Below, piece by piece: positions 1-64,000 of a stretch of DNA of 64,000 nucleotides. A model generated the notes under the pieces. The model was not told the DNA's origin. It made no database searches and saw nothing but the letters and a program-made list of their open reading frames with translations. Source of the stretch: Phenylobacterium sp. (lineage in GTDB: Bacteria; Pseudomonadota; Alphaproteobacteria; Caulobacterales; Caulobacteraceae); assembly GCF_025351295.1 (NCBI RefSeq), contig NZ_JANXWD010000021.1:1-64000 (forward strand), given 5' to 3'. The translations under genes were made by a program, and so were the position numbers. Each line of letters starts with the position of its first letter. Position 1 is the stretch's first letter.

Positions 1-9
1 CCCCCCAAC

Positions 10-157
10 CGTCATCCCGCGGCTGGGCCGCGGGACCCATGCTCGCCTCAACACCACCCCCCCGGCGCGCGCCGCCGCGGGACCTTCCCGCACGGGACGT
101 TCCCCCACGCCTGCGCCACGGTCGGCATGGGTCCCGCGGACCAGCCGCGGGATGACG
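10..157. repeat. Inverted pair of an intergenic TCATCCCG...CGGGACCCA repeat
   Basis: Positions 10-42 and 125-157 are reverse complements over 33 nt with a single mismatch. Each copy is itself partly self-complementary, with CCCGCGGC facing GCCGCGGG. A related unit (TCATCCCGG...CCGGGACCCAG) stands at the far right end of the window, near 63972-63997, so this is probably a dispersed genomic repeat. No gene is visible from 1 to 286; open frames here are by-products of the repeat and GC bias. Confidence 0.7.
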
Positions 158-286
158 ACTGTAGCCGCCGCTTCGCGGCCCCTTGTGCTCTCCCCCGCTT
201 GACGGACCATGGGTCAAGCGCACGCTATGGCCGTCAGCGCCAAGCCACCGCCCGGACACAACCGGCGGCCCTCGGGAGATCCCAGT

Positions 287-1828
287 ATGCATCCGTCCCT
301 CCACGCCGCCGCCAACCCGGACAAGCCGGCCTACGTCATGGCCTACTCGGGCGAGACGGTGACCTACGGCCAGCTGGACCAGCGGTCGAACCAGGGGGCG
401 CACCTGTTCCGCAGCCTGGGCCTGAAGCCCGGCGACGCGGTGGCCCTCTTCATCGAGAACCACCCCCGCTACTACGAGATTCTCTGGGCCTGCCAGCGCT
501 CGGGCCTGCGCTTCACCTGCCTGTCGTCGAAGCTGACCACCGGCGAGGTCGAATATATCGTCAAGGACTGCGAGGCGAAGGCGTTCGTCACCTCCGCCTA
601 CCTGGCCGAGATGGCGCTGGCGGTGGCGCCGCTGATCCCCGGGGTGGCGCTCTACATGGTCGGCGGGGCGATCGCCCCCTACGCCAGCTTCGAGGACGCG
701 CGCGCGCCTTTCCCCACCACCCCGGTCGCCGACGAGACCGCCGGCAGCGCCATGCTCTATTCCTCCGGCACCACCGGGCGGCCGAAGGGCGTCAAGCGCG
801 CCGCCGCCGTCGACCCGGCCATCGACGCCCCCAACGGCCTGGCGATGATCGGCCAGGCGCTCTACGGCTGGAACACCGACACCGTCTACCTGTCGCCGGC
901 CCCGCTGTACCACGCCGCCCCGCTGGGCTGGTCGATGGGGGTGCAGGCCATGGGCGGCACGGTGATCATGATGGAGCGCTTCGATCCCGAGGACGCGCTG
1001 CGCTTCATCCAGCAGTACAGGGTCACCACCGCCCAGTGGGTGCCGACCCACTTCGTCCGCATGCTGAAGCTGCCGCCGGAGGCGCGGACGAAGTACGACG
1101 TGTCGTCGCTGATCTCGGTGTTCCACGCCGCCGCGCCCTGCCCGGTGCCGGTCAAGGAGCAGATGATCGCCTGGTGGGGCCCGATCGTGCACGAGTACTA
1201 CGCCGGCACCGAGGGCAACGGCTTCTGCATCATCAATTCCGAGGAATGGCTGGCCCACAAGGGCTCGGTGGGCCGGGGCATGACCGCCCAGGTGCGGATC
1301 TGCGACGACGAGGGCGAGCCGCTGCCGCCGCGTGCCGAGGGCATGGTGTTCTTCGAAGGCGGCGGCCAGTTCGAGTACCACGGCGACCCGGCCAAGACCG
1401 CCGATAGCCGCAACCGGCACGGCTGGACCACGCTGGGCGACGTGGGCTGGGTGGACGAGGAGGGCTTCCTCTACCTCACCGACCGCAAGAGCTTCATGAT
1501 CATCTCCGGCGGGGTGAACATCTATCCGCAGGAGATCGAGAACCTGCTGATCGGCCACCCCAAGGTCGCCGACGTGGCGGTGGTGGGCGCGCCCGACGAG
1601 GAGATGGGCGAGAAGGTCGTGGCGGTGATCCAGCCGATGGACTGGGCCGAGGCCGGCGAGGCGCTGCGGAGCGAGCTGATGGCCTATGCGCGGGCCAACC
1701 TCAGCCACGTGAAGGCGCCGCGCCAGCTGGACTTCATGCAGGAGCTGCCACGCCATCAGACCGGCAAACTCTACAAGCGCCTGATCCGCGACGCCTACTG
1801 GGCCAAGGACGGTCCCCGGGTGGCGTGA
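287..1828 (+). CDS. Acyl-CoA synthetase (AMP-binding, ANL superfamily)
   Basis: A 513-residue adenylate-forming enzyme expected to activate a carboxylic acid, first as acyl-AMP and then as the CoA thioester. The P-loop-like motif YSSGTTGRPKG lies near residue 157, the adenine-binding YYAGTEG near 303, the hinge region LTDRKSFMIISGG near 400, and the conserved C-terminal lysine in TGKLYKR near 492. An upstream ATG at 209 is possible, but the start at 287 follows a purine-rich GGGAG and matches the usual N-terminus. A MaoC-type hydratase about 1 kb downstream fits a fatty or aromatic acid degradation context. The substrate cannot be read from the sequence. Confidence 0.92.
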   Translation: MHPSLHAAANPDKPAYVMAYSGETVTYGQLDQRSNQGAHLFRSLGLKPGDAVALFIENHPRYYEILWACQRSGLRFTCLSSKLTTGEVEYIVKDCEAKAFVTSAYLAEMALAVAPLIPGVALYMVGGAIAPYASFEDARAPFPTTPVADETAGSAMLYSSGTTGRPKGVKRAAAVDPAIDAPNGLAMIGQALYGWNTDTVYLSPAPLYHAAPLGWSMGVQAMGGTVIMMERFDPEDALRFIQQYRVTTAQWVPTHFVRMLKLPPEARTKYDVSSLISVFHAAAPCPVPVKEQMIAWWGPIVHEYYAGTEGNGFCIINSEEWLAHKGSVGRGMTAQVRICDDEGEPLPPRAEGMVFFEGGGQFEYHGDPAKTADSRNRHGWTTLGDVGWVDEEGFLYLTDRKSFMIISGGVNIYPQEIENLLIGHPKVADVAVVGAPDEEMGEKVVAVIQPMDWAEAGEALRSELMAYARANLSHVKAPRQLDFMQELPRHQTGKLYKRLIRDAYWAKDGPRVA

Positions 1829-1871
1829 GGGGCGTTTCCGGATCGGAGATCCCGCATTAGACTCCAACGCG

Positions 1872-2077
1872 ATGAAGCCGCCCGCACCCCTGCCAACGGT
1901 CGTGACGCCGCCCGACCTGAAGGAAGATCCGCCCGAACTGAGGCGGCCATGGCGCGCGGCCTCGCCGACATGAAGGCCGGGCGCGTCGTCAGCCACGCCG
2001 AGGTCAAGGCCTGGCTCGAGCGCTGGGGCCACGGGCCGCCCGGACCGGCTCCACGTCCCTGGAAGACGCGTGGCTGA
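1872..2077 (+). pseudogene. Frameshifted antitoxin remnant of a RelE/ParE-type module
   Basis: Frame 1 gives an N-terminus ending in DLKEDPPEL and then hits a stop. A second frame, from about 1938, continues with EAAMARGLADMKAGRVVSHA and KAWLERWG, typical of the C-terminus of short antitoxins paired with RelE/ParE toxins. Adding one G near 1940 (GAACTG then GAGGCG) would join the two into one reading frame, so a single-base deletion or a sequencing error explains the break. The next gene, a broken toxin, overlaps its 3' end, so the module looks dead rather than mis-sequenced. Confidence 0.6.
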
Positions 2078-2347
2078 CGTCACCTGGGCAGACGAGGCCC
2101 TGCGCGACCTCGAAGCCATCCACGACTACATCGCCCCCGACAGTCCTCGCGCGGCAATCGGCGTCGCGCACGCGCTTATCGCCGCCGGAAACGGCCTGGA
2201 GCTCTTCCCCAATCGCGGGCTCGAGCCGCGACAGGCGCCCGCGAACTCGCGATCTTGCCGCCCTATCTGATCCGCTAGGTCTACGACGCAGCGGCGGACC
2301 TAGTGACCATCTTCAGCGTCCGGCACGGCGCCAGGAGCGAGCCGTAG
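2070..2347 (+). pseudogene. Degenerate RelE/ParE-family toxin
   Basis: The GTG-started frame reads VADVTWADEALRDLEAIHDY and reaches LELFPNRG, the standard ParE/RelE-like fold start. It then shifts: the C-terminal signature RELAILPPYLIR sits in another frame and is followed by an in-frame TAG and then VYDAAADLVTIFSVRHGARS. At least one frameshift and one nonsense change are needed to account for this. It overlaps the end of the antitoxin remnant, as in intact toxin-antitoxin operons, and its last bases run into the 3' end of the acetyltransferase on the other strand. Confidence 0.65.
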
Positions 2348-2797
2348 CTCCATCCTCGGCAGCATCCGGCCGGGGATGGACCCCGACGGGGTCTGGCCGA
2401 CGGTGGTGAAGCCGAGGCGCAGATAGATCGCCTCGGCATGGGGATCGGCGTCGACGTCCAGGGCGGGCACGCCGCGCGCGCGGCAGGTCGCCAGCAGCAC
2501 CGCCATCAGCGCCGCGCCAACGCCCCGCCCCTGGAGATGCGGCTCCACGAAGAAATCCTCGACCGCCGCGCGCCCGTCCGCCTGGCTGAGCGCGATCATC
2601 CCGGCCAGCGCGCCCTCGACCTCGGCGACCCAGAAGTCCCAGGCGGCCATCCGCTCCGGCGTGACCGTCAGTTCGGCGCGCGACGCGGCCATGAACGCGT
2701 CGTCATAGCCCCAGGACGCCTTGGCGCGCAGGGCGAGTTCGGTCAGCGCCCCGGCCTCGTCGGAACGCGCCGTCCGAACCTGCCCTGCCTGCGTCAT
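2300..2797 (-). CDS. GNAT-family N-acetyltransferase
   Basis: A 165-residue protein with the acetyl-CoA-binding motif A pattern VEPHLQGRGVGAALMAVLL and a C-terminal YLRLGFTTVG (motif B). The start at 2797 (MTQAGQVRTARSDE) is preferred over 2866, because the extra residues are low-complexity and the usual GNAT beta-1 strand begins with QVRTAR. It transfers acetyl from acetyl-CoA to an unknown amine. It is divergent from the MaoC hydratase gene, with which it shares an 86-bp upstream region. Confidence 0.85.
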   Translation of the reverse strand: MTQAGQVRTARSDEAGALTELALRAKASWGYDDAFMAASRAELTVTPERMAAWDFWVAEVEGALAGMIALSQADGRAAVEDFFVEPHLQGRGVGAALMAVLLATCRARGVPALDVDADPHAEAIYLRLGFTTVGQTPSGSIPGRMLPRMELRLAPGAVPDAEDGH

Positions 2798-2883
2798 GCC
2801 CGGCTTCCGCTGCGTCCCGCTTGCCCGGGCCCGGACAGATGTTAGACGCTTGGGGCTCAGAACCAAGGATGAGGGAGTGACGA

Positions 2884-3333
2884 ATGAACCCGGTGGAAAT
2901 CAAGGACCTGCCCGGAATGGTCGGCCAGGAGGTGGGCGTGTCGGACTGGGTGCTGATCGACCAGGACCGCGTCAACACCTTCGCCGAGGCCACCGGCGAC
3001 CACCAGTGGATCCATGTGGACGTCGAGCGCGCCACCCGCGAGATCGGCGGCCCGATCGCCCACGGCTACCTGACCCTGTCGCTGATCCCGTTCCTGGGCG
3101 CCGGCATGCTGCCGGTGAAGGGCGTGACCCGCGGCATCAACTACGGCTCCGACAAGGTCCGCTTCATCAACATGGTGCGGGTCGGCAAGCGGGTGCGCAT
3201 GCGCCAAACGCTGATCGGCGCCGAGCCCAAGGCCGGCGGCATGCAGCTGAAGAACCGCTGCACCATCGAGATCGAGGGCGAAGACAAGCCGGCCTGCATC
3301 GCCGAGACGATCTCGGTGGTCTACGGCGGGTAG
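2884..3333 (+). CDS. MaoC-like dehydratase / enoyl-CoA hydratase (NodN-like)
   Basis: A 149-residue hot-dog-fold protein. The hydratase signature is visible: FAEATGDHQWIHVD (catalytic Asp and His near residues 39-44), followed by the GGPIAHGYLTLSL helix. It likely hydrates trans-2-enoyl-CoA to 3-hydroxyacyl-CoA. A GGGAG lies 8 nt before the ATG. Together with the acyl-CoA synthetase upstream this hints at acyl-CoA metabolism, although the dead toxin-antitoxin pair and a divergent gene separate the two. Confidence 0.9.
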   Translation: MNPVEIKDLPGMVGQEVGVSDWVLIDQDRVNTFAEATGDHQWIHVDVERATREIGGPIAHGYLTLSLIPFLGAGMLPVKGVTRGINYGSDKVRFINMVRVGKRVRMRQTLIGAEPKAGGMQLKNRCTIEIEGEDKPACIAETISVVYGG

Positions 3334-3338
3334 AACCG

Positions 3339-4181
3339 TCAGTCCCGCGCCGCCTCCTCGGCCGTCGCGGTCTTGGCGCCGGCGACGGGGGCGGCGTCGG
3401 CCACCGTGGAGGGGGCCAGCGGGTTGCCCATCAGGCCGATGGTCTCGCGGATGTACTTGGCCTGGGTGACGATGCCGATCTCGAGCCGCTCGTTGTTGAG
3501 CTCGACCTGCTGGGTCAGCAGGCCGGCGATGAAGCCGATGTCGGGATCGGCGGCGGGCGGGTCGGAGGCCTTGGTCACCGGCCCGGCGGCCAGCTTGCGG
3601 CTGACGAACACCGGACCCCCGGAGTTGCCGGGGAAGACCGAGAAGTCGAGCAGGAAGGTCGGGTAGATCTTCGCCGGCCCCAGCGGGTAGGAGGCCACGC
3701 GACCCGAGCGCAGGATCGGGAAGCCGGCGGCATTGGCCGACAGCCCGCGCGGGAAGCCCAGCGCCATCATCTCGTCGCCGGCGTTGATCTGGTATCTGTC
3801 GAAGGTGTCGTCGTTGGCCAGGTAGCCCTCCGGCAGGGCGGCCTTGGCGAACTCGGGCGGCGCCTTGATGGTGATGGCGGCCACGTCGCGGTTCGGGTGG
3901 TGGGTCCACAGCTCATGGCCGTCGCCGTCGCGGATCTTCAGCGGCTGGGGCGAATAGGTCCAGGAGCCGTCGGGGTTGGAGATGCGGTAGCCGATGCGGG
4001 CGTTGGCCCCCGGCATCTTCTGGAACACGTGGTTGGCGGTGATCAGCACGGTGCGCGGCTGGCCGTCCGGCCCTGGCGCGGAGATCAGGAATCCGGTGCC
4101 GACGGTACGCGTACCGTCGCCCAGCGGTTGTTCCAGTTGAACGGTCGCCTGGATCAGCTCCACGGCGAGGTCCATGACCAT
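3339..4181 (-). CDS. Trypsin-like serine protease, secreted or cytosolic
   Basis: A 280-residue S1-type peptidase. The triad is recognisable: His in LITANHVF near residue 49, Asp in HPNRDVAAI near 97, and Ser in FPGNSGGPVF near 186. No signal peptide or PDZ domain is evident, so this is not a canonical DegP. The start at 4181 (ATG GTC ATG) follows GGGGA; the second ATG six bases on is equally possible. Its 3' end abuts that of the MaoC gene (convergent, 5 bp). The substrate is unknown. Confidence 0.82.
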   Translation of the reverse strand: MVMDLAVELIQATVQLEQPLGDGTRTVGTGFLISAPGPDGQPRTVLITANHVFQKMPGANARIGYRISNPDGSWTYSPQPLKIRDGDGHELWTHHPNRDVAAITIKAPPEFAKAALPEGYLANDDTFDRYQINAGDEMMALGFPRGLSANAAGFPILRSGRVASYPLGPAKIYPTFLLDFSVFPGNSGGPVFVSRKLAAGPVTKASDPPAADPDIGFIAGLLTQQVELNNERLEIGIVTQAKYIRETIGLMGNPLAPSTVADAAPVAGAKTATAEEAARD

Positions 4182-4363
4182 GGCGGTCCCCGTAACTCGA
4201 TTAGCCCGACGCGTCTAAGGTGCGCGCTCTCGATGTATACGAAGTGAATCACGGACCGGGTTCGCCAACAAGCCGCCACACTTCGGCGAAGCCCGCGCCG
4301 GAGTGACGCGCGCGAATCTGCACAGGCCTTGAGCGTCGCGGCGTGGCGTCGCATTAGCCGGGG

Positions 4364-6451
4364 ATGATCCTGCCCACAGCGCCCGTCGCCCCCAAGATCC
4401 CGCACACCATCGAACAGCTCGGCCGCGTCCGCACCGACGACTACGCCTGGATGAAGGACGACAACTGGCAGCAGGTGCTGCGCGATCCCAAGGCGCTGCG
4501 GGCCGACGTCCGCACCCATCTCGAGGCGGAGAACGCCTACCTGAAGACCGCGCTGGCCGGCACCGAGGCGCTGCAGGCGGCGATGTTCGCGGAGATGAAG
4601 GGGCGCATCAAGGAGGACGACAGTTCGGTCCCCGCCCCCGACGGCCCCTACGACTACTATTCGCGCTATGCGCTGGGCGCCGAGCACCCGGTCCACGCCC
4701 GCCGGCCCAGAGGCCAGGCCGATGGCGAGCAGGTGCTGCTGGATGAGGACGCCCTGGCCAAGGGCAAGGCCTATTTCCAGGTGGGCGCGGCCAGCCACAG
4801 CCCCGACCACAAGCTCTACGGCTGGGCCGCCGACGAACAGGGCAGCGAGTACTACACCCTCCGGGTCAAGGACCTGGCGAGCGGCCAGGAGGTCGGCCCG
4901 CCCGTCGAGAGCGCTTATGGCGACTTCGTGTTCTCGCCGGACAGCGCCTGGGTCTTCTGGATCTGGCGCGATGAGAACGCCCGGCCGTCCAAGGTCTTCC
5001 GACGCCCGGCGCGCGGCGGCGAAGACGTCCTCGTCTATGAGGAGGCCGACGACGGCATGTTCCTGGGCGTTGGCGTGGCGGCCGACGACAGCCACATCCT
5101 GATCCATGTGGGCAACCAGGAGACCACGGAGATCTGGCTGATCCCGGCGACCGACCCTACCGCCGCGCCGGTGGTGGCCGAGCCCCGGCGGGTGGGGGTC
5201 AAGTACAGCGCCGACCACTGGAGCGACCGCTGGGTGATCCGCACCAACGACGACGGGGCGGTGGACTTCAAGCTCTCAGTGTCTGAGGCCGCCGTCCCGG
5301 CCAAGGCGACCTGGCGCGACTGGATCGCCCACACGCCCGGCCGCTACGTCACCGGCTTCGCGGCCTACGCCGGCTACCTGGTCCGCGCCGAGCGGGTCAA
5401 CGCCCTGGATCGGCTGGTGGTGACGGCGCGCGACGGGAGCGAGCACATCGTCGACTTCGCCGAGGACGCCTATGCGCTAAACCTGGAGGGCGGCTACGAA
5501 TACGCCACCACCACCGCCCGCTTCGTCTACCAGTCGCCGACCACGCCGCGGCAGACCTTCGACTACGACCTGGCCACCCGCGAACGCACCCTGCGCAAGA
5601 CCCAGGAGATCCCCTCCGGCCACGATCCGTCGCGCTATGTCGCCCGCCGGCTCTACGCCAAGGCGGCGGATGGCGCAGAGGTCCCCATCTCCCTGCTGAT
5701 GCTGAAGGACACCCCGCAGGATGGCTCGGCGCCCGCGCTGCTCTATGGCTACGGCAGCTATGGGCACGCGATGGAGCCCAGCTTCTCGATCCGCAATCTC
5801 AGCCTGGTGGACCGCGGCTGGATCTGGGCCGTGGCCCACGTCCGCGGCGGGTCGGACAAGGGCTGGGGCTGGTTCCTGGACGGGCGCAAGGACAGGAAGC
5901 CGAACAGCTTCACCGACTTCATCGCCTGCGCCGAGCACCTGGCGGCCGAGGGCTATGCGACCAAGGGCCGGATCGCGGCCTACGGCGGTTCGGCCGGCGG
6001 GATGCTGATGGGGGCGGTGGCGAACCTGCGGCCCGACCTGTGGGGCGCGATCGTCGCCGCCGTGCCGTTCGTGGATGTGCTGAACACCATGAGCGACACC
6101 ACCCTGCCGCTGACCCCGCCGGAGTGGCCGGAGTGGGGCAATCCGATCGAGGACCCCGCCGCCTACGACCTGATCGAGAGCTACAGCCCCTACGACCGGG
6201 TCTCGGCCCAGGCCTATCCGCCGGTGCTGGCCACCGGCGGGCTGTCGGATCCGCGCGTCACCTACTGGGAGCCGGCCAAGTGGGTGGCCAAGCTGCGCGA
6301 TTACACGACGGGCGACGCCCCCATCCTGCTCAAGATCAACATGGAGGCCGGGCACGGCGGCGCGTCGGGCCGGTTCGACTTCCTGAAGGAGATCGCCCTG
6401 GACTACGCTTTCGCGGTCTGGGCGCTCGAGGGGAGCTGGAAGGCCGCATGA
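4364..6451 (+). CDS. Prolyl oligopeptidase family serine peptidase (oligopeptidase B-like)
   Basis: A 695-residue S9 peptidase with an N-terminal beta-propeller and a C-terminal alpha/beta hydrolase domain. The N-terminal signature DDYAWMKDDNWQQVL, the nucleophile motif YGGSAGGMLMG (Ser near residue 543) and the C-terminal GHGGASGRFD (His near 663) are all present. It cleaves short peptides after basic or proline residues. The 180 bp upstream hold no other gene and probably its promoter. The stop overlaps the start of the following acetyltransferase (ATGA), so the two are translationally coupled. Confidence 0.93.
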   Translation: MILPTAPVAPKIPHTIEQLGRVRTDDYAWMKDDNWQQVLRDPKALRADVRTHLEAENAYLKTALAGTEALQAAMFAEMKGRIKEDDSSVPAPDGPYDYYSRYALGAEHPVHARRPRGQADGEQVLLDEDALAKGKAYFQVGAASHSPDHKLYGWAADEQGSEYYTLRVKDLASGQEVGPPVESAYGDFVFSPDSAWVFWIWRDENARPSKVFRRPARGGEDVLVYEEADDGMFLGVGVAADDSHILIHVGNQETTEIWLIPATDPTAAPVVAEPRRVGVKYSADHWSDRWVIRTNDDGAVDFKLSVSEAAVPAKATWRDWIAHTPGRYVTGFAAYAGYLVRAERVNALDRLVVTARDGSEHIVDFAEDAYALNLEGGYEYATTTARFVYQSPTTPRQTFDYDLATRERTLRKTQEIPSGHDPSRYVARRLYAKAADGAEVPISLLMLKDTPQDGSAPALLYGYGSYGHAMEPSFSIRNLSLVDRGWIWAVAHVRGGSDKGWGWFLDGRKDRKPNSFTDFIACAEHLAAEGYATKGRIAAYGGSAGGMLMGAVANLRPDLWGAIVAAVPFVDVLNTMSDTTLPLTPPEWPEWGNPIEDPAAYDLIESYSPYDRVSAQAYPPVLATGGLSDPRVTYWEPAKWVAKLRDYTTGDAPILLKINMEAGHGGASGRFDFLKEIALDYAFAVWALEGSWKAA

Positions 6452-6993
6452 TCATCCGGACGGCGGAGACCGGGGACGCCGAGGCGCTGGCGGCGATCTA
6501 TGGCCACCATGTGCTGCACGGCTTCGGCACCTTCGAGGAGGTTCCCCCGGACGCCGCGTGGATGGACGCGCGCCGCCGCGACGTGCTGGGCCACGGCCTG
6601 CCCTATGTGGTCGCCGAGGCCGCCGGGCGGGTGCTGGGCTATGCCTACGCCAGCCCGTTCCGGCCGCGGCCGGGCTATCGGTTCACCGCCGAGGACAGTG
6701 TCTATGTGGCGCCGGACGCCACCGGCCAGGGCGTCGGGCGCGCCGTGCTGGCCCATGTGGTCGGCGACTGCGAGGCGTTCGGTCTGCGCCAGCTGGTGGC
6801 GGTGATCGGCGACAGCGGCAATGCCGCCTCCATCGGCCTGCACCGGTCGCTGGGCTTCGAAGACGCCGGCGTCGGGCGCAGTTTCGGGTTCAAGCACGGT
6901 CGATGGGTCGATATCGTCTGGATGCAGAGGTCGCTGAACGGCGGCGACGCGCGCGCGCCGGACACTCCGGGATTGTTTCTGTTGGGCGCCTGA
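6448..6993 (+). CDS. Phosphinothricin-type GNAT acetyltransferase
   Basis: A 181-residue N-acetyltransferase of the Pat/Bar-like group. Visible are MIIRTAETGDAEALAAIY at the N-terminus, the acetyl-CoA loop TGQGVGRAVLAHVV, and the C-terminal LGFEDAGVGRSFGFKHGRW with the conserved VDIVWMQRSL. This group acetylates phosphinothricin, methionine sulfone or related amino groups. The ATG overlaps the stop of the peptidase gene. The last 20 residues (after MQRSL) are unlike the family and may be unstructured. Confidence 0.88.
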   Translation: MIIRTAETGDAEALAAIYGHHVLHGFGTFEEVPPDAAWMDARRRDVLGHGLPYVVAEAAGRVLGYAYASPFRPRPGYRFTAEDSVYVAPDATGQGVGRAVLAHVVGDCEAFGLRQLVAVIGDSGNAASIGLHRSLGFEDAGVGRSFGFKHGRWVDIVWMQRSLNGGDARAPDTPGLFLLGA

Positions 6994-7097
6994 ATCAAGT
7001 GTTCGCCTGTAGGGCGATAGTCTCCGGTGGAATTCGCCCGACAGCACCTATCGGTTGATCAGACCTCGCCCTTATGTAGTTGTACGTAATTGCTTGG

Positions 7098-7107
7098 ACC
7101 TAGGAAT
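7098..7107. promoter_or_regulatory. CCTAGG-centred motif upstream of the FixL-like kinase
   Basis: ACCTAGGAAT lies about 100 bp before the kinase start. Just before it stand TATGTAGTTG and TACGTAATTG (7074-7092), which look like loosely related half-sites. Two other regulators nearby carry a longer form of the same core (GATTACCTAGG plus AG). This 208-bp intergenic region (6994-7201) holds no convincing gene. The identity of the binding protein is not known from the sequence; the FixJ-like regulator encoded just downstream is one candidate. Confidence 0.35.
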
Positions 7108-7201
7108 TCAGCACTATAGGAGACGTCGGACGGGGCCGGCGCGGAATGTAGAATGCATGGCAGGGTTGTGGACGGGAAATCACACAACCGGCGTGGTGAA
7201 G

Positions 7202-8671
7202 ATGAACACAGGCTTCGGCATCCTTAGAGGCCAGTTCCTGGCGATCGGCGTTTCAGCGGCCATCCTGGCCGCTCAGTACGGGCTGCGTCCGGTTTTCGAC
7301 CACTCGGTTTACTTGCTGTGCGCGCCGGCGGTGCTGGTCTGCGCGCTGTTCGGCGGACCGTGGGCGACGCTGACCGGGACCCTGCTGATGGCGGCCGGCG
7401 GCTTTGGCCTCGACGGCCTGGCCGGCTTCGCGCCGATCGAGCGCGGCGTCCGGGTCGCGATCTTCCTGACCCTGGGACTGGGCCTCGCCGAGGGCGTCCG
7501 CCGGCTGCTCGCCCAGCGCGACGCCGCGATCCGCCAGGCCGTCGACCAGGCCGACCGCGAGGCCCTGCTGCAGGCCAGCCTGGCGATCGTGGCCGACGCC
7601 CTGGTGGTGATCGACCACGCCGGCGAAATCCAGAGCTTCAGCCAGGCGGCGGAGCGCCTGTTCGGCTGGACCGCCCGGGAGATGGTCGGCCAGAACTTCA
7701 GCCGCCTGATGCCGCCCGGCGAGGGCGTGCCGCTGGCCGGCGAGCCGGCGCACGAGGACGTCAGCGGCAGCCACCGGCAGGTAACCGGCGTCAGCAAGGG
7801 CGGCGCCCAGTTTCCCATGGAACTGCGGGTCGGCGAGGCGAAAACCGCCAAGGGCCGGTTCCTGACCATGGTGGTCCGCGACCTCACCTCCATGCAGGAG
7901 GCCGAGCGGCGCTCGGAGGAACTGCGCGCCCAGCTCACCCAGGTGTGGAGCCTGAACTCCATGGGCGAGATGGCGTCGGTCCTGGCGCACGAACTCAACC
8001 AGCCGTTGTCAGCGGTGACCAACTACCTGCGCGCCGCCCGCAATCTGATCGCGCGTATGGAGCTGGAGGACGACGACCTGATCGACGCCGTGGCGCGGGC
8101 CGGGGACCAGGCTGTGCGGGCGGGCGAGATTATCCGCACCATGCGCGACCTAGCGACGCGGGGCGGGACGCTGCAGAAACCCGAGAGTCTGGCCGGGATT
8201 ATCGGCGAGGTGGACTTCATCGTCTCGCTGATGGCCCGCGACGCGGCTGTGCGCATCGTCTACGACCTCTACAAGGGCGAAGACACGGTGATGGCGGATC
8301 GCATCCAAATTCAACAGCTTGTGGTTAACCTGGCTCGTAATGCCATCGAAGCTGTAACGAAGTACCCGAACCGCCAGCTCAGCATCTCAACCCGGCCAGA
8401 TGCTAGTGGTGGTTTGCTGACGACTGTCGAGGATAGTGGTCCCGGTATCGACCCAAGCGTCGCCGAACGGCTCTTTCAACCTTTGGCGAGCACAAAGCCC
8501 GAGGGCATGGGGCTAGGCCTCTCAATTTCCAGTGCTATAGTCGAAAACCATAAGGGGCGGATTTGGGTTGAACCCAGTCGGCTCGGTGGCGCCGCATTTT
8601 GTTTTGTATTGGCGCGGGCTGGTAATGATGGTGACGCCAACAACAGATCGAACGGTGTTCGTCGTCGATGA
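7202..8671 (+). CDS. FixL-like membrane PAS sensor histidine kinase
   Basis: A 489-residue kinase. An N-terminal DUF4118-like block of about four membrane helices (roughly residues 8-100) is followed by a PAS domain (about 120-240), a HisKA box with VLAHELNQPLSAVTNY, and an HATPase with NLARNAIEAV, VEDSGPGID and GMGLGLSIS. This is FixL-like in layout, but the PAS segment that carries the proximal haem histidine in FixL is shortened (PAHEDVSGSHRQVTG), so oxygen sensing through haem is doubtful. The start at 7202 is chosen over 7055 because it begins just before the first helix. The last ~115 codons have low GC3, unlike the rest. Confidence 0.85.
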   Translation: MNTGFGILRGQFLAIGVSAAILAAQYGLRPVFDHSVYLLCAPAVLVCALFGGPWATLTGTLLMAAGGFGLDGLAGFAPIERGVRVAIFLTLGLGLAEGVRRLLAQRDAAIRQAVDQADREALLQASLAIVADALVVIDHAGEIQSFSQAAERLFGWTAREMVGQNFSRLMPPGEGVPLAGEPAHEDVSGSHRQVTGVSKGGAQFPMELRVGEAKTAKGRFLTMVVRDLTSMQEAERRSEELRAQLTQVWSLNSMGEMASVLAHELNQPLSAVTNYLRAARNLIARMELEDDDLIDAVARAGDQAVRAGEIIRTMRDLATRGGTLQKPESLAGIIGEVDFIVSLMARDAAVRIVYDLYKGEDTVMADRIQIQQLVVNLARNAIEAVTKYPNRQLSISTRPDASGGLLTTVEDSGPGIDPSVAERLFQPLASTKPEGMGLGLSISSAIVENHKGRIWVEPSRLGGAAFCFVLARAGNDGDANNRSNGVRRR

Positions 8672-9248
8672 CGATGCGGCGGCGCTGGATTCGCTCGTCA
8701 TGTTGCTCAAGTCCGATGGCCTGACGCCCAAGGGGTTCATCTCCGCCCACGACTTCTTGGCGACTTTCGATCCGGAGGCGCGCGGCTGCGTGATCACCGA
8801 CCTGCGCATGCCCAGCATGGATGGGGTCGAGCTGATCAAGGCGCTGAAGGGGGTCGGCTGCATACTACCCGTGATTGTCATCACCGGTCATGCCGACGTC
8901 AGCCGGGCCGTGGACGCCATGAAGGCGGGCGCCAACGACTTCCTCGAGAAGCCCTACGAGAGCGAGCAGATCCTGCGCGCCGTGCGCGCCTGCCTCGAAG
9001 ACAACGACGCCGCCGTCGACGCCGAGGCCGCCCGCAACCGCATCCAGCGGCGCATGGACAGCCTGACCGCGCGCGAACGCCAGGTGCTGGACCTGATCAT
9101 GGAAGGAGCCAGCAACAAGGTGATCGCGGCCAGGCTGGCGATCAGCCCGCGCACGGTGGAGATCTACCGCGCCAATGTGATGTCGAAGATGCGCGCCGAC
9201 AGCCTGTCGGAACTGATCCGCACCACCATCACCGCCGGCGCGGCCTGA
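8625..9248 (+). CDS. FixJ-like response regulator (receiver + LuxR/GerE HTH)
   Basis: A 207-residue two-domain regulator. The receiver has FVVDDDAAALD, the phospho-acceptor Asp59 in ITDLRMPSMDG, the conserved Thr in VITGH, and Lys in EKPYESE. The C-terminal GerE helix-turn-helix reads LTARERQVLDLIMEGASNK, then VIAARLAISPRTVEIYRANV. Its start overlaps the end of the FixL-like gene by 47 nt, so the two form a cognate pair. Two adjacent ATGs (8625, 8628) are possible. FixJ proteins activate fixK-type genes when phosphorylated; no fixK is in the window. Confidence 0.9.
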   Translation: MMVTPTTDRTVFVVDDDAAALDSLVMLLKSDGLTPKGFISAHDFLATFDPEARGCVITDLRMPSMDGVELIKALKGVGCILPVIVITGHADVSRAVDAMKAGANDFLEKPYESEQILRAVRACLEDNDAAVDAEAARNRIQRRMDSLTARERQVLDLIMEGASNKVIAARLAISPRTVEIYRANVMSKMRADSLSELIRTTITAGAA

Positions 9249-9252
9249 ACCC

Positions 9253-10008
9253 TCAGGCGTGCGGCAGATAGAGGCTGGCGGTCGTCCCGTGGCCTTCGCG
9301 GGACGCCAGCACCAGCCGCCCGCCGGCCGCCTCGACGAAGTCCCGCGCGCCGCAGAGGCCAAGCCCCGTGCCGCCGCGACCGCAGCGGGTGCTGAAGAAC
9401 GGCTCGGTCGCCCGCGCCAGGACCTCCTGCGACATGCCGACGCCGGTGTCGGACACCGTCACCACGATGTAGCGCCCGGCTGCCAGGGCCAGGCCTTGGG
9501 CGCATGCGGCGTCCAGGGTGCGCGCCTGGGCGGTGAGGGTCATCACGCCGCCGGCCGGCATCGCGTGGCTGGCGTTGACGCAAAGGTTCAGCAGCGCCGA
9601 CTCCAGTCCCGCGCCGTCCACGGCGCCCATCAGCGGCGCGTCGGTCAGGCGGACCTCGACGGTCACCGAACGCGGCGCGGCCAGGCGGGCGCGGCGCGCC
9701 GTGGCGGCCACCGCCTCGGCGCAATCGACCGGGCCCTGCGCCGGGTCCTGCGAGAGGTCCAGCAGACGCCCGACCAGTTCCGCGCCCCGCTCGGCGGCGG
9801 CCTGGGCGGCTTCGGCCAGCTCGCGCCCCGTGGAGCCTTGCGGCAACTGCGCCGCCAGCGCCTCGTTGGCGTTGAGGATCACGGTCAGCAGATTGTTGAA
9901 GTCGTGCACCAGGGCGCCGGCTTGCCGATGCAGCGCCGCCAGGCGCGCCTCGGCGTCGGAGGTGTCAGGCCGCTTCGGGTCCGGATGCAGGAAACCGTCG
10001 AATGCCAT
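9253..10008 (-). CDS. Soluble sensor histidine kinase (HDFNN type)
   Basis: A 251-residue kinase without membrane or PAS domains. The phospho-acceptor box reads VHDFNNLLTVILNANEAL and is followed by an HATPase domain with LLNLCVNASHAM (N box), VSDTGVGMS (G1), EPFFSTR and GGTGLGLCGARDFVE (G2). The HDFNN box resembles the CckA branch, but no receiver domain is attached; the stand-alone receiver at 10889-11290 is a plausible partner. It is convergent with the FixJ-like gene, with 4 bp between the stops. The upstream region carries the CCTAGG motif. Confidence 0.85.
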   Translation of the reverse strand: MAFDGFLHPDPKRPDTSDAEARLAALHRQAGALVHDFNNLLTVILNANEALAAQLPQGSTGRELAEAAQAAAERGAELVGRLLDLSQDPAQGPVDCAEAVAATARRARLAAPRSVTVEVRLTDAPLMGAVDGAGLESALLNLCVNASHAMPAGGVMTLTAQARTLDAACAQGLALAAGRYIVVTVSDTGVGMSQEVLARATEPFFSTRCGRGGTGLGLCGARDFVEAAGGRLVLASREGHGTTASLYLPHA

Positions 10009-10093
10009 CCTGGTGCGCCCCCTTGCGCGCCTGTGACCAAATTGTGGCCGAGCCCATCAGAAACACACGCCTGGGTGGGAATCATCCCCAGAT

Positions 10094-10107
10094 GATTACC
10101 TAGGTAG
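10094..10107. promoter_or_regulatory. GATTACCTAGGTAG motif upstream of the soluble kinase
   Basis: The core TACCTAGGTA is a perfect 10-bp palindrome, centred about 90 bp upstream of the kinase start. It is followed on the plus strand by TTCTCCCGCG. The same GATTACCTAGG plus AG string recurs at 11393. It resembles, from memory, FixJ-type sites (TAxGTAGTTTCCC-like), which would make the adjacent FixJ-like protein a candidate binder. This is inference. Confidence 0.4.
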
Positions 10108-10190
10108 TTCTCCCGCGGTGGCTTGCCGCACCCCGGGGGTGAAAGCGGCCACGCGCACGCGGCCGCCAGGACTTGAACGAAACCCGCAGC

Positions 10191-10886
10191 TTAGGCCGCG
10201 AGGCGGACCGTGCGGGCGTCGCGCAGCATGTAGCCGCCGCCCCACACCGTCTCGATCTGGGCGTCGCCGCCGGAGGCCGCCGCGATCTTCTTGCGCAGCT
10301 TGCAGATGAAGACGTCGATGATCTTGATCTCGGGCTCGGAAAGGCCGTTGTAGAGGTGATTGAGGCACGCCTCCTTGGTGAGCACGGTGTTCTTCCGCAG
10401 CGAGAGCAGCTCCAGCATCTTGTACTCGCTGGGTGTCAGGTGGATCGGCGTGCCGTCGACCTCGACCTGGCGCGTCGACAGGTTGAGCGCGATCTTGCCG
10501 GTGTAGATGATCGATTCCGCGTGGCCTCGCGAGCGCCGCACGACCGCTCCGATCCGGGCCACCAGCTCGCCGCGATGGAAGGGCTTGGTGACATAGTCGT
10601 CGGCGCCGGCCAGCAGGGCCTGGACCTTCACGTCCGCCTCCGCGGAGCCGGTCAGGATGATCACCGGCGTGGCCAGCTTCTTGATCCGCAGCGCGCGGAG
10701 CGTCTCCAGGCCGCCGATGTCCTCCAGGTCGAGGTCCAGCAGGATGGTGTCGTAGTCGTAGAGTCCGGCCAGATCGACGGCCTCCTCGCCGGAGGCGGTG
10801 AGGGAGACGTTGTGACCCTCGTTGACCAGCACCAGTTCCAGGCTCTTGGCGGTGGAGTCGTTGTCTTCCACGATAAGGATGTGCAT
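10191..10886 (-). CDS. CtrA-like OmpR-family response regulator
   Basis: A 231-residue receiver plus winged-helix regulator. It shares the CtrA hallmarks: phospho-acceptor Asp51 in TILLDLDL, GADDYVTKPFH, then LTPSEYKMLELLSLRKNTVL, LNHLYNG and the near-invariant IKIIDVFICKLRKKI. It differs from canonical CtrA at many receiver positions, so I read it as a paralogue and not the cell-cycle master regulator itself. The ATG at 10886 lies directly after the stop of the stand-alone receiver gene (2 bp), so they form one operon. The longer open frame upstream is an artefact. Confidence 0.88.
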   Translation of the reverse strand: MHILIVEDNDSTAKSLELVLVNEGHNVSLTASGEEAVDLAGLYDYDTILLDLDLEDIGGLETLRALRIKKLATPVIILTGSAEADVKVQALLAGADDYVTKPFHRGELVARIGAVVRRSRGHAESIIYTGKIALNLSTRQVEVDGTPIHLTPSEYKMLELLSLRKNTVLTKEACLNHLYNGLSEPEIKIIDVFICKLRKKIAAASGGDAQIETVWGGGYMLRDARTVRLAA

Positions 10887-10888
10887 GG

Positions 10889-11290
10889 CTAACCCTCTTG
10901 CTCGTTGGCGTTGATGGATTTGGCGGCGATGACGGACTGGGAAATCTTCAGCAGCTCGGACATCCGGAACGGCTTGGCGAGGACCTCGTCCGCGCCCAGA
11001 TGCTTGGCCCAGCTGAGGTAGTCGGCGCCGCGGCTGCGGCCGGCGCCGGAGATGGCGATCACCTTGGGCGGCCGCTTGGCGCCCTTGATCGCCCGGATCG
11101 CGCCGATGCCCTCGATGTCCGGCATGACGATGTCGGTGATCACCAGGTCGGGGCGGTGGGCGCTGGCCATCCGGATGCCCTTGCGCCCGTTGTCGGCGGC
11201 CACCGTCGAGAAACCCGCCGCCTGAAACGCCATCGACATCAGGCGCAACAGCGCCGGATCGTCGTCGATGATCAGAACCTTGCCACCCAC
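10889..11290 (-). CDS. Stand-alone receiver domain response regulator
   Basis: A 133-residue single-domain receiver: acidic pocket LIIDDDPALL, phospho-acceptor Asp53 in LVITDIVMPD, IAISGAGRS, and the conserved Lys in VLAKPFRMSEL. No output domain is present. The start is GTG. It is the first gene of a two-gene operon with the CtrA-like regulator, and probably relays phosphate within the local kinase group. The upstream region has the second long CCTAGG motif. Confidence 0.85.
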   Translation of the reverse strand: MGGKVLIIDDDPALLRLMSMAFQAAGFSTVAADNGRKGIRMASAHRPDLVITDIVMPDIEGIGAIRAIKGAKRPPKVIAISGAGRSRGADYLSWAKHLGADEVLAKPFRMSELLKISQSVIAAKSINANEQEG

Positions 11291-11699
11291 TTTTGCCCCC
11301 GGGACCGAGTGGACCGGGGTCCGCCTTCAGCCGTTGTTCACTATGGTTAACGACTAAGAACCACAGTGATTCGGGGCGTGGATATCCCGGTCGATTACCT
11401 AGGGAGAATCCCGTGTGACGGGCTGTCGCAGCAATTTGGAGTTGTGAGCTGCATCCGGCGCGTCGACGCTGCCGCAACGGCCCGATCCCATCGCGCTGGC
11501 GAAGGACCGTAGCTGGGGACCTGGGGCTCGAACCCAGGATGCTGGCGCTAAGGGCGCTCTGTTGGCCCCGCGTTCAAGCCTGTAGCGTGTAGGCTCCGCG
11601 CGACAGTGTGACACGCCAGCGGCACGCCACGGCCTGCACAAACGAAACCGACGGGCCAGGCAGCCAGACGCGGCCCCGCGGTCGACCCGCGGGCTCGGG
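11291..11699. other. Intergenic region, 409 bp, with a regulatory motif and a tRNA-like T-arm
   Basis: No protein gene is supported here. It contains the GATTACCTAGGGAG motif at 11393-11406 (separate entry) and, on the minus strand at 11514-11537, a perfect tRNA-like T-arm: stem CTGGG/CCCAG enclosing the loop TTCGAGC, followed by GTCCCCA. A GGGGCC block upstream could be a partial acceptor strand, but the D-arm is missing and the spacing is about 16 nt too short, so no complete tRNA can be folded. The rest is featureless. Confidence 0.55.
11393..11406. promoter_or_regulatory. GATTACCTAGGGAG motif upstream of the receiver/CtrA-like operon
   Basis: Twelve or more bases match the site upstream of the soluble kinase (GATTACCTAGG plus AG, with CCCG a few bases on). 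It sits 103 bp upstream of the receiver gene. Sharing between the two minus-strand units suggests common control of kinase and receivers. Confidence 0.4.
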
Positions 11700-12656
11700 C
11701 TAGGCTTCGTCGCCGCCAGCCTCGCCGGCGCGCCGGAGTTCCGGTGGAAGGCGGAAGACGATGCTCTCTTCGACGCCGTCCATCTGGGCGAGGTCGACGG
11801 GCTCGATCTCGCGCAGGACCGCGATCACCTCCTGCACCAGCGCCTCCGGCGCCGACGCCCCGGCGGTCAGGCCGACGACCTGGGCGCCCCGGACCCAGTC
11901 GGCCCGCACGGCGGCCCCGTCGGCGACGAGATAGCTGGGCACGCCGGCCTCGACGCCGATCTCGCGCAGCCGGTTGGAATTGGAGCTGTTGCCGGCGCCG
12001 ACCACCAGCAGGACGTCGACACTGCGGCAGAGCGCCCGCACCGCCGATTGCCGATGCTGGGTCGCGTAGCAGATGTCGGAGGTGTTCGGCCCCACGATGT
12101 CGCTGAACCGGGCCTTGAGGGCGGAGATCACGCCGCGGGTCTCGTCGACGCTCAACGTGGTCTGGGTGACGTAGGCGGCCGGCAGGTCGGCGGGCAGGTC
12201 CAGGGTCGATACGTCGTCCACCGTCGAGACCAGATGGACCGGCGTATCCACCTGGCCGAGGGTGCCCTCGACCTCGGGGTGGCCGGCGTGGCCGATCAGG
12301 ATCAAGGCCCGGCCCTGGGCCACATAGCGGCGGCTCTGGGCATGCACCTTGGACACCAGGGGGCAGGTGGCGTCCAGCACCGGCAGACCCCGGGCTCGCG
12401 CGTCGTCGGCCACCGAACGGGCGACGCCATGGGCGCTGAAGATCGTCACCGCCCCGGCGGGAATCTCGTCGAGCTCGTCGACGAACCGCGCGCCCTTGGC
12501 CTCCAGGCTGCTCACCACATGCTGGTTGTGGACGATCTCGTGGCGGACATAGACTGGCGCGCCAAATTTCTCGATCGAGCGTTCGACGATCTCGATGGCG
12601 CGCACCACCCCGGCGCAGAAACCACGCGGCTGGGCCAGGACCACTCGCATCGCCAC
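11700..12656 (-). CDS. ispH: 4-hydroxy-3-methylbut-2-enyl diphosphate reductase
   Basis: A 318-residue LytB/IspH, the last enzyme of the MEP pathway, reducing HMBPP to IPP and DMAPP with a 4Fe-4S cluster. The three cluster cysteines are in [16 protein letters not shown] and [17 protein letters not shown] and [13 protein letters not shown] are also typical. It is divergent from dxs across 179 bp that contain one PpsR-type box, so two rate-relevant isoprenoid steps are placed under photosynthetic control. This gene probably feeds carotenoid and phytyl synthesis; another copy elsewhere in the genome cannot be excluded. Confidence 0.96.
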
Positions 12657-12702
12657 CTCCCATTGCGCGCGGCCCCGGAGGGCGCGCCAGGACCAGATGC
12701 CC

Positions 12703-12720
12703 TGTCTAGTTAGATTGACA
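12703..12720. promoter_or_regulatory. PpsR-type box between ispH and dxs
   Basis: TGTCTAGTTAGATTGACA matches TGT-N12-ACA exactly, with the favoured TTGACA right half. It lies 47 bp upstream of ispH and 116 bp upstream of dxs. Only one site is seen; no partner at the usual 5-8 bp spacing. Confidence 0.6.
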
Positions 12721-12835
12721 GATAGTGCCCCAGGACGCCAAGTATCTCGTGGTCGAGTGACGATTTGGGGCTGGACCGGCGTCCATTTGACGGATTGGAT
12801 GGGAATCGCCGGCCGTCATGGTGCTGGAGGTGTCC

Positions 12836-14731
12836 ATGAGTGTTTACAGTCCGGTCCTGGACCAGGTCACTGTCCCGTCGGACCTGCGCGGCCTTTCCAA
12901 GGACCAGTTGCGGCAATTGGCCGACGAACTGCGGCAGGAGACGATCAACGCGGTCTCGGTCACCGGCGGGCACCTCGGCGCGGGCCTGGGGGTGGTGGAG
13001 CTCACGGTCGCCCTGCACTATGTGTTCGACACCCCGCGCGACCGCCTGATCTGGGACGTCGGCCACCAGGCCTATCCGCACAAGGTGCTGACCGGGCGGC
13101 GCGACCGCATCCGGACGCTGCGCCAGGGCGGCGGCCTGTCAGGCTTCACCAAGCGCAGCGAAAGCGAGTACGACCCGTTCGGCGCGGCCCATTCCTCGAC
13201 GTCGATCTCGGCCGGCCTCGGGATGGCCGTGGCGCGCGACCTGTCGGGCGGCGACAACCGGGTGATCTGCGTCATCGGCGACGGGGCGATGAGCGCCGGT
13301 ATGGCCTATGAGGCGATGAACAACGCCGGCGCCCGCAAGGGCCAGCTGCTGGTGATCCTCAACGACAACGACATGTCGATCGCCCCGCCGGTGGGCGCGC
13401 TGAGCCGGCGCCTGGCCAAGCTCGTCTCGTCGAAAAGCTACCAGTTCCTGCGTGGGTTCGGGCGTGGCCTGGCCGAGCGCCTGCCCCGGCCGCTGCGCAG
13501 GGCGGCCGCCCGCGCCGAGGAATACACCCGCGGGATGCTGATGGGCGGCACGCTGTTCGAGGAGCTGGGGTTCCTGTACCTGGGCCCGATCGACGGCCAC
13601 GACTTCGACCACCTGCTGCCGGTGCTGGAGAACATCCGCGACAACGGCATCGGCGGGCCGGTGCTGCTGCACGTGGTGACCGAGAAAGGTCACGGCTATG
13701 CGCCGGCGGCGCGGTCCGCGGACAAGCTGCACGCCGTCAGCCGGTTCGACGTGGTGACCGGCGCGCAGTCGAAGGCGCAGGCTGCGGCGCCCAGCTACAC
13801 CAAGGTCTTCGCCGAGGCGCTGGTGCGCGAAGCCGAGGCGGACGACCGGGTCGTGGCGATCACCGGCGCCATGCCGGCCGGGACCGGGCTCGATCTGTTC
13901 GAAAAGCGGTTCCCCGACCGGATGTTCGACGTGGGCATCGCCGAGCAGCACGCCGTGACCTTCGCCGCCGGCCTGGCGACCGAAGGCTACAAACCCTTCT
14001 GCGCGATCTATTCGACCTTCCTCCAACGCGCCTACGATCAGGTGATCCACGACGTCGCGCTGCAGAAGCTCCCGGTCAGGTTCGCCATCGACCGGGCCGG
14101 GCTGGTGGGCGCGGACGGCGCGACCCATGCCGGCGCGTTCGACATGGCCTACCTGGGCTGCCTGCCGGGGTTCGTGATCATGGCCGCAGCGGACGAGGCG
14201 GAGCTGATGCACATGGTCGCGACCGCGGCCGCCTACGACAAGGGGCCGATCGCCTTCCGCTACCCCCGCGGCGAGGGGGTCGGCGTCGCCCTGCCCGAAC
14301 GCGGCCAGGTGTTGCCGATCGGCAAGGGCCGGGTCCTGCGCGAGGGCAAGGACGTCGCCCTGCTCAGCGTCGGCACGCGGCTACAGCCCGCGCTCGCCGC
14401 GGCCGAGCGGCTGCAGATGCGCGGCATCTCCTGCACGGTCGCCGACGCGCGGTTCGTCAAGCCGTTCGATCGCGACCTGGTCCGCCGGCTGGCCCAAAGC
14501 CACCACATGCTGATCACCCTGGAGGAGGGGTCGATCGGCGGGTTCGGCAGCCAGGTGCTCGACTACCTGGCGAACAACGATCTGATGCGCGCCGGCCTGT
14601 CCGTGCGCACCCTGATGCTGCCGGACGCGTTCCAGGACCACGACGACCCGCAGAAGCAATATTCGGACGCCGGCCTGAACGCGGCCGACATCGTCCGGAT
14701 CGTCGAAACCAGCCTGGCCAAGACGGCCTGA
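12836..14731 (+). CDS. dxs: 1-deoxy-D-xylulose-5-phosphate synthase
   Basis: A 631-residue TPP enzyme that condenses pyruvate and glyceraldehyde 3-phosphate, entering the MEP pathway. Motifs: [16 protein letters not shown], the TPP/Mg motif [20 protein letters not shown] (about residues 145-165), [16 protein letters not shown], and [18 protein letters not shown]. The start at 12836 follows GGAGG by 5 nt, better than the alternative at 12818. It is a usual photosynthesis-cluster member in alphaproteobacteria. Its end faces the cbb locus convergently. Confidence 0.96.
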
Positions 14732-14746
14732 ACCGACGCGGAACCC

Positions 14747-14905
14747 TCAATTCGCCAGGGCTCGGCGCAAGTTGGGCGCGGAGGCGCCGAAGCTGTCGAG
14801 GCCGACGATCCCGCCGTTCAGGCCCACATATTTCCACCACGAGCCTGAGGCTCCGGCCTCGACGGTGACGGCCTCAGGCGTGGCGATCACCGCCGCGTCG
14901 CTCAT
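14747..14905 (-). pseudogene. cbbT: Vestige of transketolase cbbT (internal deletion, C-terminal tail)
   Basis: A 52-codon open frame whose ATG overlaps the stop of cbbP (ATGA), just where cbbT follows cbbP in other operons. Its C-terminal half reads WWKYVGLNGGIVGLDSFGASAP, which is the transketolase C-terminal signature (WxKYVG...FGASAP). The TPP-binding and pyrimidine domains, more than 550 residues, are absent. About ten N-terminal residues with no clear match precede it, as if an in-frame deletion had joined start and tail. It cannot encode an active enzyme; transketolase must be supplied from elsewhere. Confidence 0.75.
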
Positions 14906-15777
14906 GAGGCCCGGCGCTTCTTGTCCAGCAGCTGCCAGACCATCGGCGTGAAGATCAGCTGCATCGCCAGCGGCATCGACCCGCCTGGACAGACGATGGT
15001 GTTCGGCCGCGACATGTAGCTGTCGTGCAGCATGGACAGCAGGTAGGGGAAATCGATGCCGGCCGGATCGCGGAAGCGGATAACCAGGATGCTCTCCGCC
15101 GCCGACGGAATGTCACGGGCGATGAAGGGGTTGGACGTGTCGACCACCGGAACGCGCTGGAAGTTCACGTGCGTCCGGGAAAACTGCGGACAGATGTAGG
15201 TCAGGTAGTCCGGCATCCGCCGCAGGATGGTGTCGACCACCGCCTCTTTCGAATAGCCGCGCTGCGAGCGGTCGCGATGCAGTTTCTGGATCCACTCCAG
15301 ATTGATGATCGGCACGACGCCGACCAGCAGGTCCGCATGCTGGGCGACGTCCACGTCCTCATGGGCCACCGCCCCGTGCAGCCCCTCGTAGAACAGCAGA
15401 TCCGAGCCTGGCGCGAGGTCCTCCCAGGGCGTGAAGGTGCCCGGCGGCTGGCCATAGGGCGCCGCCTCGGTCGGGTCGTGAAGGTACTTTCGCGCCTTGC
15501 CGCCGCCGTTCTCGCCATAGTCGCGAAACAGCGCCTCCAGCTCGGCGAACAGGTTGTTGTCGGGCCCGAAGTGGCTGAGGTGGTTGTTCCCCCTCGCCTG
15601 GGCCAGGGTGATCTGTTCGCCCATGGCCGCGCGATCGTAGCGGTGGAAGGCGTCGCCCTCGATGATGGCGGCGTCGACGCCCTCGCGCCGAAAGATCTGC
15701 TGAAAGGTCGTGCGCACGGTGGTCGTGCCGGCGCCGGAGGACCCCGTCGCGGCGATGATGGGATGCTTCTTGGACAA
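14902..15777 (-). CDS. cbbP: Phosphoribulokinase
   Basis: A 291-residue class I (bacterial) phosphoribulokinase, making ribulose 1,5-bisphosphate from ribulose 5-phosphate and ATP. The P-loop is ATGSSGAGTTTV (residues 10-20). IIEGDAFHRYDR, the HFGPDNNL region and LLFYEGLHGA with the catalytic Asp region (AHEDVDV) are present, as is RGYSKEAVVDTILRRMPDY. Length is normal for the family and no disruption is seen. It follows cbbF by 12 bp and is followed by the cbbT vestige. With cbbLS it is the enzyme specific to the Calvin cycle. Confidence 0.96.
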   Translation of the reverse strand: MSKKHPIIAATGSSGAGTTTVRTTFQQIFRREGVDAAIIEGDAFHRYDRAAMGEQITLAQARGNNHLSHFGPDNNLFAELEALFRDYGENGGGKARKYLHDPTEAAPYGQPPGTFTPWEDLAPGSDLLFYEGLHGAVAHEDVDVAQHADLLVGVVPIINLEWIQKLHRDRSQRGYSKEAVVDTILRRMPDYLTYICPQFSRTHVNFQRVPVVDTSNPFIARDIPSAAESILVIRFRDPAGIDFPYLLSMLHDSYMSRPNTIVCPGGSMPLAMQLIFTPMVWQLLDKKRRAS

Positions 15778-15789
15778 GGCGCGGGCTCC

Positions 15790-16875
15790 TCAGACCCGGC
15801 GGAACAGCGAACGGCGGTGCAGCAACGGCGTTCGAAACACCATCGCCTCGCCGCGATCGTAGCCCGCATGGTGGGTCTCCAGCCGCGTGACCTCGTCCTT
15901 CGAGCCGAAGATCAGGGGCGTGCGCTCATGCACTGCGCGCGGCGTGATCCCGAGAATCCGCTCGCGGCCGGTGGAGGCGGCGCCGCCGGCGGCCTCGATC
16001 AGCTTGGCGGCCGGATTGGCTTCGTACAGCAGCCTCAGGCGCCCCTTGCGGGCCGGTTTGCGATTGTCCCAGGGGTAGAGAAAGATGCCGCCGCGCACGA
16101 GGATTCGATGCAGTTCGGCGACCAGGGCGCCGTTCCAGCGCATGTTGTAGTCTTCGCCGCGCAGACCCTCCGCGCCGTCCTGGCACTGCTGGACGAACAG
16201 CTGCACCGGCGGTTCCCAGAACCGCTGGTTTGAGGCGTTGATGGCAAACTCCCGCGTGTTCTGCGGCAGGGTCATGTCGGGGTGCGTCAGCCGGAAGACC
16301 CCATCGCCGGGATCCAGCGTGAACCCATGGACGCCACGCCCCAGGGTGATGACCAGCAGGGTGGTCGAGCCGTACAGGGCGTAGCCGGCGACGATCTGAG
16401 CGTCGCCATTCTGCAGGAAGTCTTCGGGCGCGACCTTGGCCGCGGGCGCGCGCAGGACCGAGAAGAACGCGCCGACCGTCATCGCCGTTTCGGTATTCGA
16501 CGACCCGTCGAGCGGATCGATGACCAGCAGATAGGGCGCGCTGCCGAGCCGCTCGTCGGCGTAGACCGGCTCCTCCATCTCCTCCGAAACCAGCCCAGCG
16601 ATAAAGGGGCCGCACTCGGCGAGGAAAATGTCGTTGGCCACGACGTCGAGCGGCTTCTGCGACTCCCCCTGGACGTTGACCTCCAGAGCGGCGGTAAACG
16701 GCATCAGCCTGCCCAGCCTGGCGGCCTTGCCGACCGCCCGGCAGGCGCGCGAGATCGCGCCGACCAGGGCCGCGAGGCTCGCCTCCGGCGGCGCGTCCCA
16801 ATGGCTGGGATCGGCGACGAAGGCCTCGAACGACATCGGCGTATCGGCAAGCGGCTCAGCGGCCATCGTCGCCAT
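15790..16875 (-). CDS. cbbF: Fructose-1,6-bisphosphatase class I
   Basis: About 361 residues. Metal and substrate motifs are intact: [17 protein letters not shown], the Li+-sensitive phosphatase signature [25 protein letters not shown] and GGIFLYP. It dephosphorylates fructose 1,6- and probably sedoheptulose 1,7-bisphosphate in the cycle. Start candidates are 16875, 16866 and 16836; none has a strong ribosome-binding site. The first two overlap the end of cbbX, suggesting coupling. Confidence 0.93.
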
Positions 16876-17773
16876 CCGTAAACACCCGGCTGGCGCGAAT
16901 GTCCTCGGCCCGGATGGTCTCCAGCGCTTCGCGGTCGACCACGGCGGACCAGCCGTCGCACAGCCGGCGGGCCTGGCGCAGGCGCGCGCGGTCCAGGGCG
17001 TTGCGGATCGAACGCGCATTGGCGAAGTTGGGCCGCGCCTGGCGACGCTTGATGTAGTCCAGCATCGCCACCGCACCCTCGGCGTCGAAGCGATAGTTCA
17101 TCTGCTCGGCGATCAGCTTGGCGATCCTGAACAGCTCTTCGGTCGAATAGTCGGGGAAGTCGATATTGTGGGCGACCCGCGACGCCATGCCCGGATTGCT
17201 GCTGAAGAACGCCTTCATCTGCTCGCTGTAGCCCGCGAGGATCACCACCAGGTCGTCGCGATTGTCCTCCATCACCTGGAGCAGGATCTCGATCGACTCT
17301 TGGCCGTAGTCGCGCTCGTTCTCGGGCCGATAGAGGTAGTAGGCCTCGTCGATGAACAGCACGCCGCCCATGGCGCGCTTCAGCGCCTCCTTGGTCTTGG
17401 GCGCGGTGTGGCCGATGAACTGGCCGACCAGATCGTCCCGGGTCACGCTGACCACATGGTCGCGTCGGATATAGCCGAGACGGTGGAGGATGCGGGCCAT
17501 GCGGCGCGCCACCGTCGTCTTGCCGACGCCGGAATTGCCGGTGAAGCACATGTGCAGCGACGGCGGCGTCGAGGTCAGGCCGACCTGGGCGCGCGCCCGG
17601 TCGACAACCAGCAGGGCGGAGATCTCCTGGATGCGCCGCTTCACCGGCGCCAGGCCCACCAGCTCCGCGTCCAGTTCCTCGAACATCTCGCCAAGCTCCA
17701 CCTGGTTGGCCAGGGCGGCGAGGTCGATGCGATCCGGGACGGTGGCGTCGATGACGTTGGACGGGGTGGTCAT
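16856..17773 (-). CDS. cbbX: Red-type RuBisCO activase CbbX (AAA+)
   Basis: A 305-residue AAA+ protein. Walker A is [16 protein letters not shown] (about 73-88), Walker [12 protein letters not shown] (about 134-144), followed by the pore-loop/RuBP region [11 protein letters not shown]; arginine-rich sensor motifs such as [13 protein letters not shown] are present. CbbX uses ATP to pull on the CbbL C-terminus and free inhibited active sites of red-type RuBisCO. The ATG at 17773 overlaps the stop of the cbbE vestige. Its retention next to cbbLS argues that RuBisCO is still used. Confidence 0.95.
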
Positions 17774-17874
17774 GCGGCCCTCCGTCGGTCCGGCACGTCC
17801 GCCAATTTGTGGCGCAGGCGCGCCAGATCGGCGGCCAGGAGGCTGGGGGCGATCAGACACCGGGCTGGGGTCAT
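17770..17874 (-). pseudogene. cbbE: Vestige of ribulose-phosphate 3-epimerase (cbbE/rpe)
   Basis: A 34-codon frame whose ATG overlaps the cbbS stop and whose TGA overlaps the cbbX start. It begins [20 protein letters not shown], the unmistakable N-terminus of ribulose-phosphate 3-epimerase (IAPSxLxADxARL). About 190 residues holding the metal ligands and active site are missing, and the last 14 codons ([14 protein letters not shown]) may be the original C-terminus. The retained overlaps with both neighbours suggest an in-frame internal deletion that preserved translational coupling. Confidence 0.72.
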
Positions 17875-18305
17875 GGCGTGCGCCCGGGACCGTAGCGCCG
17901 CCCCGGGGGGGCGTCGGCGGCGTAGGGGCGCAAGGTGTATCCGATGTTGCGGCCGGGGCCGTCCGCGCGGATCAGCTCGAACCCCGGCTCGTCCGGCGGC
18001 CGGTGCACGATGAAGCTCATCCGCAGCGTCTCGAAGCCCTTGCTGGCGTCGAAGGCGAGGAGCCGCACGTAGCAGCGCGGCTGGGCTTCGCGGCAAGCGT
18101 TGACCTCGATCACCACCCCCGCCGGGTCCTTGAGGTCGAACATCGGCGCGCCCCACATCTCCCAGTAGACATTGCGTGGATGCGGATCGTCGGTGAACTC
18201 GACCGCCATCGACCAGCCCTGGTCCAGGGCGTAGGCGCACTGCGCAGCGATTTCCGGATCGGTGAGATCGGGCAGGAAGGAGAATTGGCCCTGGGTGAGA
18301 CGCAT
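17871..18305 (-). CDS. cbbS: RuBisCO small subunit, red type
   Basis: A 144-residue form IC/D small subunit. It begins [16 protein letters not shown], typical of red-type enzymes, with [31 protein letters not shown] and [14 protein letters not shown], and ends with the red-type C-terminal hairpin extension [13 protein letters not shown]. It follows cbbL by 11 bp. Translation from 18305 is preferred; the larger open frame upstream lies inside cbbL. Confidence 0.95.
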
Positions 18306-18316
18306 CGGGAACCTCC

Positions 18317-19816
<1,500 letters not shown>

Positions 19817-19835
19817 TTATCGATCGCCATGGATC

Positions 19836-20078
19836 GGCCTGGCGGGCCTGTCGCGGCACACCGCGTGTCTCGAACTGGGCCTGGGGCTGCTGAAGGCGCT
19901 GGATGTTCATGGCTCGCCCTGGATGCGCACTTGGTTCGTCGCGCACCGCCGGTCGATGCCGCTCCTGCCGCTGCATGCGCGCCTGAAGGCCTTCATCCTC
20001 GCCGAGGGTCGCGGGGTGGTGGCCGAGATGGAGGCGGTCAACGCGCGGAACCCAACCCCGCCGCCTTCGCGGGGCTGA
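19836..20078 (+). pseudogene. cbbR: 5'-truncated cbbR (LysR-type regulator, C-terminal stub)
   Basis: About 80 codons match the C-terminal end of CbbR: LSRHTACLELGLGLLKALDV, then MRTWFVAHRRSMPLLPLHA and RLKAFILAEG. The helix-turn-helix and most of the effector domain are absent. It lies divergently to cbbL, the canonical position of cbbR, so a deletion removed its start and probably the shared cbbR-cbbL intergenic promoter. The reading frame stays open upstream to 19743, but residues before the LSRHT region do not resemble CbbR. It cannot bind DNA. Confidence 0.75.
20056..20074 (-). terminator. Weak hairpin just after pufM
   Basis: CCCCGC and GCGGGG form a 6-bp stem with a 7-nt loop, 18 nt beyond the pufM stop and inside the cbbR stub. 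On the minus strand it is followed by TTGGGTT and no U-run. It could stabilise the puf mRNA or end some transcripts, but does not look like a strong terminator. Confidence 0.35.
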
Positions 20079-20091
20079 GCCAGGGGTCGCG

Positions 20092-21018
20092 CTATTGCGT
20101 GAAGGCATAGTGGTGCGCGACGGCCCACCCGTGCCAGTCGTCGACCACGGTGCCGGTGATCAGGATGCCGATCCCGCCGGTCAGCGGCGTCAGCACGGCG
20201 AACCACCAGGCCCAGCGGTGCACCGACTCCATCGTGGCGTTGAACCCCATGGTCCAGCGCCAGAACAGGGCCGCCCGCTCCGAGGCCGTGCCGCGATCGG
20301 TGACCTGCTCGATCTCCCGCTCGCCGCCATACCGGCTGACCGCCAGGATCGTGGCGCCGTGCATGGCGAACAGCAGGGTGGAGCCGTAGAGGAAGACGAT
20401 CGAGAGGCAGTGGAACGGGTCGTAGAACAGGTTGCCGTAGCGGATCGAGAACGACCCCACCCAATCCAGGTGCGGGAAGATTCCAAACGGTACGGCTTCG
20501 CTCCAGCTGCCCATGAAGATCGGCCGGATGAAGCCCAGCACCAGGTAAAGCCAGATCGCCGAGGCGAAGGCCCAGGCCACGTGGGTGCCGAGGCCCAGGG
20601 CCCGCGCCCGGGTATAGGTCCGGACCCACCACAGGATGAGCGATGCGGTCAGGAAGAATCCCGCCATCAGCCACCATCCGCCCTGCGCCAGGGGCGGGAA
20701 GATCTGCAGCCCGTATTCCGGCGGCGGCGGCTGCAGGGAGAGCCAGGGCAGCTGCCGCACGAACTCGGCGGGATTCCAGCCCACCGAAGCCCACATGTTG
20801 AGTCCGATGATCTCGAAGGCCAGGAAGCCGCAGAGCAGCGACGCGACACCCGTGACACCAAGATAGATCGGCCCGATCTGCGCGTTGCCGATGATGCCCA
20901 GCAGCCACGATTGCCAGGGGGTCCCGTCGCGGCTGAACTGGCCCGCCGGGAGGGCGACCCCCATCTCGGCCGGCCCGCGGACCTGGACCTGGGTGAATAT
21001 GTTTTGATAACCCGCCAC
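20092..21018 (-). CDS. pufM: Photosynthetic reaction centre M subunit
   Basis: A 308-residue integral membrane protein that binds the special pair, accessory bacteriochlorophyll and quinone QA with PufL. Seen are the N-terminus [15 protein letters not shown], helix [16 protein letters not shown], the special-pair region [20 protein letters not shown], the iron ligand region [14 protein letters not shown], and GGIGILITG. It starts at GTG 21018, 10 nt after GGAGA. The start is 15 bp after the pufL stop. No pufC follows; the antisense cbbR stub and then cbbL come next. Confidence 0.97.
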
Positions 21019-21032
21019 AGTCCGTCTCCTCG

Positions 21033-21857
21033 CTAGCCCCAAATCGGGAGGTTACGCCACCAGTTCCACCATTCCGGCCAGCCGAGCGACCACACCGGGC
21101 CGCTGATGACGATGCAGACCGCGCTCCAGAACACCGCCGACAACGCCAGGAAAAGGCCAAGCCGGTGAATGCCCAGGGTGCCGATCGAGTAGCCCATCAC
21201 GTCGCGGAAGAAGGTGTCTTCATGCTCCGGCGTCTTGACCGCCTCGCCCTTGCCGGGATTGGTCGCCGACAGGATCAGCGAGCCGTGCAGGGAGAGCGCG
21301 AAGGTCGTCGCAAAGAAGAACGACACGGCGATCATGTGCGCTGGATTATAGTGGAAATTCAAATATCTATACCCGGTGTTGGACACCCACTCCAGGTGGC
21401 TGAAGATGCCGTAGGGAAAGGCGTATCCCCAGGCCCCGAGCAGCGCCGGCCGCACCACCTCAAGCACGAAATAGGCCAGGATCGCGAAGCTGAAGGCGAA
21501 CGGCACATGCATGCCGATCCCCAGCTTGCGGGCGATCTCCACTTCGCGCAGCGCCCACGACCCGAAGGCCCCCAGGGCGCAGAAGGTGATGGCCTGCCAC
21601 AGGCCGCCCTCCTTGAGCGGCGCCAGCGCCATGCCGTAGCTGATGTCGGGCGGCGCGATGCTGATGCGCCAGATGTTCCAGGTGGGCCCAAGCGCGGCGC
21701 CGTAGACGATCAGCGCCGTCCCGAGGGCGGCGAAGAACACCGACGTCACTCCAAAGAAGCCGACGTAGAAGGGGCCGACCCAGAAATCGAACAGATCGCC
21801 GCCGAGCAGAGTGCCTCCGCGCACGCGGTATTTTCGTTCAAAGCTCAGCAACGCCAT
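21033..21857 (-). CDS. pufL: Photosynthetic reaction centre L subunit
   Basis: A 274-residue membrane protein with five helices. It starts [17 protein letters not shown], a near-invariant N-terminus, with [14 protein letters not shown] (helix A), the special-pair region [17 protein letters not shown], and [18 protein letters not shown] (iron/QB region). It lies 134 bp after pufA; this spacer contains no gene and probably a segmental-decay hairpin, as in other puf mRNAs. Confidence 0.97.
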
Positions 21858-21991
21858 GGCTGCGGGTCTCCGCGCTGGTTTGTTCGTCCGCCAGGTCCGA
21901 CCTGGGAGTTCGGAAGTCCGGGTGGCGGGCGGGTCGGCCAGGGCCGACACACGCCCGCTCCCTTCTTGGGTAGATCAGGAGACGATCGCGC

Positions 21992-22201
21992 CTAGGCGGG
22001 CTTGATCGGCGCCTTGGTCGGATCGACCGTCAGGGTTTGCGACGCCGCAGGAGCGGCGTGCTTGACGTTCGGGCCTTCGATCCAGTTGAACCGCGACGTG
22101 CTGAGCAGGATGAAGTGAATCAGCAACGCCAGGACAAACAGGAAGACGAACAATCCGACGAGTACGCGTCTTGGATCAAATAGAAGCCAGATCCTCCACA
22201 T
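21992..22201 (-). CDS. pufA: Light-harvesting 1 alpha subunit
   Basis: A 69-residue antenna polypeptide. It begins [20 protein letters not shown], has a single helix with the bacteriochlorophyll-liganding His in [10 protein letters not shown], and a polar C-terminal tail. It follows pufB by 12 bp. It forms the LH1 ring around the reaction centre with PufB. Confidence 0.96.
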
Positions 22202-22213
22202 GATAGTTCTCCT

Positions 22214-22444
22214 TTAGCTGAAGTAGCTCAGAGCCAACTGACCGGCCATCTTTCCGTGCTCCATCAGCTCGGAGTAACCCTGGACACCAGGCAACCAGGG
22301 ACGCCAGTTCCAAACCAGAACGTGCGCGATGATCGCGATGATGGTGAACCCGATGAAGCTTCCCATGAAAATTCGATGGAATTCTTTTGCTTCCGCTTCA
22401 GTCAAGCCCGTCAAGCTACCTGTACTTAGATCTCTTTCTGCCAT
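22214..22444 (-). CDS. pufB: Light-harvesting 1 beta subunit
   Basis: A 76-residue antenna polypeptide. [20 protein letters not shown] and the liganding His in [17 protein letters not shown] are the LH1-beta signature. The start at 22444 is preferred: the upstream open frame has no antenna homology. It lies 189 bp after bchZ. This gap has no full-length pufQ; a 38-codon frame overlapping the bchZ stop is the only candidate remnant. Confidence 0.96.
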
Positions 22445-22633
22445 AACTCCTGCTCCAATCTCGCTGTTGCTCACCCTATGGACGGGATTACTTTGACAGC
22501 GACGCCAACCGCGAGGACCATCATCGCGATCTCTTGATGAGGCCGTTGAGAACAACCCCACTTGAGCGCGGGCCGTCGCAGCTGCGTGTTTGCTGCCGTC
22601 CGCCCGTAGGCGGCGCGAAGGCGTCCCTGCCCA

Positions 22634-24088
22634 TCATGCCGCCTGGCCCTCCATCAGGCCCGCGTGCGCGATCGCGACACGACTCGCCAGGACGCGCCCC
22701 TCGCCGGCCAGGCGCGCGCCGCGCTCGGCCGCGTCACGCAGGCGTTTCGCCGCGGAAATCCGCACCAGAACCGGCTGCGCCTCGACAATTCGGTCGAGCG
22801 CCGCCTTGGCGTCCGGGTCCCAGGCCAGCTCGACATGCCGGCGCGCCGGCGTCGCCTCCACCTTGTCCATCTGCGCGGCGAGCGGGAGGATGTGGAAGAG
22901 CGCGTCGAACAGCGCGTTGCAGACCTCCTGCACCAGGTAGGTCGCGCCGGCGTAGCCCATGAACGGCGTGCCGGTATGGCGGCGGATGATCGCCCCCGGG
23001 AAGGAGGCGGGAATGTAGGTGGCCCGGGATCCGGCCTCGGCCATGTACATCCGCTCGTTGAAGCTGCCGAACATGACCAGGGGCGGCGTCTCGCGAATGG
23101 CGCGCCTTACCGCCTCGTTGTCCGACTTGCGCCCGGCGACCCGCGAGACGGCGAACATGCAGGGCAGGCCCATGTCGGTTTCGAGGAAGGCGCGGATCCC
23201 GCGGGCGTAGGTCTCGTTGGCCACGACGGCGAAGCTGGCGGTGCCGAAGAAGTCCTGGGTCACCGAGCGCCACAGATCCCAGATCGGCTTGATGGTGGTG
23301 TGCTTTTCCCGCGCGATGAAGGGTTCCGGATCGAGCTCCAGCAGCTCGCCAAGCGTGCGGAGGAACCGGGTGGTGGAGTCGAGCCCGATCGGCGCCTGCA
23401 GATAGGGCCGCTCCAGGGTCTCGCAGAGCTGCCGGCCGAACTCCCGGTACATGCAGACGTTGACGTCGGCATCCGCCAGTCGGCGCACGTCCGCAAGATG
23501 ACTGCCCAGCGGGAAGACCAGGTTGACCTGGGCGCCGATCCCCTCGATCAGCCGCCGGATCTCCGCCAGGTCCGACGGCATGTTGAACATGCCGTACATC
23601 GGCCCGATGATGTTGACCTTCGGCGGCTCGCCGTCCTTGCGGGGGCGCAACTTCGGGACCTTCTTCGGACCGAACTGGGTCCAGAGCCAGGTCAGGGCGC
23701 GATCGGCGCTCTGCCACTGATCCTCATCGATCGTGCGCGGCAGGAAGCGCTGGATATTGGTGCCTTCCGGGGTGACGCCGCCGCCGATCATCTCGGCGAT
23801 CGATCCGGTGACCACCACCGCCGGCAGGTCACGGTCGAGCGTGCGCCAGGCCCGCTTCATCGCGCCCTCGGTGCCGGTCTGGCCCAGTTCCTCCTCGCCG
23901 AGACCGGTCACCACGATCGGCAACTCATGTGGCGGCAGGCCGTCGGTGTAGTGCAGCACCGAGGTCACGGGCAGGTTCTCGCACCCCACCGGTCCGTCGA
24001 TGATGACCTGCAGCCCCTTGATGGCCGTGAAGGCGTAGACCGCGCCCCAATAGCCGCCCGCGCGATCATGATCGAGGATCAGCGTCAT
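22634..24088 (-). CDS. bchZ: Chlorophyllide a reductase subunit Z
   Basis: A 484-residue nitrogenase-like subunit. It reads [20 protein letters not shown], with the cluster cysteine in [25 protein letters not shown] and [13 protein letters not shown]. With BchX and BchY it forms chlorophyllide oxidoreductase, which reduces ring B to the bacteriochlorin. It overlaps bchY by 4 nt (ATGA). The last gene of bchXYZ, it is followed by puf. Confidence 0.97.
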
Positions 24089-25635
24089 GAGCCGACCGCC
24101 TCTTCCTGGGCGCGGGCCGCGGCCATGGTCTTGGCGTAGCGCGCCTTGAACTCGGGCCGGTCGATCGGGGTGTCTTCCCAGACACCGCTGGCGTGCCCTG
24201 TGCCGACGCCTTCGAAGAAGGCGCTCATCTGGTCGAAGCGGGCCTTGTTCGCGAGCGCGGCGTTGATCACCTGAGCCAGCGAGCCGGCCCCCGCCGGTCC
24301 CATCAGCGGCCGGGCCGAGATCAGGTTGGTGAAGTAGAGCGCGGGGATCGAGCGCTGCTTGGCGTACTGCACCACCGGGGTCGTGCCGATGGCGAGGTCG
24401 GGTCCGAACTCCTCGAACGCGGCGATGTCCTGCTCCAGCGAGGCGCGGAACTGCACCCGCACACCCCGTGATTCCAGCCACTCGCGGTCCGGGTCGGACC
24501 AGGGGGTGCGCGGGCAGGCGGTGCCGACATACGGCACGTCGGCGCCGCTCTCCAGCAACAGCCGGGCGACCAGCAGTTCGGAGCCCTCGTAACCGCTGAG
24601 GGTGATGCGGCCGCGGATCGGCGCGGCGGCGAGCGCACCCTGGATGGCCGGCAGGAAGCGGTTCTTGGACGCGTCCACCTGGGACTGGGCGATCCCGCAG
24701 GCCTGACCGATGGCATCGAGCCAGGCGGCCGTGCCGTCGCGCCCCACCGGCGCCGAACCGACGATCGCGCGGCCAGCGGCGGTGAATTCACGCACCGAGG
24801 CGGTGTAGAAGGGGTGGATCGCAGCCACGGCGGCGCAGTCCAGGGCGGCGTACAGCTCGCGCCATTCCCGGGTCGGCACGACCGGGCCGGCGGCCAGGCC
24901 CAGCGGCTCAAGCATCATGCCGATGCCCACCGGATCGGCGGGGAACATCTCGCCCAGCAGGGTGATGGTGGGCTTGTCGGACTGCTCGCGCGGCGCGGCG
25001 ACCGGACCCTGCTCGGCCTCGCCGCGGGCGTATTTCAGCATGGCCCCGGCCAGTACGTCCTTGGCCTCCGCGTGCGTGGGGATGCCGAAGCCCGGAACGT
25101 CGATGCCGATGATCCGCACGCCGTTGATCTGCTTGGGCAGCAGTTGCAGCGGCACGCCGGAGGCGGTGGGCACGCAGAGGTTGGTGACGATCACCGTGTC
25201 GTAGAGTGCGGGATCGGCCAGCTGGAAGACGGCTTCTCGGATGTCCTCGAAGAGTTTGCCGGTCACCAGGGTTTCGGAGTTGAACGGGACGTAGCCCACG
25301 GTCCGGCGTGCGCCGTAGAAGTGCGAGGTGAAGGTCAGGCCGTAGACGCAGCAGGCCGAGCCGGACAACACCGTGGCCGTGCGGCGCATGCGCAGCCCGA
25401 CGCGGAGCGAGCCGAAGGCGGGGCACATGCTCTGGGGCTGGTCATGGGGGCCCTTGGGATAGTCCTTGGCGTACCGGTCGAGGATGTCGGATTTGCCGGC
25501 GCTCTGGGCGGCCTGGCGCAGTTCATCCGGCCCGGCGTGGCATCCGCCGCCGTCGCCGACGCCCGGCGAAGCGACGACCTCGCTCACCGCGCCATCGGCG
25601 GAGATCATCGCGTCGGAGGGCGCCCGGTCGCTCAT
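24085..25635 (-). CDS. bchY: Chlorophyllide a reductase subunit Y
   Basis: A 516-residue NifD/K-like subunit. The cluster-ligand region [18 protein letters not shown], then [20 protein letters not shown] and [15 protein letters not shown] are conserved in BchY. It pairs with BchZ as the catalytic heterotetramer of chlorophyllide reductase. It starts 3 bp after the bchX stop. The first ~35 residues are variable. Confidence 0.97.
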
Positions 25636-25638
25636 CGC

Positions 25639-26628
25639 CTACACCGCGTCGTAGATGACTTCGAGGGTGCGGGTCTCGGCGAACACGCCGCCGCGCATGT
25701 CGGCCTGGCTCGCCGGCTGCAGCACATAGGCGCCGCCCGTCTGGTCCGCGGCGAACAGGCCCAGCAGACCGTCCTGGGTCAGCGGCTTGGGTCGCACCGG
25801 CGGCGCCGTGGCCACGTTCGCGGCCAGGGATTCGAACAAGGGTCCCCAGCGGTCGCCGGGCGTGCCGATGATCTGGTAGTTGGCGGACTTGCGCCGGATG
25901 TCGTCGTCGGCCGGAATCGCGGCCAGCACCGGGATGCCGACGGCGTCGGCGAACGCCTGGGCCTCGCCGGTGCCGTCGTCCTTGTTGATGAGCATGCCGG
26001 CCACGCCGACATTGCCGCCGAGCTTGCGGAAGTATTCCACCGCCGAGCAGACGTTGTTGGCGACATAGAGCGACTGCAGGTCGTTGGAGCCGACGACGAT
26101 GACCTTCTGGCACATGTCCCTGGCGATCGGCAGGCCGAAGCCGCCGCAGACCACGTCGCCCAGGAAGTCGAGCAGGACGTAGTCGAAGCCCCAGTCATGG
26201 AAGCCCAGCTTCTCGAGCAGTTCGAAGCCATGGATGATGCCGCGCCCGCCGCAGCCGCGACCGACTTCGGGGCCGCCCAGCTCCATCGCGAACACCCCGT
26301 CGCGGGTGAAGCAGACATCCTCGATGCGGACCTCTTCGCCGGCCAGCTTCTTGCGGGCCGAGGTCTCGATGATGGTCGGGCAGGACTTGCCGCCGAACAG
26401 CAGCGAGGTGGTGTCGGACTTGGGGTCGCAGCCGATCAGCAGGACCCGCTTGCCCTGCTGGGCCATCATGTAGCTGAGGTTGGAGAGGGCGAAGCTCTTG
26501 CCGCTGCCGCCCTTGCCGTAGATGGCGATCACCTGGGTCTCCTTCGTCACCGCGCCGGTGTGGACGGGATCGGGTTCAACCGCGGCTTCCGCGCGAAGAC
26601 GGCGGTTGTCGATCAAGGTGACGCTCAT
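25639..26628 (-). CDS. bchX: Chlorophyllide a reductase iron protein X
   Basis: A 329-residue NifH/BchL-like reductase. P-loop IAIYGKGGSGKSFALSNL (about 33-50), GCDPKSDTTSLLFGG, the 4Fe-4S cysteines in GRGCGGRG and [12 protein letters not shown]. It delivers ATP-driven electrons to BchYZ. Its promoter region, between bchC and bchX, carries three PpsR-type boxes, so bchXYZ-puf can be transcribed on its own as well as from crtE. Confidence 0.97.
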   Translation of the reverse strand: MSVTLIDNRRLRAEAAVEPDPVHTGAVTKETQVIAIYGKGGSGKSFALSNLSYMMAQQGKRVLLIGCDPKSDTTSLLFGGKSCPTIIETSARKKLAGEEVRIEDVCFTRDGVFAMELGGPEVGRGCGGRGIIHGFELLEKLGFHDWGFDYVLLDFLGDVVCGGFGLPIARDMCQKVIVVGSNDLQSLYVANNVCSAVEYFRKLGGNVGVAGMLINKDDGTGEAQAFADAVGIPVLAAIPADDDIRRKSANYQIIGTPGDRWGPLFESLAANVATAPPVRPKPLTQDGLLGLFAADQTGGAYVLQPASQADMRGGVFAETRTLEVIYDAV

Positions 26629-26674
26629 AGGCTTGGCCTTCCACCGCTCGGCCCCTATCTAGTCGAGCCGAGAG

Positions 26675-26758
26675 TGTCAGCCTAACTTTACGCCAAGGGT
26701 TGTCAATCTAAACGTACACTTCGTTGCGATCCGAAAATATCGTCAATCTGACCTGACA
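26675..26758. promoter_or_regulatory. Three PpsR-type boxes upstream of bchX
   Basis: Sites: 26675-26692 TGT-N12-ACG; 26701-26718 TGTCAATCTAAACGTACA (exact TGT-N12-ACA); 26741-26758 CGT-N12-ACA. The first two are 8 bp apart, the classical spacing for cooperative PpsR/CrtJ binding. They lie 47-130 bp upstream of bchX. A fourth exact match, 26768-26785, lies mainly in the 3' end of bchC. Confidence 0.7.
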
Positions 26759-26776
26759 GTTGGGCTCTGTCAGACC

Positions 26777-27712
26777 TCAGGCACACTGCCGCCAATCGAG
26801 AACCATCTTCAGGCAGGTGAAATCCGTGAAGGCCGTGCGATACGCGCCATCGGCTTCCTCCGCCGGCCGGCGATGGGTGATCAGGCCTTCCAGCGACAGG
26901 GCCCCGGTCTCGATGAGCCGCGTGGTGAAGGCCAGGTCCTCAGGCGCCCATTCCGCCGCGACGCGCAGGCGGGCCTCGCGGATGAAGGCCGGCGGAAATT
27001 CGAACGACAGCGGCTGGTCGTAGAAGCCGGCCAGCACCACCTCGCCACCCCGGGCCAGGCGCGCGATCAGGCCGCCGAGCAGCTTGGAGTCGCCGCTCAC
27101 GTCATAGATCGCGCGATAATCGCGCCGCTCGTCCGCGTCGGGATGGACCACCCGATAGCCCTCGGCGCCCTCGCCGCGCAGGGAGTTGGTTTCCCAGACG
27201 GTCGGTGGCGGGCCGCCCTCGATCACCGCCAGCCGGGCCAGCAGCCGGCCCAGCACGCCGTGTCCGACGATCAGATCCGGGGTGGCGCCGCCGGCGATCG
27301 CGTGGCGTGCGGTGGCCGCCAGGGCGATCAGGACCCCGCGATCGCCCAGCGACTCGGGGATGGAGACGACCCGTGCGCTGGGCGCGACCAGCCGCCGCGC
27401 CGCGCCGCCGAACAGGCCGCGTGCATCCTTGAAACCGGACGAACCGGGGACGAAGACGGTCTCGCCGATCCGCCCGCGCGCGCCTTGCCCCGCATCGACC
27501 ACCCGGCCGACGGATTCATACCCCGGCACCAAGGGGTAACCCATGCCGGGAAAGGGCGGCATGCGGCCGCTCCAGAGCAGGCGCTCGGTGCCGGTGCTGA
27601 TCCCGCTCCAGTCGATCTCCACCATGAGGTCATCGGCGGTGATGTCCTTGAGGTCGAGGTGGCGCAGTGACAGTTGTTCAGGCTGCTCGATCACGACGGC
27701 CAATGTGTCCAT
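26777..27712 (-). CDS. bchC: 3-hydroxyethyl bacteriochlorophyllide a dehydrogenase
   Basis: A 311-residue medium-chain dehydrogenase-like protein. The N-terminal SGISTGTERLLWSGRMPPF and YPLVPGYESVGRVV, and the nucleotide region IVGHGVLGRLLARLAV are characteristic of BchC. It oxidises the 3-hydroxyethyl group to acetyl late in bacteriochlorophyll synthesis. It follows crtF by 35 bp in crtE-crtF-bchC. Confidence 0.96.
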   Translation of the reverse strand: MDTLAVVIEQPEQLSLRHLDLKDITADDLMVEIDWSGISTGTERLLWSGRMPPFPGMGYPLVPGYESVGRVVDAGQGARGRIGETVFVPGSSGFKDARGLFGGAARRLVAPSARVVSIPESLGDRGVLIALAATARHAIAGGATPDLIVGHGVLGRLLARLAVIEGGPPPTVWETNSLRGEGAEGYRVVHPDADERRDYRAIYDVSGDSKLLGGLIARLARGGEVVLAGFYDQPLSFEFPPAFIREARLRVAAEWAPEDLAFTTRLIETGALSLEGLITHRRPAEEADGAYRTAFTDFTCLKMVLDWRQCA

Positions 27713-27747
27713 CTTGGTCTCCTCATTTTGCCCGCCACAGCTACGGT

Positions 27748-28866
27748 TCAGGGCTGGGCCAACACCGCGCGCAGCAGGAAAGGCGTGCGGGTGCGCAGGG
27801 TCCGGATCCGACGAAATCCGGCGGTTCGCGCCAGCGCGGCGATCTCGGCGGGCGTCCGGGCGCGGCCGCGGCCCATGGCCAGCAGGTAGAGCGCGAAATA
27901 GACGTCGGCGACCCGGTCGGTCCGGGGCGCGGCGGACATCGGTTCGGCGATCAGCAGGGCGCCGTCCGGCGGCAGCGCCGCGCGGATGGACCGCAACAGC
28001 GCGACGGCGCCGGTGTCGTCATGGTCGTGCAGGATACGAACCAGGGTGATCAGGTCGGCGCCCGCGGGCACGGGTTCGGACAGGAAATCCCCAGCGAACA
28101 CCTCTGTACGATCGAGCAGGCCCGCGCAGGCCAGCCGCCGCCGGGCGCGCTGCGTCACCGCCGGCAGGTCGAACAGCATCAGTTCCAGCGCCGGCGCCTG
28201 CGCCCCCGCCAAGGCCAGGAACGCGCCCTCCCCGCCGCCGACATCCATCAGCCGGCGGTGGCGGCCGATGCGGTAGGCCTGGAACAGGTCGGCGGCGACC
28301 GCCGGAAGCGTCGCGGCCATCAGCGCCGAATAGTCCGAGACGTCCTCGGGTGTGGTGGCCTGCGGCGCGGCCGAGGTCGCATAGGGCCAGTAGGCGGCCA
28401 GGTGGCCTTCTCCCCCGCCACGGCGCAGCAGGCCGACGCCGTCCGCCAGGTCCGCATAGAGATGCCGATGGTGCTCGATCATCTCGAGCAGGCCGGCATT
28501 GCCCAGCAGGGCCGCGCCCTGCGCGCCCAGCGCATAGCGGCCGGGCCCCGCGCGCTCCACCAGCCGCAGCGCCTGGGCCGCGCCCAGCAGCCGGTCCACG
28601 GCCTCCAGGGGCAGGTCGAGCACCTCCGCCAGCGCGGCGGTCGCGCGCGGCCCGTCGCGCAGCAGTTCGAACAGCCGCAGCCGCACGCAGGTCGCCAGGG
28701 TCTGCGAGTAGACGAAGCCAGCGACCAGATCGAACAGGCCCTGCGCGCGGCGGCGCGCGATCGGCCGGGTCAGCGGAAAGTCCGCGGCCCACTGCTGGAA
28801 ACCCGGATCGGACAGCAGCCCGTTGCGCCAGCCGGTCCATCGATCGCGCCACGTCGTCGCGGACAT
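27748..28866 (-). CDS. crtF: Demethylspheroidene / hydroxyneurosporene O-methyltransferase
   Basis: A 372-residue SAM-dependent methyltransferase. An N-terminal dimerisation domain (RLRLFELLRDGP) precedes a Rossmann domain with the SAM motif LMDVGGGEGAFLALA and LVRILHDHDD. CrtF methylates the tertiary hydroxyl of hydroxylated carotenoids, giving methoxy end groups of spirilloxanthin-series carotenoids. It is 6 bp downstream of crtE. Confidence 0.94.
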   Translation of the reverse strand: MSATTWRDRWTGWRNGLLSDPGFQQWAADFPLTRPIARRRAQGLFDLVAGFVYSQTLATCVRLRLFELLRDGPRATAALAEVLDLPLEAVDRLLGAAQALRLVERAGPGRYALGAQGAALLGNAGLLEMIEHHRHLYADLADGVGLLRRGGGEGHLAAYWPYATSAAPQATTPEDVSDYSALMAATLPAVAADLFQAYRIGRHRRLMDVGGGEGAFLALAGAQAPALELMLFDLPAVTQRARRRLACAGLLDRTEVFAGDFLSEPVPAGADLITLVRILHDHDDTGAVALLRSIRAALPPDGALLIAEPMSAAPRTDRVADVYFALYLLAMGRGRARTPAEIAALARTAGFRRIRTLRTRTPFLLRAVLAQP

Positions 28867-28872
28867 GGCGGG

Positions 28873-29742
28873 TCAGGCGGCGCTGCGCGCCAGCTGTTTT
28901 GGCGCCAGCCGCGTGGCCTGGATCTGCACCAGGTCCCGGAGGCTCCTGGCGCCGTCGCACGGTGGGATCGCGGCGACCGCTTCGCCGACGAGGCCCTCCA
29001 GCCGCGCATGCGCGCCCTTCAGGCCCAGCTGCGCCACCAGACTGGGCCGCTGCAGAGCGGCGTCGCGGCCGGTCGGCTTGCCGCAATCCGCCTCGGCGCT
29101 GACCGCGTCCAGCAGGTCGTCGGCGACCTGGTAGGCCGCGCCAAGCTTCTCGCCCAGCTCCCGCCAGGGCGTCGGATCCGCGCCGACCGCCACCGCGCCG
29201 CACATCGCGGCAGCGACGAACAGGGCCCCGGTCTTGGCGCGATGATAGGACTCGACGGGCACGGAGCGCTCGCTCTCCCAGGCCTGGCCGGCGACGATCC
29301 CGCCCGGCATGCCCACGCCGCGAGTTACGATGGTCAGCAGCGCGGGCAGCCGGGCCGGCGCGGCGGCCCCCGCGCGGGCCAGGACGTCGAAGGCCATCAC
29401 GATAAGCGCGTCGCCCGCCAGCACCGCCAGCGGGGCGCCAAAGGCGGCGTGCACCGAGGGCTTGCCGCGCCGCGTGGCGGCGTCGTCGAAGCAGGGCAGG
29501 TCGTCATGCACTAGCGAGGCGCAGTGGAGGAGTTCGATCGCCGCCGCCACCGCCTCGACCAGGCCCGTGTCACCGCCGCCGCAGGCCTCGGCGACCGCCA
29601 GGCACAAGCGCGGGCGAACCCGCGCGCCGCCTGGAAATACCGCGTGCCGGAGCGCGGCGGCGAGGCGCGGCGGGGCATTCTGGGCCTCGGCGAGGGCGAC
29701 CGCCGCCTCAAGCGTGGATTCGATCCTCAAGGCCACCGTCAT
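28873..29742 (-). CDS. crtE: Geranylgeranyl diphosphate synthase
   Basis: A 289-residue trans-prenyltransferase. First aspartate-rich motif HDDLPCFDDAATRRGKPS, second region YQVADDLLDAV, plus GGARVRPRL near the N-terminus. It makes GGPP for phytoene and for the phytyl tail of bacteriochlorophyll. The start at 29742 fits the family; the longer frame runs through the PpsR boxes. First gene of the minus-strand crtEF-bchCXYZ-puf superoperon. Confidence 0.95.
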   Translation of the reverse strand: MTVALRIESTLEAAVALAEAQNAPPRLAAALRHAVFPGGARVRPRLCLAVAEACGGGDTGLVEAVAAAIELLHCASLVHDDLPCFDDAATRRGKPSVHAAFGAPLAVLAGDALIVMAFDVLARAGAAAPARLPALLTIVTRGVGMPGGIVAGQAWESERSVPVESYHRAKTGALFVAAAMCGAVAVGADPTPWRELGEKLGAAYQVADDLLDAVSAEADCGKPTGRDAALQRPSLVAQLGLKGAHARLEGLVGEAVAAIPPCDGARSLRDLVQIQATRLAPKQLARSAA

Positions 29743-29779
29743 GCGGTCAACTCCCAGCGGGATGCGGCGATCGTCCGAG

Positions 29780-29822
29780 TGTAAATCAATTTGGACAACA
29801 AGAATGTCCTCGAAGCTAGACA
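29780..29822. promoter_or_regulatory. Tandem exact PpsR boxes between crtE and crtD
   Basis: TGTAAATCAATTTGGACA (29780-29797) and TGTCCTCGAAGCTAGACA (29805-29822) both match TGT-N12-ACA and are 7 bp apart. They sit in the 115-bp divergent region, 38 bp from crtE and 36 bp from crtD, so one PpsR complex could repress both directions, including the superoperon that runs into puf. Confidence 0.8.
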
Positions 29823-29857
29823 CATGCTAGGGCGTAAAGCAACGCGGACACGGGAAT

Positions 29858-31426
29858 TTGCCGGTGGGGCAGGAAAAGGTCGTCATCGTCGGGGCCGGAA
29901 TCGGCGGCCTCGCCTGCGCGATCGAGCTCGCCCGGTCGGGTTTTCAGGTGACCGTGGTCGAACGCGCCGCCCAGGCCGGCGGCAAGATGCGGGAGACCGG
30001 TGTTGGCGGGGTCTCGGTGGACGCCGGACCGACGGTGCTGACCATGCGCTGGGTCTTCGATGAGATCTTCGAAGCGGCCGGCGCCTCGCTCGAGGCTCAC
30101 ATAGAGCTGAAGCCGCTCGACATTCTGGCGCGCCACGCCTGGAACGAGGCCGAGCGGCTGGACCTGTTCGCGGACATCCCCCGCACGGCCGAGGCCATCG
30201 GCGCCTTCGCCGGCCCGAAAGAGGCCGCCGGCTATCGGGCGTTCTGCAGCGAATCACGGCGGATCTACGAAACCCTTCGCGACTCCTTCCTGACCGAGCA
30301 GAAGACCGGCCCGGTCGGCCTGGCCGGCAAGATCGGCTGGGGCCGGGCGGACGCCTTGCTGGGCATCCGGCCGTTCGACACGCTGTGGCGGGCCCTGGGC
30401 GACCATTTCGCCGATCCGCGCCTACGCCAGCTGTTCGGACGTTACGCCACCTATTGCGGCTCCTCCCCCTTCGCCGCCCCCGCGACCCTGATGCTGATCG
30501 CCCATGTGGAGCAGGCCGGGGTGTGGGCGGTGGCGGGCGGCATGCAGCGGCTGGCCGAGGCGATGGAAGCCGTGGCGACATCCCTGGGCGTCGCCTTCGT
30601 CTACGGCGCCCATGCCGAGACGATCGATCTTGAACGGGGCCGCGCCGGCGGGGTGATCCTGGCCGGCGACGAGCGCCTGGCGGCCGACTGGGTCGTGGTC
30701 AACGCCGATTCGGCCGCGCTGGCGTCGGGCGCGCTGGGCGCGGCGGCCCGGGCCGCAGCCCCGGCCCAGCCGGCCGCCGGGCGCTCGCTGTCCGCCCTGA
30801 CCTGGGCGCTGCGCACCGAGACGCGCGGCTTTCCGCTGGCCCGGCACAATGTGTTCTTTTCCGCCGACTACGCCGCCGAGTTCGACGACATCCTGCGGCG
30901 GGGCCGGCTGCCGCGCGGGCCGACCATCTATGTCTGCGCCCAGGATCGTGGGGATGGCGAGCCGGGCGTGGCGCCCGCCGACCGACTGCTGGTCCTGGTC
31001 AACGCACCGGCCAATGGCGACCACGCCCCCTTGGACGAAACGGAGATCAGGGCATGCGAGACCCAAGTTTCGGCTCATCTGGCGCGGTGCGGCCTGGCGT
31101 TGGGTCAGCCCCTGGAGACGGCGGCAATCACCTCGCCGACGGATTTCAACGCCCTGTTTCCGGCGAGCGGCGGGGCGCTCTATGGACCGGCGACCCACGG
31201 ATGGGCGGCGGCGTTCAAACGGCCGGGGGCCAGGACGCGGATTCCGCGGCTGTATCAGGCGGGCGGCGGCGCGCATCCGGGGGCGGGCGTGCCGATGGCG
31301 GCGCTCTCCGGCCGGCTGGCGGCCCAGCAGCTGATGCGGGACCGGGCTTTGGCCGGCCGGTCCAGCCGGGGGGCTACGCCTGGTGGTATGTCGACGCACT
31401 CAGCGACGACGGCCAGCACGGCCTGA
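29858..31426 (+). CDS. crtD: Methoxyneurosporene dehydrogenase (C-3,4 desaturase)
   Basis: A 522-residue FAD oxidoreductase. Dinucleotide fold VVIVGAGIGGLACAIELARS near the N-terminus, DAGPTVLTMRWVFDEIF, and the C-terminal LYQAGGGAHPGAGVPMAALS. It introduces the 3,4 double bond in hydroxylated or methoxylated carotenoids. No ATG fits: start is TTG 29858 or GTG 29864. Its 3' end overlaps the start region of crtC. The last ~20 residues are low-complexity. Confidence 0.93.
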   Translation: MPVGQEKVVIVGAGIGGLACAIELARSGFQVTVVERAAQAGGKMRETGVGGVSVDAGPTVLTMRWVFDEIFEAAGASLEAHIELKPLDILARHAWNEAERLDLFADIPRTAEAIGAFAGPKEAAGYRAFCSESRRIYETLRDSFLTEQKTGPVGLAGKIGWGRADALLGIRPFDTLWRALGDHFADPRLRQLFGRYATYCGSSPFAAPATLMLIAHVEQAGVWAVAGGMQRLAEAMEAVATSLGVAFVYGAHAETIDLERGRAGGVILAGDERLAADWVVVNADSAALASGALGAAARAAAPAQPAAGRSLSALTWALRTETRGFPLARHNVFFSADYAAEFDDILRRGRLPRGPTIYVCAQDRGDGEPGVAPADRLLVLVNAPANGDHAPLDETEIRACETQVSAHLARCGLALGQPLETAAITSPTDFNALFPASGGALYGPATHGWAAAFKRPGARTRIPRLYQAGGGAHPGAGVPMAALSGRLAAQQLMRDRALAGRSSRGATPGGMSTHSATTASTA

Positions 31427-32259
31427 CGCTGATCGCCTTCATCGGCAGCGTCTTTTCGCCCTACTACGCCTGGTCGGGATGGGCCGATCCGCTCGACCAC
31501 TGCGCGGTCAATGTGGCGCTCTATGGCGCGGCCGGAAAGCGATGGGCGATGACCGAGCGCCGCCGGACGGCGCTGCACCGGGAGGACACCGTCCTGTCGA
31601 TCGGACCCAGCAGCCTCGCCTGGGAGGATGACGCCGTGACCATCAGGTTCGACGAGGTCACCGCGCCGCTGCCCCGGCGGGTTCGCGGAACCGTGCGCCT
31701 CTACCCCAGCGCGCTCACCGGGGCGTCATTCGCGCTGGACGCGGACGGACGCCACATCTGGCGACCGCTGGCGCCGCGCGCACGGGTCGAGGTGACGCTG
31801 GACGATCCCGCCTGCCGGTGGCGGGGCGCGGGCTATTTCGACATGAACGCCGGCGCCGAGCCGCTCGAACGGGCCTTCTGCAGCTGGGACTGGTCGCGCG
31901 CCCATCTGCCGCGCGACACCCTGATCTTCTACGACGTCGCCCGCCGGGTCGGCGAGCCGCACCACCTGGCCCTGCGGATCCGTCCGGACGGCGGGGTGGA
32001 GCCCATCGCGCCACCGCCGCGGACGCCCCTGCCGCCCACCGGGTGGCGAATGGCCCGCACGGCGCGCGGCCAAGCGGACGATGCGCCGCGGGTGCTGCGC
32101 ACGCTCGAGGATACGCCTTTCTATTCACGCTCCCAGCTCGCCGGTCGCCTCGAGGGAGAGCCGGCCGAGATCGTCCACGAGAGCCTCTCGCTCGACCGGC
32201 TTCGCTCGCCCATAGTGCGCGCCATGCTACCCTTCAGGATGCCCAGGGTCCTTGGCTGA
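31201..32259 (+). CDS. crtC: Carotenoid 1,2-hydratase (hydroxyneurosporene synthase)
   Basis: CrtC homology begins at PVQPGGYAWWYVDALSDDG (about 31350) and runs through LIAFIGSVFSPYYAWSG, GPSSLAWEDD, YFDMNAGAEPLE and FCSWDWSR to the end. The enzyme adds water across the 1,2 double bond of the carotenoid end. The start is uncertain: between 31204 and the conserved block no ATG, GTG or TTG is in frame. The ATG at 31201 gives 352 residues and a 225-nt overlap with crtD; a non-canonical start inside crtD is the alternative. Confidence 0.88.
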   Translation: MGGGVQTAGGQDADSAAVSGGRRRASGGGRADGGALRPAGGPAADAGPGFGRPVQPGGYAWWYVDALSDDGQHGLTLIAFIGSVFSPYYAWSGWADPLDHCAVNVALYGAAGKRWAMTERRRTALHREDTVLSIGPSSLAWEDDAVTIRFDEVTAPLPRRVRGTVRLYPSALTGASFALDADGRHIWRPLAPRARVEVTLDDPACRWRGAGYFDMNAGAEPLERAFCSWDWSRAHLPRDTLIFYDVARRVGEPHHLALRIRPDGGVEPIAPPPRTPLPPTGWRMARTARGQADDAPRVLRTLEDTPFYSRSQLAGRLEGEPAEIVHESLSLDRLRSPIVRAMLPFRMPRVLG

Positions 32260-32397
32260 CGCCCGCGCCAGGGCGGACGCCTCGTCATTTCCATCCTGCT
32301 TGGTCGGCCGCACGGTCCAGTACTGCCAGATGGCCAATCCCACGGCGACGCCGTCGAACAGGATCAATCCGAGGATGAAGATGGTGTGCGTGCTCAT
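32227..32397 (-). CDS. Small single-span membrane protein downstream of crtB
   Basis: A 56-residue frame: a short polar N-terminus, one hydrophobic helix (IFILGLILFDGVAVGLAIW, residues 6-24), then YWTVRPTKQ and a polar tail. Codon composition is coding-like, and it follows crtB by 62 bp on the same strand; its 3' end overlaps that of crtC by 33 nt. I do not recognise a characterised family. Position suggests a carotenoid-operon accessory membrane protein. Confidence 0.6.
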   Translation of the reverse strand: MSTHTIFILGLILFDGVAVGLAIWQYWTVRPTKQDGNDEASALARASAKDPGHPEG

Positions 32398-32459
32398 GGC
32401 GTTCCGTGCCCGCGGTCGCTGGCCGCGCGATGCCTATACGTCCGCGCCTGACGCCCGGA

Positions 32460-33461
32460 TCATCGCGCCGAACCGGCGAAGCGTCCACGCCCTTCCAGGG
32501 TCGCGAACAGGCCGATGATCCACTCCGCGTCGGCCTCGACGCCTGTGCGCCGGCCGTCGCGCGGCGGGACCGGCCAGGCGGTTTCCAGCGCCACCGCGTC
32601 GACCAGATAGCGGGTCTGCGCCAGGGGCGGTCCCGCGGGCGTCAGGGCCGGCTTTCGCCGTGCCGGGTTGACCGCCCACGCGACCAGTTGCGCCTTGCGC
32701 CACAGTGGCACGCAGGTCCGCACCGACACCGAATCCAGGCCTTGCCGCGCCAGCCTGACGCCGATCTCGGCATAGAGACGCCGCGCCGCGAAGATCGCGG
32801 GACGGAAGGTCGGGTCGAGATTGGCGATGCCGCGATCCGCCTGCTGATAGAGTTGGTCCGCGTGGCGCAGCAGCCGGCCAGTGACCGCGGCGATCTGCGG
32901 CGTGAACACCGGATCGCGCAGCCAGGCGTCGGGATCCATGCCCGCCTCGCGCAGCCAGGCGCGCGGCAGATAGAGGCGCCCGGCGCGCGCGTCCTCGCCG
33001 ACATCGCGGGCGATGTTGGTCAGTTGCATCGCCACGCCCAGGTCGCAGGCGCGCGCGACAAGATCCGGGGTTCGCGCGCCCATCAGCGCCGCCATCATCA
33101 CGCCGACCGATCCGGCCACCCGCGCCGCATAGGCGTGAACGTCGTCGATCGTCTCATAGGCTCGGCCCTCGACATCCCACTCTAGCCCCTCCAGCAGGGC
33201 CTCCAGCGCCACGCGCGGGATGCCGAAACGCGCCACGGCGTCGGTCAGCGCCCGGTCGACCGGTTCGGGCGCGGGCGCGCCGGCATAGATGCAGGCGAGG
33301 CGGGCCCGCAGGCGCGAAACGGCGCCCATCTGGCCCCCCTCGACATCGACCGCGTCGTCGGAGAGCCGGCAGAAGGCGTAGATGGCATAGGCCGCCTCGC
33401 GGACGCTCTCGGGCAGCAGCAGGGAGGCCAGGAAGAAGGATCGAGACCCGCCACGGATCAT
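32460..33461 (-). CDS. crtB: 15-cis-phytoene synthase
   Basis: A squalene/phytoene synthase family enzyme joining two GGPP. Motifs: YAIYAFCRLSDDAVD (first Asp-rich), YAARVAGSVGVMMAALMG and MQLTNIARDVGEDARAGRLYLP (second Asp-rich). From the ATG at 33461 it has 333 residues, but family similarity (ADSAACRE before MIRGGSRSF) begins about ten codons earlier, where no start codon is in frame. An ATG at 33496, 8 nt after the crtI stop, is one base out of frame, as if a base were lost in the GC run after it. Alternatively the frame is open back to 33632. Confidence 0.9.
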   Translation of the reverse strand: MIRGGSRSFFLASLLLPESVREAAYAIYAFCRLSDDAVDVEGGQMGAVSRLRARLACIYAGAPAPEPVDRALTDAVARFGIPRVALEALLEGLEWDVEGRAYETIDDVHAYAARVAGSVGVMMAALMGARTPDLVARACDLGVAMQLTNIARDVGEDARAGRLYLPRAWLREAGMDPDAWLRDPVFTPQIAAVTGRLLRHADQLYQQADRGIANLDPTFRPAIFAARRLYAEIGVRLARQGLDSVSVRTCVPLWRKAQLVAWAVNPARRKPALTPAGPPLAQTRYLVDAVALETAWPVPPRDGRRTGVEADAEWIIGLFATLEGRGRFAGSAR

Positions 33462-33504
33462 CTCGCGGCAGGCGGCGCTGTCGGCGGGCCGGGCATGGCC
33501 GCCC

Positions 33505-35046
33505 CTAGGCGCGGACGCAGGCGAACTCGGGGTCCGGGACCAGGGCGTCGAGCATTCGGGCGGAGGAGAGGACGCCAGGGAGGCCGGCGCCAGGCTGGGC
33601 GCCGGCGCCGACGAGATAGAGACCTTTGACATCTTCGCTCCGATTATTGGGTCGAAACCACGCGCTCTGCAGCAGGGTCGGCGCGAGGCTGAACGCGGCG
33701 CCCTTGACCGAGCAGTAGAGGTCCTGAAAGTCCTGTGGCGTCGTCACCCGCGAGGTGACGACGTGTTCCTCCAGCCCCGGCAGCACGGTGTCCGACAGGC
33801 GCCGCGCGATCGCCCGGCGATAGGGCTCGGCCTGGACCGCCCAGTCGATGTCAGCGTCCAGGTGCGGGACCGGCGAGAGCACATAGAAGCCGTCGCAGCC
33901 CGGCGGCGCCAGCGACGGATCGGTCGCCGTGGGCCGGTGCAGATAGAGGCTCATGTCCGCGGCGAGCACCTTGTTGTTGAAGATGTCGTCGATCAGGCCG
34001 CGGTAGCGGGGGCCGAGCAGGATGGTGTGGTGTTCGACGTCCGGGTAGCGGCGCCGCGTGCCGAAATACCAGACGAACAGGCTCATCGAATATTTGGCGG
34101 CGTCGATCTTGCGGTCGGTCCAGCGCTTGCGCGCGCTGGCCGGCACGAGGTGGCGATAGGTGTAGGCCGCGTCGGCGTTGGAGACCACGATATCGGCGGC
34201 GATGGTCTCGCCCGAGCGCAGGCGCACGCCGCGGGCCTGGCCGTCCTCGACGACGATCTCGCCGACGTCGGCCCGATAGCGCAGAACGCCGCCCTGCCCC
34301 TCGATCAAGCCCACCAGTCCGCGCACCAGGGCGCCCGTGCCGCCCATAGCGAAGTGCACGCCCCATCGCCGTTCCAGATGCGAGATCAGGCAGTAGACGG
34401 CGGTGGTGTCGAAGGGGCTGCCGCCGACGAACAGCGGGTGGAAGCTCAGCGCCACGCGCAGGCGCGGGTCCTTGATGTAGCGCGACACCAGCCCGAACAC
34501 GCTGTGGGCGCCGCCCAGCCGCAGCAGGTCCGGCGCCTGGCGCACCATGTCCCCCAGCGACATGAACGGCACGTGGCCGAGCTTCTCGAATCCAAGCCGG
34601 CAGATCGCCTGGCTCCGGGCCATGAAGCGCTCGTAGCCGGGCAGGTCGTCGGGACAGATCCGCGCGACCTCGGCCCGCATGGCGACCGGGTCAGCGTGGC
34701 AGTCGACGGTCTCGCCATCGTCGAACACCAGCCGGTAGAAGGGGTCGATCGGCTTCAGCGTCACATCGTCGGCCATCTCCCGCCCGCACAGCCGCCAGAG
34801 GTCCTCGAACAGGTAGGGCGCGGTAACGATGGTGGGCCCGGCGTCGAAGGTGAACCCGTCCTGGCGGTGGACGCCGGCGCGTCCGCCCGGCGCATCGAGT
34901 CGCTCCAGCACGGTGACCCGATAGCCGCGGGCGCCGAGCCTGACGGCGGCGGCCAGACCGCCAAACCCGCTCCCGACGATCACCGCGTGCGGCGGACGAG
35001 GCTCGGCGGACGTGTCAACCGATCTTGATCGTTCGACTGTCAACAT
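33505..35046 (-). CDS. crtI: Phytoene desaturase
   Basis: A 513-residue FAD desaturase. AVIVGSGFGGLAAAVRLGAR (dinucleotide fold), APGGRAGV, FDAGPTIVTAPYLFEDL, and the C-terminal LYLVGAGAQPGAGLPGVLSS signature. It converts phytoene to neurosporene or lycopene; the number of desaturations cannot be read here. The ATG at 35046 lies inside a PpsR box, so repressor binding may occlude initiation. Operon crtI-crtB-small membrane protein. Confidence 0.95.
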   Translation of the reverse strand: MLTVERSRSVDTSAEPRPPHAVIVGSGFGGLAAAVRLGARGYRVTVLERLDAPGGRAGVHRQDGFTFDAGPTIVTAPYLFEDLWRLCGREMADDVTLKPIDPFYRLVFDDGETVDCHADPVAMRAEVARICPDDLPGYERFMARSQAICRLGFEKLGHVPFMSLGDMVRQAPDLLRLGGAHSVFGLVSRYIKDPRLRVALSFHPLFVGGSPFDTTAVYCLISHLERRWGVHFAMGGTGALVRGLVGLIEGQGGVLRYRADVGEIVVEDGQARGVRLRSGETIAADIVVSNADAAYTYRHLVPASARKRWTDRKIDAAKYSMSLFVWYFGTRRRYPDVEHHTILLGPRYRGLIDDIFNNKVLAADMSLYLHRPTATDPSLAPPGCDGFYVLSPVPHLDADIDWAVQAEPYRRAIARRLSDTVLPGLEEHVVTSRVTTPQDFQDLYCSVKGAAFSLAPTLLQSAWFRPNNRSEDVKGLYLVGAGAQPGAGLPGVLSSARMLDALVPDPEFACVRA

Positions 35047-35055
35047 AGGCTGACA
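35013..35055. promoter_or_regulatory. PpsR box pair at the crtI start
   Basis: TGTCAACATAGGCTGACA (35038-35055) matches TGT-N12-ACA exactly and spans the crtI start codon. Seven bp away, TGT-N12-ATC at 35013-35030 is a degenerate partner with a good left half. The spacing agrees with other pairs in the cluster. Confidence 0.65.
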
Positions 35056-35056
35056 C

Positions 35057-35971
35057 CTAAGCTGATCTCCCGGCGCTAGGCAAGCGAGCGGCGGCGGCCG
35101 GCTGGGCCCGCGCCGCGCGCCGGACGATGTCCGCGATGCGGTCCGGCGCTTCCTCATGGGCCAGATGGCCGAGCCCCGGCAGCACGATCAGTTCGGCCTG
35201 TGGCGCCATCGCCTTGACCGCCCTGGACACCTCGACCGGCACCGCGCGGTCGCCCTCCGCCGCCAGCAGCGTCAACGGCCCGTCGTAACTCGGCAGCCGG
35301 GCGACCAGCGGCTGCAGGTCCCAGTTGGCCATCATGCCAAGCGTCCCGGCGACATGGCCTGTCGTGCGCAACAGCTGGCCGTAGTAGCCCAGGCCCGCCG
35401 CATCGATCGTCGAGCCCGTGCCCTCGATCAGCCGCGAGACGGCGCCGGGGCGGCCCGCGCGCCAGGCGAAGGTCTGGATGGCCAGGGGATTGAGAAACAG
35501 CAGCCGGGCCATGGCCGGGAAGATATGGCCCGCGGAGCCGGGAAAGGGCCTCAGCGCCCCGTTGATACTGACGACGCCGCTGTCGCCGACCTGCCCCTCC
35601 AGCCGCATCTGCAGCGCGATAGCCGCGCCCGCGGAGTGCCCGACGACCAGTGCGGGCGACGCCTCGAGCACCTGCAGCAGGCCGCCGAGCGCCCGGGCCA
35701 TGCCGGGCAGGGTGAGGCCGTCGCCGCCCGGCATCGCGGTGAATCCGTGACCCGGCAGATCGGGGGCGACGACCCGAAAGTCGCGCGCCAGCCGCGGGGC
35801 CAGGTCGCGCCAGGAATGGGTCGCCGCGCCGGAGCCGTGCAGCATCAGCACGGTCGGCCCCTCGCCCATCACCTGGACGTGCCAATCCAGGCCAGACGCG
35901 CGGACGAAGCGGCTGGCGGCGCGGTTCGGCCAGTCGCGGCCTTCCCGATCCCAGTCCGGCCGCACCCTCAT
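35057..35971 (-). CDS. bchO: Mg-chelatase-associated alpha/beta hydrolase
   Basis: A 304-residue alpha/beta-hydrolase. N-terminus PDWDREGRDWPNR is typical of BchO; oxyanion region LMLHGSGAATHSW, nucleophile motif VVGHSAGAAIALQM, and C-terminal His in PGLGHLAHEE. It is consistently linked to bchI and bchD, but its reaction is unproven. Its start is 16 bp after the bchD stop. Last gene of bchI-D-O; crtI and its PpsR box follow. Confidence 0.93.
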   Translation of the reverse strand: MRVRPDWDREGRDWPNRAASRFVRASGLDWHVQVMGEGPTVLMLHGSGAATHSWRDLAPRLARDFRVVAPDLPGHGFTAMPGGDGLTLPGMARALGGLLQVLEASPALVVGHSAGAAIALQMRLEGQVGDSGVVSINGALRPFPGSAGHIFPAMARLLFLNPLAIQTFAWRAGRPGAVSRLIEGTGSTIDAAGLGYYGQLLRTTGHVAGTLGMMANWDLQPLVARLPSYDGPLTLLAAEGDRAVPVEVSRAVKAMAPQAELIVLPGLGHLAHEEAPDRIADIVRRAARAQPAAAARLPSAGRSA

Positions 35972-35987
35972 CGCGACACCGCCCGCC

Positions 35988-37802
35988 TCAACGCCGCGCG
36001 GCGCGCAAGCCGTCGACCAGGCCGAACACGGCGCTGGCGTCGACATAGGGCAGCGGCAGATAGGTCGCGCCCATGGCGTGCGCGAACCGGTCGCCATCCG
36101 GCTGGGCGCGGGGCGAGGTGTCGACGAACACCGCGGCGAGCCCTGCCTCGCGCAGGTTGCGGCAGGCGGCCAGGGCGTCGGTTTCCGCCGCCGCACGCCC
36201 CGGCGCCCCGTCGCGAGCGATATTGGCCCGGCCGTCGGTCAGGAACACCAGCAGCGGCGTGTGGTCCTTGGCCCTTTCGGCCTGCCCCAGCAGCACAGCC
36301 GCCTCCACGCCGGCCGCCAGCGGCGTGCCGCCGCCGCCGGGCAGTTCGGCCAGCCGGCTCTTGGCGCGGGCCAGGGAGCGGGTCGGCGGCAGCAGGGTCT
36401 CGGCCCCGGCGCCCCGAAAGGCGATCAGGGCGACGCGGGCGCGGGAAACGTAGGCCTTGGCCAGCAGCAGCTCGACCGCGCCCTTGGCCTCGGCAAGCCG
36501 CTGAAACGCCGTCGAGCCGGAGGCGTCGACCGCGAAGATCGTCGTGGCCTCCAGGCGCTGCACGAAGCGGCGGATACGGAAATCGGCCGGGCGGACCTGG
36601 ATGCGGCCGGCCGCCACGCCGCCGCCGCGCAGCCCTTGCCACGGCGCGGCGGCGCGCAGGGTCTCGACGAGGTTCAGCCGGGCGCCGGCCCGCAGCGAAC
36701 CGGACCGGGACCCCATCGGCCGGCCGCGCCGGGCCGACTTGGCCACGTCGCCCGATCCGCGCGCCTGCGCCGCGGTCCCGCGCGGCGGGTCGTCCAGGCT
36801 GAGCCGCGACAGCAGATCGTCCGGCAACGCCGCCTGGATCGCCTCGACCACAGTATCGGTCGGCGCGGCCGATTCGGTTTCGCCGTCGCGCGGATCCTGG
36901 TCCTCGTCCCGGTCCTGAACGTCGGGCGGCGCATCAGGCGCATTGTCGGCTTCTGGCGGCGCGGCGTCGGCCTCGGGTTCGGCCGGCGCGGAGGTCGCCC
37001 GCCAGGCCAGGACAAGGCGCGCCGCCGCCGCCGCATCCTCGGCGGTGATCGTCAACCCGCCCCGCAGCGCCGCGTGCGCTCGCGCCGCGCGCAGCGCCAG
37101 CAAGGGCGCGCGGACCGAACCCAGCCCCAGCCGCGCCGCCACCAGACAAACCGCCTCGACGATATCGGGATCAGCCGGCGCCACAGAGGCGAGCCGATCC
37201 CGCGCCTGATCGAGGGCCGTCCTGTCGTGGGCGGCGTCGAGCGCCGTTCGGCTCGCGACGACGTCCAGATCGATCCGGAACGCCAGACGCTCCACCAGCG
37301 CGGCCGGCGGCTGCTCCTCCGGCGCGAGGCCTTCGTCATAGGCGATCATGCCGAGGCGCGCGGCCAGCCGCAGGGCCACGCCGTCGCGTTCCACGATCAC
37401 CTCGCCGTGGTCGAGCGCGGCGGCGAGGCGCGCGGCGGCGGCGGCGTCGATGCGTTCCGCCATGGCCAGGATCGCCACCCCGCCGTCGGTCTGCGCCAGC
37501 ACCCCGTGCTGCACGACCGGCCGGCCGGCGGCGAGACTTGCCGCCAGATCCAGCCCGCCCAGCAGGCGATCGTCCTCGATTCCCAGCGGAATGCGGCACA
37601 CCGGCGCGTCCGCCGGCAGCAGGTCGCGAACCATCTCGGCCCACCGATCCCGCACCGTCCCGGCGCCGCTGCGCACGATCACCCCGCGCAGCCCGACCGG
37701 ATCGACAGCGAACAGCGCGGCCGCCAGCGCGGCGTCCGCCCAGGCCGGGGACATTCGGGCCGGCGACGGGCGGGCCGGCGACGGGCGGGCCGGCGCGTTC
37801 AT
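35988..37802 (-). CDS. bchD: Magnesium chelatase subunit D
   Basis: A 604-residue subunit with a degenerate N-terminal AAA+ part, an acidic/proline-rich linker (PEADAAPPEADNAPDAPPD, near 275-300), and a C-terminal integrin-I/VWA domain with the MIDAS motif FAVDASGSTAFQRL and LVFLTDGRANIARDG. It forms the ATPase motor of Mg-chelatase with BchI and activates BchH. The start overlaps the bchI stop (ATGA). The N-terminal residues 4-16 are encoded by a short tandem DNA repeat. Confidence 0.95.
   Translation of the reverse strand: MNAPARPSPARPSPARMSPAWADAALAAALFAVDPVGLRGVIVRSGAGTVRDRWAEMVRDLLPADAPVCRIPLGIEDDRLLGGLDLAASLAAGRPVVQHGVLAQTDGGVAILAMAERIDAAAAARLAAALDHGEVIVERDGVALRLAARLGMIAYDEGLAPEEQPPAALVERLAFRIDLDVVASRTALDAAHDRTALDQARDRLASVAPADPDIVEAVCLVAARLGLGSVRAPLLALRAARAHAALRGGLTITAEDAAAAARLVLAWRATSAPAEPEADAAPPEADNAPDAPPDVQDRDEDQDPRDGETESAAPTDTVVEAIQAALPDDLLSRLSLDDPPRGTAAQARGSGDVAKSARRGRPMGSRSGSLRAGARLNLVETLRAAAPWQGLRGGGVAAGRIQVRPADFRIRRFVQRLEATTIFAVDASGSTAFQRLAEAKGAVELLLAKAYVSRARVALIAFRGAGAETLLPPTRSLARAKSRLAELPGGGGTPLAAGVEAAVLLGQAERAKDHTPLLVFLTDGRANIARDGAPGRAAAETDALAACRNLREAGLAAVFVDTSPRAQPDGDRFAHAMGATYLPLPYVDASAVFGLVDGLRAARR
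37757..37797. repeat. Tandem 15-bp repeat at the bchD N-terminus
   Basis: The unit CGGGCCGGCGACGGG is repeated about 2.7 times. In the bchD frame it encodes reiterated PARPS. The length is a multiple of three, so copy-number change would keep the frame. Confidence 0.75.
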
Positions 37803-38827
37803 GCGTCGAAAAGGTCGCTCATCGCGCGATCGATTCGCGCCGTCGAACCGGACGGATCGAGCGGATTGCGGCGCAACCGATGCCGCAACGCCATCGGCGC
37901 GATATCGCGGATGTGCCGGTCCGACGCCGCCGGCTCGCCGTTGAGCGCGGCCAGCGCGCGGGCGGCGCGCATCAGGGTCAGCTCGCCGCGCAGCCCTTCC
38001 GCACCGATCGCCATGCAGAGTTTCGATGCCGTTTCCAGAACGCTGTCGGGGATCTCGACCGCCGCCAACCCGGCGCGCGCGGCCAGCAGTTGGTCGCGGA
38101 CCTCGGCGTCGGCGCCCGCCCAGGCCGCGCCGAACGTCTTGGGATCGCGGTCGAAGGTGTCGCGGCGGCGCACCACCTCGACCCGGTCGCCCAGAGTGGT
38201 CGGCGTCGTCACCTCGACCGATAGCCCGAACCTGTCGAGCAGCTGCGGCCGAAGCTCGCCCTCCTCGGGATTGCCACTGCCGATCAACACGAACCGGGCG
38301 GGGTGCCGCACGCTGAGGCCTTCGCGCTCGACGACGTTTTCGCCGGACGCGGCCACGTCGAGCAGCAGGTCCACCAGATGGTCCTCCAGCAGATTCACCT
38401 CGTCGATATAGAGGAACCCCCGATGGGCGCGCGCCAGGAGGCCGGGCTCGAACCGCTTCTCGCCGCGGGTCAGCGCATGTTCCAGGTCGAGCGCGCCGAC
38501 CACCCGGTCCTCGGTGGCGCCCAGCGGCAGGTCCACCACCGGGGTAGCGATCCATTCGGTCCGCGCGGCGCCGCGCTGCTTGTCGCGCTGGCAATCGTCA
38601 TGACAGCGACCCGCGTCGGCTTTCGGATCGCAGTGAAACGCGCAGCCTTTCACGGCCTTCATGGGCGGCAGCAGCGCGGCCAGCGCGCGCACCGCGGTGG
38701 ACTTTCCGGTGCCCCGATCGCCGAACACCATCACCCCGCCGATGCTCGGATCGGTGGCGGCGATCAACAGGGCCAGTTTCATCTCGTCCTGGCCGACGAT
38801 CGCCGAGAAGGGATACGCGACACGCAT
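37799..38827 (-). CDS. bchI: Magnesium chelatase ATPase subunit I
   Basis: A 342-residue AAA+ ATPase. [17 protein letters not shown], Walker [19 protein letters not shown], the Cys-rich insertion [16 protein letters not shown], Walker [19 protein letters not shown] and sensor [13 protein letters not shown]. With BchD and BchH it inserts Mg2+ into protoporphyrin IX, the committed step. First gene of bchI-D-O. Confidence 0.97.
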
Positions 38828-38861
38828 GTGAGGTCGAATTCCCTCTGACCAGAAGACTGGA

Positions 38862-38879
38862 CGTCAAGCTAGCGCAACA
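38862..38879. promoter_or_regulatory. Candidate PpsR-type box upstream of bchI
   Basis: CGTCAAGCTAGCGCAACA matches the CGT-N12-ACA variant that recurs in this cluster. It lies 35 bp upstream of bchI. Only one half (CGTCAA, read as TTGACG) resembles the extended consensus, so support is weaker. Confidence 0.4.
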
Positions 38880-39110
38880 CACTATTGGAGGCCACCCCCT
38901 GCGCCCGGGGCGATGCGACGGGGCCCCCGTTTCGAGCGGCTGGCGGCGATGGCGGGCGAAGTCGAGGCCCTGGCCGGCGCCGCCAACTTCCGGCTTTGCG
39001 GCGCCGTTCGTCGTCTTGCGGGTCTGGCTATTCCGGCCGGGGGTGCGTCGGTGTATCGGCCGCGGCCACGACGACGGGCCTTGAAGGGCGCGATTCCTCG
39101 AACGTGGGTA

Positions 39111-39151
39111 TGTAACGTTTGATTGACACTTGCTGTCAAATAGTCTCGACG
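39111..39151. promoter_or_regulatory. PpsR box pair upstream of the cytochrome c gene
   Basis: TGTAACGTTTGATTGACA (39111-39128) matches exactly; TGT-N12-ACG follows at 39134-39151, 5 bp away. Between them the half-sites form TTGACA-N5-TGTCAA. They sit 62 bp before the cytochrome gene. Confidence 0.7.
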
Positions 39152-39212
39152 AACGCCAAGTCCTGCTTCAAACTGACCGCGTTGAAACGACCGGAATCCC
39201 AGCGGAGGATTT

Positions 39213-39737
39213 ATGCCAAGTATCAGAGCGGCGTTCGCCGTAAGCGTTGTTTTCGGGGCCGTCGTCGCGTTGGGCGGTTGCTCCAAGAAGCCGGACGCCT
39301 CGAGCGCTCCCCCGGCCGCCGAGCCGGCAGCTGCCTCGCAAGCGACTCCCCCGCCCGCTCCGGAAGCTCCGGCGCCCGCGGCGACGATGATCTCGCTCGA
39401 CATCAAGGATGCGTCCGGCGCGGCGGTGTCCGGCGACCCGGTGAGCGGCAAATCGGTCTTCGCCCAGTGTGAGACCTGCCATTCCAAGGACGCCGGCACC
39501 AACAAGGTCGGCCCGTCGCTGCACGGGATCATCGGCCGGCATTCCGGCATGATTCCGAATTTCCACTATTCGGACGCCAACAAGAACTCGGGACTGGTTT
39601 GGACCGAGCAGCAGCTCTACGCCTACCTGGAAAATCCGCAGAAGGTGGTGCCCGGAACCTTCATGACCTTCACCGGCGTCAAGGATCCTCAGAAGCGCGC
39701 CGACGTGATCGCGTACCTTCAGGAAAACACCAAATAG
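39213..39737 (+). CDS. Membrane-anchored (lipoprotein) cytochrome c, probable reaction-centre donor
   Basis: A 174-residue protein. The signal peptide ends in a lipobox with Cys23 (VALGGC), followed by a ~40-residue Ala/Pro-rich tether and a class I cytochrome c domain: haem motif CETCH (86-90), KVGPSLHGIIGRHSG, and axial Met151 in PGTFMTFTG. The architecture is like a tethered cytochrome c2/cy. PpsR boxes upstream and the absence of pufC suggest that it re-reduces the reaction centre. This is inference; a respiratory role is also possible. Confidence 0.88.
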   Translation: MPSIRAAFAVSVVFGAVVALGGCSKKPDASSAPPAAEPAAASQATPPPAPEAPAPAATMISLDIKDASGAAVSGDPVSGKSVFAQCETCHSKDAGTNKVGPSLHGIIGRHSGMIPNFHYSDANKNSGLVWTEQQLYAYLENPQKVVPGTFMTFTGVKDPQKRADVIAYLQENTK

Positions 39738-39776
39738 GCTGCGTCGAATCGTCTGTTCGCGCAGATCCAGGCCGCC

Positions 39777-39802
39777 AGCCGGAGCTCTTCGGAGTTCCGG
39801 CT
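39777..39802 (+). terminator. Strong hairpin after the cytochrome c gene
   Basis: An 11-bp stem (AGCCGGAGCTC / GAGTTCCGGCT, one G-T pair) closed by a TTCG tetraloop, 39 nt beyond the stop. No U-run follows, as often in high-GC alphaproteobacteria. It can serve the convergent small membrane gene as well. Confidence 0.7.
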
Positions 39803-39834
39803 GATTGCGTGTGAGCGCGTTGGGACCGGGCCAC

Positions 39835-40101
39835 TCAGAGCCGGCGGCGCGCCAGATCGCCGAGGTGAAACGGCAAGGACGCCGCCAGCCAAAGGCCGAT
39901 CCACATCCAGTCAGCGCCGGTCAGCCCGGCCCGTACGGCCATGGCGAGGCATGCGCCGGGCGCGATGGCCAGCAGGCGGTCTAGGGTCGCGCCTGGCCGC
40001 CGGCGCGTGCGACCGCGCCAGCATAGGAAGGCGAACTCCGCGGCCATGAACAACAAGACCAGATCGACAGCGTGGCCGCTGGTGAACAGACGCTCAAGCA
40101 T
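39835..40101 (-). CDS. Small membrane protein adjacent to tspO
   Basis: An 88-residue protein with about three hydrophobic segments (VDLVLLFMAAEFAFLCW, LLAIAPGACLAMAVRAGL, WIGLWLAASLPFHLGDL) and a basic C-terminus. It follows tspO by 15 bp on the same strand. I do not recognise a characterised function. The last gene of the bchG to tspO unit. Confidence 0.7.
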   Translation of the reverse strand: MLERLFTSGHAVDLVLLFMAAEFAFLCWRGRTRRRPGATLDRLLAIAPGACLAMAVRAGLTGADWMWIGLWLAASLPFHLGDLARRRL

Positions 40102-40116
40102 CGCCAGGCCCCGGTT

Positions 40117-40620
40117 TCATGGCCACGCCCCGCCAAACGGCGGGTTCAGCCTGATGACCTCGTAGTTCAGCGCCGCCGCGATCGAGACCCAGACGATGTA
40201 GGGCGCCAGCAGCGCGCTGGCGGTGCGCGACACCCGCGCCAGGAATACCATCAGCACGCCGATCGATAGCCAGAGGCCCACGACCTCGATCAGGGCCCAG
40301 TCCGGTCGGTGCAGACGGAAGAAGAGCAGGCTCCAGAGCACGTTCAGGAAGCCGTTCAACGCGAACAGGCCGAGCATCCATTCGCGGGTCACGGTGCTGG
40401 CGGTCGCGCGCCAGCCCGTCGCACCTGCCGCGGCGGCGAAGGCGAAGATCGCGGTCCAGATCACGCCGAACGCCCAATCCGGCGGCTGCCACGCGGGCTT
40501 CGACAGGGCGCGATACCAGGGACCAAGCTCTGTCACCGTGCCGCCGACCGCGGCCACGGCTAGCGCCGCGGCGGCGGCGACCGAAACCGCGCCGATGGGC
40601 CCGGCGCGCCCGCGCTTCAC
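40117..40620 (-). CDS. tspO: TspO/MBR family protein
   Basis: A 167-residue five-helix tryptophan-rich sensory protein. SKPAWQPPDWAFGVIWTAIF, WMLGLFALNGFLNVLWSLLFF, and the C-terminal ALNYEVIRLNP are the family marks. TspO binds porphyrins and modulates photosynthesis gene expression in Rhodobacter, acting with PpsR/AppA pathways. It starts at GTG 40620, overlapping the bchP stop. Confidence 0.93.
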   Translation of the reverse strand: MKRGRAGPIGAVSVAAAAALAVAAVGGTVTELGPWYRALSKPAWQPPDWAFGVIWTAIFAFAAAAGATGWRATASTVTREWMLGLFALNGFLNVLWSLLFFRLHRPDWALIEVVGLWLSIGVLMVFLARVSRTASALLAPYIVWVSIAAALNYEVIRLNPPFGGAWP

Positions 40621-41822
40621 GGGGATGACAAGCCGAGCAGGTGCCCCATGTCCTTGAAGAATATCCGGGCGTGCGCCAGGGGATCGGCGCGCACCAGTTC
40701 CTTGTTCATATAGGCCTGCCAGGTCAGCCTCTGCACGTCGGGATCGGCGCACATGGTGACGAAGCGTTCGCGGCGCTTGTCGCTGCGGTACCAGAAGTGC
40801 TGCATGATCCCGAGCACCCAGAAGACGGTCCCGTGCGTGCGCATGAAGGTCCTGCGCGCATTGGCCAGTGCGCGGGGCGATCCGGTTTTCAGGAAGACCT
40901 CGACCGCATCCGCCGCATGCCGCCCGCCGGTCATGGCGTAGTAGATGCCCTCCCCCGAGGCCGGCGCCACCACCCCGGCGGCGTCTCCGGCCAGCACGAT
41001 ATCGCGGCCGTTGTCCCAGCGCTTGAGCGGCTTCAGGGGGATGGGCGCGCCCTCGGTCCGCAGGGTTTCGCAGTCCTGCAGCGAGGTCGAAGCGCGCAGG
41101 GCCTTCACCGCGCCACGCAGGGAAAACCCCTTCCGGGCGCTGCCGACGCCGATGCTCGCCGTCTCGCCGTGCGGAAAGATCCAGGCGTAGAAGTCCGGCG
41201 ACAGGCGGCCCTGGTAGAAGACGTCGCAGCGCCGGGCGTCGAAGTCCGCCTCCAGGTTTGCCGGCGAGCGGATGATCTCATGATAGGCGAAGACGCAGGG
41301 CATGCGCTCGGCGCCCTTGATCGTCTGGCGCGCCAGCTGCGAGCGTGCGCCATCGGCCCCGACCACGCTGCGGGCGCGCACGCGGGAGAGCTCTTCACCC
41401 CCGGCCGCGTCAAGGCGCCGGTAGCACACCATGGCCACGCCGTCGGCGTCGCGTTCGATCCGCTCGAACAGGCCGGTCCGGCGCTCTGCGCCTGCGCGGG
41501 CGGCGCGTTCGCGGAGCCATTCGTCGAAGGTTTCGCGGTCAACCATGCCGACGAAACCCCCCTCGATAGGCATGTCGACCTGGCGCGCCGAGGGGGCGAT
41601 CATCCGCGCCGAGGTGGCGTGCGCCACCAGCACCGAATCCGGCACGTCGAAATCGCGCATCAGGCGCGGCGGGATCGCGCCGCCGCACGGCTTGATCCGG
41701 CCGGCGCGGTCGAGCAGCAGGACCGAGCGGCCCGCCTTGGCCAGATGTTCGGCCGCCGTGGCGCCGGCGGGGCCGCCGCCGACCACGACGACATCATAGG
41801 TCTCCTGGGGCGCGGGGGTCAT
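40617..41822 (-). CDS. bchP: Geranylgeranyl diphosphate/bacteriochlorophyll reductase
   Basis: A 401-residue FAD-dependent reductase. YDVVVVGGGPAGATAAEHL, CGGAIPPRLMRDFDVPD, GGFVGMVDRETFDEWL and VLAGDAAGVVAPASGEGI. It reduces the geranylgeranyl tail to phytyl. Overlaps by 4 nt the transporter gene upstream (ATGA) and tspO downstream (GTGA). Confidence 0.96.
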   Translation of the reverse strand: MTPAPQETYDVVVVGGGPAGATAAEHLAKAGRSVLLLDRAGRIKPCGGAIPPRLMRDFDVPDSVLVAHATSARMIAPSARQVDMPIEGGFVGMVDRETFDEWLRERAARAGAERRTGLFERIERDADGVAMVCYRRLDAAGGEELSRVRARSVVGADGARSQLARQTIKGAERMPCVFAYHEIIRSPANLEADFDARRCDVFYQGRLSPDFYAWIFPHGETASIGVGSARKGFSLRGAVKALRASTSLQDCETLRTEGAPIPLKPLKRWDNGRDIVLAGDAAGVVAPASGEGIYYAMTGGRHAADAVEVFLKTGSPRALANARRTFMRTHGTVFWVLGIMQHFWYRSDKRRERFVTMCADPDVQRLTWQAYMNKELVRADPLAHARIFFKDMGHLLGLSSP

Positions 41823-43159
41823 CCGTGGGCTCCGCCCAGTTGGGGCGTCGCCGACCGGCCCTCTATCCGCGCCGCGGCCGGCTCCAGCCGGCTGGCGAGG
41901 AACGCGGAGATCAGGAACACCAGCGCCTCGGCGCAGAACACCAGCAGGAAGGCGAGCGGCGTCTGGTGCAGCAGGTCGCGCAAGACGCCGACCCCCACCG
42001 CGCCGAGAAATCCGCCGATGGCAAACGCCCCGGCCTGGGCGGCGCCCCAGACGCCCATCCGCACCCCTTCGCGCGACTCGCGCCCGGCGCCGGCCAGTCC
42101 CATCATCGAGCCGATCGCGGACACGGCGAAGACGCCGTTGGCGAAGCCGAGCACGAATACGGTCGGCGCCAGCGGCCAGCCCGGACCGACCACGCTGGCC
42201 GCCGCCAGGCCGCCCAGGGCCGCGGCGGATCCCACGCAGCCGGCGATGGTCCAGCGGCGCATCCACAACGACTTGCGATCCCCGAACCGGGCGCCCAGGG
42301 CGCCGACCAGGATCATGCCCAGCAGGACGCCCCCGTGCTGAATGCCCGACAGTTGCGTCGACTGGCCCGGCGTCATGCCGAACAGCAGGCCGGCGAAGGG
42401 CTCCAGGATCAGCTCCTGCGCGCTGTAGGCCAGCATCGAGACGAACACGAAGATGGTGAACCGCCGCGCCAGGGGATCGGTGCGGATTTCCGCGAGCACC
42501 TGGCCGAACGACGGCCGCGGCGCCGCGGGAGATGGGACGGCCGGAGCGGTGACCGCCCCCTCGCCTTCTGCCTTCCAGACCGCCAGCAACGTCATCAGGA
42601 AGCCGACACCCGCAACGCCCGAGGCGACCAGCGCCAGCCGCTGGGCGGAAAAGGGCTGCAGCAGCGCGCCGGACACCCCGGCGGAGACGACGATGCCGAC
42701 GATCATCATGATCCAGGTGATCGACGCGGCCGCCGGACGCCGCTCCGGGGCGACCCGGGTCGCCAGCAGGGCCAGCAGCGAGGTGCCCGCGGCCCCGACC
42801 CCGCCGCCGATCATCGCGAAGGCGAGCAGCGCCAGCAGCGATCCCATCAGGGGGGCGTGCGACATCATCACTGTCGCGTCGGCCGCCACGACGCAGCCGA
42901 GGGCCAGGACCCCCATGCCGCCGACGATCCAGGGGGTGCGCCGATGACCCAGATCCGACCCGTAGCCCCAATGTGGCCGCGACAGCTGGATCACATAGTG
43001 CCAGGCGATGAAGGCCGCGGGCAGAGCCGCGGGCATCGCCTCTTCGACCACCATGACCCGATTGAGGGTGGACGTGGTCAGGGCGACGATCGCGCCCAGC
43101 GCACTCTGCACCAGCCCAAGCCGAACGATTCCCAGCCAACTCAACGGCGCCGATTTCAT
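41819..43159 (-). CDS. PucC/BCD-family MFS protein (ORF428-like, between bchG and bchP)
   Basis: A 446-residue protein with about twelve membrane helices. LGLVQSALGAIVALTTSTLN and HWGYGSDLGHRRTPWIVGG resemble LhaA and PucC. Members of this family associate with light-harvesting assembly or pigment handling; the gene between bchG and bchP is conserved in purple bacteria. The start at 43159 overlaps the bchG stop; the longer frame lies in bchG. Confidence 0.92.
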   Translation of the reverse strand: MKSAPLSWLGIVRLGLVQSALGAIVALTTSTLNRVMVVEEAMPAALPAAFIAWHYVIQLSRPHWGYGSDLGHRRTPWIVGGMGVLALGCVVAADATVMMSHAPLMGSLLALLAFAMIGGGVGAAGTSLLALLATRVAPERRPAAASITWIMMIVGIVVSAGVSGALLQPFSAQRLALVASGVAGVGFLMTLLAVWKAEGEGAVTAPAVPSPAAPRPSFGQVLAEIRTDPLARRFTIFVFVSMLAYSAQELILEPFAGLLFGMTPGQSTQLSGIQHGGVLLGMILVGALGARFGDRKSLWMRRWTIAGCVGSAAALGGLAAASVVGPGWPLAPTVFVLGFANGVFAVSAIGSMMGLAGAGRESREGVRMGVWGAAQAGAFAIGGFLGAVGVGVLRDLLHQTPLAFLLVFCAEALVFLISAFLASRLEPAAARIEGRSATPQLGGAHG

Positions 43160-44082
43160 CGCGGAGCTCCAATATGCGCGCCGACAGCGAACGCGCTCAC
43201 CAGCATTCCCAGGACGTAGAGCAAGGTGCCCGTGGCGTTGAACCACGGCGCGAACTTGCGCGGATCGCCCAGCAGCCGAACCATCAGGCCGCACTGGATG
43301 GCGAGGGACAGCCCCACGGCGGCCGCATGCAGCGGCAGGCCCCAGGACACGAGCAGCGTCGCCACCACCACCTGCGGCGCCGCCATGATGATGCAGGCCA
43401 GCCAGGCGGCGTTCTCCACGCCGAGATCCACCGGCACGGACAGGATGTTCATCTGCCGATCGCCCTCAACGGCCTTGAAGTCGTTGAAGACCATGATCCC
43501 GACGGCGCCGAAGCTGTAGAGGCCGGCGAGGACGACGACATGGGCGTCCGGAAACCCGTCCGTCATCACGGCGGCGCCGGTGAACCAGGCCAGACCCTCA
43601 TAGCAGATCGCCACCGAGATCGGGCCCCACCACCCCGCCTGCTTCAGGCGCAAGGGGGGTGCGCTGTAGGCCCAGGCGAGCGCGAGCCCGATCAGCGCCG
43701 CGTACAGCACCCAGGGTCCGAGCGAGGCAGCCAGCAACAGGGACAGTGCGGTCCAAATGATCGCGATCCAGAGGCCCCAGCGGCCCGGAATCCGTCCGGA
43801 CGGAATCGGCCGGTTCGGCTCGTTGATCGCGTCGACGTGCCGATCGAACCAGTCGTTCGCGGCCTGGCTGGCGGCGCAGATTGCCGGGCCCGCCAGCACC
43901 ATGCCGGCCAGCGCCATGGGCCAGTGGGCCACCAGCGACGCGCCGGACGATACGACGCCGCACATGAACGCCCAGACCGGCGCGAACCAGGTGACCGGCT
44001 TCAGCAATTCCAGCACGGCCGAGGCCGAGGGCCGCCGCGAAGACCCGTCGCGACTACCCAGTGTCACATCCAGCCCGCTCAT
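43156..44082 (-). CDS. bchG: Bacteriochlorophyll synthase
   Basis: A 308-residue UbiA-family prenyltransferase. Diphosphate-binding motif NDWFDRHVDAINEPNRPIPS and second motif YSFGAVGIMVFNDFKAVEGD. It esterifies bacteriochlorophyllide a with geranylgeranyl or phytyl diphosphate. The start at 44082 is favoured; the ORF extends to 44130 within the PpsR box. First gene of bchG-transporter-bchP-tspO. Confidence 0.96.
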   Translation of the reverse strand: MSGLDVTLGSRDGSSRRPSASAVLELLKPVTWFAPVWAFMCGVVSSGASLVAHWPMALAGMVLAGPAICAASQAANDWFDRHVDAINEPNRPIPSGRIPGRWGLWIAIIWTALSLLLAASLGPWVLYAALIGLALAWAYSAPPLRLKQAGWWGPISVAICYEGLAWFTGAAVMTDGFPDAHVVVLAGLYSFGAVGIMVFNDFKAVEGDRQMNILSVPVDLGVENAAWLACIIMAAPQVVVATLLVSWGLPLHAAAVGLSLAIQCGLMVRLLGDPRKFAPWFNATGTLLYVLGMLVSAFAVGAHIGAPR

Positions 44083-44111
44083 GGCCCAGGGATACACTTG
44101 GCCCCGCTGAG

Positions 44112-44155
44112 CGTCAATTCGGATTGACACTCCAAAACGTCTCGACGAGTTGACA
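44112..44155. promoter_or_regulatory. PpsR-type box pair upstream of bchG
   Basis: CGTCAATTCGGATTGACA (44112-44129) and CGTCTCGACGAGTTGACA (44138-44155) are CGT-N12-ACA variants with a TTGACA right half, 8 bp apart. They lie between ppsR and bchG, giving bchG its own promoter. Confidence 0.65.
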
Positions 44156-44198
44156 TCTAAGCTGGCTGGAAGGCCCGGCGGAGCGCCGCTGCGGCGCC

Positions 44199-45659
44199 TC
44201 AGGGCAGGCCTTGACCGTCGCCATCGGCGAGGTTGCCGAGTCCGAAGCGATGCAGCTTGGAATAGAGGCTCTGGCGGCTCAGACCCAGCAGCCCGGCGGC
44301 GGAGGCGCGGTTGTTCTTAGTCAATTCCAGTGCGGCCTCGATGCACAGCCGCTCGACGAGGTCCGTGCTTTCGCGCACCAGTTCCTTAAGCTTCACCCGG
44401 CCAACCAGCTCGGTCAGCTGGTCCACGGACCGGTTCACCTCTTTCCCACCCAGACCGAGGTCGGCGGGGCGGCGGCGCACGCCGCGGATGGTGAATCCGA
44501 AATAGGTCTCCGAACCGTCCGGCACGGAGACCGCCGAAATCTCCACATCTTCCGGCTCGTCGAACTGGTTGCGCAGGGAGGTGCTGAAATTGCGCACCGA
44601 ACCGTTGGCGCGCAAGTTGTCGATCAGGACGTTGCGTTCCAGGCCGGCGCGCCCGAGGAACTGGCCGAGCGAGCGACCGAGCGCCTGCTCCAGGGTCGGG
44701 ATGCGAACCATGTCCAGGAACAGGGTGTTGGCCATGACAATGGTCAGGGCGCTATCGGTCACCAGGAAGGCGTCCGGGATGCGCGCCAGAACCTCCTGAA
44801 GCCGCGCCGACCCGTCCGCCTCCACGGATGCGCCCGAGTCTGATGGCGACAGCCGGACCAGGCACAGCATCGCCCGACCCTCCCGGAACAGCGAGGCGGA
44901 GACCAGAAACGCCCGCCCCTGGATCGACAGGTGCATCTGCGCGCAGCCGGTCCGGTTCGTCGACTGGGCCACCGCCAGCAGGGCCGCGGCGTCCTCCTGG
45001 CTGGCCGGATCGAACATCCTGGCGAACGACTCGCCGACCAGCCGGGGCCCGGACTTTCCGGCTATGTGCGTGGCGGCGGGATTGACCTCGACGATTTTCC
45101 TGGCAGTGGCATCGACGATGATGACGGCCTCGGCGGACATCTGAAACAGCAGGCGGTAGCGGAATTCCGCGTCCCGCAGCCGCGAATAGTCCCGCTCCAT
45201 GGTCTGCTGCGCCTCGATCAGGCGCTGCTGCATCGTCGCCGTCGGCCGATCGTCGCGACCGATGGCGATGACATGGCCTTCCCGGCCCGCGTCGACGGCG
45301 ACGTAGCGCACCATCAGCGAGTTGAGCGCCGGCGTGAGCTGGTTGACCTCGCGCCATTTGGTGCGGCCGTAGCGCACTGCGTCGCGCAGAAGTTCGTCGA
45401 CCTTGTGCCGGCTCTCGACAGTGACGGTGTCGGACCAGCGCTGGTCCAGCCAGGCGCCGACCCCCGCGTCCGCCAGGTCGTCATTGCTCAACGCCAGGTC
45501 GCGGATCACGCCGTCACGGTCGATGATCAGGGCTATATCGCCCCCCGCTGCGGCGACCCGCGCGGCGGCGGCCGCGTCCAGCTTTCCCAAATGACCACGC
45601 GAAAACGGCTGGCGTTTCGGGCCGCCGGAGAGGGGGGAACCACCCTTTGCGTCCATCAC
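44199..45659 (-). CDS. ppsR: Transcriptional regulator PpsR/CrtJ
   Basis: A 486-residue repressor: an N-terminal domain, two PAS domains (about 160-270 and 285-395), a coiled linker and a C-terminal Fis-type helix-turn-helix (NNRASAAGLLGLSRQSLYSK). A Cys at residue 439 precedes the HTH; whether it is the redox-sensing cysteine of other PpsR proteins needs alignment. It represses bch, crt and puc genes under oxygen by binding TGT-N12-ACA. It follows ppaA by 31 bp, in one operon. Confidence 0.95.
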   Translation of the reverse strand: MMDAKGGSPLSGGPKRQPFSRGHLGKLDAAAAARVAAAGGDIALIIDRDGVIRDLALSNDDLADAGVGAWLDQRWSDTVTVESRHKVDELLRDAVRYGRTKWREVNQLTPALNSLMVRYVAVDAGREGHVIAIGRDDRPTATMQQRLIEAQQTMERDYSRLRDAEFRYRLLFQMSAEAVIIVDATARKIVEVNPAATHIAGKSGPRLVGESFARMFDPASQEDAAALLAVAQSTNRTGCAQMHLSIQGRAFLVSASLFREGRAMLCLVRLSPSDSGASVEADGSARLQEVLARIPDAFLVTDSALTIVMANTLFLDMVRIPTLEQALGRSLGQFLGRAGLERNVLIDNLRANGSVRNFSTSLRNQFDEPEDVEISAVSVPDGSETYFGFTIRGVRRRPADLGLGGKEVNRSVDQLTELVGRVKLKELVRESTDLVERLCIEAALELTKNNRASAAGLLGLSRQSLYSKLHRFGLGNLADGDGQGLP

Positions 45660-45690
45660 GAAGACCGAACCTTGATGGGGCTAGTCATCA

Positions 45691-46590
45691 TCACACGTTC
45701 GCGAGACGCCACACAGCCTTGTCCGCGATATGCAAAGCATCCCGACCGCACGACGCAACAGCGTCCGCCCCCACGGTTGCGACCAGTTCCGGACGCTCAA
45801 GAAATGGGCGTCCGTTTACCAGAACAAACAGTTCGCGGTTACGCGACGCGCGTCGCACCGTCTCGATCGTCGTGGCGACGTCTTCGATGTCGGTCGAACG
45901 GCTGACGCTCAGACAGAACATATCGAACCATTGGCAGCGCACGTCGGCGACCAGCTCCGCGTTTGTCGCGGCGGTCTCGATCCAGGTCCGCCAGCCTGAC
46001 CAGCGGAAACTTTCCTCGATCATGTAGAAGCCGAACGTCTGTTGCTCGCCAGGACGCGGGGAGAACAGGCACGACCGGGCCGACGGATTGTTGTCACCGT
46101 TGTAGGGCGTGGCCGAGTCCAGGTCGCGCGCCAGACCCTGTAGCCGGCCCAGACCGATGGTCACCTCGGTGAACGAAATCTCGTCCTCGTCCCAGAGATC
46201 GGCCAGAAGTCGCGCGGCCGGCGCCAGCAGGTCCGCATAGAGCCTTGCCGAGTCGACCCCACGCGCCCGCAGGTTTTCGACAAAGCCGCCAAGAGTGTCC
46301 TGATTTCTGGACAATACGATGCGAACGAACGCCAGGGCGGACCTGGCGTCGAGCGGGATTTCGGGCCCGGCGACACACGCCTGACGAGCGACCGGCGCGG
46401 CGTGAGCCTGCACGAGCCGGGGTACGATCTCGCCCTCGACCATTTCCCGGAGACCGGCCGGTCTTGGCGGGCGCGGTGAAGAGACCAGTCTGAATATTGG
46501 CCAGGCCCTGGGGATCTCTTGAATGCTCGGTAGATCGTCAGTCGCCCTACCCCCAAAGACACTTTTTAGTGCAGAAGGGAAGCTAGTCAT
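45691..46590 (-). CDS. ppaA: PpaA/AerR-like cobalamin-binding-type antirepressor
   Basis: A 299-residue regulator. The C-terminal half has the AerR/PpaA signature: DLWDEDEISFTEVTIGLGRL, LFSPRPGEQQTFGFYMIEES, and a B12-binding-like fold (VLVNGRPFLERPELVATVGA). In Rhodobacter, AerR/PpaA modulates CrtJ/PpsR in response to B12 and light. It is upstream of ppsR and divergent from bchF across a 321-bp region with PpsR-type boxes, a normal arrangement. GC is a little lower than in its neighbours. Confidence 0.92.
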   Translation of the reverse strand: MTSFPSALKSVFGGRATDDLPSIQEIPRAWPIFRLVSSPRPPRPAGLREMVEGEIVPRLVQAHAAPVARQACVAGPEIPLDARSALAFVRIVLSRNQDTLGGFVENLRARGVDSARLYADLLAPAARLLADLWDEDEISFTEVTIGLGRLQGLARDLDSATPYNGDNNPSARSCLFSPRPGEQQTFGFYMIEESFRWSGWRTWIETAATNAELVADVRCQWFDMFCLSVSRSTDIEDVATTIETVRRASRNRELFVLVNGRPFLERPELVATVGADAVASCGRDALHIADKAVWRLANV

Positions 46591-46911
46591 AGGAACCCCT
46601 ACGTCTATGCGGAGTCTTCCCGTTCGCGCGTCTCCGCTTTAGCGCCACTCCGCACCGGCATTGCTTACACTGCCACGCCGGGGCTGCGTTTCCCCTTGCT
46701 GAGACTGGCCTTTGTCGTAAGCCCTTTACGTCCAGCGACTTCACCATACCAAAAGATTCCGCCCTGTTTAGGGGTCGATTTACAAATTCGTAAGAAAACT
46801 CGAAACTGTCAAACACTATGGACGTAAGGATGTCTTGACAGTGAAAAAACCGGCGCCTAGGCTTCCTAACAGTCAAGGAATTCTCGGGGATTTCGCCTTC
46901 GGAGCTAAGCC
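46591..46911. other. Intergenic region, 321 bp, between ppaA and bchF
   Basis: A relatively AT-rich divergent promoter region. It holds two PpsR-type boxes (46807-46840, separate entry), a TTACAAATTCGTAAGAAAA stretch (46789-46807), and a GGAG before the bchF start. An antisense 97-codon frame (46583-46876) has no coding signature and is not called. Confidence 0.55.
46807..46840. promoter_or_regulatory. Two overlapping PpsR-type boxes upstream of bchF
   Basis: TGT-N12-ACG at 46807-46824 (TGTCAAACACTATGGACG) and CGT-N12-ACA at 46823-46840 (CGTAAGGATGTCTTGACA) overlap by two bases, unlike the 5-8 bp gaps elsewhere. They lie about 70 bp before bchF and 217 bp before ppaA. Confidence 0.55.
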
Positions 46912-48914
<2,003 letters not shown>

Positions 48915-48917
48915 CCG

Positions 48918-50445
48918 ATGAAACTCACGGTCTGGACCTATGAAGGACCACCCCATGTCGGCGCCATGCGCGTCGCGACCGCGATGCAGGGCGTCCACTA
49001 TGTCCTGCACGCCCCGCAGGGCGACACCTACGCCGACCTGCTGTTCACGATGATCGAGCGGCGCGACCACCGCCCGCCGGTGACCTACACCACCTTCCAG
49101 GCCCGCGACCTCGGCGGCGACACCGCCGAACTGTTCAAGACCGCGGTCCGCGACGCCTACGAGCGGTTCAAGCCGGAGGCGATGATCGTCGGGGCATCCT
49201 GCACCGCCGAGCTGATCCAGGACGATCCCGGCGGACTGGCGCGCGCGATCGCCCTGCCGATCCCGGTGATCCCCCTCGACCTGCCCTCCTATCAGAAGAA
49301 GGAGAACTGGGGCGCGGCGGAAACCTTCTATCAGATGGTGCGGACCCTGGCCCCGGGCGACGCCCAGCCGCGCCCGGCTCCGGATGCGACGCGCCGTCCG
49401 CGCTGCAATATCCTGGGGCCCACCGCGCTTGGGTTTCGCCATCGCGACGATCTGGTCGAGATCACCCGCCTGTTGCAGCGGCTGGGCGTGGACGTGGCCG
49501 TCACCGCGCCGCTCGGCGCCTCGCCGGCGGATCTGCGGCGTCTGCCGCAGGCCGATTTCAACGTGGTGCTCTATCCGGAAATCGCCGGGACCGCGGCCGC
49601 CTGGCTGGAACGGACGCACGGCCAGCCGTCGGTCCGGACCATCCCGATCGGCGTCGGCGCCACCCGCGACTTCATCCGCGAGGTCGCCGAGATCGCGGGG
49701 ATCGATCCCGCGCCGGTGCTCGCCGAATCGGCCGGTCGGCTGCCCTGGTGGTCCCGCTCGGTGGACTCCAACTACCTGACCAACAAGCGCGTGTTCATCT
49801 TCGGCGACGCCACCCACGCGATCGCCGCCGCCCGCGTGGCCGCCGAGGAGCTCGGCTTCGAGGTGGTGGGCCTGGGCGCCTACAACCGCGAATTCGCCCG
49901 CGAGGTCCGCGCCGCCGCCGCGAAATACGGCGTCGAGGCGCTGATCACCGACGACTACCTGGAGGTCGAGCGGGTGATTGCCGAGCTGCAGCCCGAACTG
50001 GTGCTCGGCACCCAGATGGAGCGGCATATCGCCAAGCGCCTGCGGATTTCCTGCGCGGTGATCTCCGCGCCCGCCCACGTCCAGGACTTCCCGGCGCGGT
50101 ACTCGCCGCAGATGGGGTTCGAAGGCGCCAACGTGCTGTTCGACACCTGGGTGCATCCGCTGGTCATGGGGCTGGAGGAGCACCTGCTGGCGATGTTCCG
50201 CGATGATTTCGAGTTCAACGACGCCGCTGGCGCCTCGCACCTGGGCGCGGGCGCGGCCAGTGCGTCACCGCCGGCCCCGGCCGCTGCGCCCGATGCCGCG
50301 GCGGTGGCGTCCGTGATCGCATGGAGCGACGAGGCGCAGGCCGAACTCGCCAAGATTCCCTTCTTCGTGCGCGGAAAGGCGCGCCGCAACACCGAGCAGT
50401 TTGCCGCGTCCCGTGGGATCGCCCTCGTTCACCTTGAGACCCTTT

Positions 50446-50474
<29 letters not shown>
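48918..50474 (+). CDS. bchB: Protochlorophyllide reductase subunit B
   Basis: A 518-residue NifK-like subunit. [20 protein letters not shown] is the family N-terminus; the unusual Asp cluster ligand region and [20 protein letters not shown] are present, and [20 protein letters not shown] near the C-terminal domain. It begins 3 bp after bchN and its end overlaps the bchH start by about 29 nt. Confidence 0.97.
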
Positions 50475-55799
<5,325 letters not shown>

Positions 55800-55803
<4 letters not shown>

Positions 55804-57350
55804 ACCCGAGGCTCGACATGACCGGGAGGCCGATGCCGGCCGCGTGCGACACCGTCCGGCTCGACATGACCGGCACGCCGATGGCGCGACTGGGCGATCC
55901 CCCGGCGCCCAAGGTCAGCGCGACCGAGCCCGGGATTCCGGCCTGGTCCTGGCGCAACGTCGGCGTCGGCATGCTGCCGTTCGCCGATTCCGCCACGCCA
56001 GAACTGCCGCTCGGCAGGCTGCTGCGGCTGTCGCTGTTCCAGGTGACGGTCGGCATGGCGGCGGTGCTGCTGATCGGCACCCTGAACCGGGTGATGATCG
56101 TCGAGCTGGGACTGCCGGCGTGGGTGGTGGCGACGATGATCTCGCTGCCGCTGGTGTTCGCGCCCTTCCGCATGCTGGTGGGCCATCGCTCCGACGTGCA
56201 CCGCTCGGTCCTGGGCTGGCGCCGGGTGCCCTACATTTGGTTCGGCACCCTGATGCAGTTCGGCGGGCTGGCGATCATGCCGTTCGCGCTGATCCTGCTG
56301 TCGGGCGACTCGCGCGGCCCGCCGATCATCGGCCAGGCGAGTGCGGCGCTGGCGTTCCTGCTGGCCGGCGCCGGGCTGCACATGACCCAGACCGCGGGCC
56401 TCGCCCTGGCCACGGATCTGGCGCCGGCCCATGCGCGGCCGAAGGTCGTGGCCCTGCTCTGCTTCATGCTGATCGTCGGCACGGTGGCCTCCGCGCTCAG
56501 CTTCGGGGTGCTGCTGAAGCCGTTCAGCGAACTGCGGCTGATCCAGGTGATCCAGGGCTCGGCCGTGGTCACCATGCTGCTCAACGGCTTCGCGCTCTGG
56601 AAGCAGGAAGCCCGCAACCGCAACCGGATCGCCGAGGCGCCCGGACCCGCCTTCCGCGAATCCTGGGCCGCCTACACGCGGACCGGCCGCGCCGGCCGCC
56701 GCCTGCTGGCCATCGGCCTGGGAACCGTCGCCTTCAGCATGCAGGACGTCCTGCTGGAGCCCTATGGCGGCAAGATCCTGCACCTTTCGGTCAGCGCGAC
56801 CACCACCCTCACCGCCATGCTGGCGGTCGGCGGCGCGGCGGGGCTTGGGCTGGCGGCGCGCAGCCTTAACCGCGGGGCCGATCCCTACCGTGTCGCGGGC
56901 TTCGGGGCGCTGGCGGGGCTGGCGGCGTTCACCTCGGTGATCTTCGCCGCGCCGGTCGGGTCGCCGCTGCTGTTCGCGCTCGGCGTCGCCCTGGTGGGCT
57001 TCGGCGCCGGCCTGTTCGCGCACGGCACCCTGACGGCCTCCATGAGCATGGCCCAGGGCGATGCGACCGGCCTGGCGCTTGGCGCCTGGGGCGCGGTCCA
57101 GGCCCTGGCCGCCGGCCTCGCCATCGCCTCCGGCGGGGTGCTCAGCGACACGATCGCCTCGCTCGCAGCCTCCGGCCGGCTCGGCCCGACCCTGACCAGC
57201 CCGGCCACCGGCTACACGGCGGTGTACCTGATCGAGCTGCTCCTCTTGTTTGCCACCCTGATCGCCATCGGGCCCCTCGCAGGGCGCAGCGACGCGGGCC
57301 AAGCCTCTTCATCCGCCGCCCTGACCAACCTGGCCGGATCCACCACATGA
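55800..57350 (+). CDS. lhaA: LH1 assembly protein LhaA (PucC-family MFS)
   Basis: A 516-residue protein with about twelve membrane helices. LLRLSLFQVTVGMAAVLLIG, TLNRVMIVELGLPAWVVA, GHRSDVHRSVLGWRRVPYIW and LEPYGGKILHLSV mark LhaA. It assists assembly of LH1. GTG 55800 overlaps the bchM stop. A short duplication at the N-terminus encodes RLDMTGRPM and RLDMTGTPM (55812 and 55860), 48 bp apart; the real start may lie at a later ATG. Confidence 0.94.
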
Positions 57351-57374
57351 TCCGGCCACAATAGGAGGTCCGCT

Positions 57375-58172
57375 ATGCACAACCTGTTCTTCTTCGGCAA
57401 CGTCGACGTGACCGAGATCATTCTCAGCGCGTTCGTCCTGTTCTTCGTCGCGCTGATCATCTACCTGCGCCGCGAAGACCGCCGCGAGGGCTATCCGCTC
57501 GAGGAGGAGTTGTCCGGGCGCCTCGAACCCGGCGGCGGCCTGCTGTTCGCCGCCCGTCCGAAAACTTTCATCCTGCCCCATGCCCAGGGTACGCTCGCCA
57601 AGCCGAACAGCCTGCGCGAAAGCCAGGACCTGGCGGCCCGGCGCACGTCGCGCGCCTCGGGATCGCCGCTGGAGCCCACTGGCGATCCCATGCAGGCCGG
57701 GGTCGGCCCGGGATCCTACGCACGCCGGGCGCACAAGCCTGACCTGACGCTGCATGGCGCGCCCAAGATCGTCCCGCTGCGCATCGCCGAGGGCTTCTCC
57801 CTGGAGTCGCGGGACCCGGATCCGCGCGGCATGACGGTGATCGGCGCCGATCGGGTCGCGGGCGGGGTGGTGACCGATGTCTGGGTCGACCGCGCCGAAT
57901 ACATGATCCGCTATCTCGAAGTGGCGGTGACGCCGGCCCCCGGCGCGGCGCCGGCCGCCGTCAAGCATGTGCTGGTGCCCATGACGATGGCCGTGATCAT
58001 GAAATCGAAGGGGACCGTGCGGGTCGACGCCATCTTCGGCGCGCAATTCGCCGGCGCGCCCACCCTCGAGAACCCCGACCAGATCACCTTGTTCGAGGAG
58101 GAACGCGTCTGCGCCTACTACGGCGGCGGGTTCCTCTATGCGTCCAAAATGCGCACGGAGCCCTGGCTATGA
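57375..58172 (+). CDS. puhA: Photosynthetic reaction centre H subunit
   Basis: A 265-residue subunit with one N-terminal helix (NVDVTEIILSAFVLFFVALI), YLRREDRREGYPLE, and a cytoplasmic domain with RPKTFILPHAQGT and the C-terminal FEEERVCAYYGGGFLYA. It caps the L and M subunits on the cytoplasmic side and guides protons to QB. GGAGG precedes the start by 8 nt; overlaps puhB by 4 nt. Confidence 0.97.
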   Translation: MHNLFFFGNVDVTEIILSAFVLFFVALIIYLRREDRREGYPLEEELSGRLEPGGGLLFAARPKTFILPHAQGTLAKPNSLRESQDLAARRTSRASGSPLEPTGDPMQAGVGPGSYARRAHKPDLTLHGAPKIVPLRIAEGFSLESRDPDPRGMTVIGADRVAGGVVTDVWVDRAEYMIRYLEVAVTPAPGAAPAAVKHVLVPMTMAVIMKSKGTVRVDAIFGAQFAGAPTLENPDQITLFEEERVCAYYGGGFLYASKMRTEPWL

Positions 58173-58831
58173 GCGAACACGACTTCGAATCCGTCCGTGG
58201 CCTGCCCGGCGCCTTGCCGGAGGGTGAGACCATCCTGTGGCAAGGCGCGCCGAACGGGCTGAGCCTGGCGCAGCAGGCCTTCCACGTCCGCGCCGTGGCC
58301 GCCTATTTCGGACTCATGCTGGTCTGGCGGACGGCCGGGGCGGTGATGGGCGGAGAGGCGCCGACCGCCGCGCTGACGTCGGCGCTCGCCGTCGCGCCGA
58401 TCGCCCTACTGGCGGTGGGGATCCTGGGCGGCCTCGCCTGGCTGAACAGCCGCACCACGGTCTACACGATCACCAATCGCCGCGTGGTCCTGCGGTTCGG
58501 GGCGGCCATCCCGAAGGCGATCAACATCCCGTTCGCCATCATCGAGAGCGCCGCCCTCAAGCCGGTCTCCAACGGCTGCGGCGACCTGGCCCTGACTCTG
58601 AAGGCGCCCAACAAGATCGCCTTCCTGCACCTGTGGCCGCACGCCCGACCCTGGCGGATCGCGGCGCCGCAACCGACCTTCCGCGCGCTGCCGAACGCCC
58701 GCGCGGTCGCCACGATCCTGGCCTCGGCCATCGCCGATCAGGTCCCGATCGAACTGGCGCGGCCGAGCGATCCGTCGCCGCAATCCTCGCGCGAGCCGGG
58801 CCTGGCCCGTCCCGAGACCGTGGCCGCCTGA
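58169..58831 (+). CDS. puhB: Photosynthetic complex assembly protein PuhB
   Basis: A 220-residue protein with about three membrane helices and a PH-like cytoplasmic segment. GLPGALPEGETILWQGAPNG, and LNSRTTVYTITNRRVVLRFG are characteristic. It assists reaction centre assembly. Stop lies 14 bp before puhC. Confidence 0.95.
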   Translation: MSEHDFESVRGLPGALPEGETILWQGAPNGLSLAQQAFHVRAVAAYFGLMLVWRTAGAVMGGEAPTAALTSALAVAPIALLAVGILGGLAWLNSRTTVYTITNRRVVLRFGAAIPKAINIPFAIIESAALKPVSNGCGDLALTLKAPNKIAFLHLWPHARPWRIAAPQPTFRALPNARAVATILASAIADQVPIELARPSDPSPQSSREPGLARPETVAA

Positions 58832-58844
58832 GCTGGAGCCCGAC

Positions 58845-59312
58845 ATGAGCGCCCTGGACAAAGAACCGTTTCCGAAAGGCGCGCTGATCGCCGCCAGCGC
58901 CCTGATCGGCTTCTCGCTGATCGCTACCGGGGCCGTCCGCCTGGCGCGGCTCAGCGCCCCGTCCGACGTCGCCGCGACACCGCAGGCGGCGCCGGTACGC
59001 TCGGTCGAGGTCCGGTTCTTCGACGAAACCGACGGCTCTGTCAGCGTCCGCGAGAGCCGCAGCAACCAGGTGGTGACCTCCCTGGCCCCCGGCACGAACG
59101 GCTTCGTCCGCAGCGTCATGCGCGGCCTGGTGCACGACCGAAAGCGCCGCGGCCTGGGCGCGGACGCGCCGTTCCGGATCTCCCAGTGGGCCGGCGGGCG
59201 GCTGGCGCTCGAAGACCCCGCCACCGGTCGCCTCATCGACCTCGACGCGTTCGGGAACACCAACAAGGACGCCTTCGCCCAGATGCTGCCCGGACGGCAG
59301 GCGGCGTCATGA
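58845..59312 (+). CDS. puhC: Photosynthetic complex assembly protein PuhC
   Basis: A 155-residue protein with one N-terminal helix (KGALIAASALIGFSLIATG) and a periplasmic domain: VRFFDETDGSVSVRES, TNGFVRSVMRGLVHDRKRRG and IDLDAFGNTNKDAFAQML, all typical. Overlaps the following gene (ATGA). Confidence 0.94.
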   Translation: MSALDKEPFPKGALIAASALIGFSLIATGAVRLARLSAPSDVAATPQAAPVRSVEVRFFDETDGSVSVRESRSNQVVTSLAPGTNGFVRSVMRGLVHDRKRRGLGADAPFRISQWAGGRLALEDPATGRLIDLDAFGNTNKDAFAQMLPGRQAAS

Positions 59313-59614
59313 TCCCCATTCCATTCCTAATCCGCCGTCGTCTGCTCACGCCCTGCACGATCGAGATCGAGCATTCCGAGACCAGCCTGCACGCCCATGT
59401 CGATCTGGATTCGGGCATCGCCCTTCGCCCCGGCGACCGTGTCCGGGTGCACGGCGCGCCGATCCGGGTGGTCTTCGGCGACAAGCTGACCCTGCGCCGC
59501 GACGCCACCGTCGAGCGGGCCGGCTGGCTGGAACGCCAGTGGACGCGCATCGCCGCCCGGTTCGAACTGTCCGAACTCTATGACGTCAGCTTCACCCCCG
59601 GGAGGTTGCCATGA
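59309..59614 (+). CDS. Conserved small protein between puhC and acsF
   Basis: A 101-residue protein without membrane helices; a beta-rich middle (TCIEIEHSE-like [36 protein letters not shown]) suggests a small barrel, and [20 protein letters not shown] ends it. An unnamed gene of this size commonly stands here in purple bacterial puh operons. Coupled to both neighbours by 4-nt overlaps. Function unknown; presumably assembly of the reaction centre or of the cyclase. Confidence 0.8.
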
Positions 59615-60669
59615 CCGCCGCCGCATTCGCCGATCCGGCCGTCGACACGACGCGTCTGGCGCAGAAGGACACGGTGCTCAGCCCGCGCTTCTACACCACC
59701 GACTTCGATGCGATGGATCGTATGGACGTCAGTTCCGTGCGCGCCGAATGGGACGCCCTGGTCGCCGAAATGGCCAGCGATCCGAACCGCGACCATTTCA
59801 AGCGGACCGAGCGGTTCGAGAACCTGCTCGAAGACTTGGAGCCTGAGCTCCGCGGCGAGTTCGTGGACTTTCTAGTCAGTTCGCTGACGGCGGAGTTCTC
59901 CGGGTGTGTCCTCTACGCCGAAATCGTAAAGCGAGTGCAGAATCCCGACCTTAAGGCATTGTTCAAATACATGACCCGCGACGAAGCTCGGCATGCGGGC
60001 TTCATCAACGAGTCCCTGAAGGATTTCTCAATCGGCGTCGATCTCGCCTTCCTGACCAAGACTAAGAAGTACAAGTATTTCAAACCGAAATTTCTATTCT
60101 ACCCCTTATATTTGTCCGAGAAGATCGGTTACGCGCGTTATATTACAATCTACCGCCAGCTAGAGCGCCGTCCTGACCTGCGTTTCCACCCGATCTTCAA
60201 ATGGTTCAAGGAGTGGTGCGCCGACGAATTCCGCCACGGCGACGCCATCGCCCTGCTGATGCGCGCGAACCCCGGGTGGCTTCGGGGCGGCAACAAGCTC
60301 TGGATCAAGTTCTTCCTGCTTTCGGTCTACGCGACGATGTACGTGCGCGATCACGCCCGGCCAGCCTTTCACGCCGCGCTGGGTCTGGACCCGACCGAGT
60401 ACGACTACGCGGTCTTCCGGATCTGTTCCGAGATCTCCAAGCAGACCTTCCCGATGACGCTGGATATCGACCATCCGCGGTTCCGCGCCGGCTTTGCGCG
60501 CCTGGCGGAGGTCACCGCGGCGATCTCGGCGTCCGGCGGCGGCCTGCTCGGCGGGCTGAAGCGTGTCGCGCTCGGGATCGAAGCCGCCGCGATCCTGGCC
60601 GGGCTCTATCTGCTGCCGAGCGTGCCCAACGAAGCGCCGGCCACCGTGCGTCTCGCGCCTGTGTGGTGA
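59611..60669 (+). CDS. acsF: Aerobic Mg-protoporphyrin monomethyl ester (oxidative) cyclase
   Basis: A 352-residue diiron enzyme. Metal ligands in [27 protein letters not shown] (near 122) and [14 protein letters not shown] (near 206). It forms ring E using O2. No bchE is in the window, supporting an aerobic lifestyle. Codons between about 59860 and 60180 (CTA, GTA, TTA, TCA, ATT, ACA) are much less GC-rich than before and after, while the protein is well conserved, which suggests a recombined segment. Confidence 0.97.
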
Positions 60670-60682
60670 AGGACGCGCCCCG

Positions 60683-61468
60683 ATGATCTTCGCCGCGATC
60701 GGTTCGGCCGTTCTCTACACCATCTTCCTCTGGTGGTTCAGCACCGGTGCGATTCTGTGGCTGGACCGCCGGCCGAGCGCGACCTATCGCTGGACCCTGG
60801 TCGGCGGCTCGGTGGTCGCCGTCGCCGCGATGTTCGGACTGGCCGCCAGCCTGTCGAACGCCTCGCCGATGGGCGCCGTCCTGGCCTTCACCTGCGCGCT
60901 GGGGCTTTGGGGGTGGCACGAACTGAGCTTCCTGACCGGCTTCATCGCCGGGCCACGGCGCTCGCCCTGCCCGCCTGACGCCCGGTCGTGGCGACGGTTC
61001 TCGCTGGCGACCTCGACCGTGATCCATCATGAGATCGCGCTGGCGCTGACGGCGGCGGCGATCGTGGCGATCAGCTGGAACCAGCCGAACCAGGTCGGCT
61101 GCTGGACCTTCGCGATTCTGTTCGCCGGCCGGCTCAGCGCCAAGCTGAACCTGTTTCTGGGCGTGCCCAATTTCAACGCCGAGTTCTTTCCGGACCATCT
61201 GCAGTACCTGACCAGCTATCTGCGCAAGGGGCCGATGACGGCGCTGTTTCCGCTGTCGATCCTGGCCGGCGGGGCCCTGGCCTGGGTGGAAGCCGCGATC
61301 GCGCTGAAGCCGGACGCCGGCGCCTTCGAGCTGGTGAGCTTCGCGCTGGTGTTCGCCCTGACCGCGCTCGCGATCATCGAGCACGCCTTCATGGTCCTGC
61401 CGCTGCATGACGCCGCTCTGTGGCGCTGGGCCCTGCCGACCTCCGCCAGAAATGGCGCAACGAAATAG
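60683..61468 (+). CDS. puhE: Photosynthetic complex assembly protein PuhE
   Basis: A 261-residue protein with seven to eight membrane helices. WWFSTGAILWLDRRP, WGWHELSFLTGFIAGPRR, STVIHHEIALALTAAA and FLGVPNFNAEFFPDHLQYL are PuhE marks. It modulates reaction centre assembly and bacteriochlorophyll production. It starts 13 bp after acsF. Confidence 0.95.
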   Translation: MIFAAIGSAVLYTIFLWWFSTGAILWLDRRPSATYRWTLVGGSVVAVAAMFGLAASLSNASPMGAVLAFTCALGLWGWHELSFLTGFIAGPRRSPCPPDARSWRRFSLATSTVIHHEIALALTAAAIVAISWNQPNQVGCWTFAILFAGRLSAKLNLFLGVPNFNAEFFPDHLQYLTSYLRKGPMTALFPLSILAGGALAWVEAAIALKPDAGAFELVSFALVFALTALAIIEHAFMVLPLHDAALWRWALPTSARNGATK

Positions 61469-61489
61469 CCTTACGGGGAGTGACCGATC

Positions 61490-62710
61490 ATGGACTATGA
61501 GCATTTCTTCCGCGACCAGCTGGACGGCTTGCGTGCGGAAGGCCGCTACCGGGTGTTCGCCGACCTGGAACGCAAGGCGGGCGCCTTCCCCCGGGCCACG
61601 CGCCATCACGACAGCCAGGTCCAGGACGTAACGGTCTGGTGCTCGAACGACTATCTCGGCATGGGGCAGAACCCCAAGGTGCTGGAGGCGATGCACGAGG
61701 CGCTGGCCAAGTGCGGCGCCGGGGCCGGCGGCACGCGCAACATCTCGGGCACCAACCACTACCACGTACTGTTGGAGCAGGAGTTGGCCGACCTTCACCA
61801 GAAGGAAGCGGCCTTGATCTTCACCTCCGGCTACGTGTCCAACTGGGCGGCGCTCAGCACGCTGACGAGCCGGCTACCCAACTGCGTGGTCTTATCGGAT
61901 GCGGCCAATCACGCCTCGATGATCGAGGGGATCCGCCACGGCGGGGCCGAGTGCAGGATCTTCGCGCACAACGACGTCGCGGACCTGGACCGCAAGCTAT
62001 CGGCCATCGAGCCCGGGCGGCCGAAACTGATCGCCTTCGAGTCGGTCTATTCGATGGATGGCGACATCGCCCCGATCAAGGAACTGTGCGACGTTGCCGA
62101 CGCCCATGGCGCCATGACCTACCTGGATGAGGTGCACGCGGTCGGCCTCTACGGCCCGCGCGGCGGCGGCATCGCCGAGCGCGAAGGCCTGATGGACCGG
62201 ATCACCGTGATCGAAGGCACCCTGGCCAAGGCGTTCGGCGTCATGGGCGGCTATGTGGCCGGATCGGCGGCGATGTGCGACTTCATCCGCAGCTTCGCGT
62301 CGGGCTTCATCTTCACCACCGCCCTGCCCCCGGCGATCGCCGCGGGCGCGCGCGTCAGCATTCAGCATCTCAAGCAGAGCGAATTCGAGCGCGCGCGGCA
62401 TCAGAACCGGGTGGCTCGGGTGCGCAAGGAATTGACCGCGCTCGGCATCCCCTGCCTGGAGAACGAGAGCCACATCATTCCCGTGATGGTCGGCGATCCG
62501 GTGAAGTGCAAGATGATCAGCGACTGGCTGCTGGACAACTACGGCATCTATATCCAGCCGATCAACTATCCGACCGTGCCGCGCGGCACCGAGCGGCTGC
62601 GCATCACGCCGTCGCCGTTCCACACCGACGACGACATCGCCAAGCTGTCGACCGCACTGTCCGAACTCTGGTCGCGCTGCGCGCTCAGCCGGTCCTCTGT
62701 GGCCGCCTGA
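61490..62710 (+). CDS. hemA: 5-aminolevulinate synthase
   Basis: A 406-residue PLP enzyme (C4 pathway). [57 protein letters not shown] and the PLP lysine in [13 protein letters not shown] (near 247). It condenses glycine and succinyl-CoA, the first tetrapyrrole step. GGGGAG lies 9 nt before the ATG. Last gene of the superoperon, followed by a strong hairpin. Confidence 0.97.
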
Positions 62711-62729
62711 CCTTCGAGCTAATCTCCAA

Positions 62730-62768
62730 CGGAGGATCGGGGGACCGCTCGACGGCCCCCGACCTCCG
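62730..62768 (+). terminator. Terminator-like hairpin after hemA
   Basis: CGGAGG-A-TCGGGGG pairs with CCCCCGA-CCTCCG: a 13-bp stem with one bulged A and a 12-nt loop, 20 nt after the hemA stop. No U-run follows. It probably ends the bchF-hemA transcript of nearly 16 kb. Confidence 0.75.
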
Positions 62769-62922
62769 CGATTCCGGCTTGCCGGATGGCTGGGAGGCGC
62801 CGCCGCGCGTAAGGCCGGCCTTACACCCTCGGAACAGAAATCAGCCACGGTCGTTCCTGATCGGCCCTCGATATCGAGGACCTCGAATGGGGTCCTCGCG
62901 GAAAGCTTTTCAGGAGAAGCCC

Positions 62923-63240
62923 ATGCGCCCGACCATGACCGCCTTGACACTGACCGCCGTCGCCTTCGCCTCCATCGTGAGCTCCAGCGCCTCGGCGGCG
63001 CAGAGCCCGGCCGCCAAGGCCATCACCGCCCCCAGCGGCGCGGACCGCGCCGTGCGCGCCAGGCAGTGCGAAGCCCAGGCGTCGAAGCGGAGCCTGAGCC
63101 ACAACACCCGCCAAGCCTATTACAAGTCCTGCCTGGCCAGTGCCGCGCCCGTCGCCGCCGTCGGCTCGAAGGCGCATCAGGCGACCCCGACGCCCGCCAA
63201 GCGCAAGCTCGAAGCGCTGACGGACACGCCGTCGCGCTGA
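62923..63240 (+). CDS. Secreted PsiF-like small protein
   Basis: A 105-residue protein with a signal peptide (MTALTLTAVAFASIVSSSAS followed by AAQ). The mature part has a PsiF-type repeat core: RQCEAQASKRSLSHNTRQAY, then YKSCLA, with two Cys. GGAGA lies 6 nt before the ATG. PsiF proteins are periplasmic and phosphate-starvation-associated in enterobacteria; function unknown. Not evidently part of the photosynthesis cluster. Confidence 0.75.
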   Translation: MRPTMTALTLTAVAFASIVSSSASAAQSPAAKAITAPSGADRAVRARQCEAQASKRSLSHNTRQAYYKSCLASAAPVAAVGSKAHQATPTPAKRKLEALTDTPSR

Positions 63241-63358
63241 CGGCAGCCATCGGAATCTTCTTCCGGCGGACCGATGTTTTCCGATGGTTTTCGAGGTACG
63301 GTGCCGACCTCGAAACCTCCGGATCGCCGTGCCGGTCCGGACGCATCAGGAGCGCGCC

Positions 63359-63829
63359 ATGACCCTGGTTCTACCCACCCCTTCGCGCGGCTACTCGGAG
63401 ACCCGGCCCTCGACGGCGCGCCTCCTGCTGGCTGTGGTTGTCTGCGTCGCCGCAGCCGCGGGATGTCTCGCCACGGGCAGCCAGGCGGCGTCGCTGGCCG
63501 CCGCGACGGCCGGCGCGGACCTGACGTTCCTGCTGCGCGCCATGACCGCGATCAAGACGCTGATGGCCGGCGGCGCGATCGCCGCGGTGGCCTGGCGGCT
63601 GTCCACGCCCACCACCCAGCTCAGGCTCGGCGCCTACGCCCTGGCGAGCGCGGCGATGGCGGTTGGCCCCGGGCTGATCTGGAACATGGTCCATGTCGGC
63701 TCGGGCGCCCTGTTCCTGCACGCCGGGCTGCTGAGCGCCGCCGTCCTGCTGTGGCGCGATCCCGCGGTGGCGACCCGGCTGGCGCACTACGTGGCCCAGC
63801 GTCGCGCATCGACCGCATTGCGTCGCTAG
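63359..63829 (+). CDS. Small multi-span membrane protein
   Basis: A 156-residue protein with about four hydrophobic segments (LLLAVVVCVAAAAGCLATG, TAIKTLMAGGAIAAVAW, LGAYALASAAMAVGPGLIW, ALFLHAGLLSAAVLLW) and a basic C-terminus. AGGAG lies 8 nt before the ATG. No characterised family is recognised. Its TAG stop is part of the intergenic repeat that follows. The 118 bp before it hold no other gene. Confidence 0.65.
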   Translation: MTLVLPTPSRGYSETRPSTARLLLAVVVCVAAAAGCLATGSQAASLAAATAGADLTFLLRAMTAIKTLMAGGAIAAVAWRLSTPTTQLRLGAYALASAAMAVGPGLIWNMVHVGSGALFLHAGLLSAAVLLWRDPAVATRLAHYVAQRRASTALRR

Positions 63830-63997
63830 AGCGCGTCAGGCGAAAGTGGATCCCGGTTTCGCCGCCCGACGCGCTCTAATTCAAAGAGTCAGAGCCTTTT
63901 TGTCTGGTTCAAGAGACTGCACTTGAACCAGAATGGCTCTAGGGTCCAGGCTCACCCAGACCTTTGACCGCTCATCCCGGCGAAGGCCGGGACCCAG
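63827..63997. repeat. Cluster of intergenic inverted repeats
   Basis: TAGAGCGCGTCAGGCG (63827-63842) and CGCCCGACGCGCTCTA (63863-63878) are inverted copies with one mismatch, a sequence of the type widely scattered in alphaproteobacterial genomes. A second unit nests AGAGCC/GGCTCT (63891-63940) around GGTTCAAG/CTTGAACC. A third, TCATCCCGG...CCGGGACCCAG (63972-63997), is related to the repeat at the left end of the window. No gene from 63830 to the end. Confidence 0.7.
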
Positions 63998-64000
63998 ATC

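Follow-up and report, generated by a model that had tools for sequence, protein, structure and literature searches.

A cbb operon bearing a cbbR relic lies directly behind pufM in a Phenylobacterium genome and may be transcribed from the photosynthesis superoperon

In purple bacteria, CbbR is the usual switch for carbon fixation, and coordination with photosynthesis normally acts in trans. In Rhodobacter, this trans coordination is reported to run through RegB/RegA (PMC5359404). In Rhodospirillum centenum, considered as a possible precedent for the arrangement described below, cbbR genes lie immediately upstream of the two cbb operons, and pufM is followed by other photosynthesis genes. A photosynthesis gene cluster (PGC) with Calvin-cycle genes has already been published for Acaudatibacter (GTDB Palsa-881; Hallgren et al. 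2025, PMC12700997). Here, we analyzed a 64,000-nucleotide stretch of a Phenylobacterium sp. genome (NZ_JANXWD010000021.1, positions 1..64,000; hereafter “the window”), taken from a draft assembly of 167 contigs that is rated 99.9% complete.

A first-pass annotation had placed cbbL-S-X-F-P behind pufM, and the open reading frame coordinates and family profiles bear out the gene order, the shared strand, and the 311-bp spacing between pufM and cbbL (Table 1). All five genes are open over their full length and match their respective families, and the red-type CbbL and CbbS are accompanied by a CbbX activase, as in CbbR-activated red-type cbb operons. The cbbL of the window is the single RuBisCO match in the genome. 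On the far side, the operon meets a second dxs tail to tail; because this dxs has PpsR-type sites upstream, the cbb operon seems to be enclosed by the photosynthesis region. The left edge of the region delimited in the first pass, 14747, coincides with the end of a cbbT relic.

Table 1. Coordinates of features in the window
Feature	Position	Strand	Basis or remark
Second dxs	12836..14731	+	Convergent with cbb operon; PpsR-type sites at 12703 and 12831
cbbT relic, 52-aa ORF	14747..14905	-	ATG at prk stop, then transketolase C-terminus; body missing
cbbP, phosphoribulokinase (prk)	14902..15777	-	NF011997, 495 bits (cut-off 362)
cbbF, class 1 fructose-bisphosphatase	15790..16875	-	NF006779, 391 bits (cut-off 349)
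cbbX, red-type RuBisCO activase	16856..17773	-	TIGR02880, 473.9 bits (cut-off 459); start picked, ATG of MTTPSN
cbbS, RuBisCO small subunit	17871..18305	-	Pfam PF00101, E=3.5e-37; start picked, ATG of MRLTQG
cbbL, red-type form I RuBisCO large subunit, intact, 487 aa	18317..19780	-	NCBIfam profile and trees
Remnant between cbbL ATG and CbbR homology	19781..19832	-	Ribosome-binding region, without AT-rich operator/promoter
cbbR relic, C-terminus only	19833..20078	+	NF045990; antisense to proposed transcript
Hairpin at pufM stop	20039..20094	-	13-bp stem within 7-bp outer stem, no U-tract
pufM ORF	20092..21042	-	TIGR01115
pufL ORF	21033..21950	-	TIGR01157
pufA-like small ORF	21992..22201	-	Named by position; homologs at same place in relatives
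pufB, within ORF	22214..22561	-	NF040862, above cut-off
bchZ, bchY, bchX, bchC, crtF, crtE	22634..29823	-	Names from first-pass annotation, order, and our reading; upstream part of proposed superoperon
Two PpsR-type sites	26701..26785	.	One in bchC-bchX gap, one over bchC 3' end
Two PpsR-type TGT-N12-ACA sites	29780..29822	.	Start of crtE ORF
ppsR	44199..45659	-	TIGR02040, 428 bits (cut-off 275.4)

No intact divergent cbbR stands beside cbbL in the window. What is left, a fragment at 19833-20006 (plus strand), matches only positions 242-299 of the 304 in the CbbR model NF045990 (E=1.4e-8), so the helix-turn-helix and nearly the whole effector domain are gone, in support of the earlier reading that the antisense stub had probably lost its DNA-binding domain. 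This C-terminus is up to 60% identical to those of the Azospirillum/Rhodospirillales loci L028-L035, which are also the nearest CbbL relatives (86 to 89% identity). In these eight closest named loci, which keep an intact divergent cbbR, the aligned cbbR start lies 113 to 178 bp from cbbL across DNA of 43 to 53% AT, and an AG..AT..CT core is invariant in the gap in all eight. In the window, by comparison, the gap between cbbL and the CbbR homology is 53 bp of 32% AT, and about 0.8 kb of the relatives' cbbR and promoter region is missing. A search of the window for AAGGRATNCCTTG with up to two mismatches gave 0 matches (3.7 expected by chance), and the operator/promoter region that lies between cbbR and cbbL in the relatives was not found there. 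The comparison thus supports the earlier suggestion that the native cbbR-cbbL promoter is probably gone.

A second relic marks the other end of the operon. It matches positions 598-641 of TIGR00232 and is 56 to 69% identical over 32 aa to the CbbT C-termini of five Rhodospirillales operons. From the two relics and the layout of the relatives, it appears that a cbbR-LSXFPT operon arrived whole and was then pruned of its regulator, its promoter, and one redundant gene. A complete operon of the Azospirillum/Rhodospirillales type (cbbR|cbbL-S-X-F-P-T) would have landed directly behind pufM inside the PGC; one deletion would then have removed the cbbR start, the DNA-binding domain, and the divergent cbbR-cbbL promoter, and another would have taken most of the redundant cbbT. 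The cbbR deletion is not datable, because synonymous sites look near saturation (pS 0.35 to 0.71).

As the operon's own switch is gone, the most likely source of cbbLSXFP transcripts is readthrough from the crtEF-bchCXYZ-pufBALM superoperon, whose gene order and common strand are present in the window. We give readthrough from puf into cbb, judged from the sequence, a probability of about 0.6 as the best explanation. Under such readthrough, RuBisCO, its activase, fructose-bisphosphatase, and phosphoribulokinase would be produced together with the photosystem, under PpsR, oxygen, and light control, and light capture would be linked in cis to CO2 fixation or redox disposal. The stricter proposition, a single crtEF-bchCXYZ-pufBALM-cbbLSXFP superoperon that has lost its own Calvin regulator and answers to photosystem control alone, stands at roughly even odds. 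The first-pass claim of a PpsR-controlled puf fares well in part: ppsR is encoded, and the window holds 15 PpsR-type sites (3.55 expected; 0 of 100 shuffles reach 15), including sites upstream in the superoperon at crtE and bchC/bchX. Some of the 15 are intragenic (one in prk, at 15021), and the window scan found none in 19781-20091 and none immediately before pufB. PpsR could therefore control cbb only via readthrough from the crtE or bchX promoter.

The junction itself bears on the alternative that survives best, one we nevertheless regard as unlikely: a new or cryptic local promoter in the cbbR relic or the intergenic stretch would drive cbbL, the hairpin would end or attenuate the puf transcript, and puf and cbb would be separate units. 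RuBisCO usually needs high expression, which counts for such a promoter, as does the 13-bp GC-rich hairpin at the pufM stop, a longer, nested structure (Table 1) and not the 6-bp hairpin first described. This strong hairpin (-36.1 kcal/mol, z -0.98 for 75 nt folded) could stop or attenuate transcripts, and is possibly an mRNA stabilizer or attenuator; the fold of the whole intergenic stretch gave no signal (z +0.92). Against a separate cbb unit, no terminator-like T-tract follows the hairpin, the pufM-cbbL stretch is 71% GC, and scans of 19600-20300 returned no terminator-like match and, on either strand, no sigma-70-like match. Consensus scans of this kind miss many alphaproteobacterial promoters, however, and are compatible with a possible nonconsensus promoter in the 311 bp. 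A terminator-like hairpin with a T-tract occurs within 314 nt after pufM in 11 of 28 relatives (27/560 shuffled controls) and not in the window; the missing terminator says little, because 17 of the 28 likewise show none by the same crude test.

A CbbR encoded in trans is a poorer alternative to readthrough, and we consider it improbable. The candidate is a LysR protein on another contig (C116:30717-31646), at 239 bits the genome's best match elsewhere to the CbbR model (next, 106 bits). It was found in 1 of 60 genus genomes, its own, at the strict cut-off of E<=1e-60, and its nearest tree neighbor is a Roseiarcus LysR encoded divergently from cbbL, although both branches are long and the join is unsure (program warning). 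On the other side, six cbb-linked CbbRs score higher (273 to 352 bits), a different LysR model gives the protein almost as high a score (206 bits), and the operator-like motif of the relatives is absent at cbbL. It also faces, divergently, an 1,823-aa biotin carboxylase-type fusion likewise restricted to 1 of 60 genus genomes, its own, at a strict E<=1e-200; as each is unique, joint acquisition of a regulator with its target is probable. Across the class, a search for the regulator at E<=1e-72, a cut-off too strict to place orthologs, returned 1 of 385, its own only. The idea that cbbR merely moved elsewhere is unsupported: the genome holds no clear CbbR elsewhere, and the C116 protein faces an unrelated carboxylase.

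Still less probable is that the operon is a recent casualty that lost expression with its promoter and is starting to decay. Two deletions have already occurred, the FBPase has diverged further than the neighboring cbb genes, and the CbbL end branch in the tree is long (0.14). However, five retained genes are intact, and pN/pS for four of them is close to the relatives' own: comparing window versus seven relatives with values among the seven, we obtained 0.20 and 0.16 for cbbL, 0.47 and 0.45 for cbbS, 0.42 and 0.41 for cbbX, and 0.40 and 0.35 for prk (seven of the eight relatives, L031 left out; L032 contributed just 28 cbbX codons). The cbbR relic is raised (0.60 and 0.42), as one would expect of a dead relic next to enzymes that are still used. 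FBPase is raised as much (0.64 and 0.41), and, given also the long CbbL branch, constraint may have relaxed in part of the operon. An assembly or binning chimera is very improbable, despite the 167-contig draft and codon use that does not tell host from donor (fit to flanking genes, r 0.978 for Azospirillum L028 cbbL versus 0.979 for window cbb), because both junctions bear relics of missing genes, hardly expected of a random join, and PpsR-type sites, found in the rest of the cluster, also accompany the dxs beyond the far end.

If readthrough from puf is true, this CbbR-free cis-fusion would offer a natural test of the sufficiency of photosystem control by itself, and it shows how a photoheterotrophic lineage might turn photoautotrophic by module capture. 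With two captures of different ancestry at one PGC edge, comparisons of related genomes could also put the evolutionary question to the test.

Compared with crtEF-bchCXYZ-pufBALM of purple bacteria under PpsR/CrtJ, the window is alike in upstream gene order and strand, PpsR, and PpsR-type sites, and differs in being extended by a Calvin-cycle module. The Azospirillum/Rhodospirillales operons (L028-L035) are closest in CbbL, CbbR C-terminus, and gene order; they differ in keeping a full divergent cbbR and its AT-richer promoter region, and in five (L028, L029, L033, L034, and L035) cbbT is present where the window has a relic. No pufM or pufL occurs in the DNA examined at these loci. Separate plasmid searches returned 119 records for CbbL and 11 for PufM.

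A cbb operon beside or inside a PGC recurs in two other settings. In a bog Rhodospirillales MAG (L042; CbbL 83% identical), cbbL-S-X-F-P also lies beside carotenoid and bacteriochlorophyll genes, but there the divergent cbbR is intact and the operon sits between crt and bchD/bchI-like genes, not behind puf (several names come from open reading frame reading). In three genomes of a related genus (g19), which we infer to be Acaudatibacter from its cbb genes, cbbX, cbbY-like gene, and PGC, a red-type cbb operon with cbbX lies inside a Caulobacteraceae PGC downstream of pufM on the same strand, as in the window. There, however, cbbR is intact and the order is cbbF-P-T-A-L-S-X; the operon starts about 4 to 5 kb and cbbL lies about 9 to 10 kb behind pufM, and a pucC-like gene and an antisense cbbR lie in between. 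CbbL of this genus is 76 to 80% identical to that of the window (six genomes) and forms a separate clade (AU test p=0.000442, for a group picked after the tree was seen and with 30 of 88 rows omitted, 28 Bradyrhizobium-type and two long branches). The trees, which left out the short L146 row and never included the G107 fragment, and the AU test reject a single lineage for the two operons. Together with the possible cis-fusion in the window, these separately derived clusters suggest that CO2 fixation behind reaction-centre genes may have been selected repeatedly in Caulobacteraceae. New in the Phenylobacterium locus are its independent origin, the direct pufM-cbbL junction, and the loss of cbbR.

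The window covers bases 1 to 64,000 of an 83-kb contig from a draft genome (4.6 Mb, 167 contigs). On its minus strand, cbbL-cbbS-cbbX-cbbF-cbbP starts 311 bp downstream of pufM, the last gene in the series crtE-crtF-bchC-bchX-bchY-bchZ-pufB-pufA-pufL-pufM, in which the names of the crt and bch genes rest on the first-pass annotation, gene order, and our reading of open reading frames (ORFs). Each of the five cbb genes has an uninterrupted, full-length frame and matches its family, and the genome contains a single RuBisCO match. ORF positions and family matches thus confirm the annotated placement of cbbLSXFP behind pufM on the same strand. The reduction of cbbR to an antisense stub also holds, as plus-strand CbbR homology in the pufM-cbbL gap is limited to the C terminus (model positions 242 to 299 of 304). 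The initial observation is therefore confirmed, and it is extended here.

Among the 80 closest named loci kept, the nearest CbbL sequences are from Azospirillum and other Rhodospirillales (86 to 89%). In a 58-row CbbL tree, a branch supported at 100/98 sets the window and the eight closest loci (L028 to L035) apart from the remaining rows, and an earlier 88-row tree agrees. An intact divergent cbbR precedes cbbL in all eight, so that these relatives keep the gene that the window has lost, a comparison that the first-pass annotation had suggested. The order L, S, X, F, P is found in six; L032 had no cbbX match in the scan, and L031 is cut. Neither pufM nor pufL was matched in the scanned loci L026 to L107 (flanks of up to 10 kb, shorter at contig ends).

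In these eight relatives, the distance from the aligned cbbR start to cbbL is 113 to 178 bp (43 to 53% AT), with an invariant AG..AT..CT core in the spacer, whereas only 53 bp (32% AT) separate the cbbL ATG from CbbR homology in the window. Compared with L028, ∼0.8 kb is missing at the junction. Allowing up to two mismatches, we found no copy of the operator-like pattern AAGGRATNCCTTG in the window (3.7 expected by chance). The comparison with these relatives supports the proposed loss of the native cbbR-cbbL promoter region.

A genome-wide transketolase search returned a short match directly behind cbbP (prk), a relic of cbbT. Over 32 amino acids, it is 69% identical to CbbT of a Rhodospirillales MAG (L033) and 56 to 62% identical to CbbT of L028, L029, L034, and L035, all five of which carry a full cbbT after cbbP; cbbT was not found in L030 and L032, and L031 ends at a contig edge. 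The housekeeping transketolase lies on contig C24. The match to relatives with a full cbbT in this position suggests that cbbR plus cbbLSXFPT was most likely acquired as one unit. Most likely, regulator, promoter, and the redundant cbbT were lost, and RuBisCO, activase, FBPase, and PRK were retained.

Coordinates of selected features in the window
Feature	Position	Strand	Description
ispH-dxs divergent region	12703, 12831		PpsR-type sites
Second dxs	12836-14731	+	Beside the photosynthesis cluster; 69% identity to the copy at C110:6715-8565
cbbT relic	14747-14905	-	52-aa open frame: ATG at the prk stop, then transketolase C terminus
FBPase gene	15790-16875	-	More diverged than operon neighbors: 53% mean identity to seven relatives versus 71% among them

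Comparing pN/pS between the window and seven relatives with that among those relatives, we found similar values for cbbL (0.20/0.16), cbbS (0.47/0.45), cbbX (0.42/0.41), and prk (0.40/0.35) and a raised value for the cbbR relic (0.60/0.42). However, FBPase is also raised (0.64/0.41), which counts against reading the operon as alive. Codon use does not discriminate, since the Azospirillum cbbL of L028 fits the window's flanking genes as well (r = 0.978) as the window's own cbb genes do (r = 0.979). A NiFe-hydrogenase large-subunit gene had no match in the whole genome.

No clear CbbR was evident elsewhere in the genome by CbbR model search. The best other match, a LysR on contig C116, scored 239 bits, below all six cbb-linked CbbRs tested (273 to 352 bits); the next LysR scored less than half as much (106 bits). 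The C116 gene is divergent from the gene for a 1,823-aa biotin carboxylase-type fusion, the pair spanning C116:24786-31646. At strict cutoffs (E ≤ 1e-60 for the LysR and E ≤ 1e-200 for the fusion), each was found in this genome alone among 60 from the genus.

A consensus scan of 19600-20300 found no promoter-like or terminator-like sites. The hairpin at the pufM stop (a 13-bp stem enclosed by a 7-bp one) lacks a U-tract, and its folding energy of −36.1 kcal/mol for 75 nt is within the ordinary range for its base composition (z = −0.98); in one relative (L112), a post-pufM hairpin with a T-tract folds at z = −3.86. By a crude test that 27 of 560 shuffled controls passed, a terminator-like hairpin lies within 314 nt after pufM in 11 of 28 relatives and not in the window. 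PpsR is encoded in the window, where TGT-N12-ACA sites number 15 versus 3.55 expected (0 of 100 shuffles reached 15). These occur at crtE, bchC/bchX, and ispH-dxs, among others, some being intragenic (one in prk); none lies in 19781-20091 or at pufB. Given a junction without promoter- or terminator-like sites, together with PpsR and its site enrichment, readthrough from the superoperon would be the simplest account of continued cbb use. The proposed regulatory capture of cbbLSXFP is plausible, and we favor it over the other explanations considered.

Across 390 family genomes, counting weak and fragmentary matches and the window's own genome, pufM was matched in 31, none of the others examined being of the window's genus, and CbbL in 10: the window's own, seven of the related genus g19 (G107 with a fragment and G103 with a partial match), a further partial match in g30, and one weak match (32%) in g1. 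A genome from another family of the order encodes a distant RuBisCO-like protein (L026, G093:C4:186861-188048; 33% identity) with a divergent CbbR-like LysR (265 bits).

Three g19 genomes (G102, G104, and G115) have pufM and cbbL on one contig and, like the window, carry cbb behind pufM on the same strand. However, their first cbb gene lies ∼4 to 5 kb and cbbL ∼9 to 10 kb behind pufM, and a pucC-like gene and an intact cbbR, both antisense, intervene where the window has a relic. L150 gave the complete order F-P-T-A-L-S-X; A was not called in L148, and L149, read by tblastn only, is cut in cbbS. rpe follows the cbb genes in L148 and L150, and L150 also has a cbbY-like gene there; the names T, A, rpe, cbbY, and pucC are our reading. 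In a fourth genome (G110), cbb is on another contig, next to genes homologous to those at the hemA end of the photosynthesis gene cluster (PGC). Grouping window and g19 CbbL was rejected (p-AU = 0.00044, not strictly a prior P value, as the grouping was picked after the first tree was seen).

In the published description of Acaudatibacter (PMC12700997), the PGC is reported to contain Calvin cycle genes together with cbbX and cbbY, which the g19 arrangement fits; "cbbR" does not occur in the main text of that paper. In a bog Rhodospirillales MAG of another lineage (L042, 1-17700), placement differs again: a complete cbbR plus cbbLSXFP lies between crt and bchD/bchI-like genes, with cbbR intact, unlike the window. 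Among the open-licence papers listed, no title or abstract opening describes a cbb operon that lacks cbbR and immediately follows pufM. The arrangement in the window is a variant of the recently published PGC-cbb arrangement, new in its independent ancestry and in the loss of its dedicated regulator.
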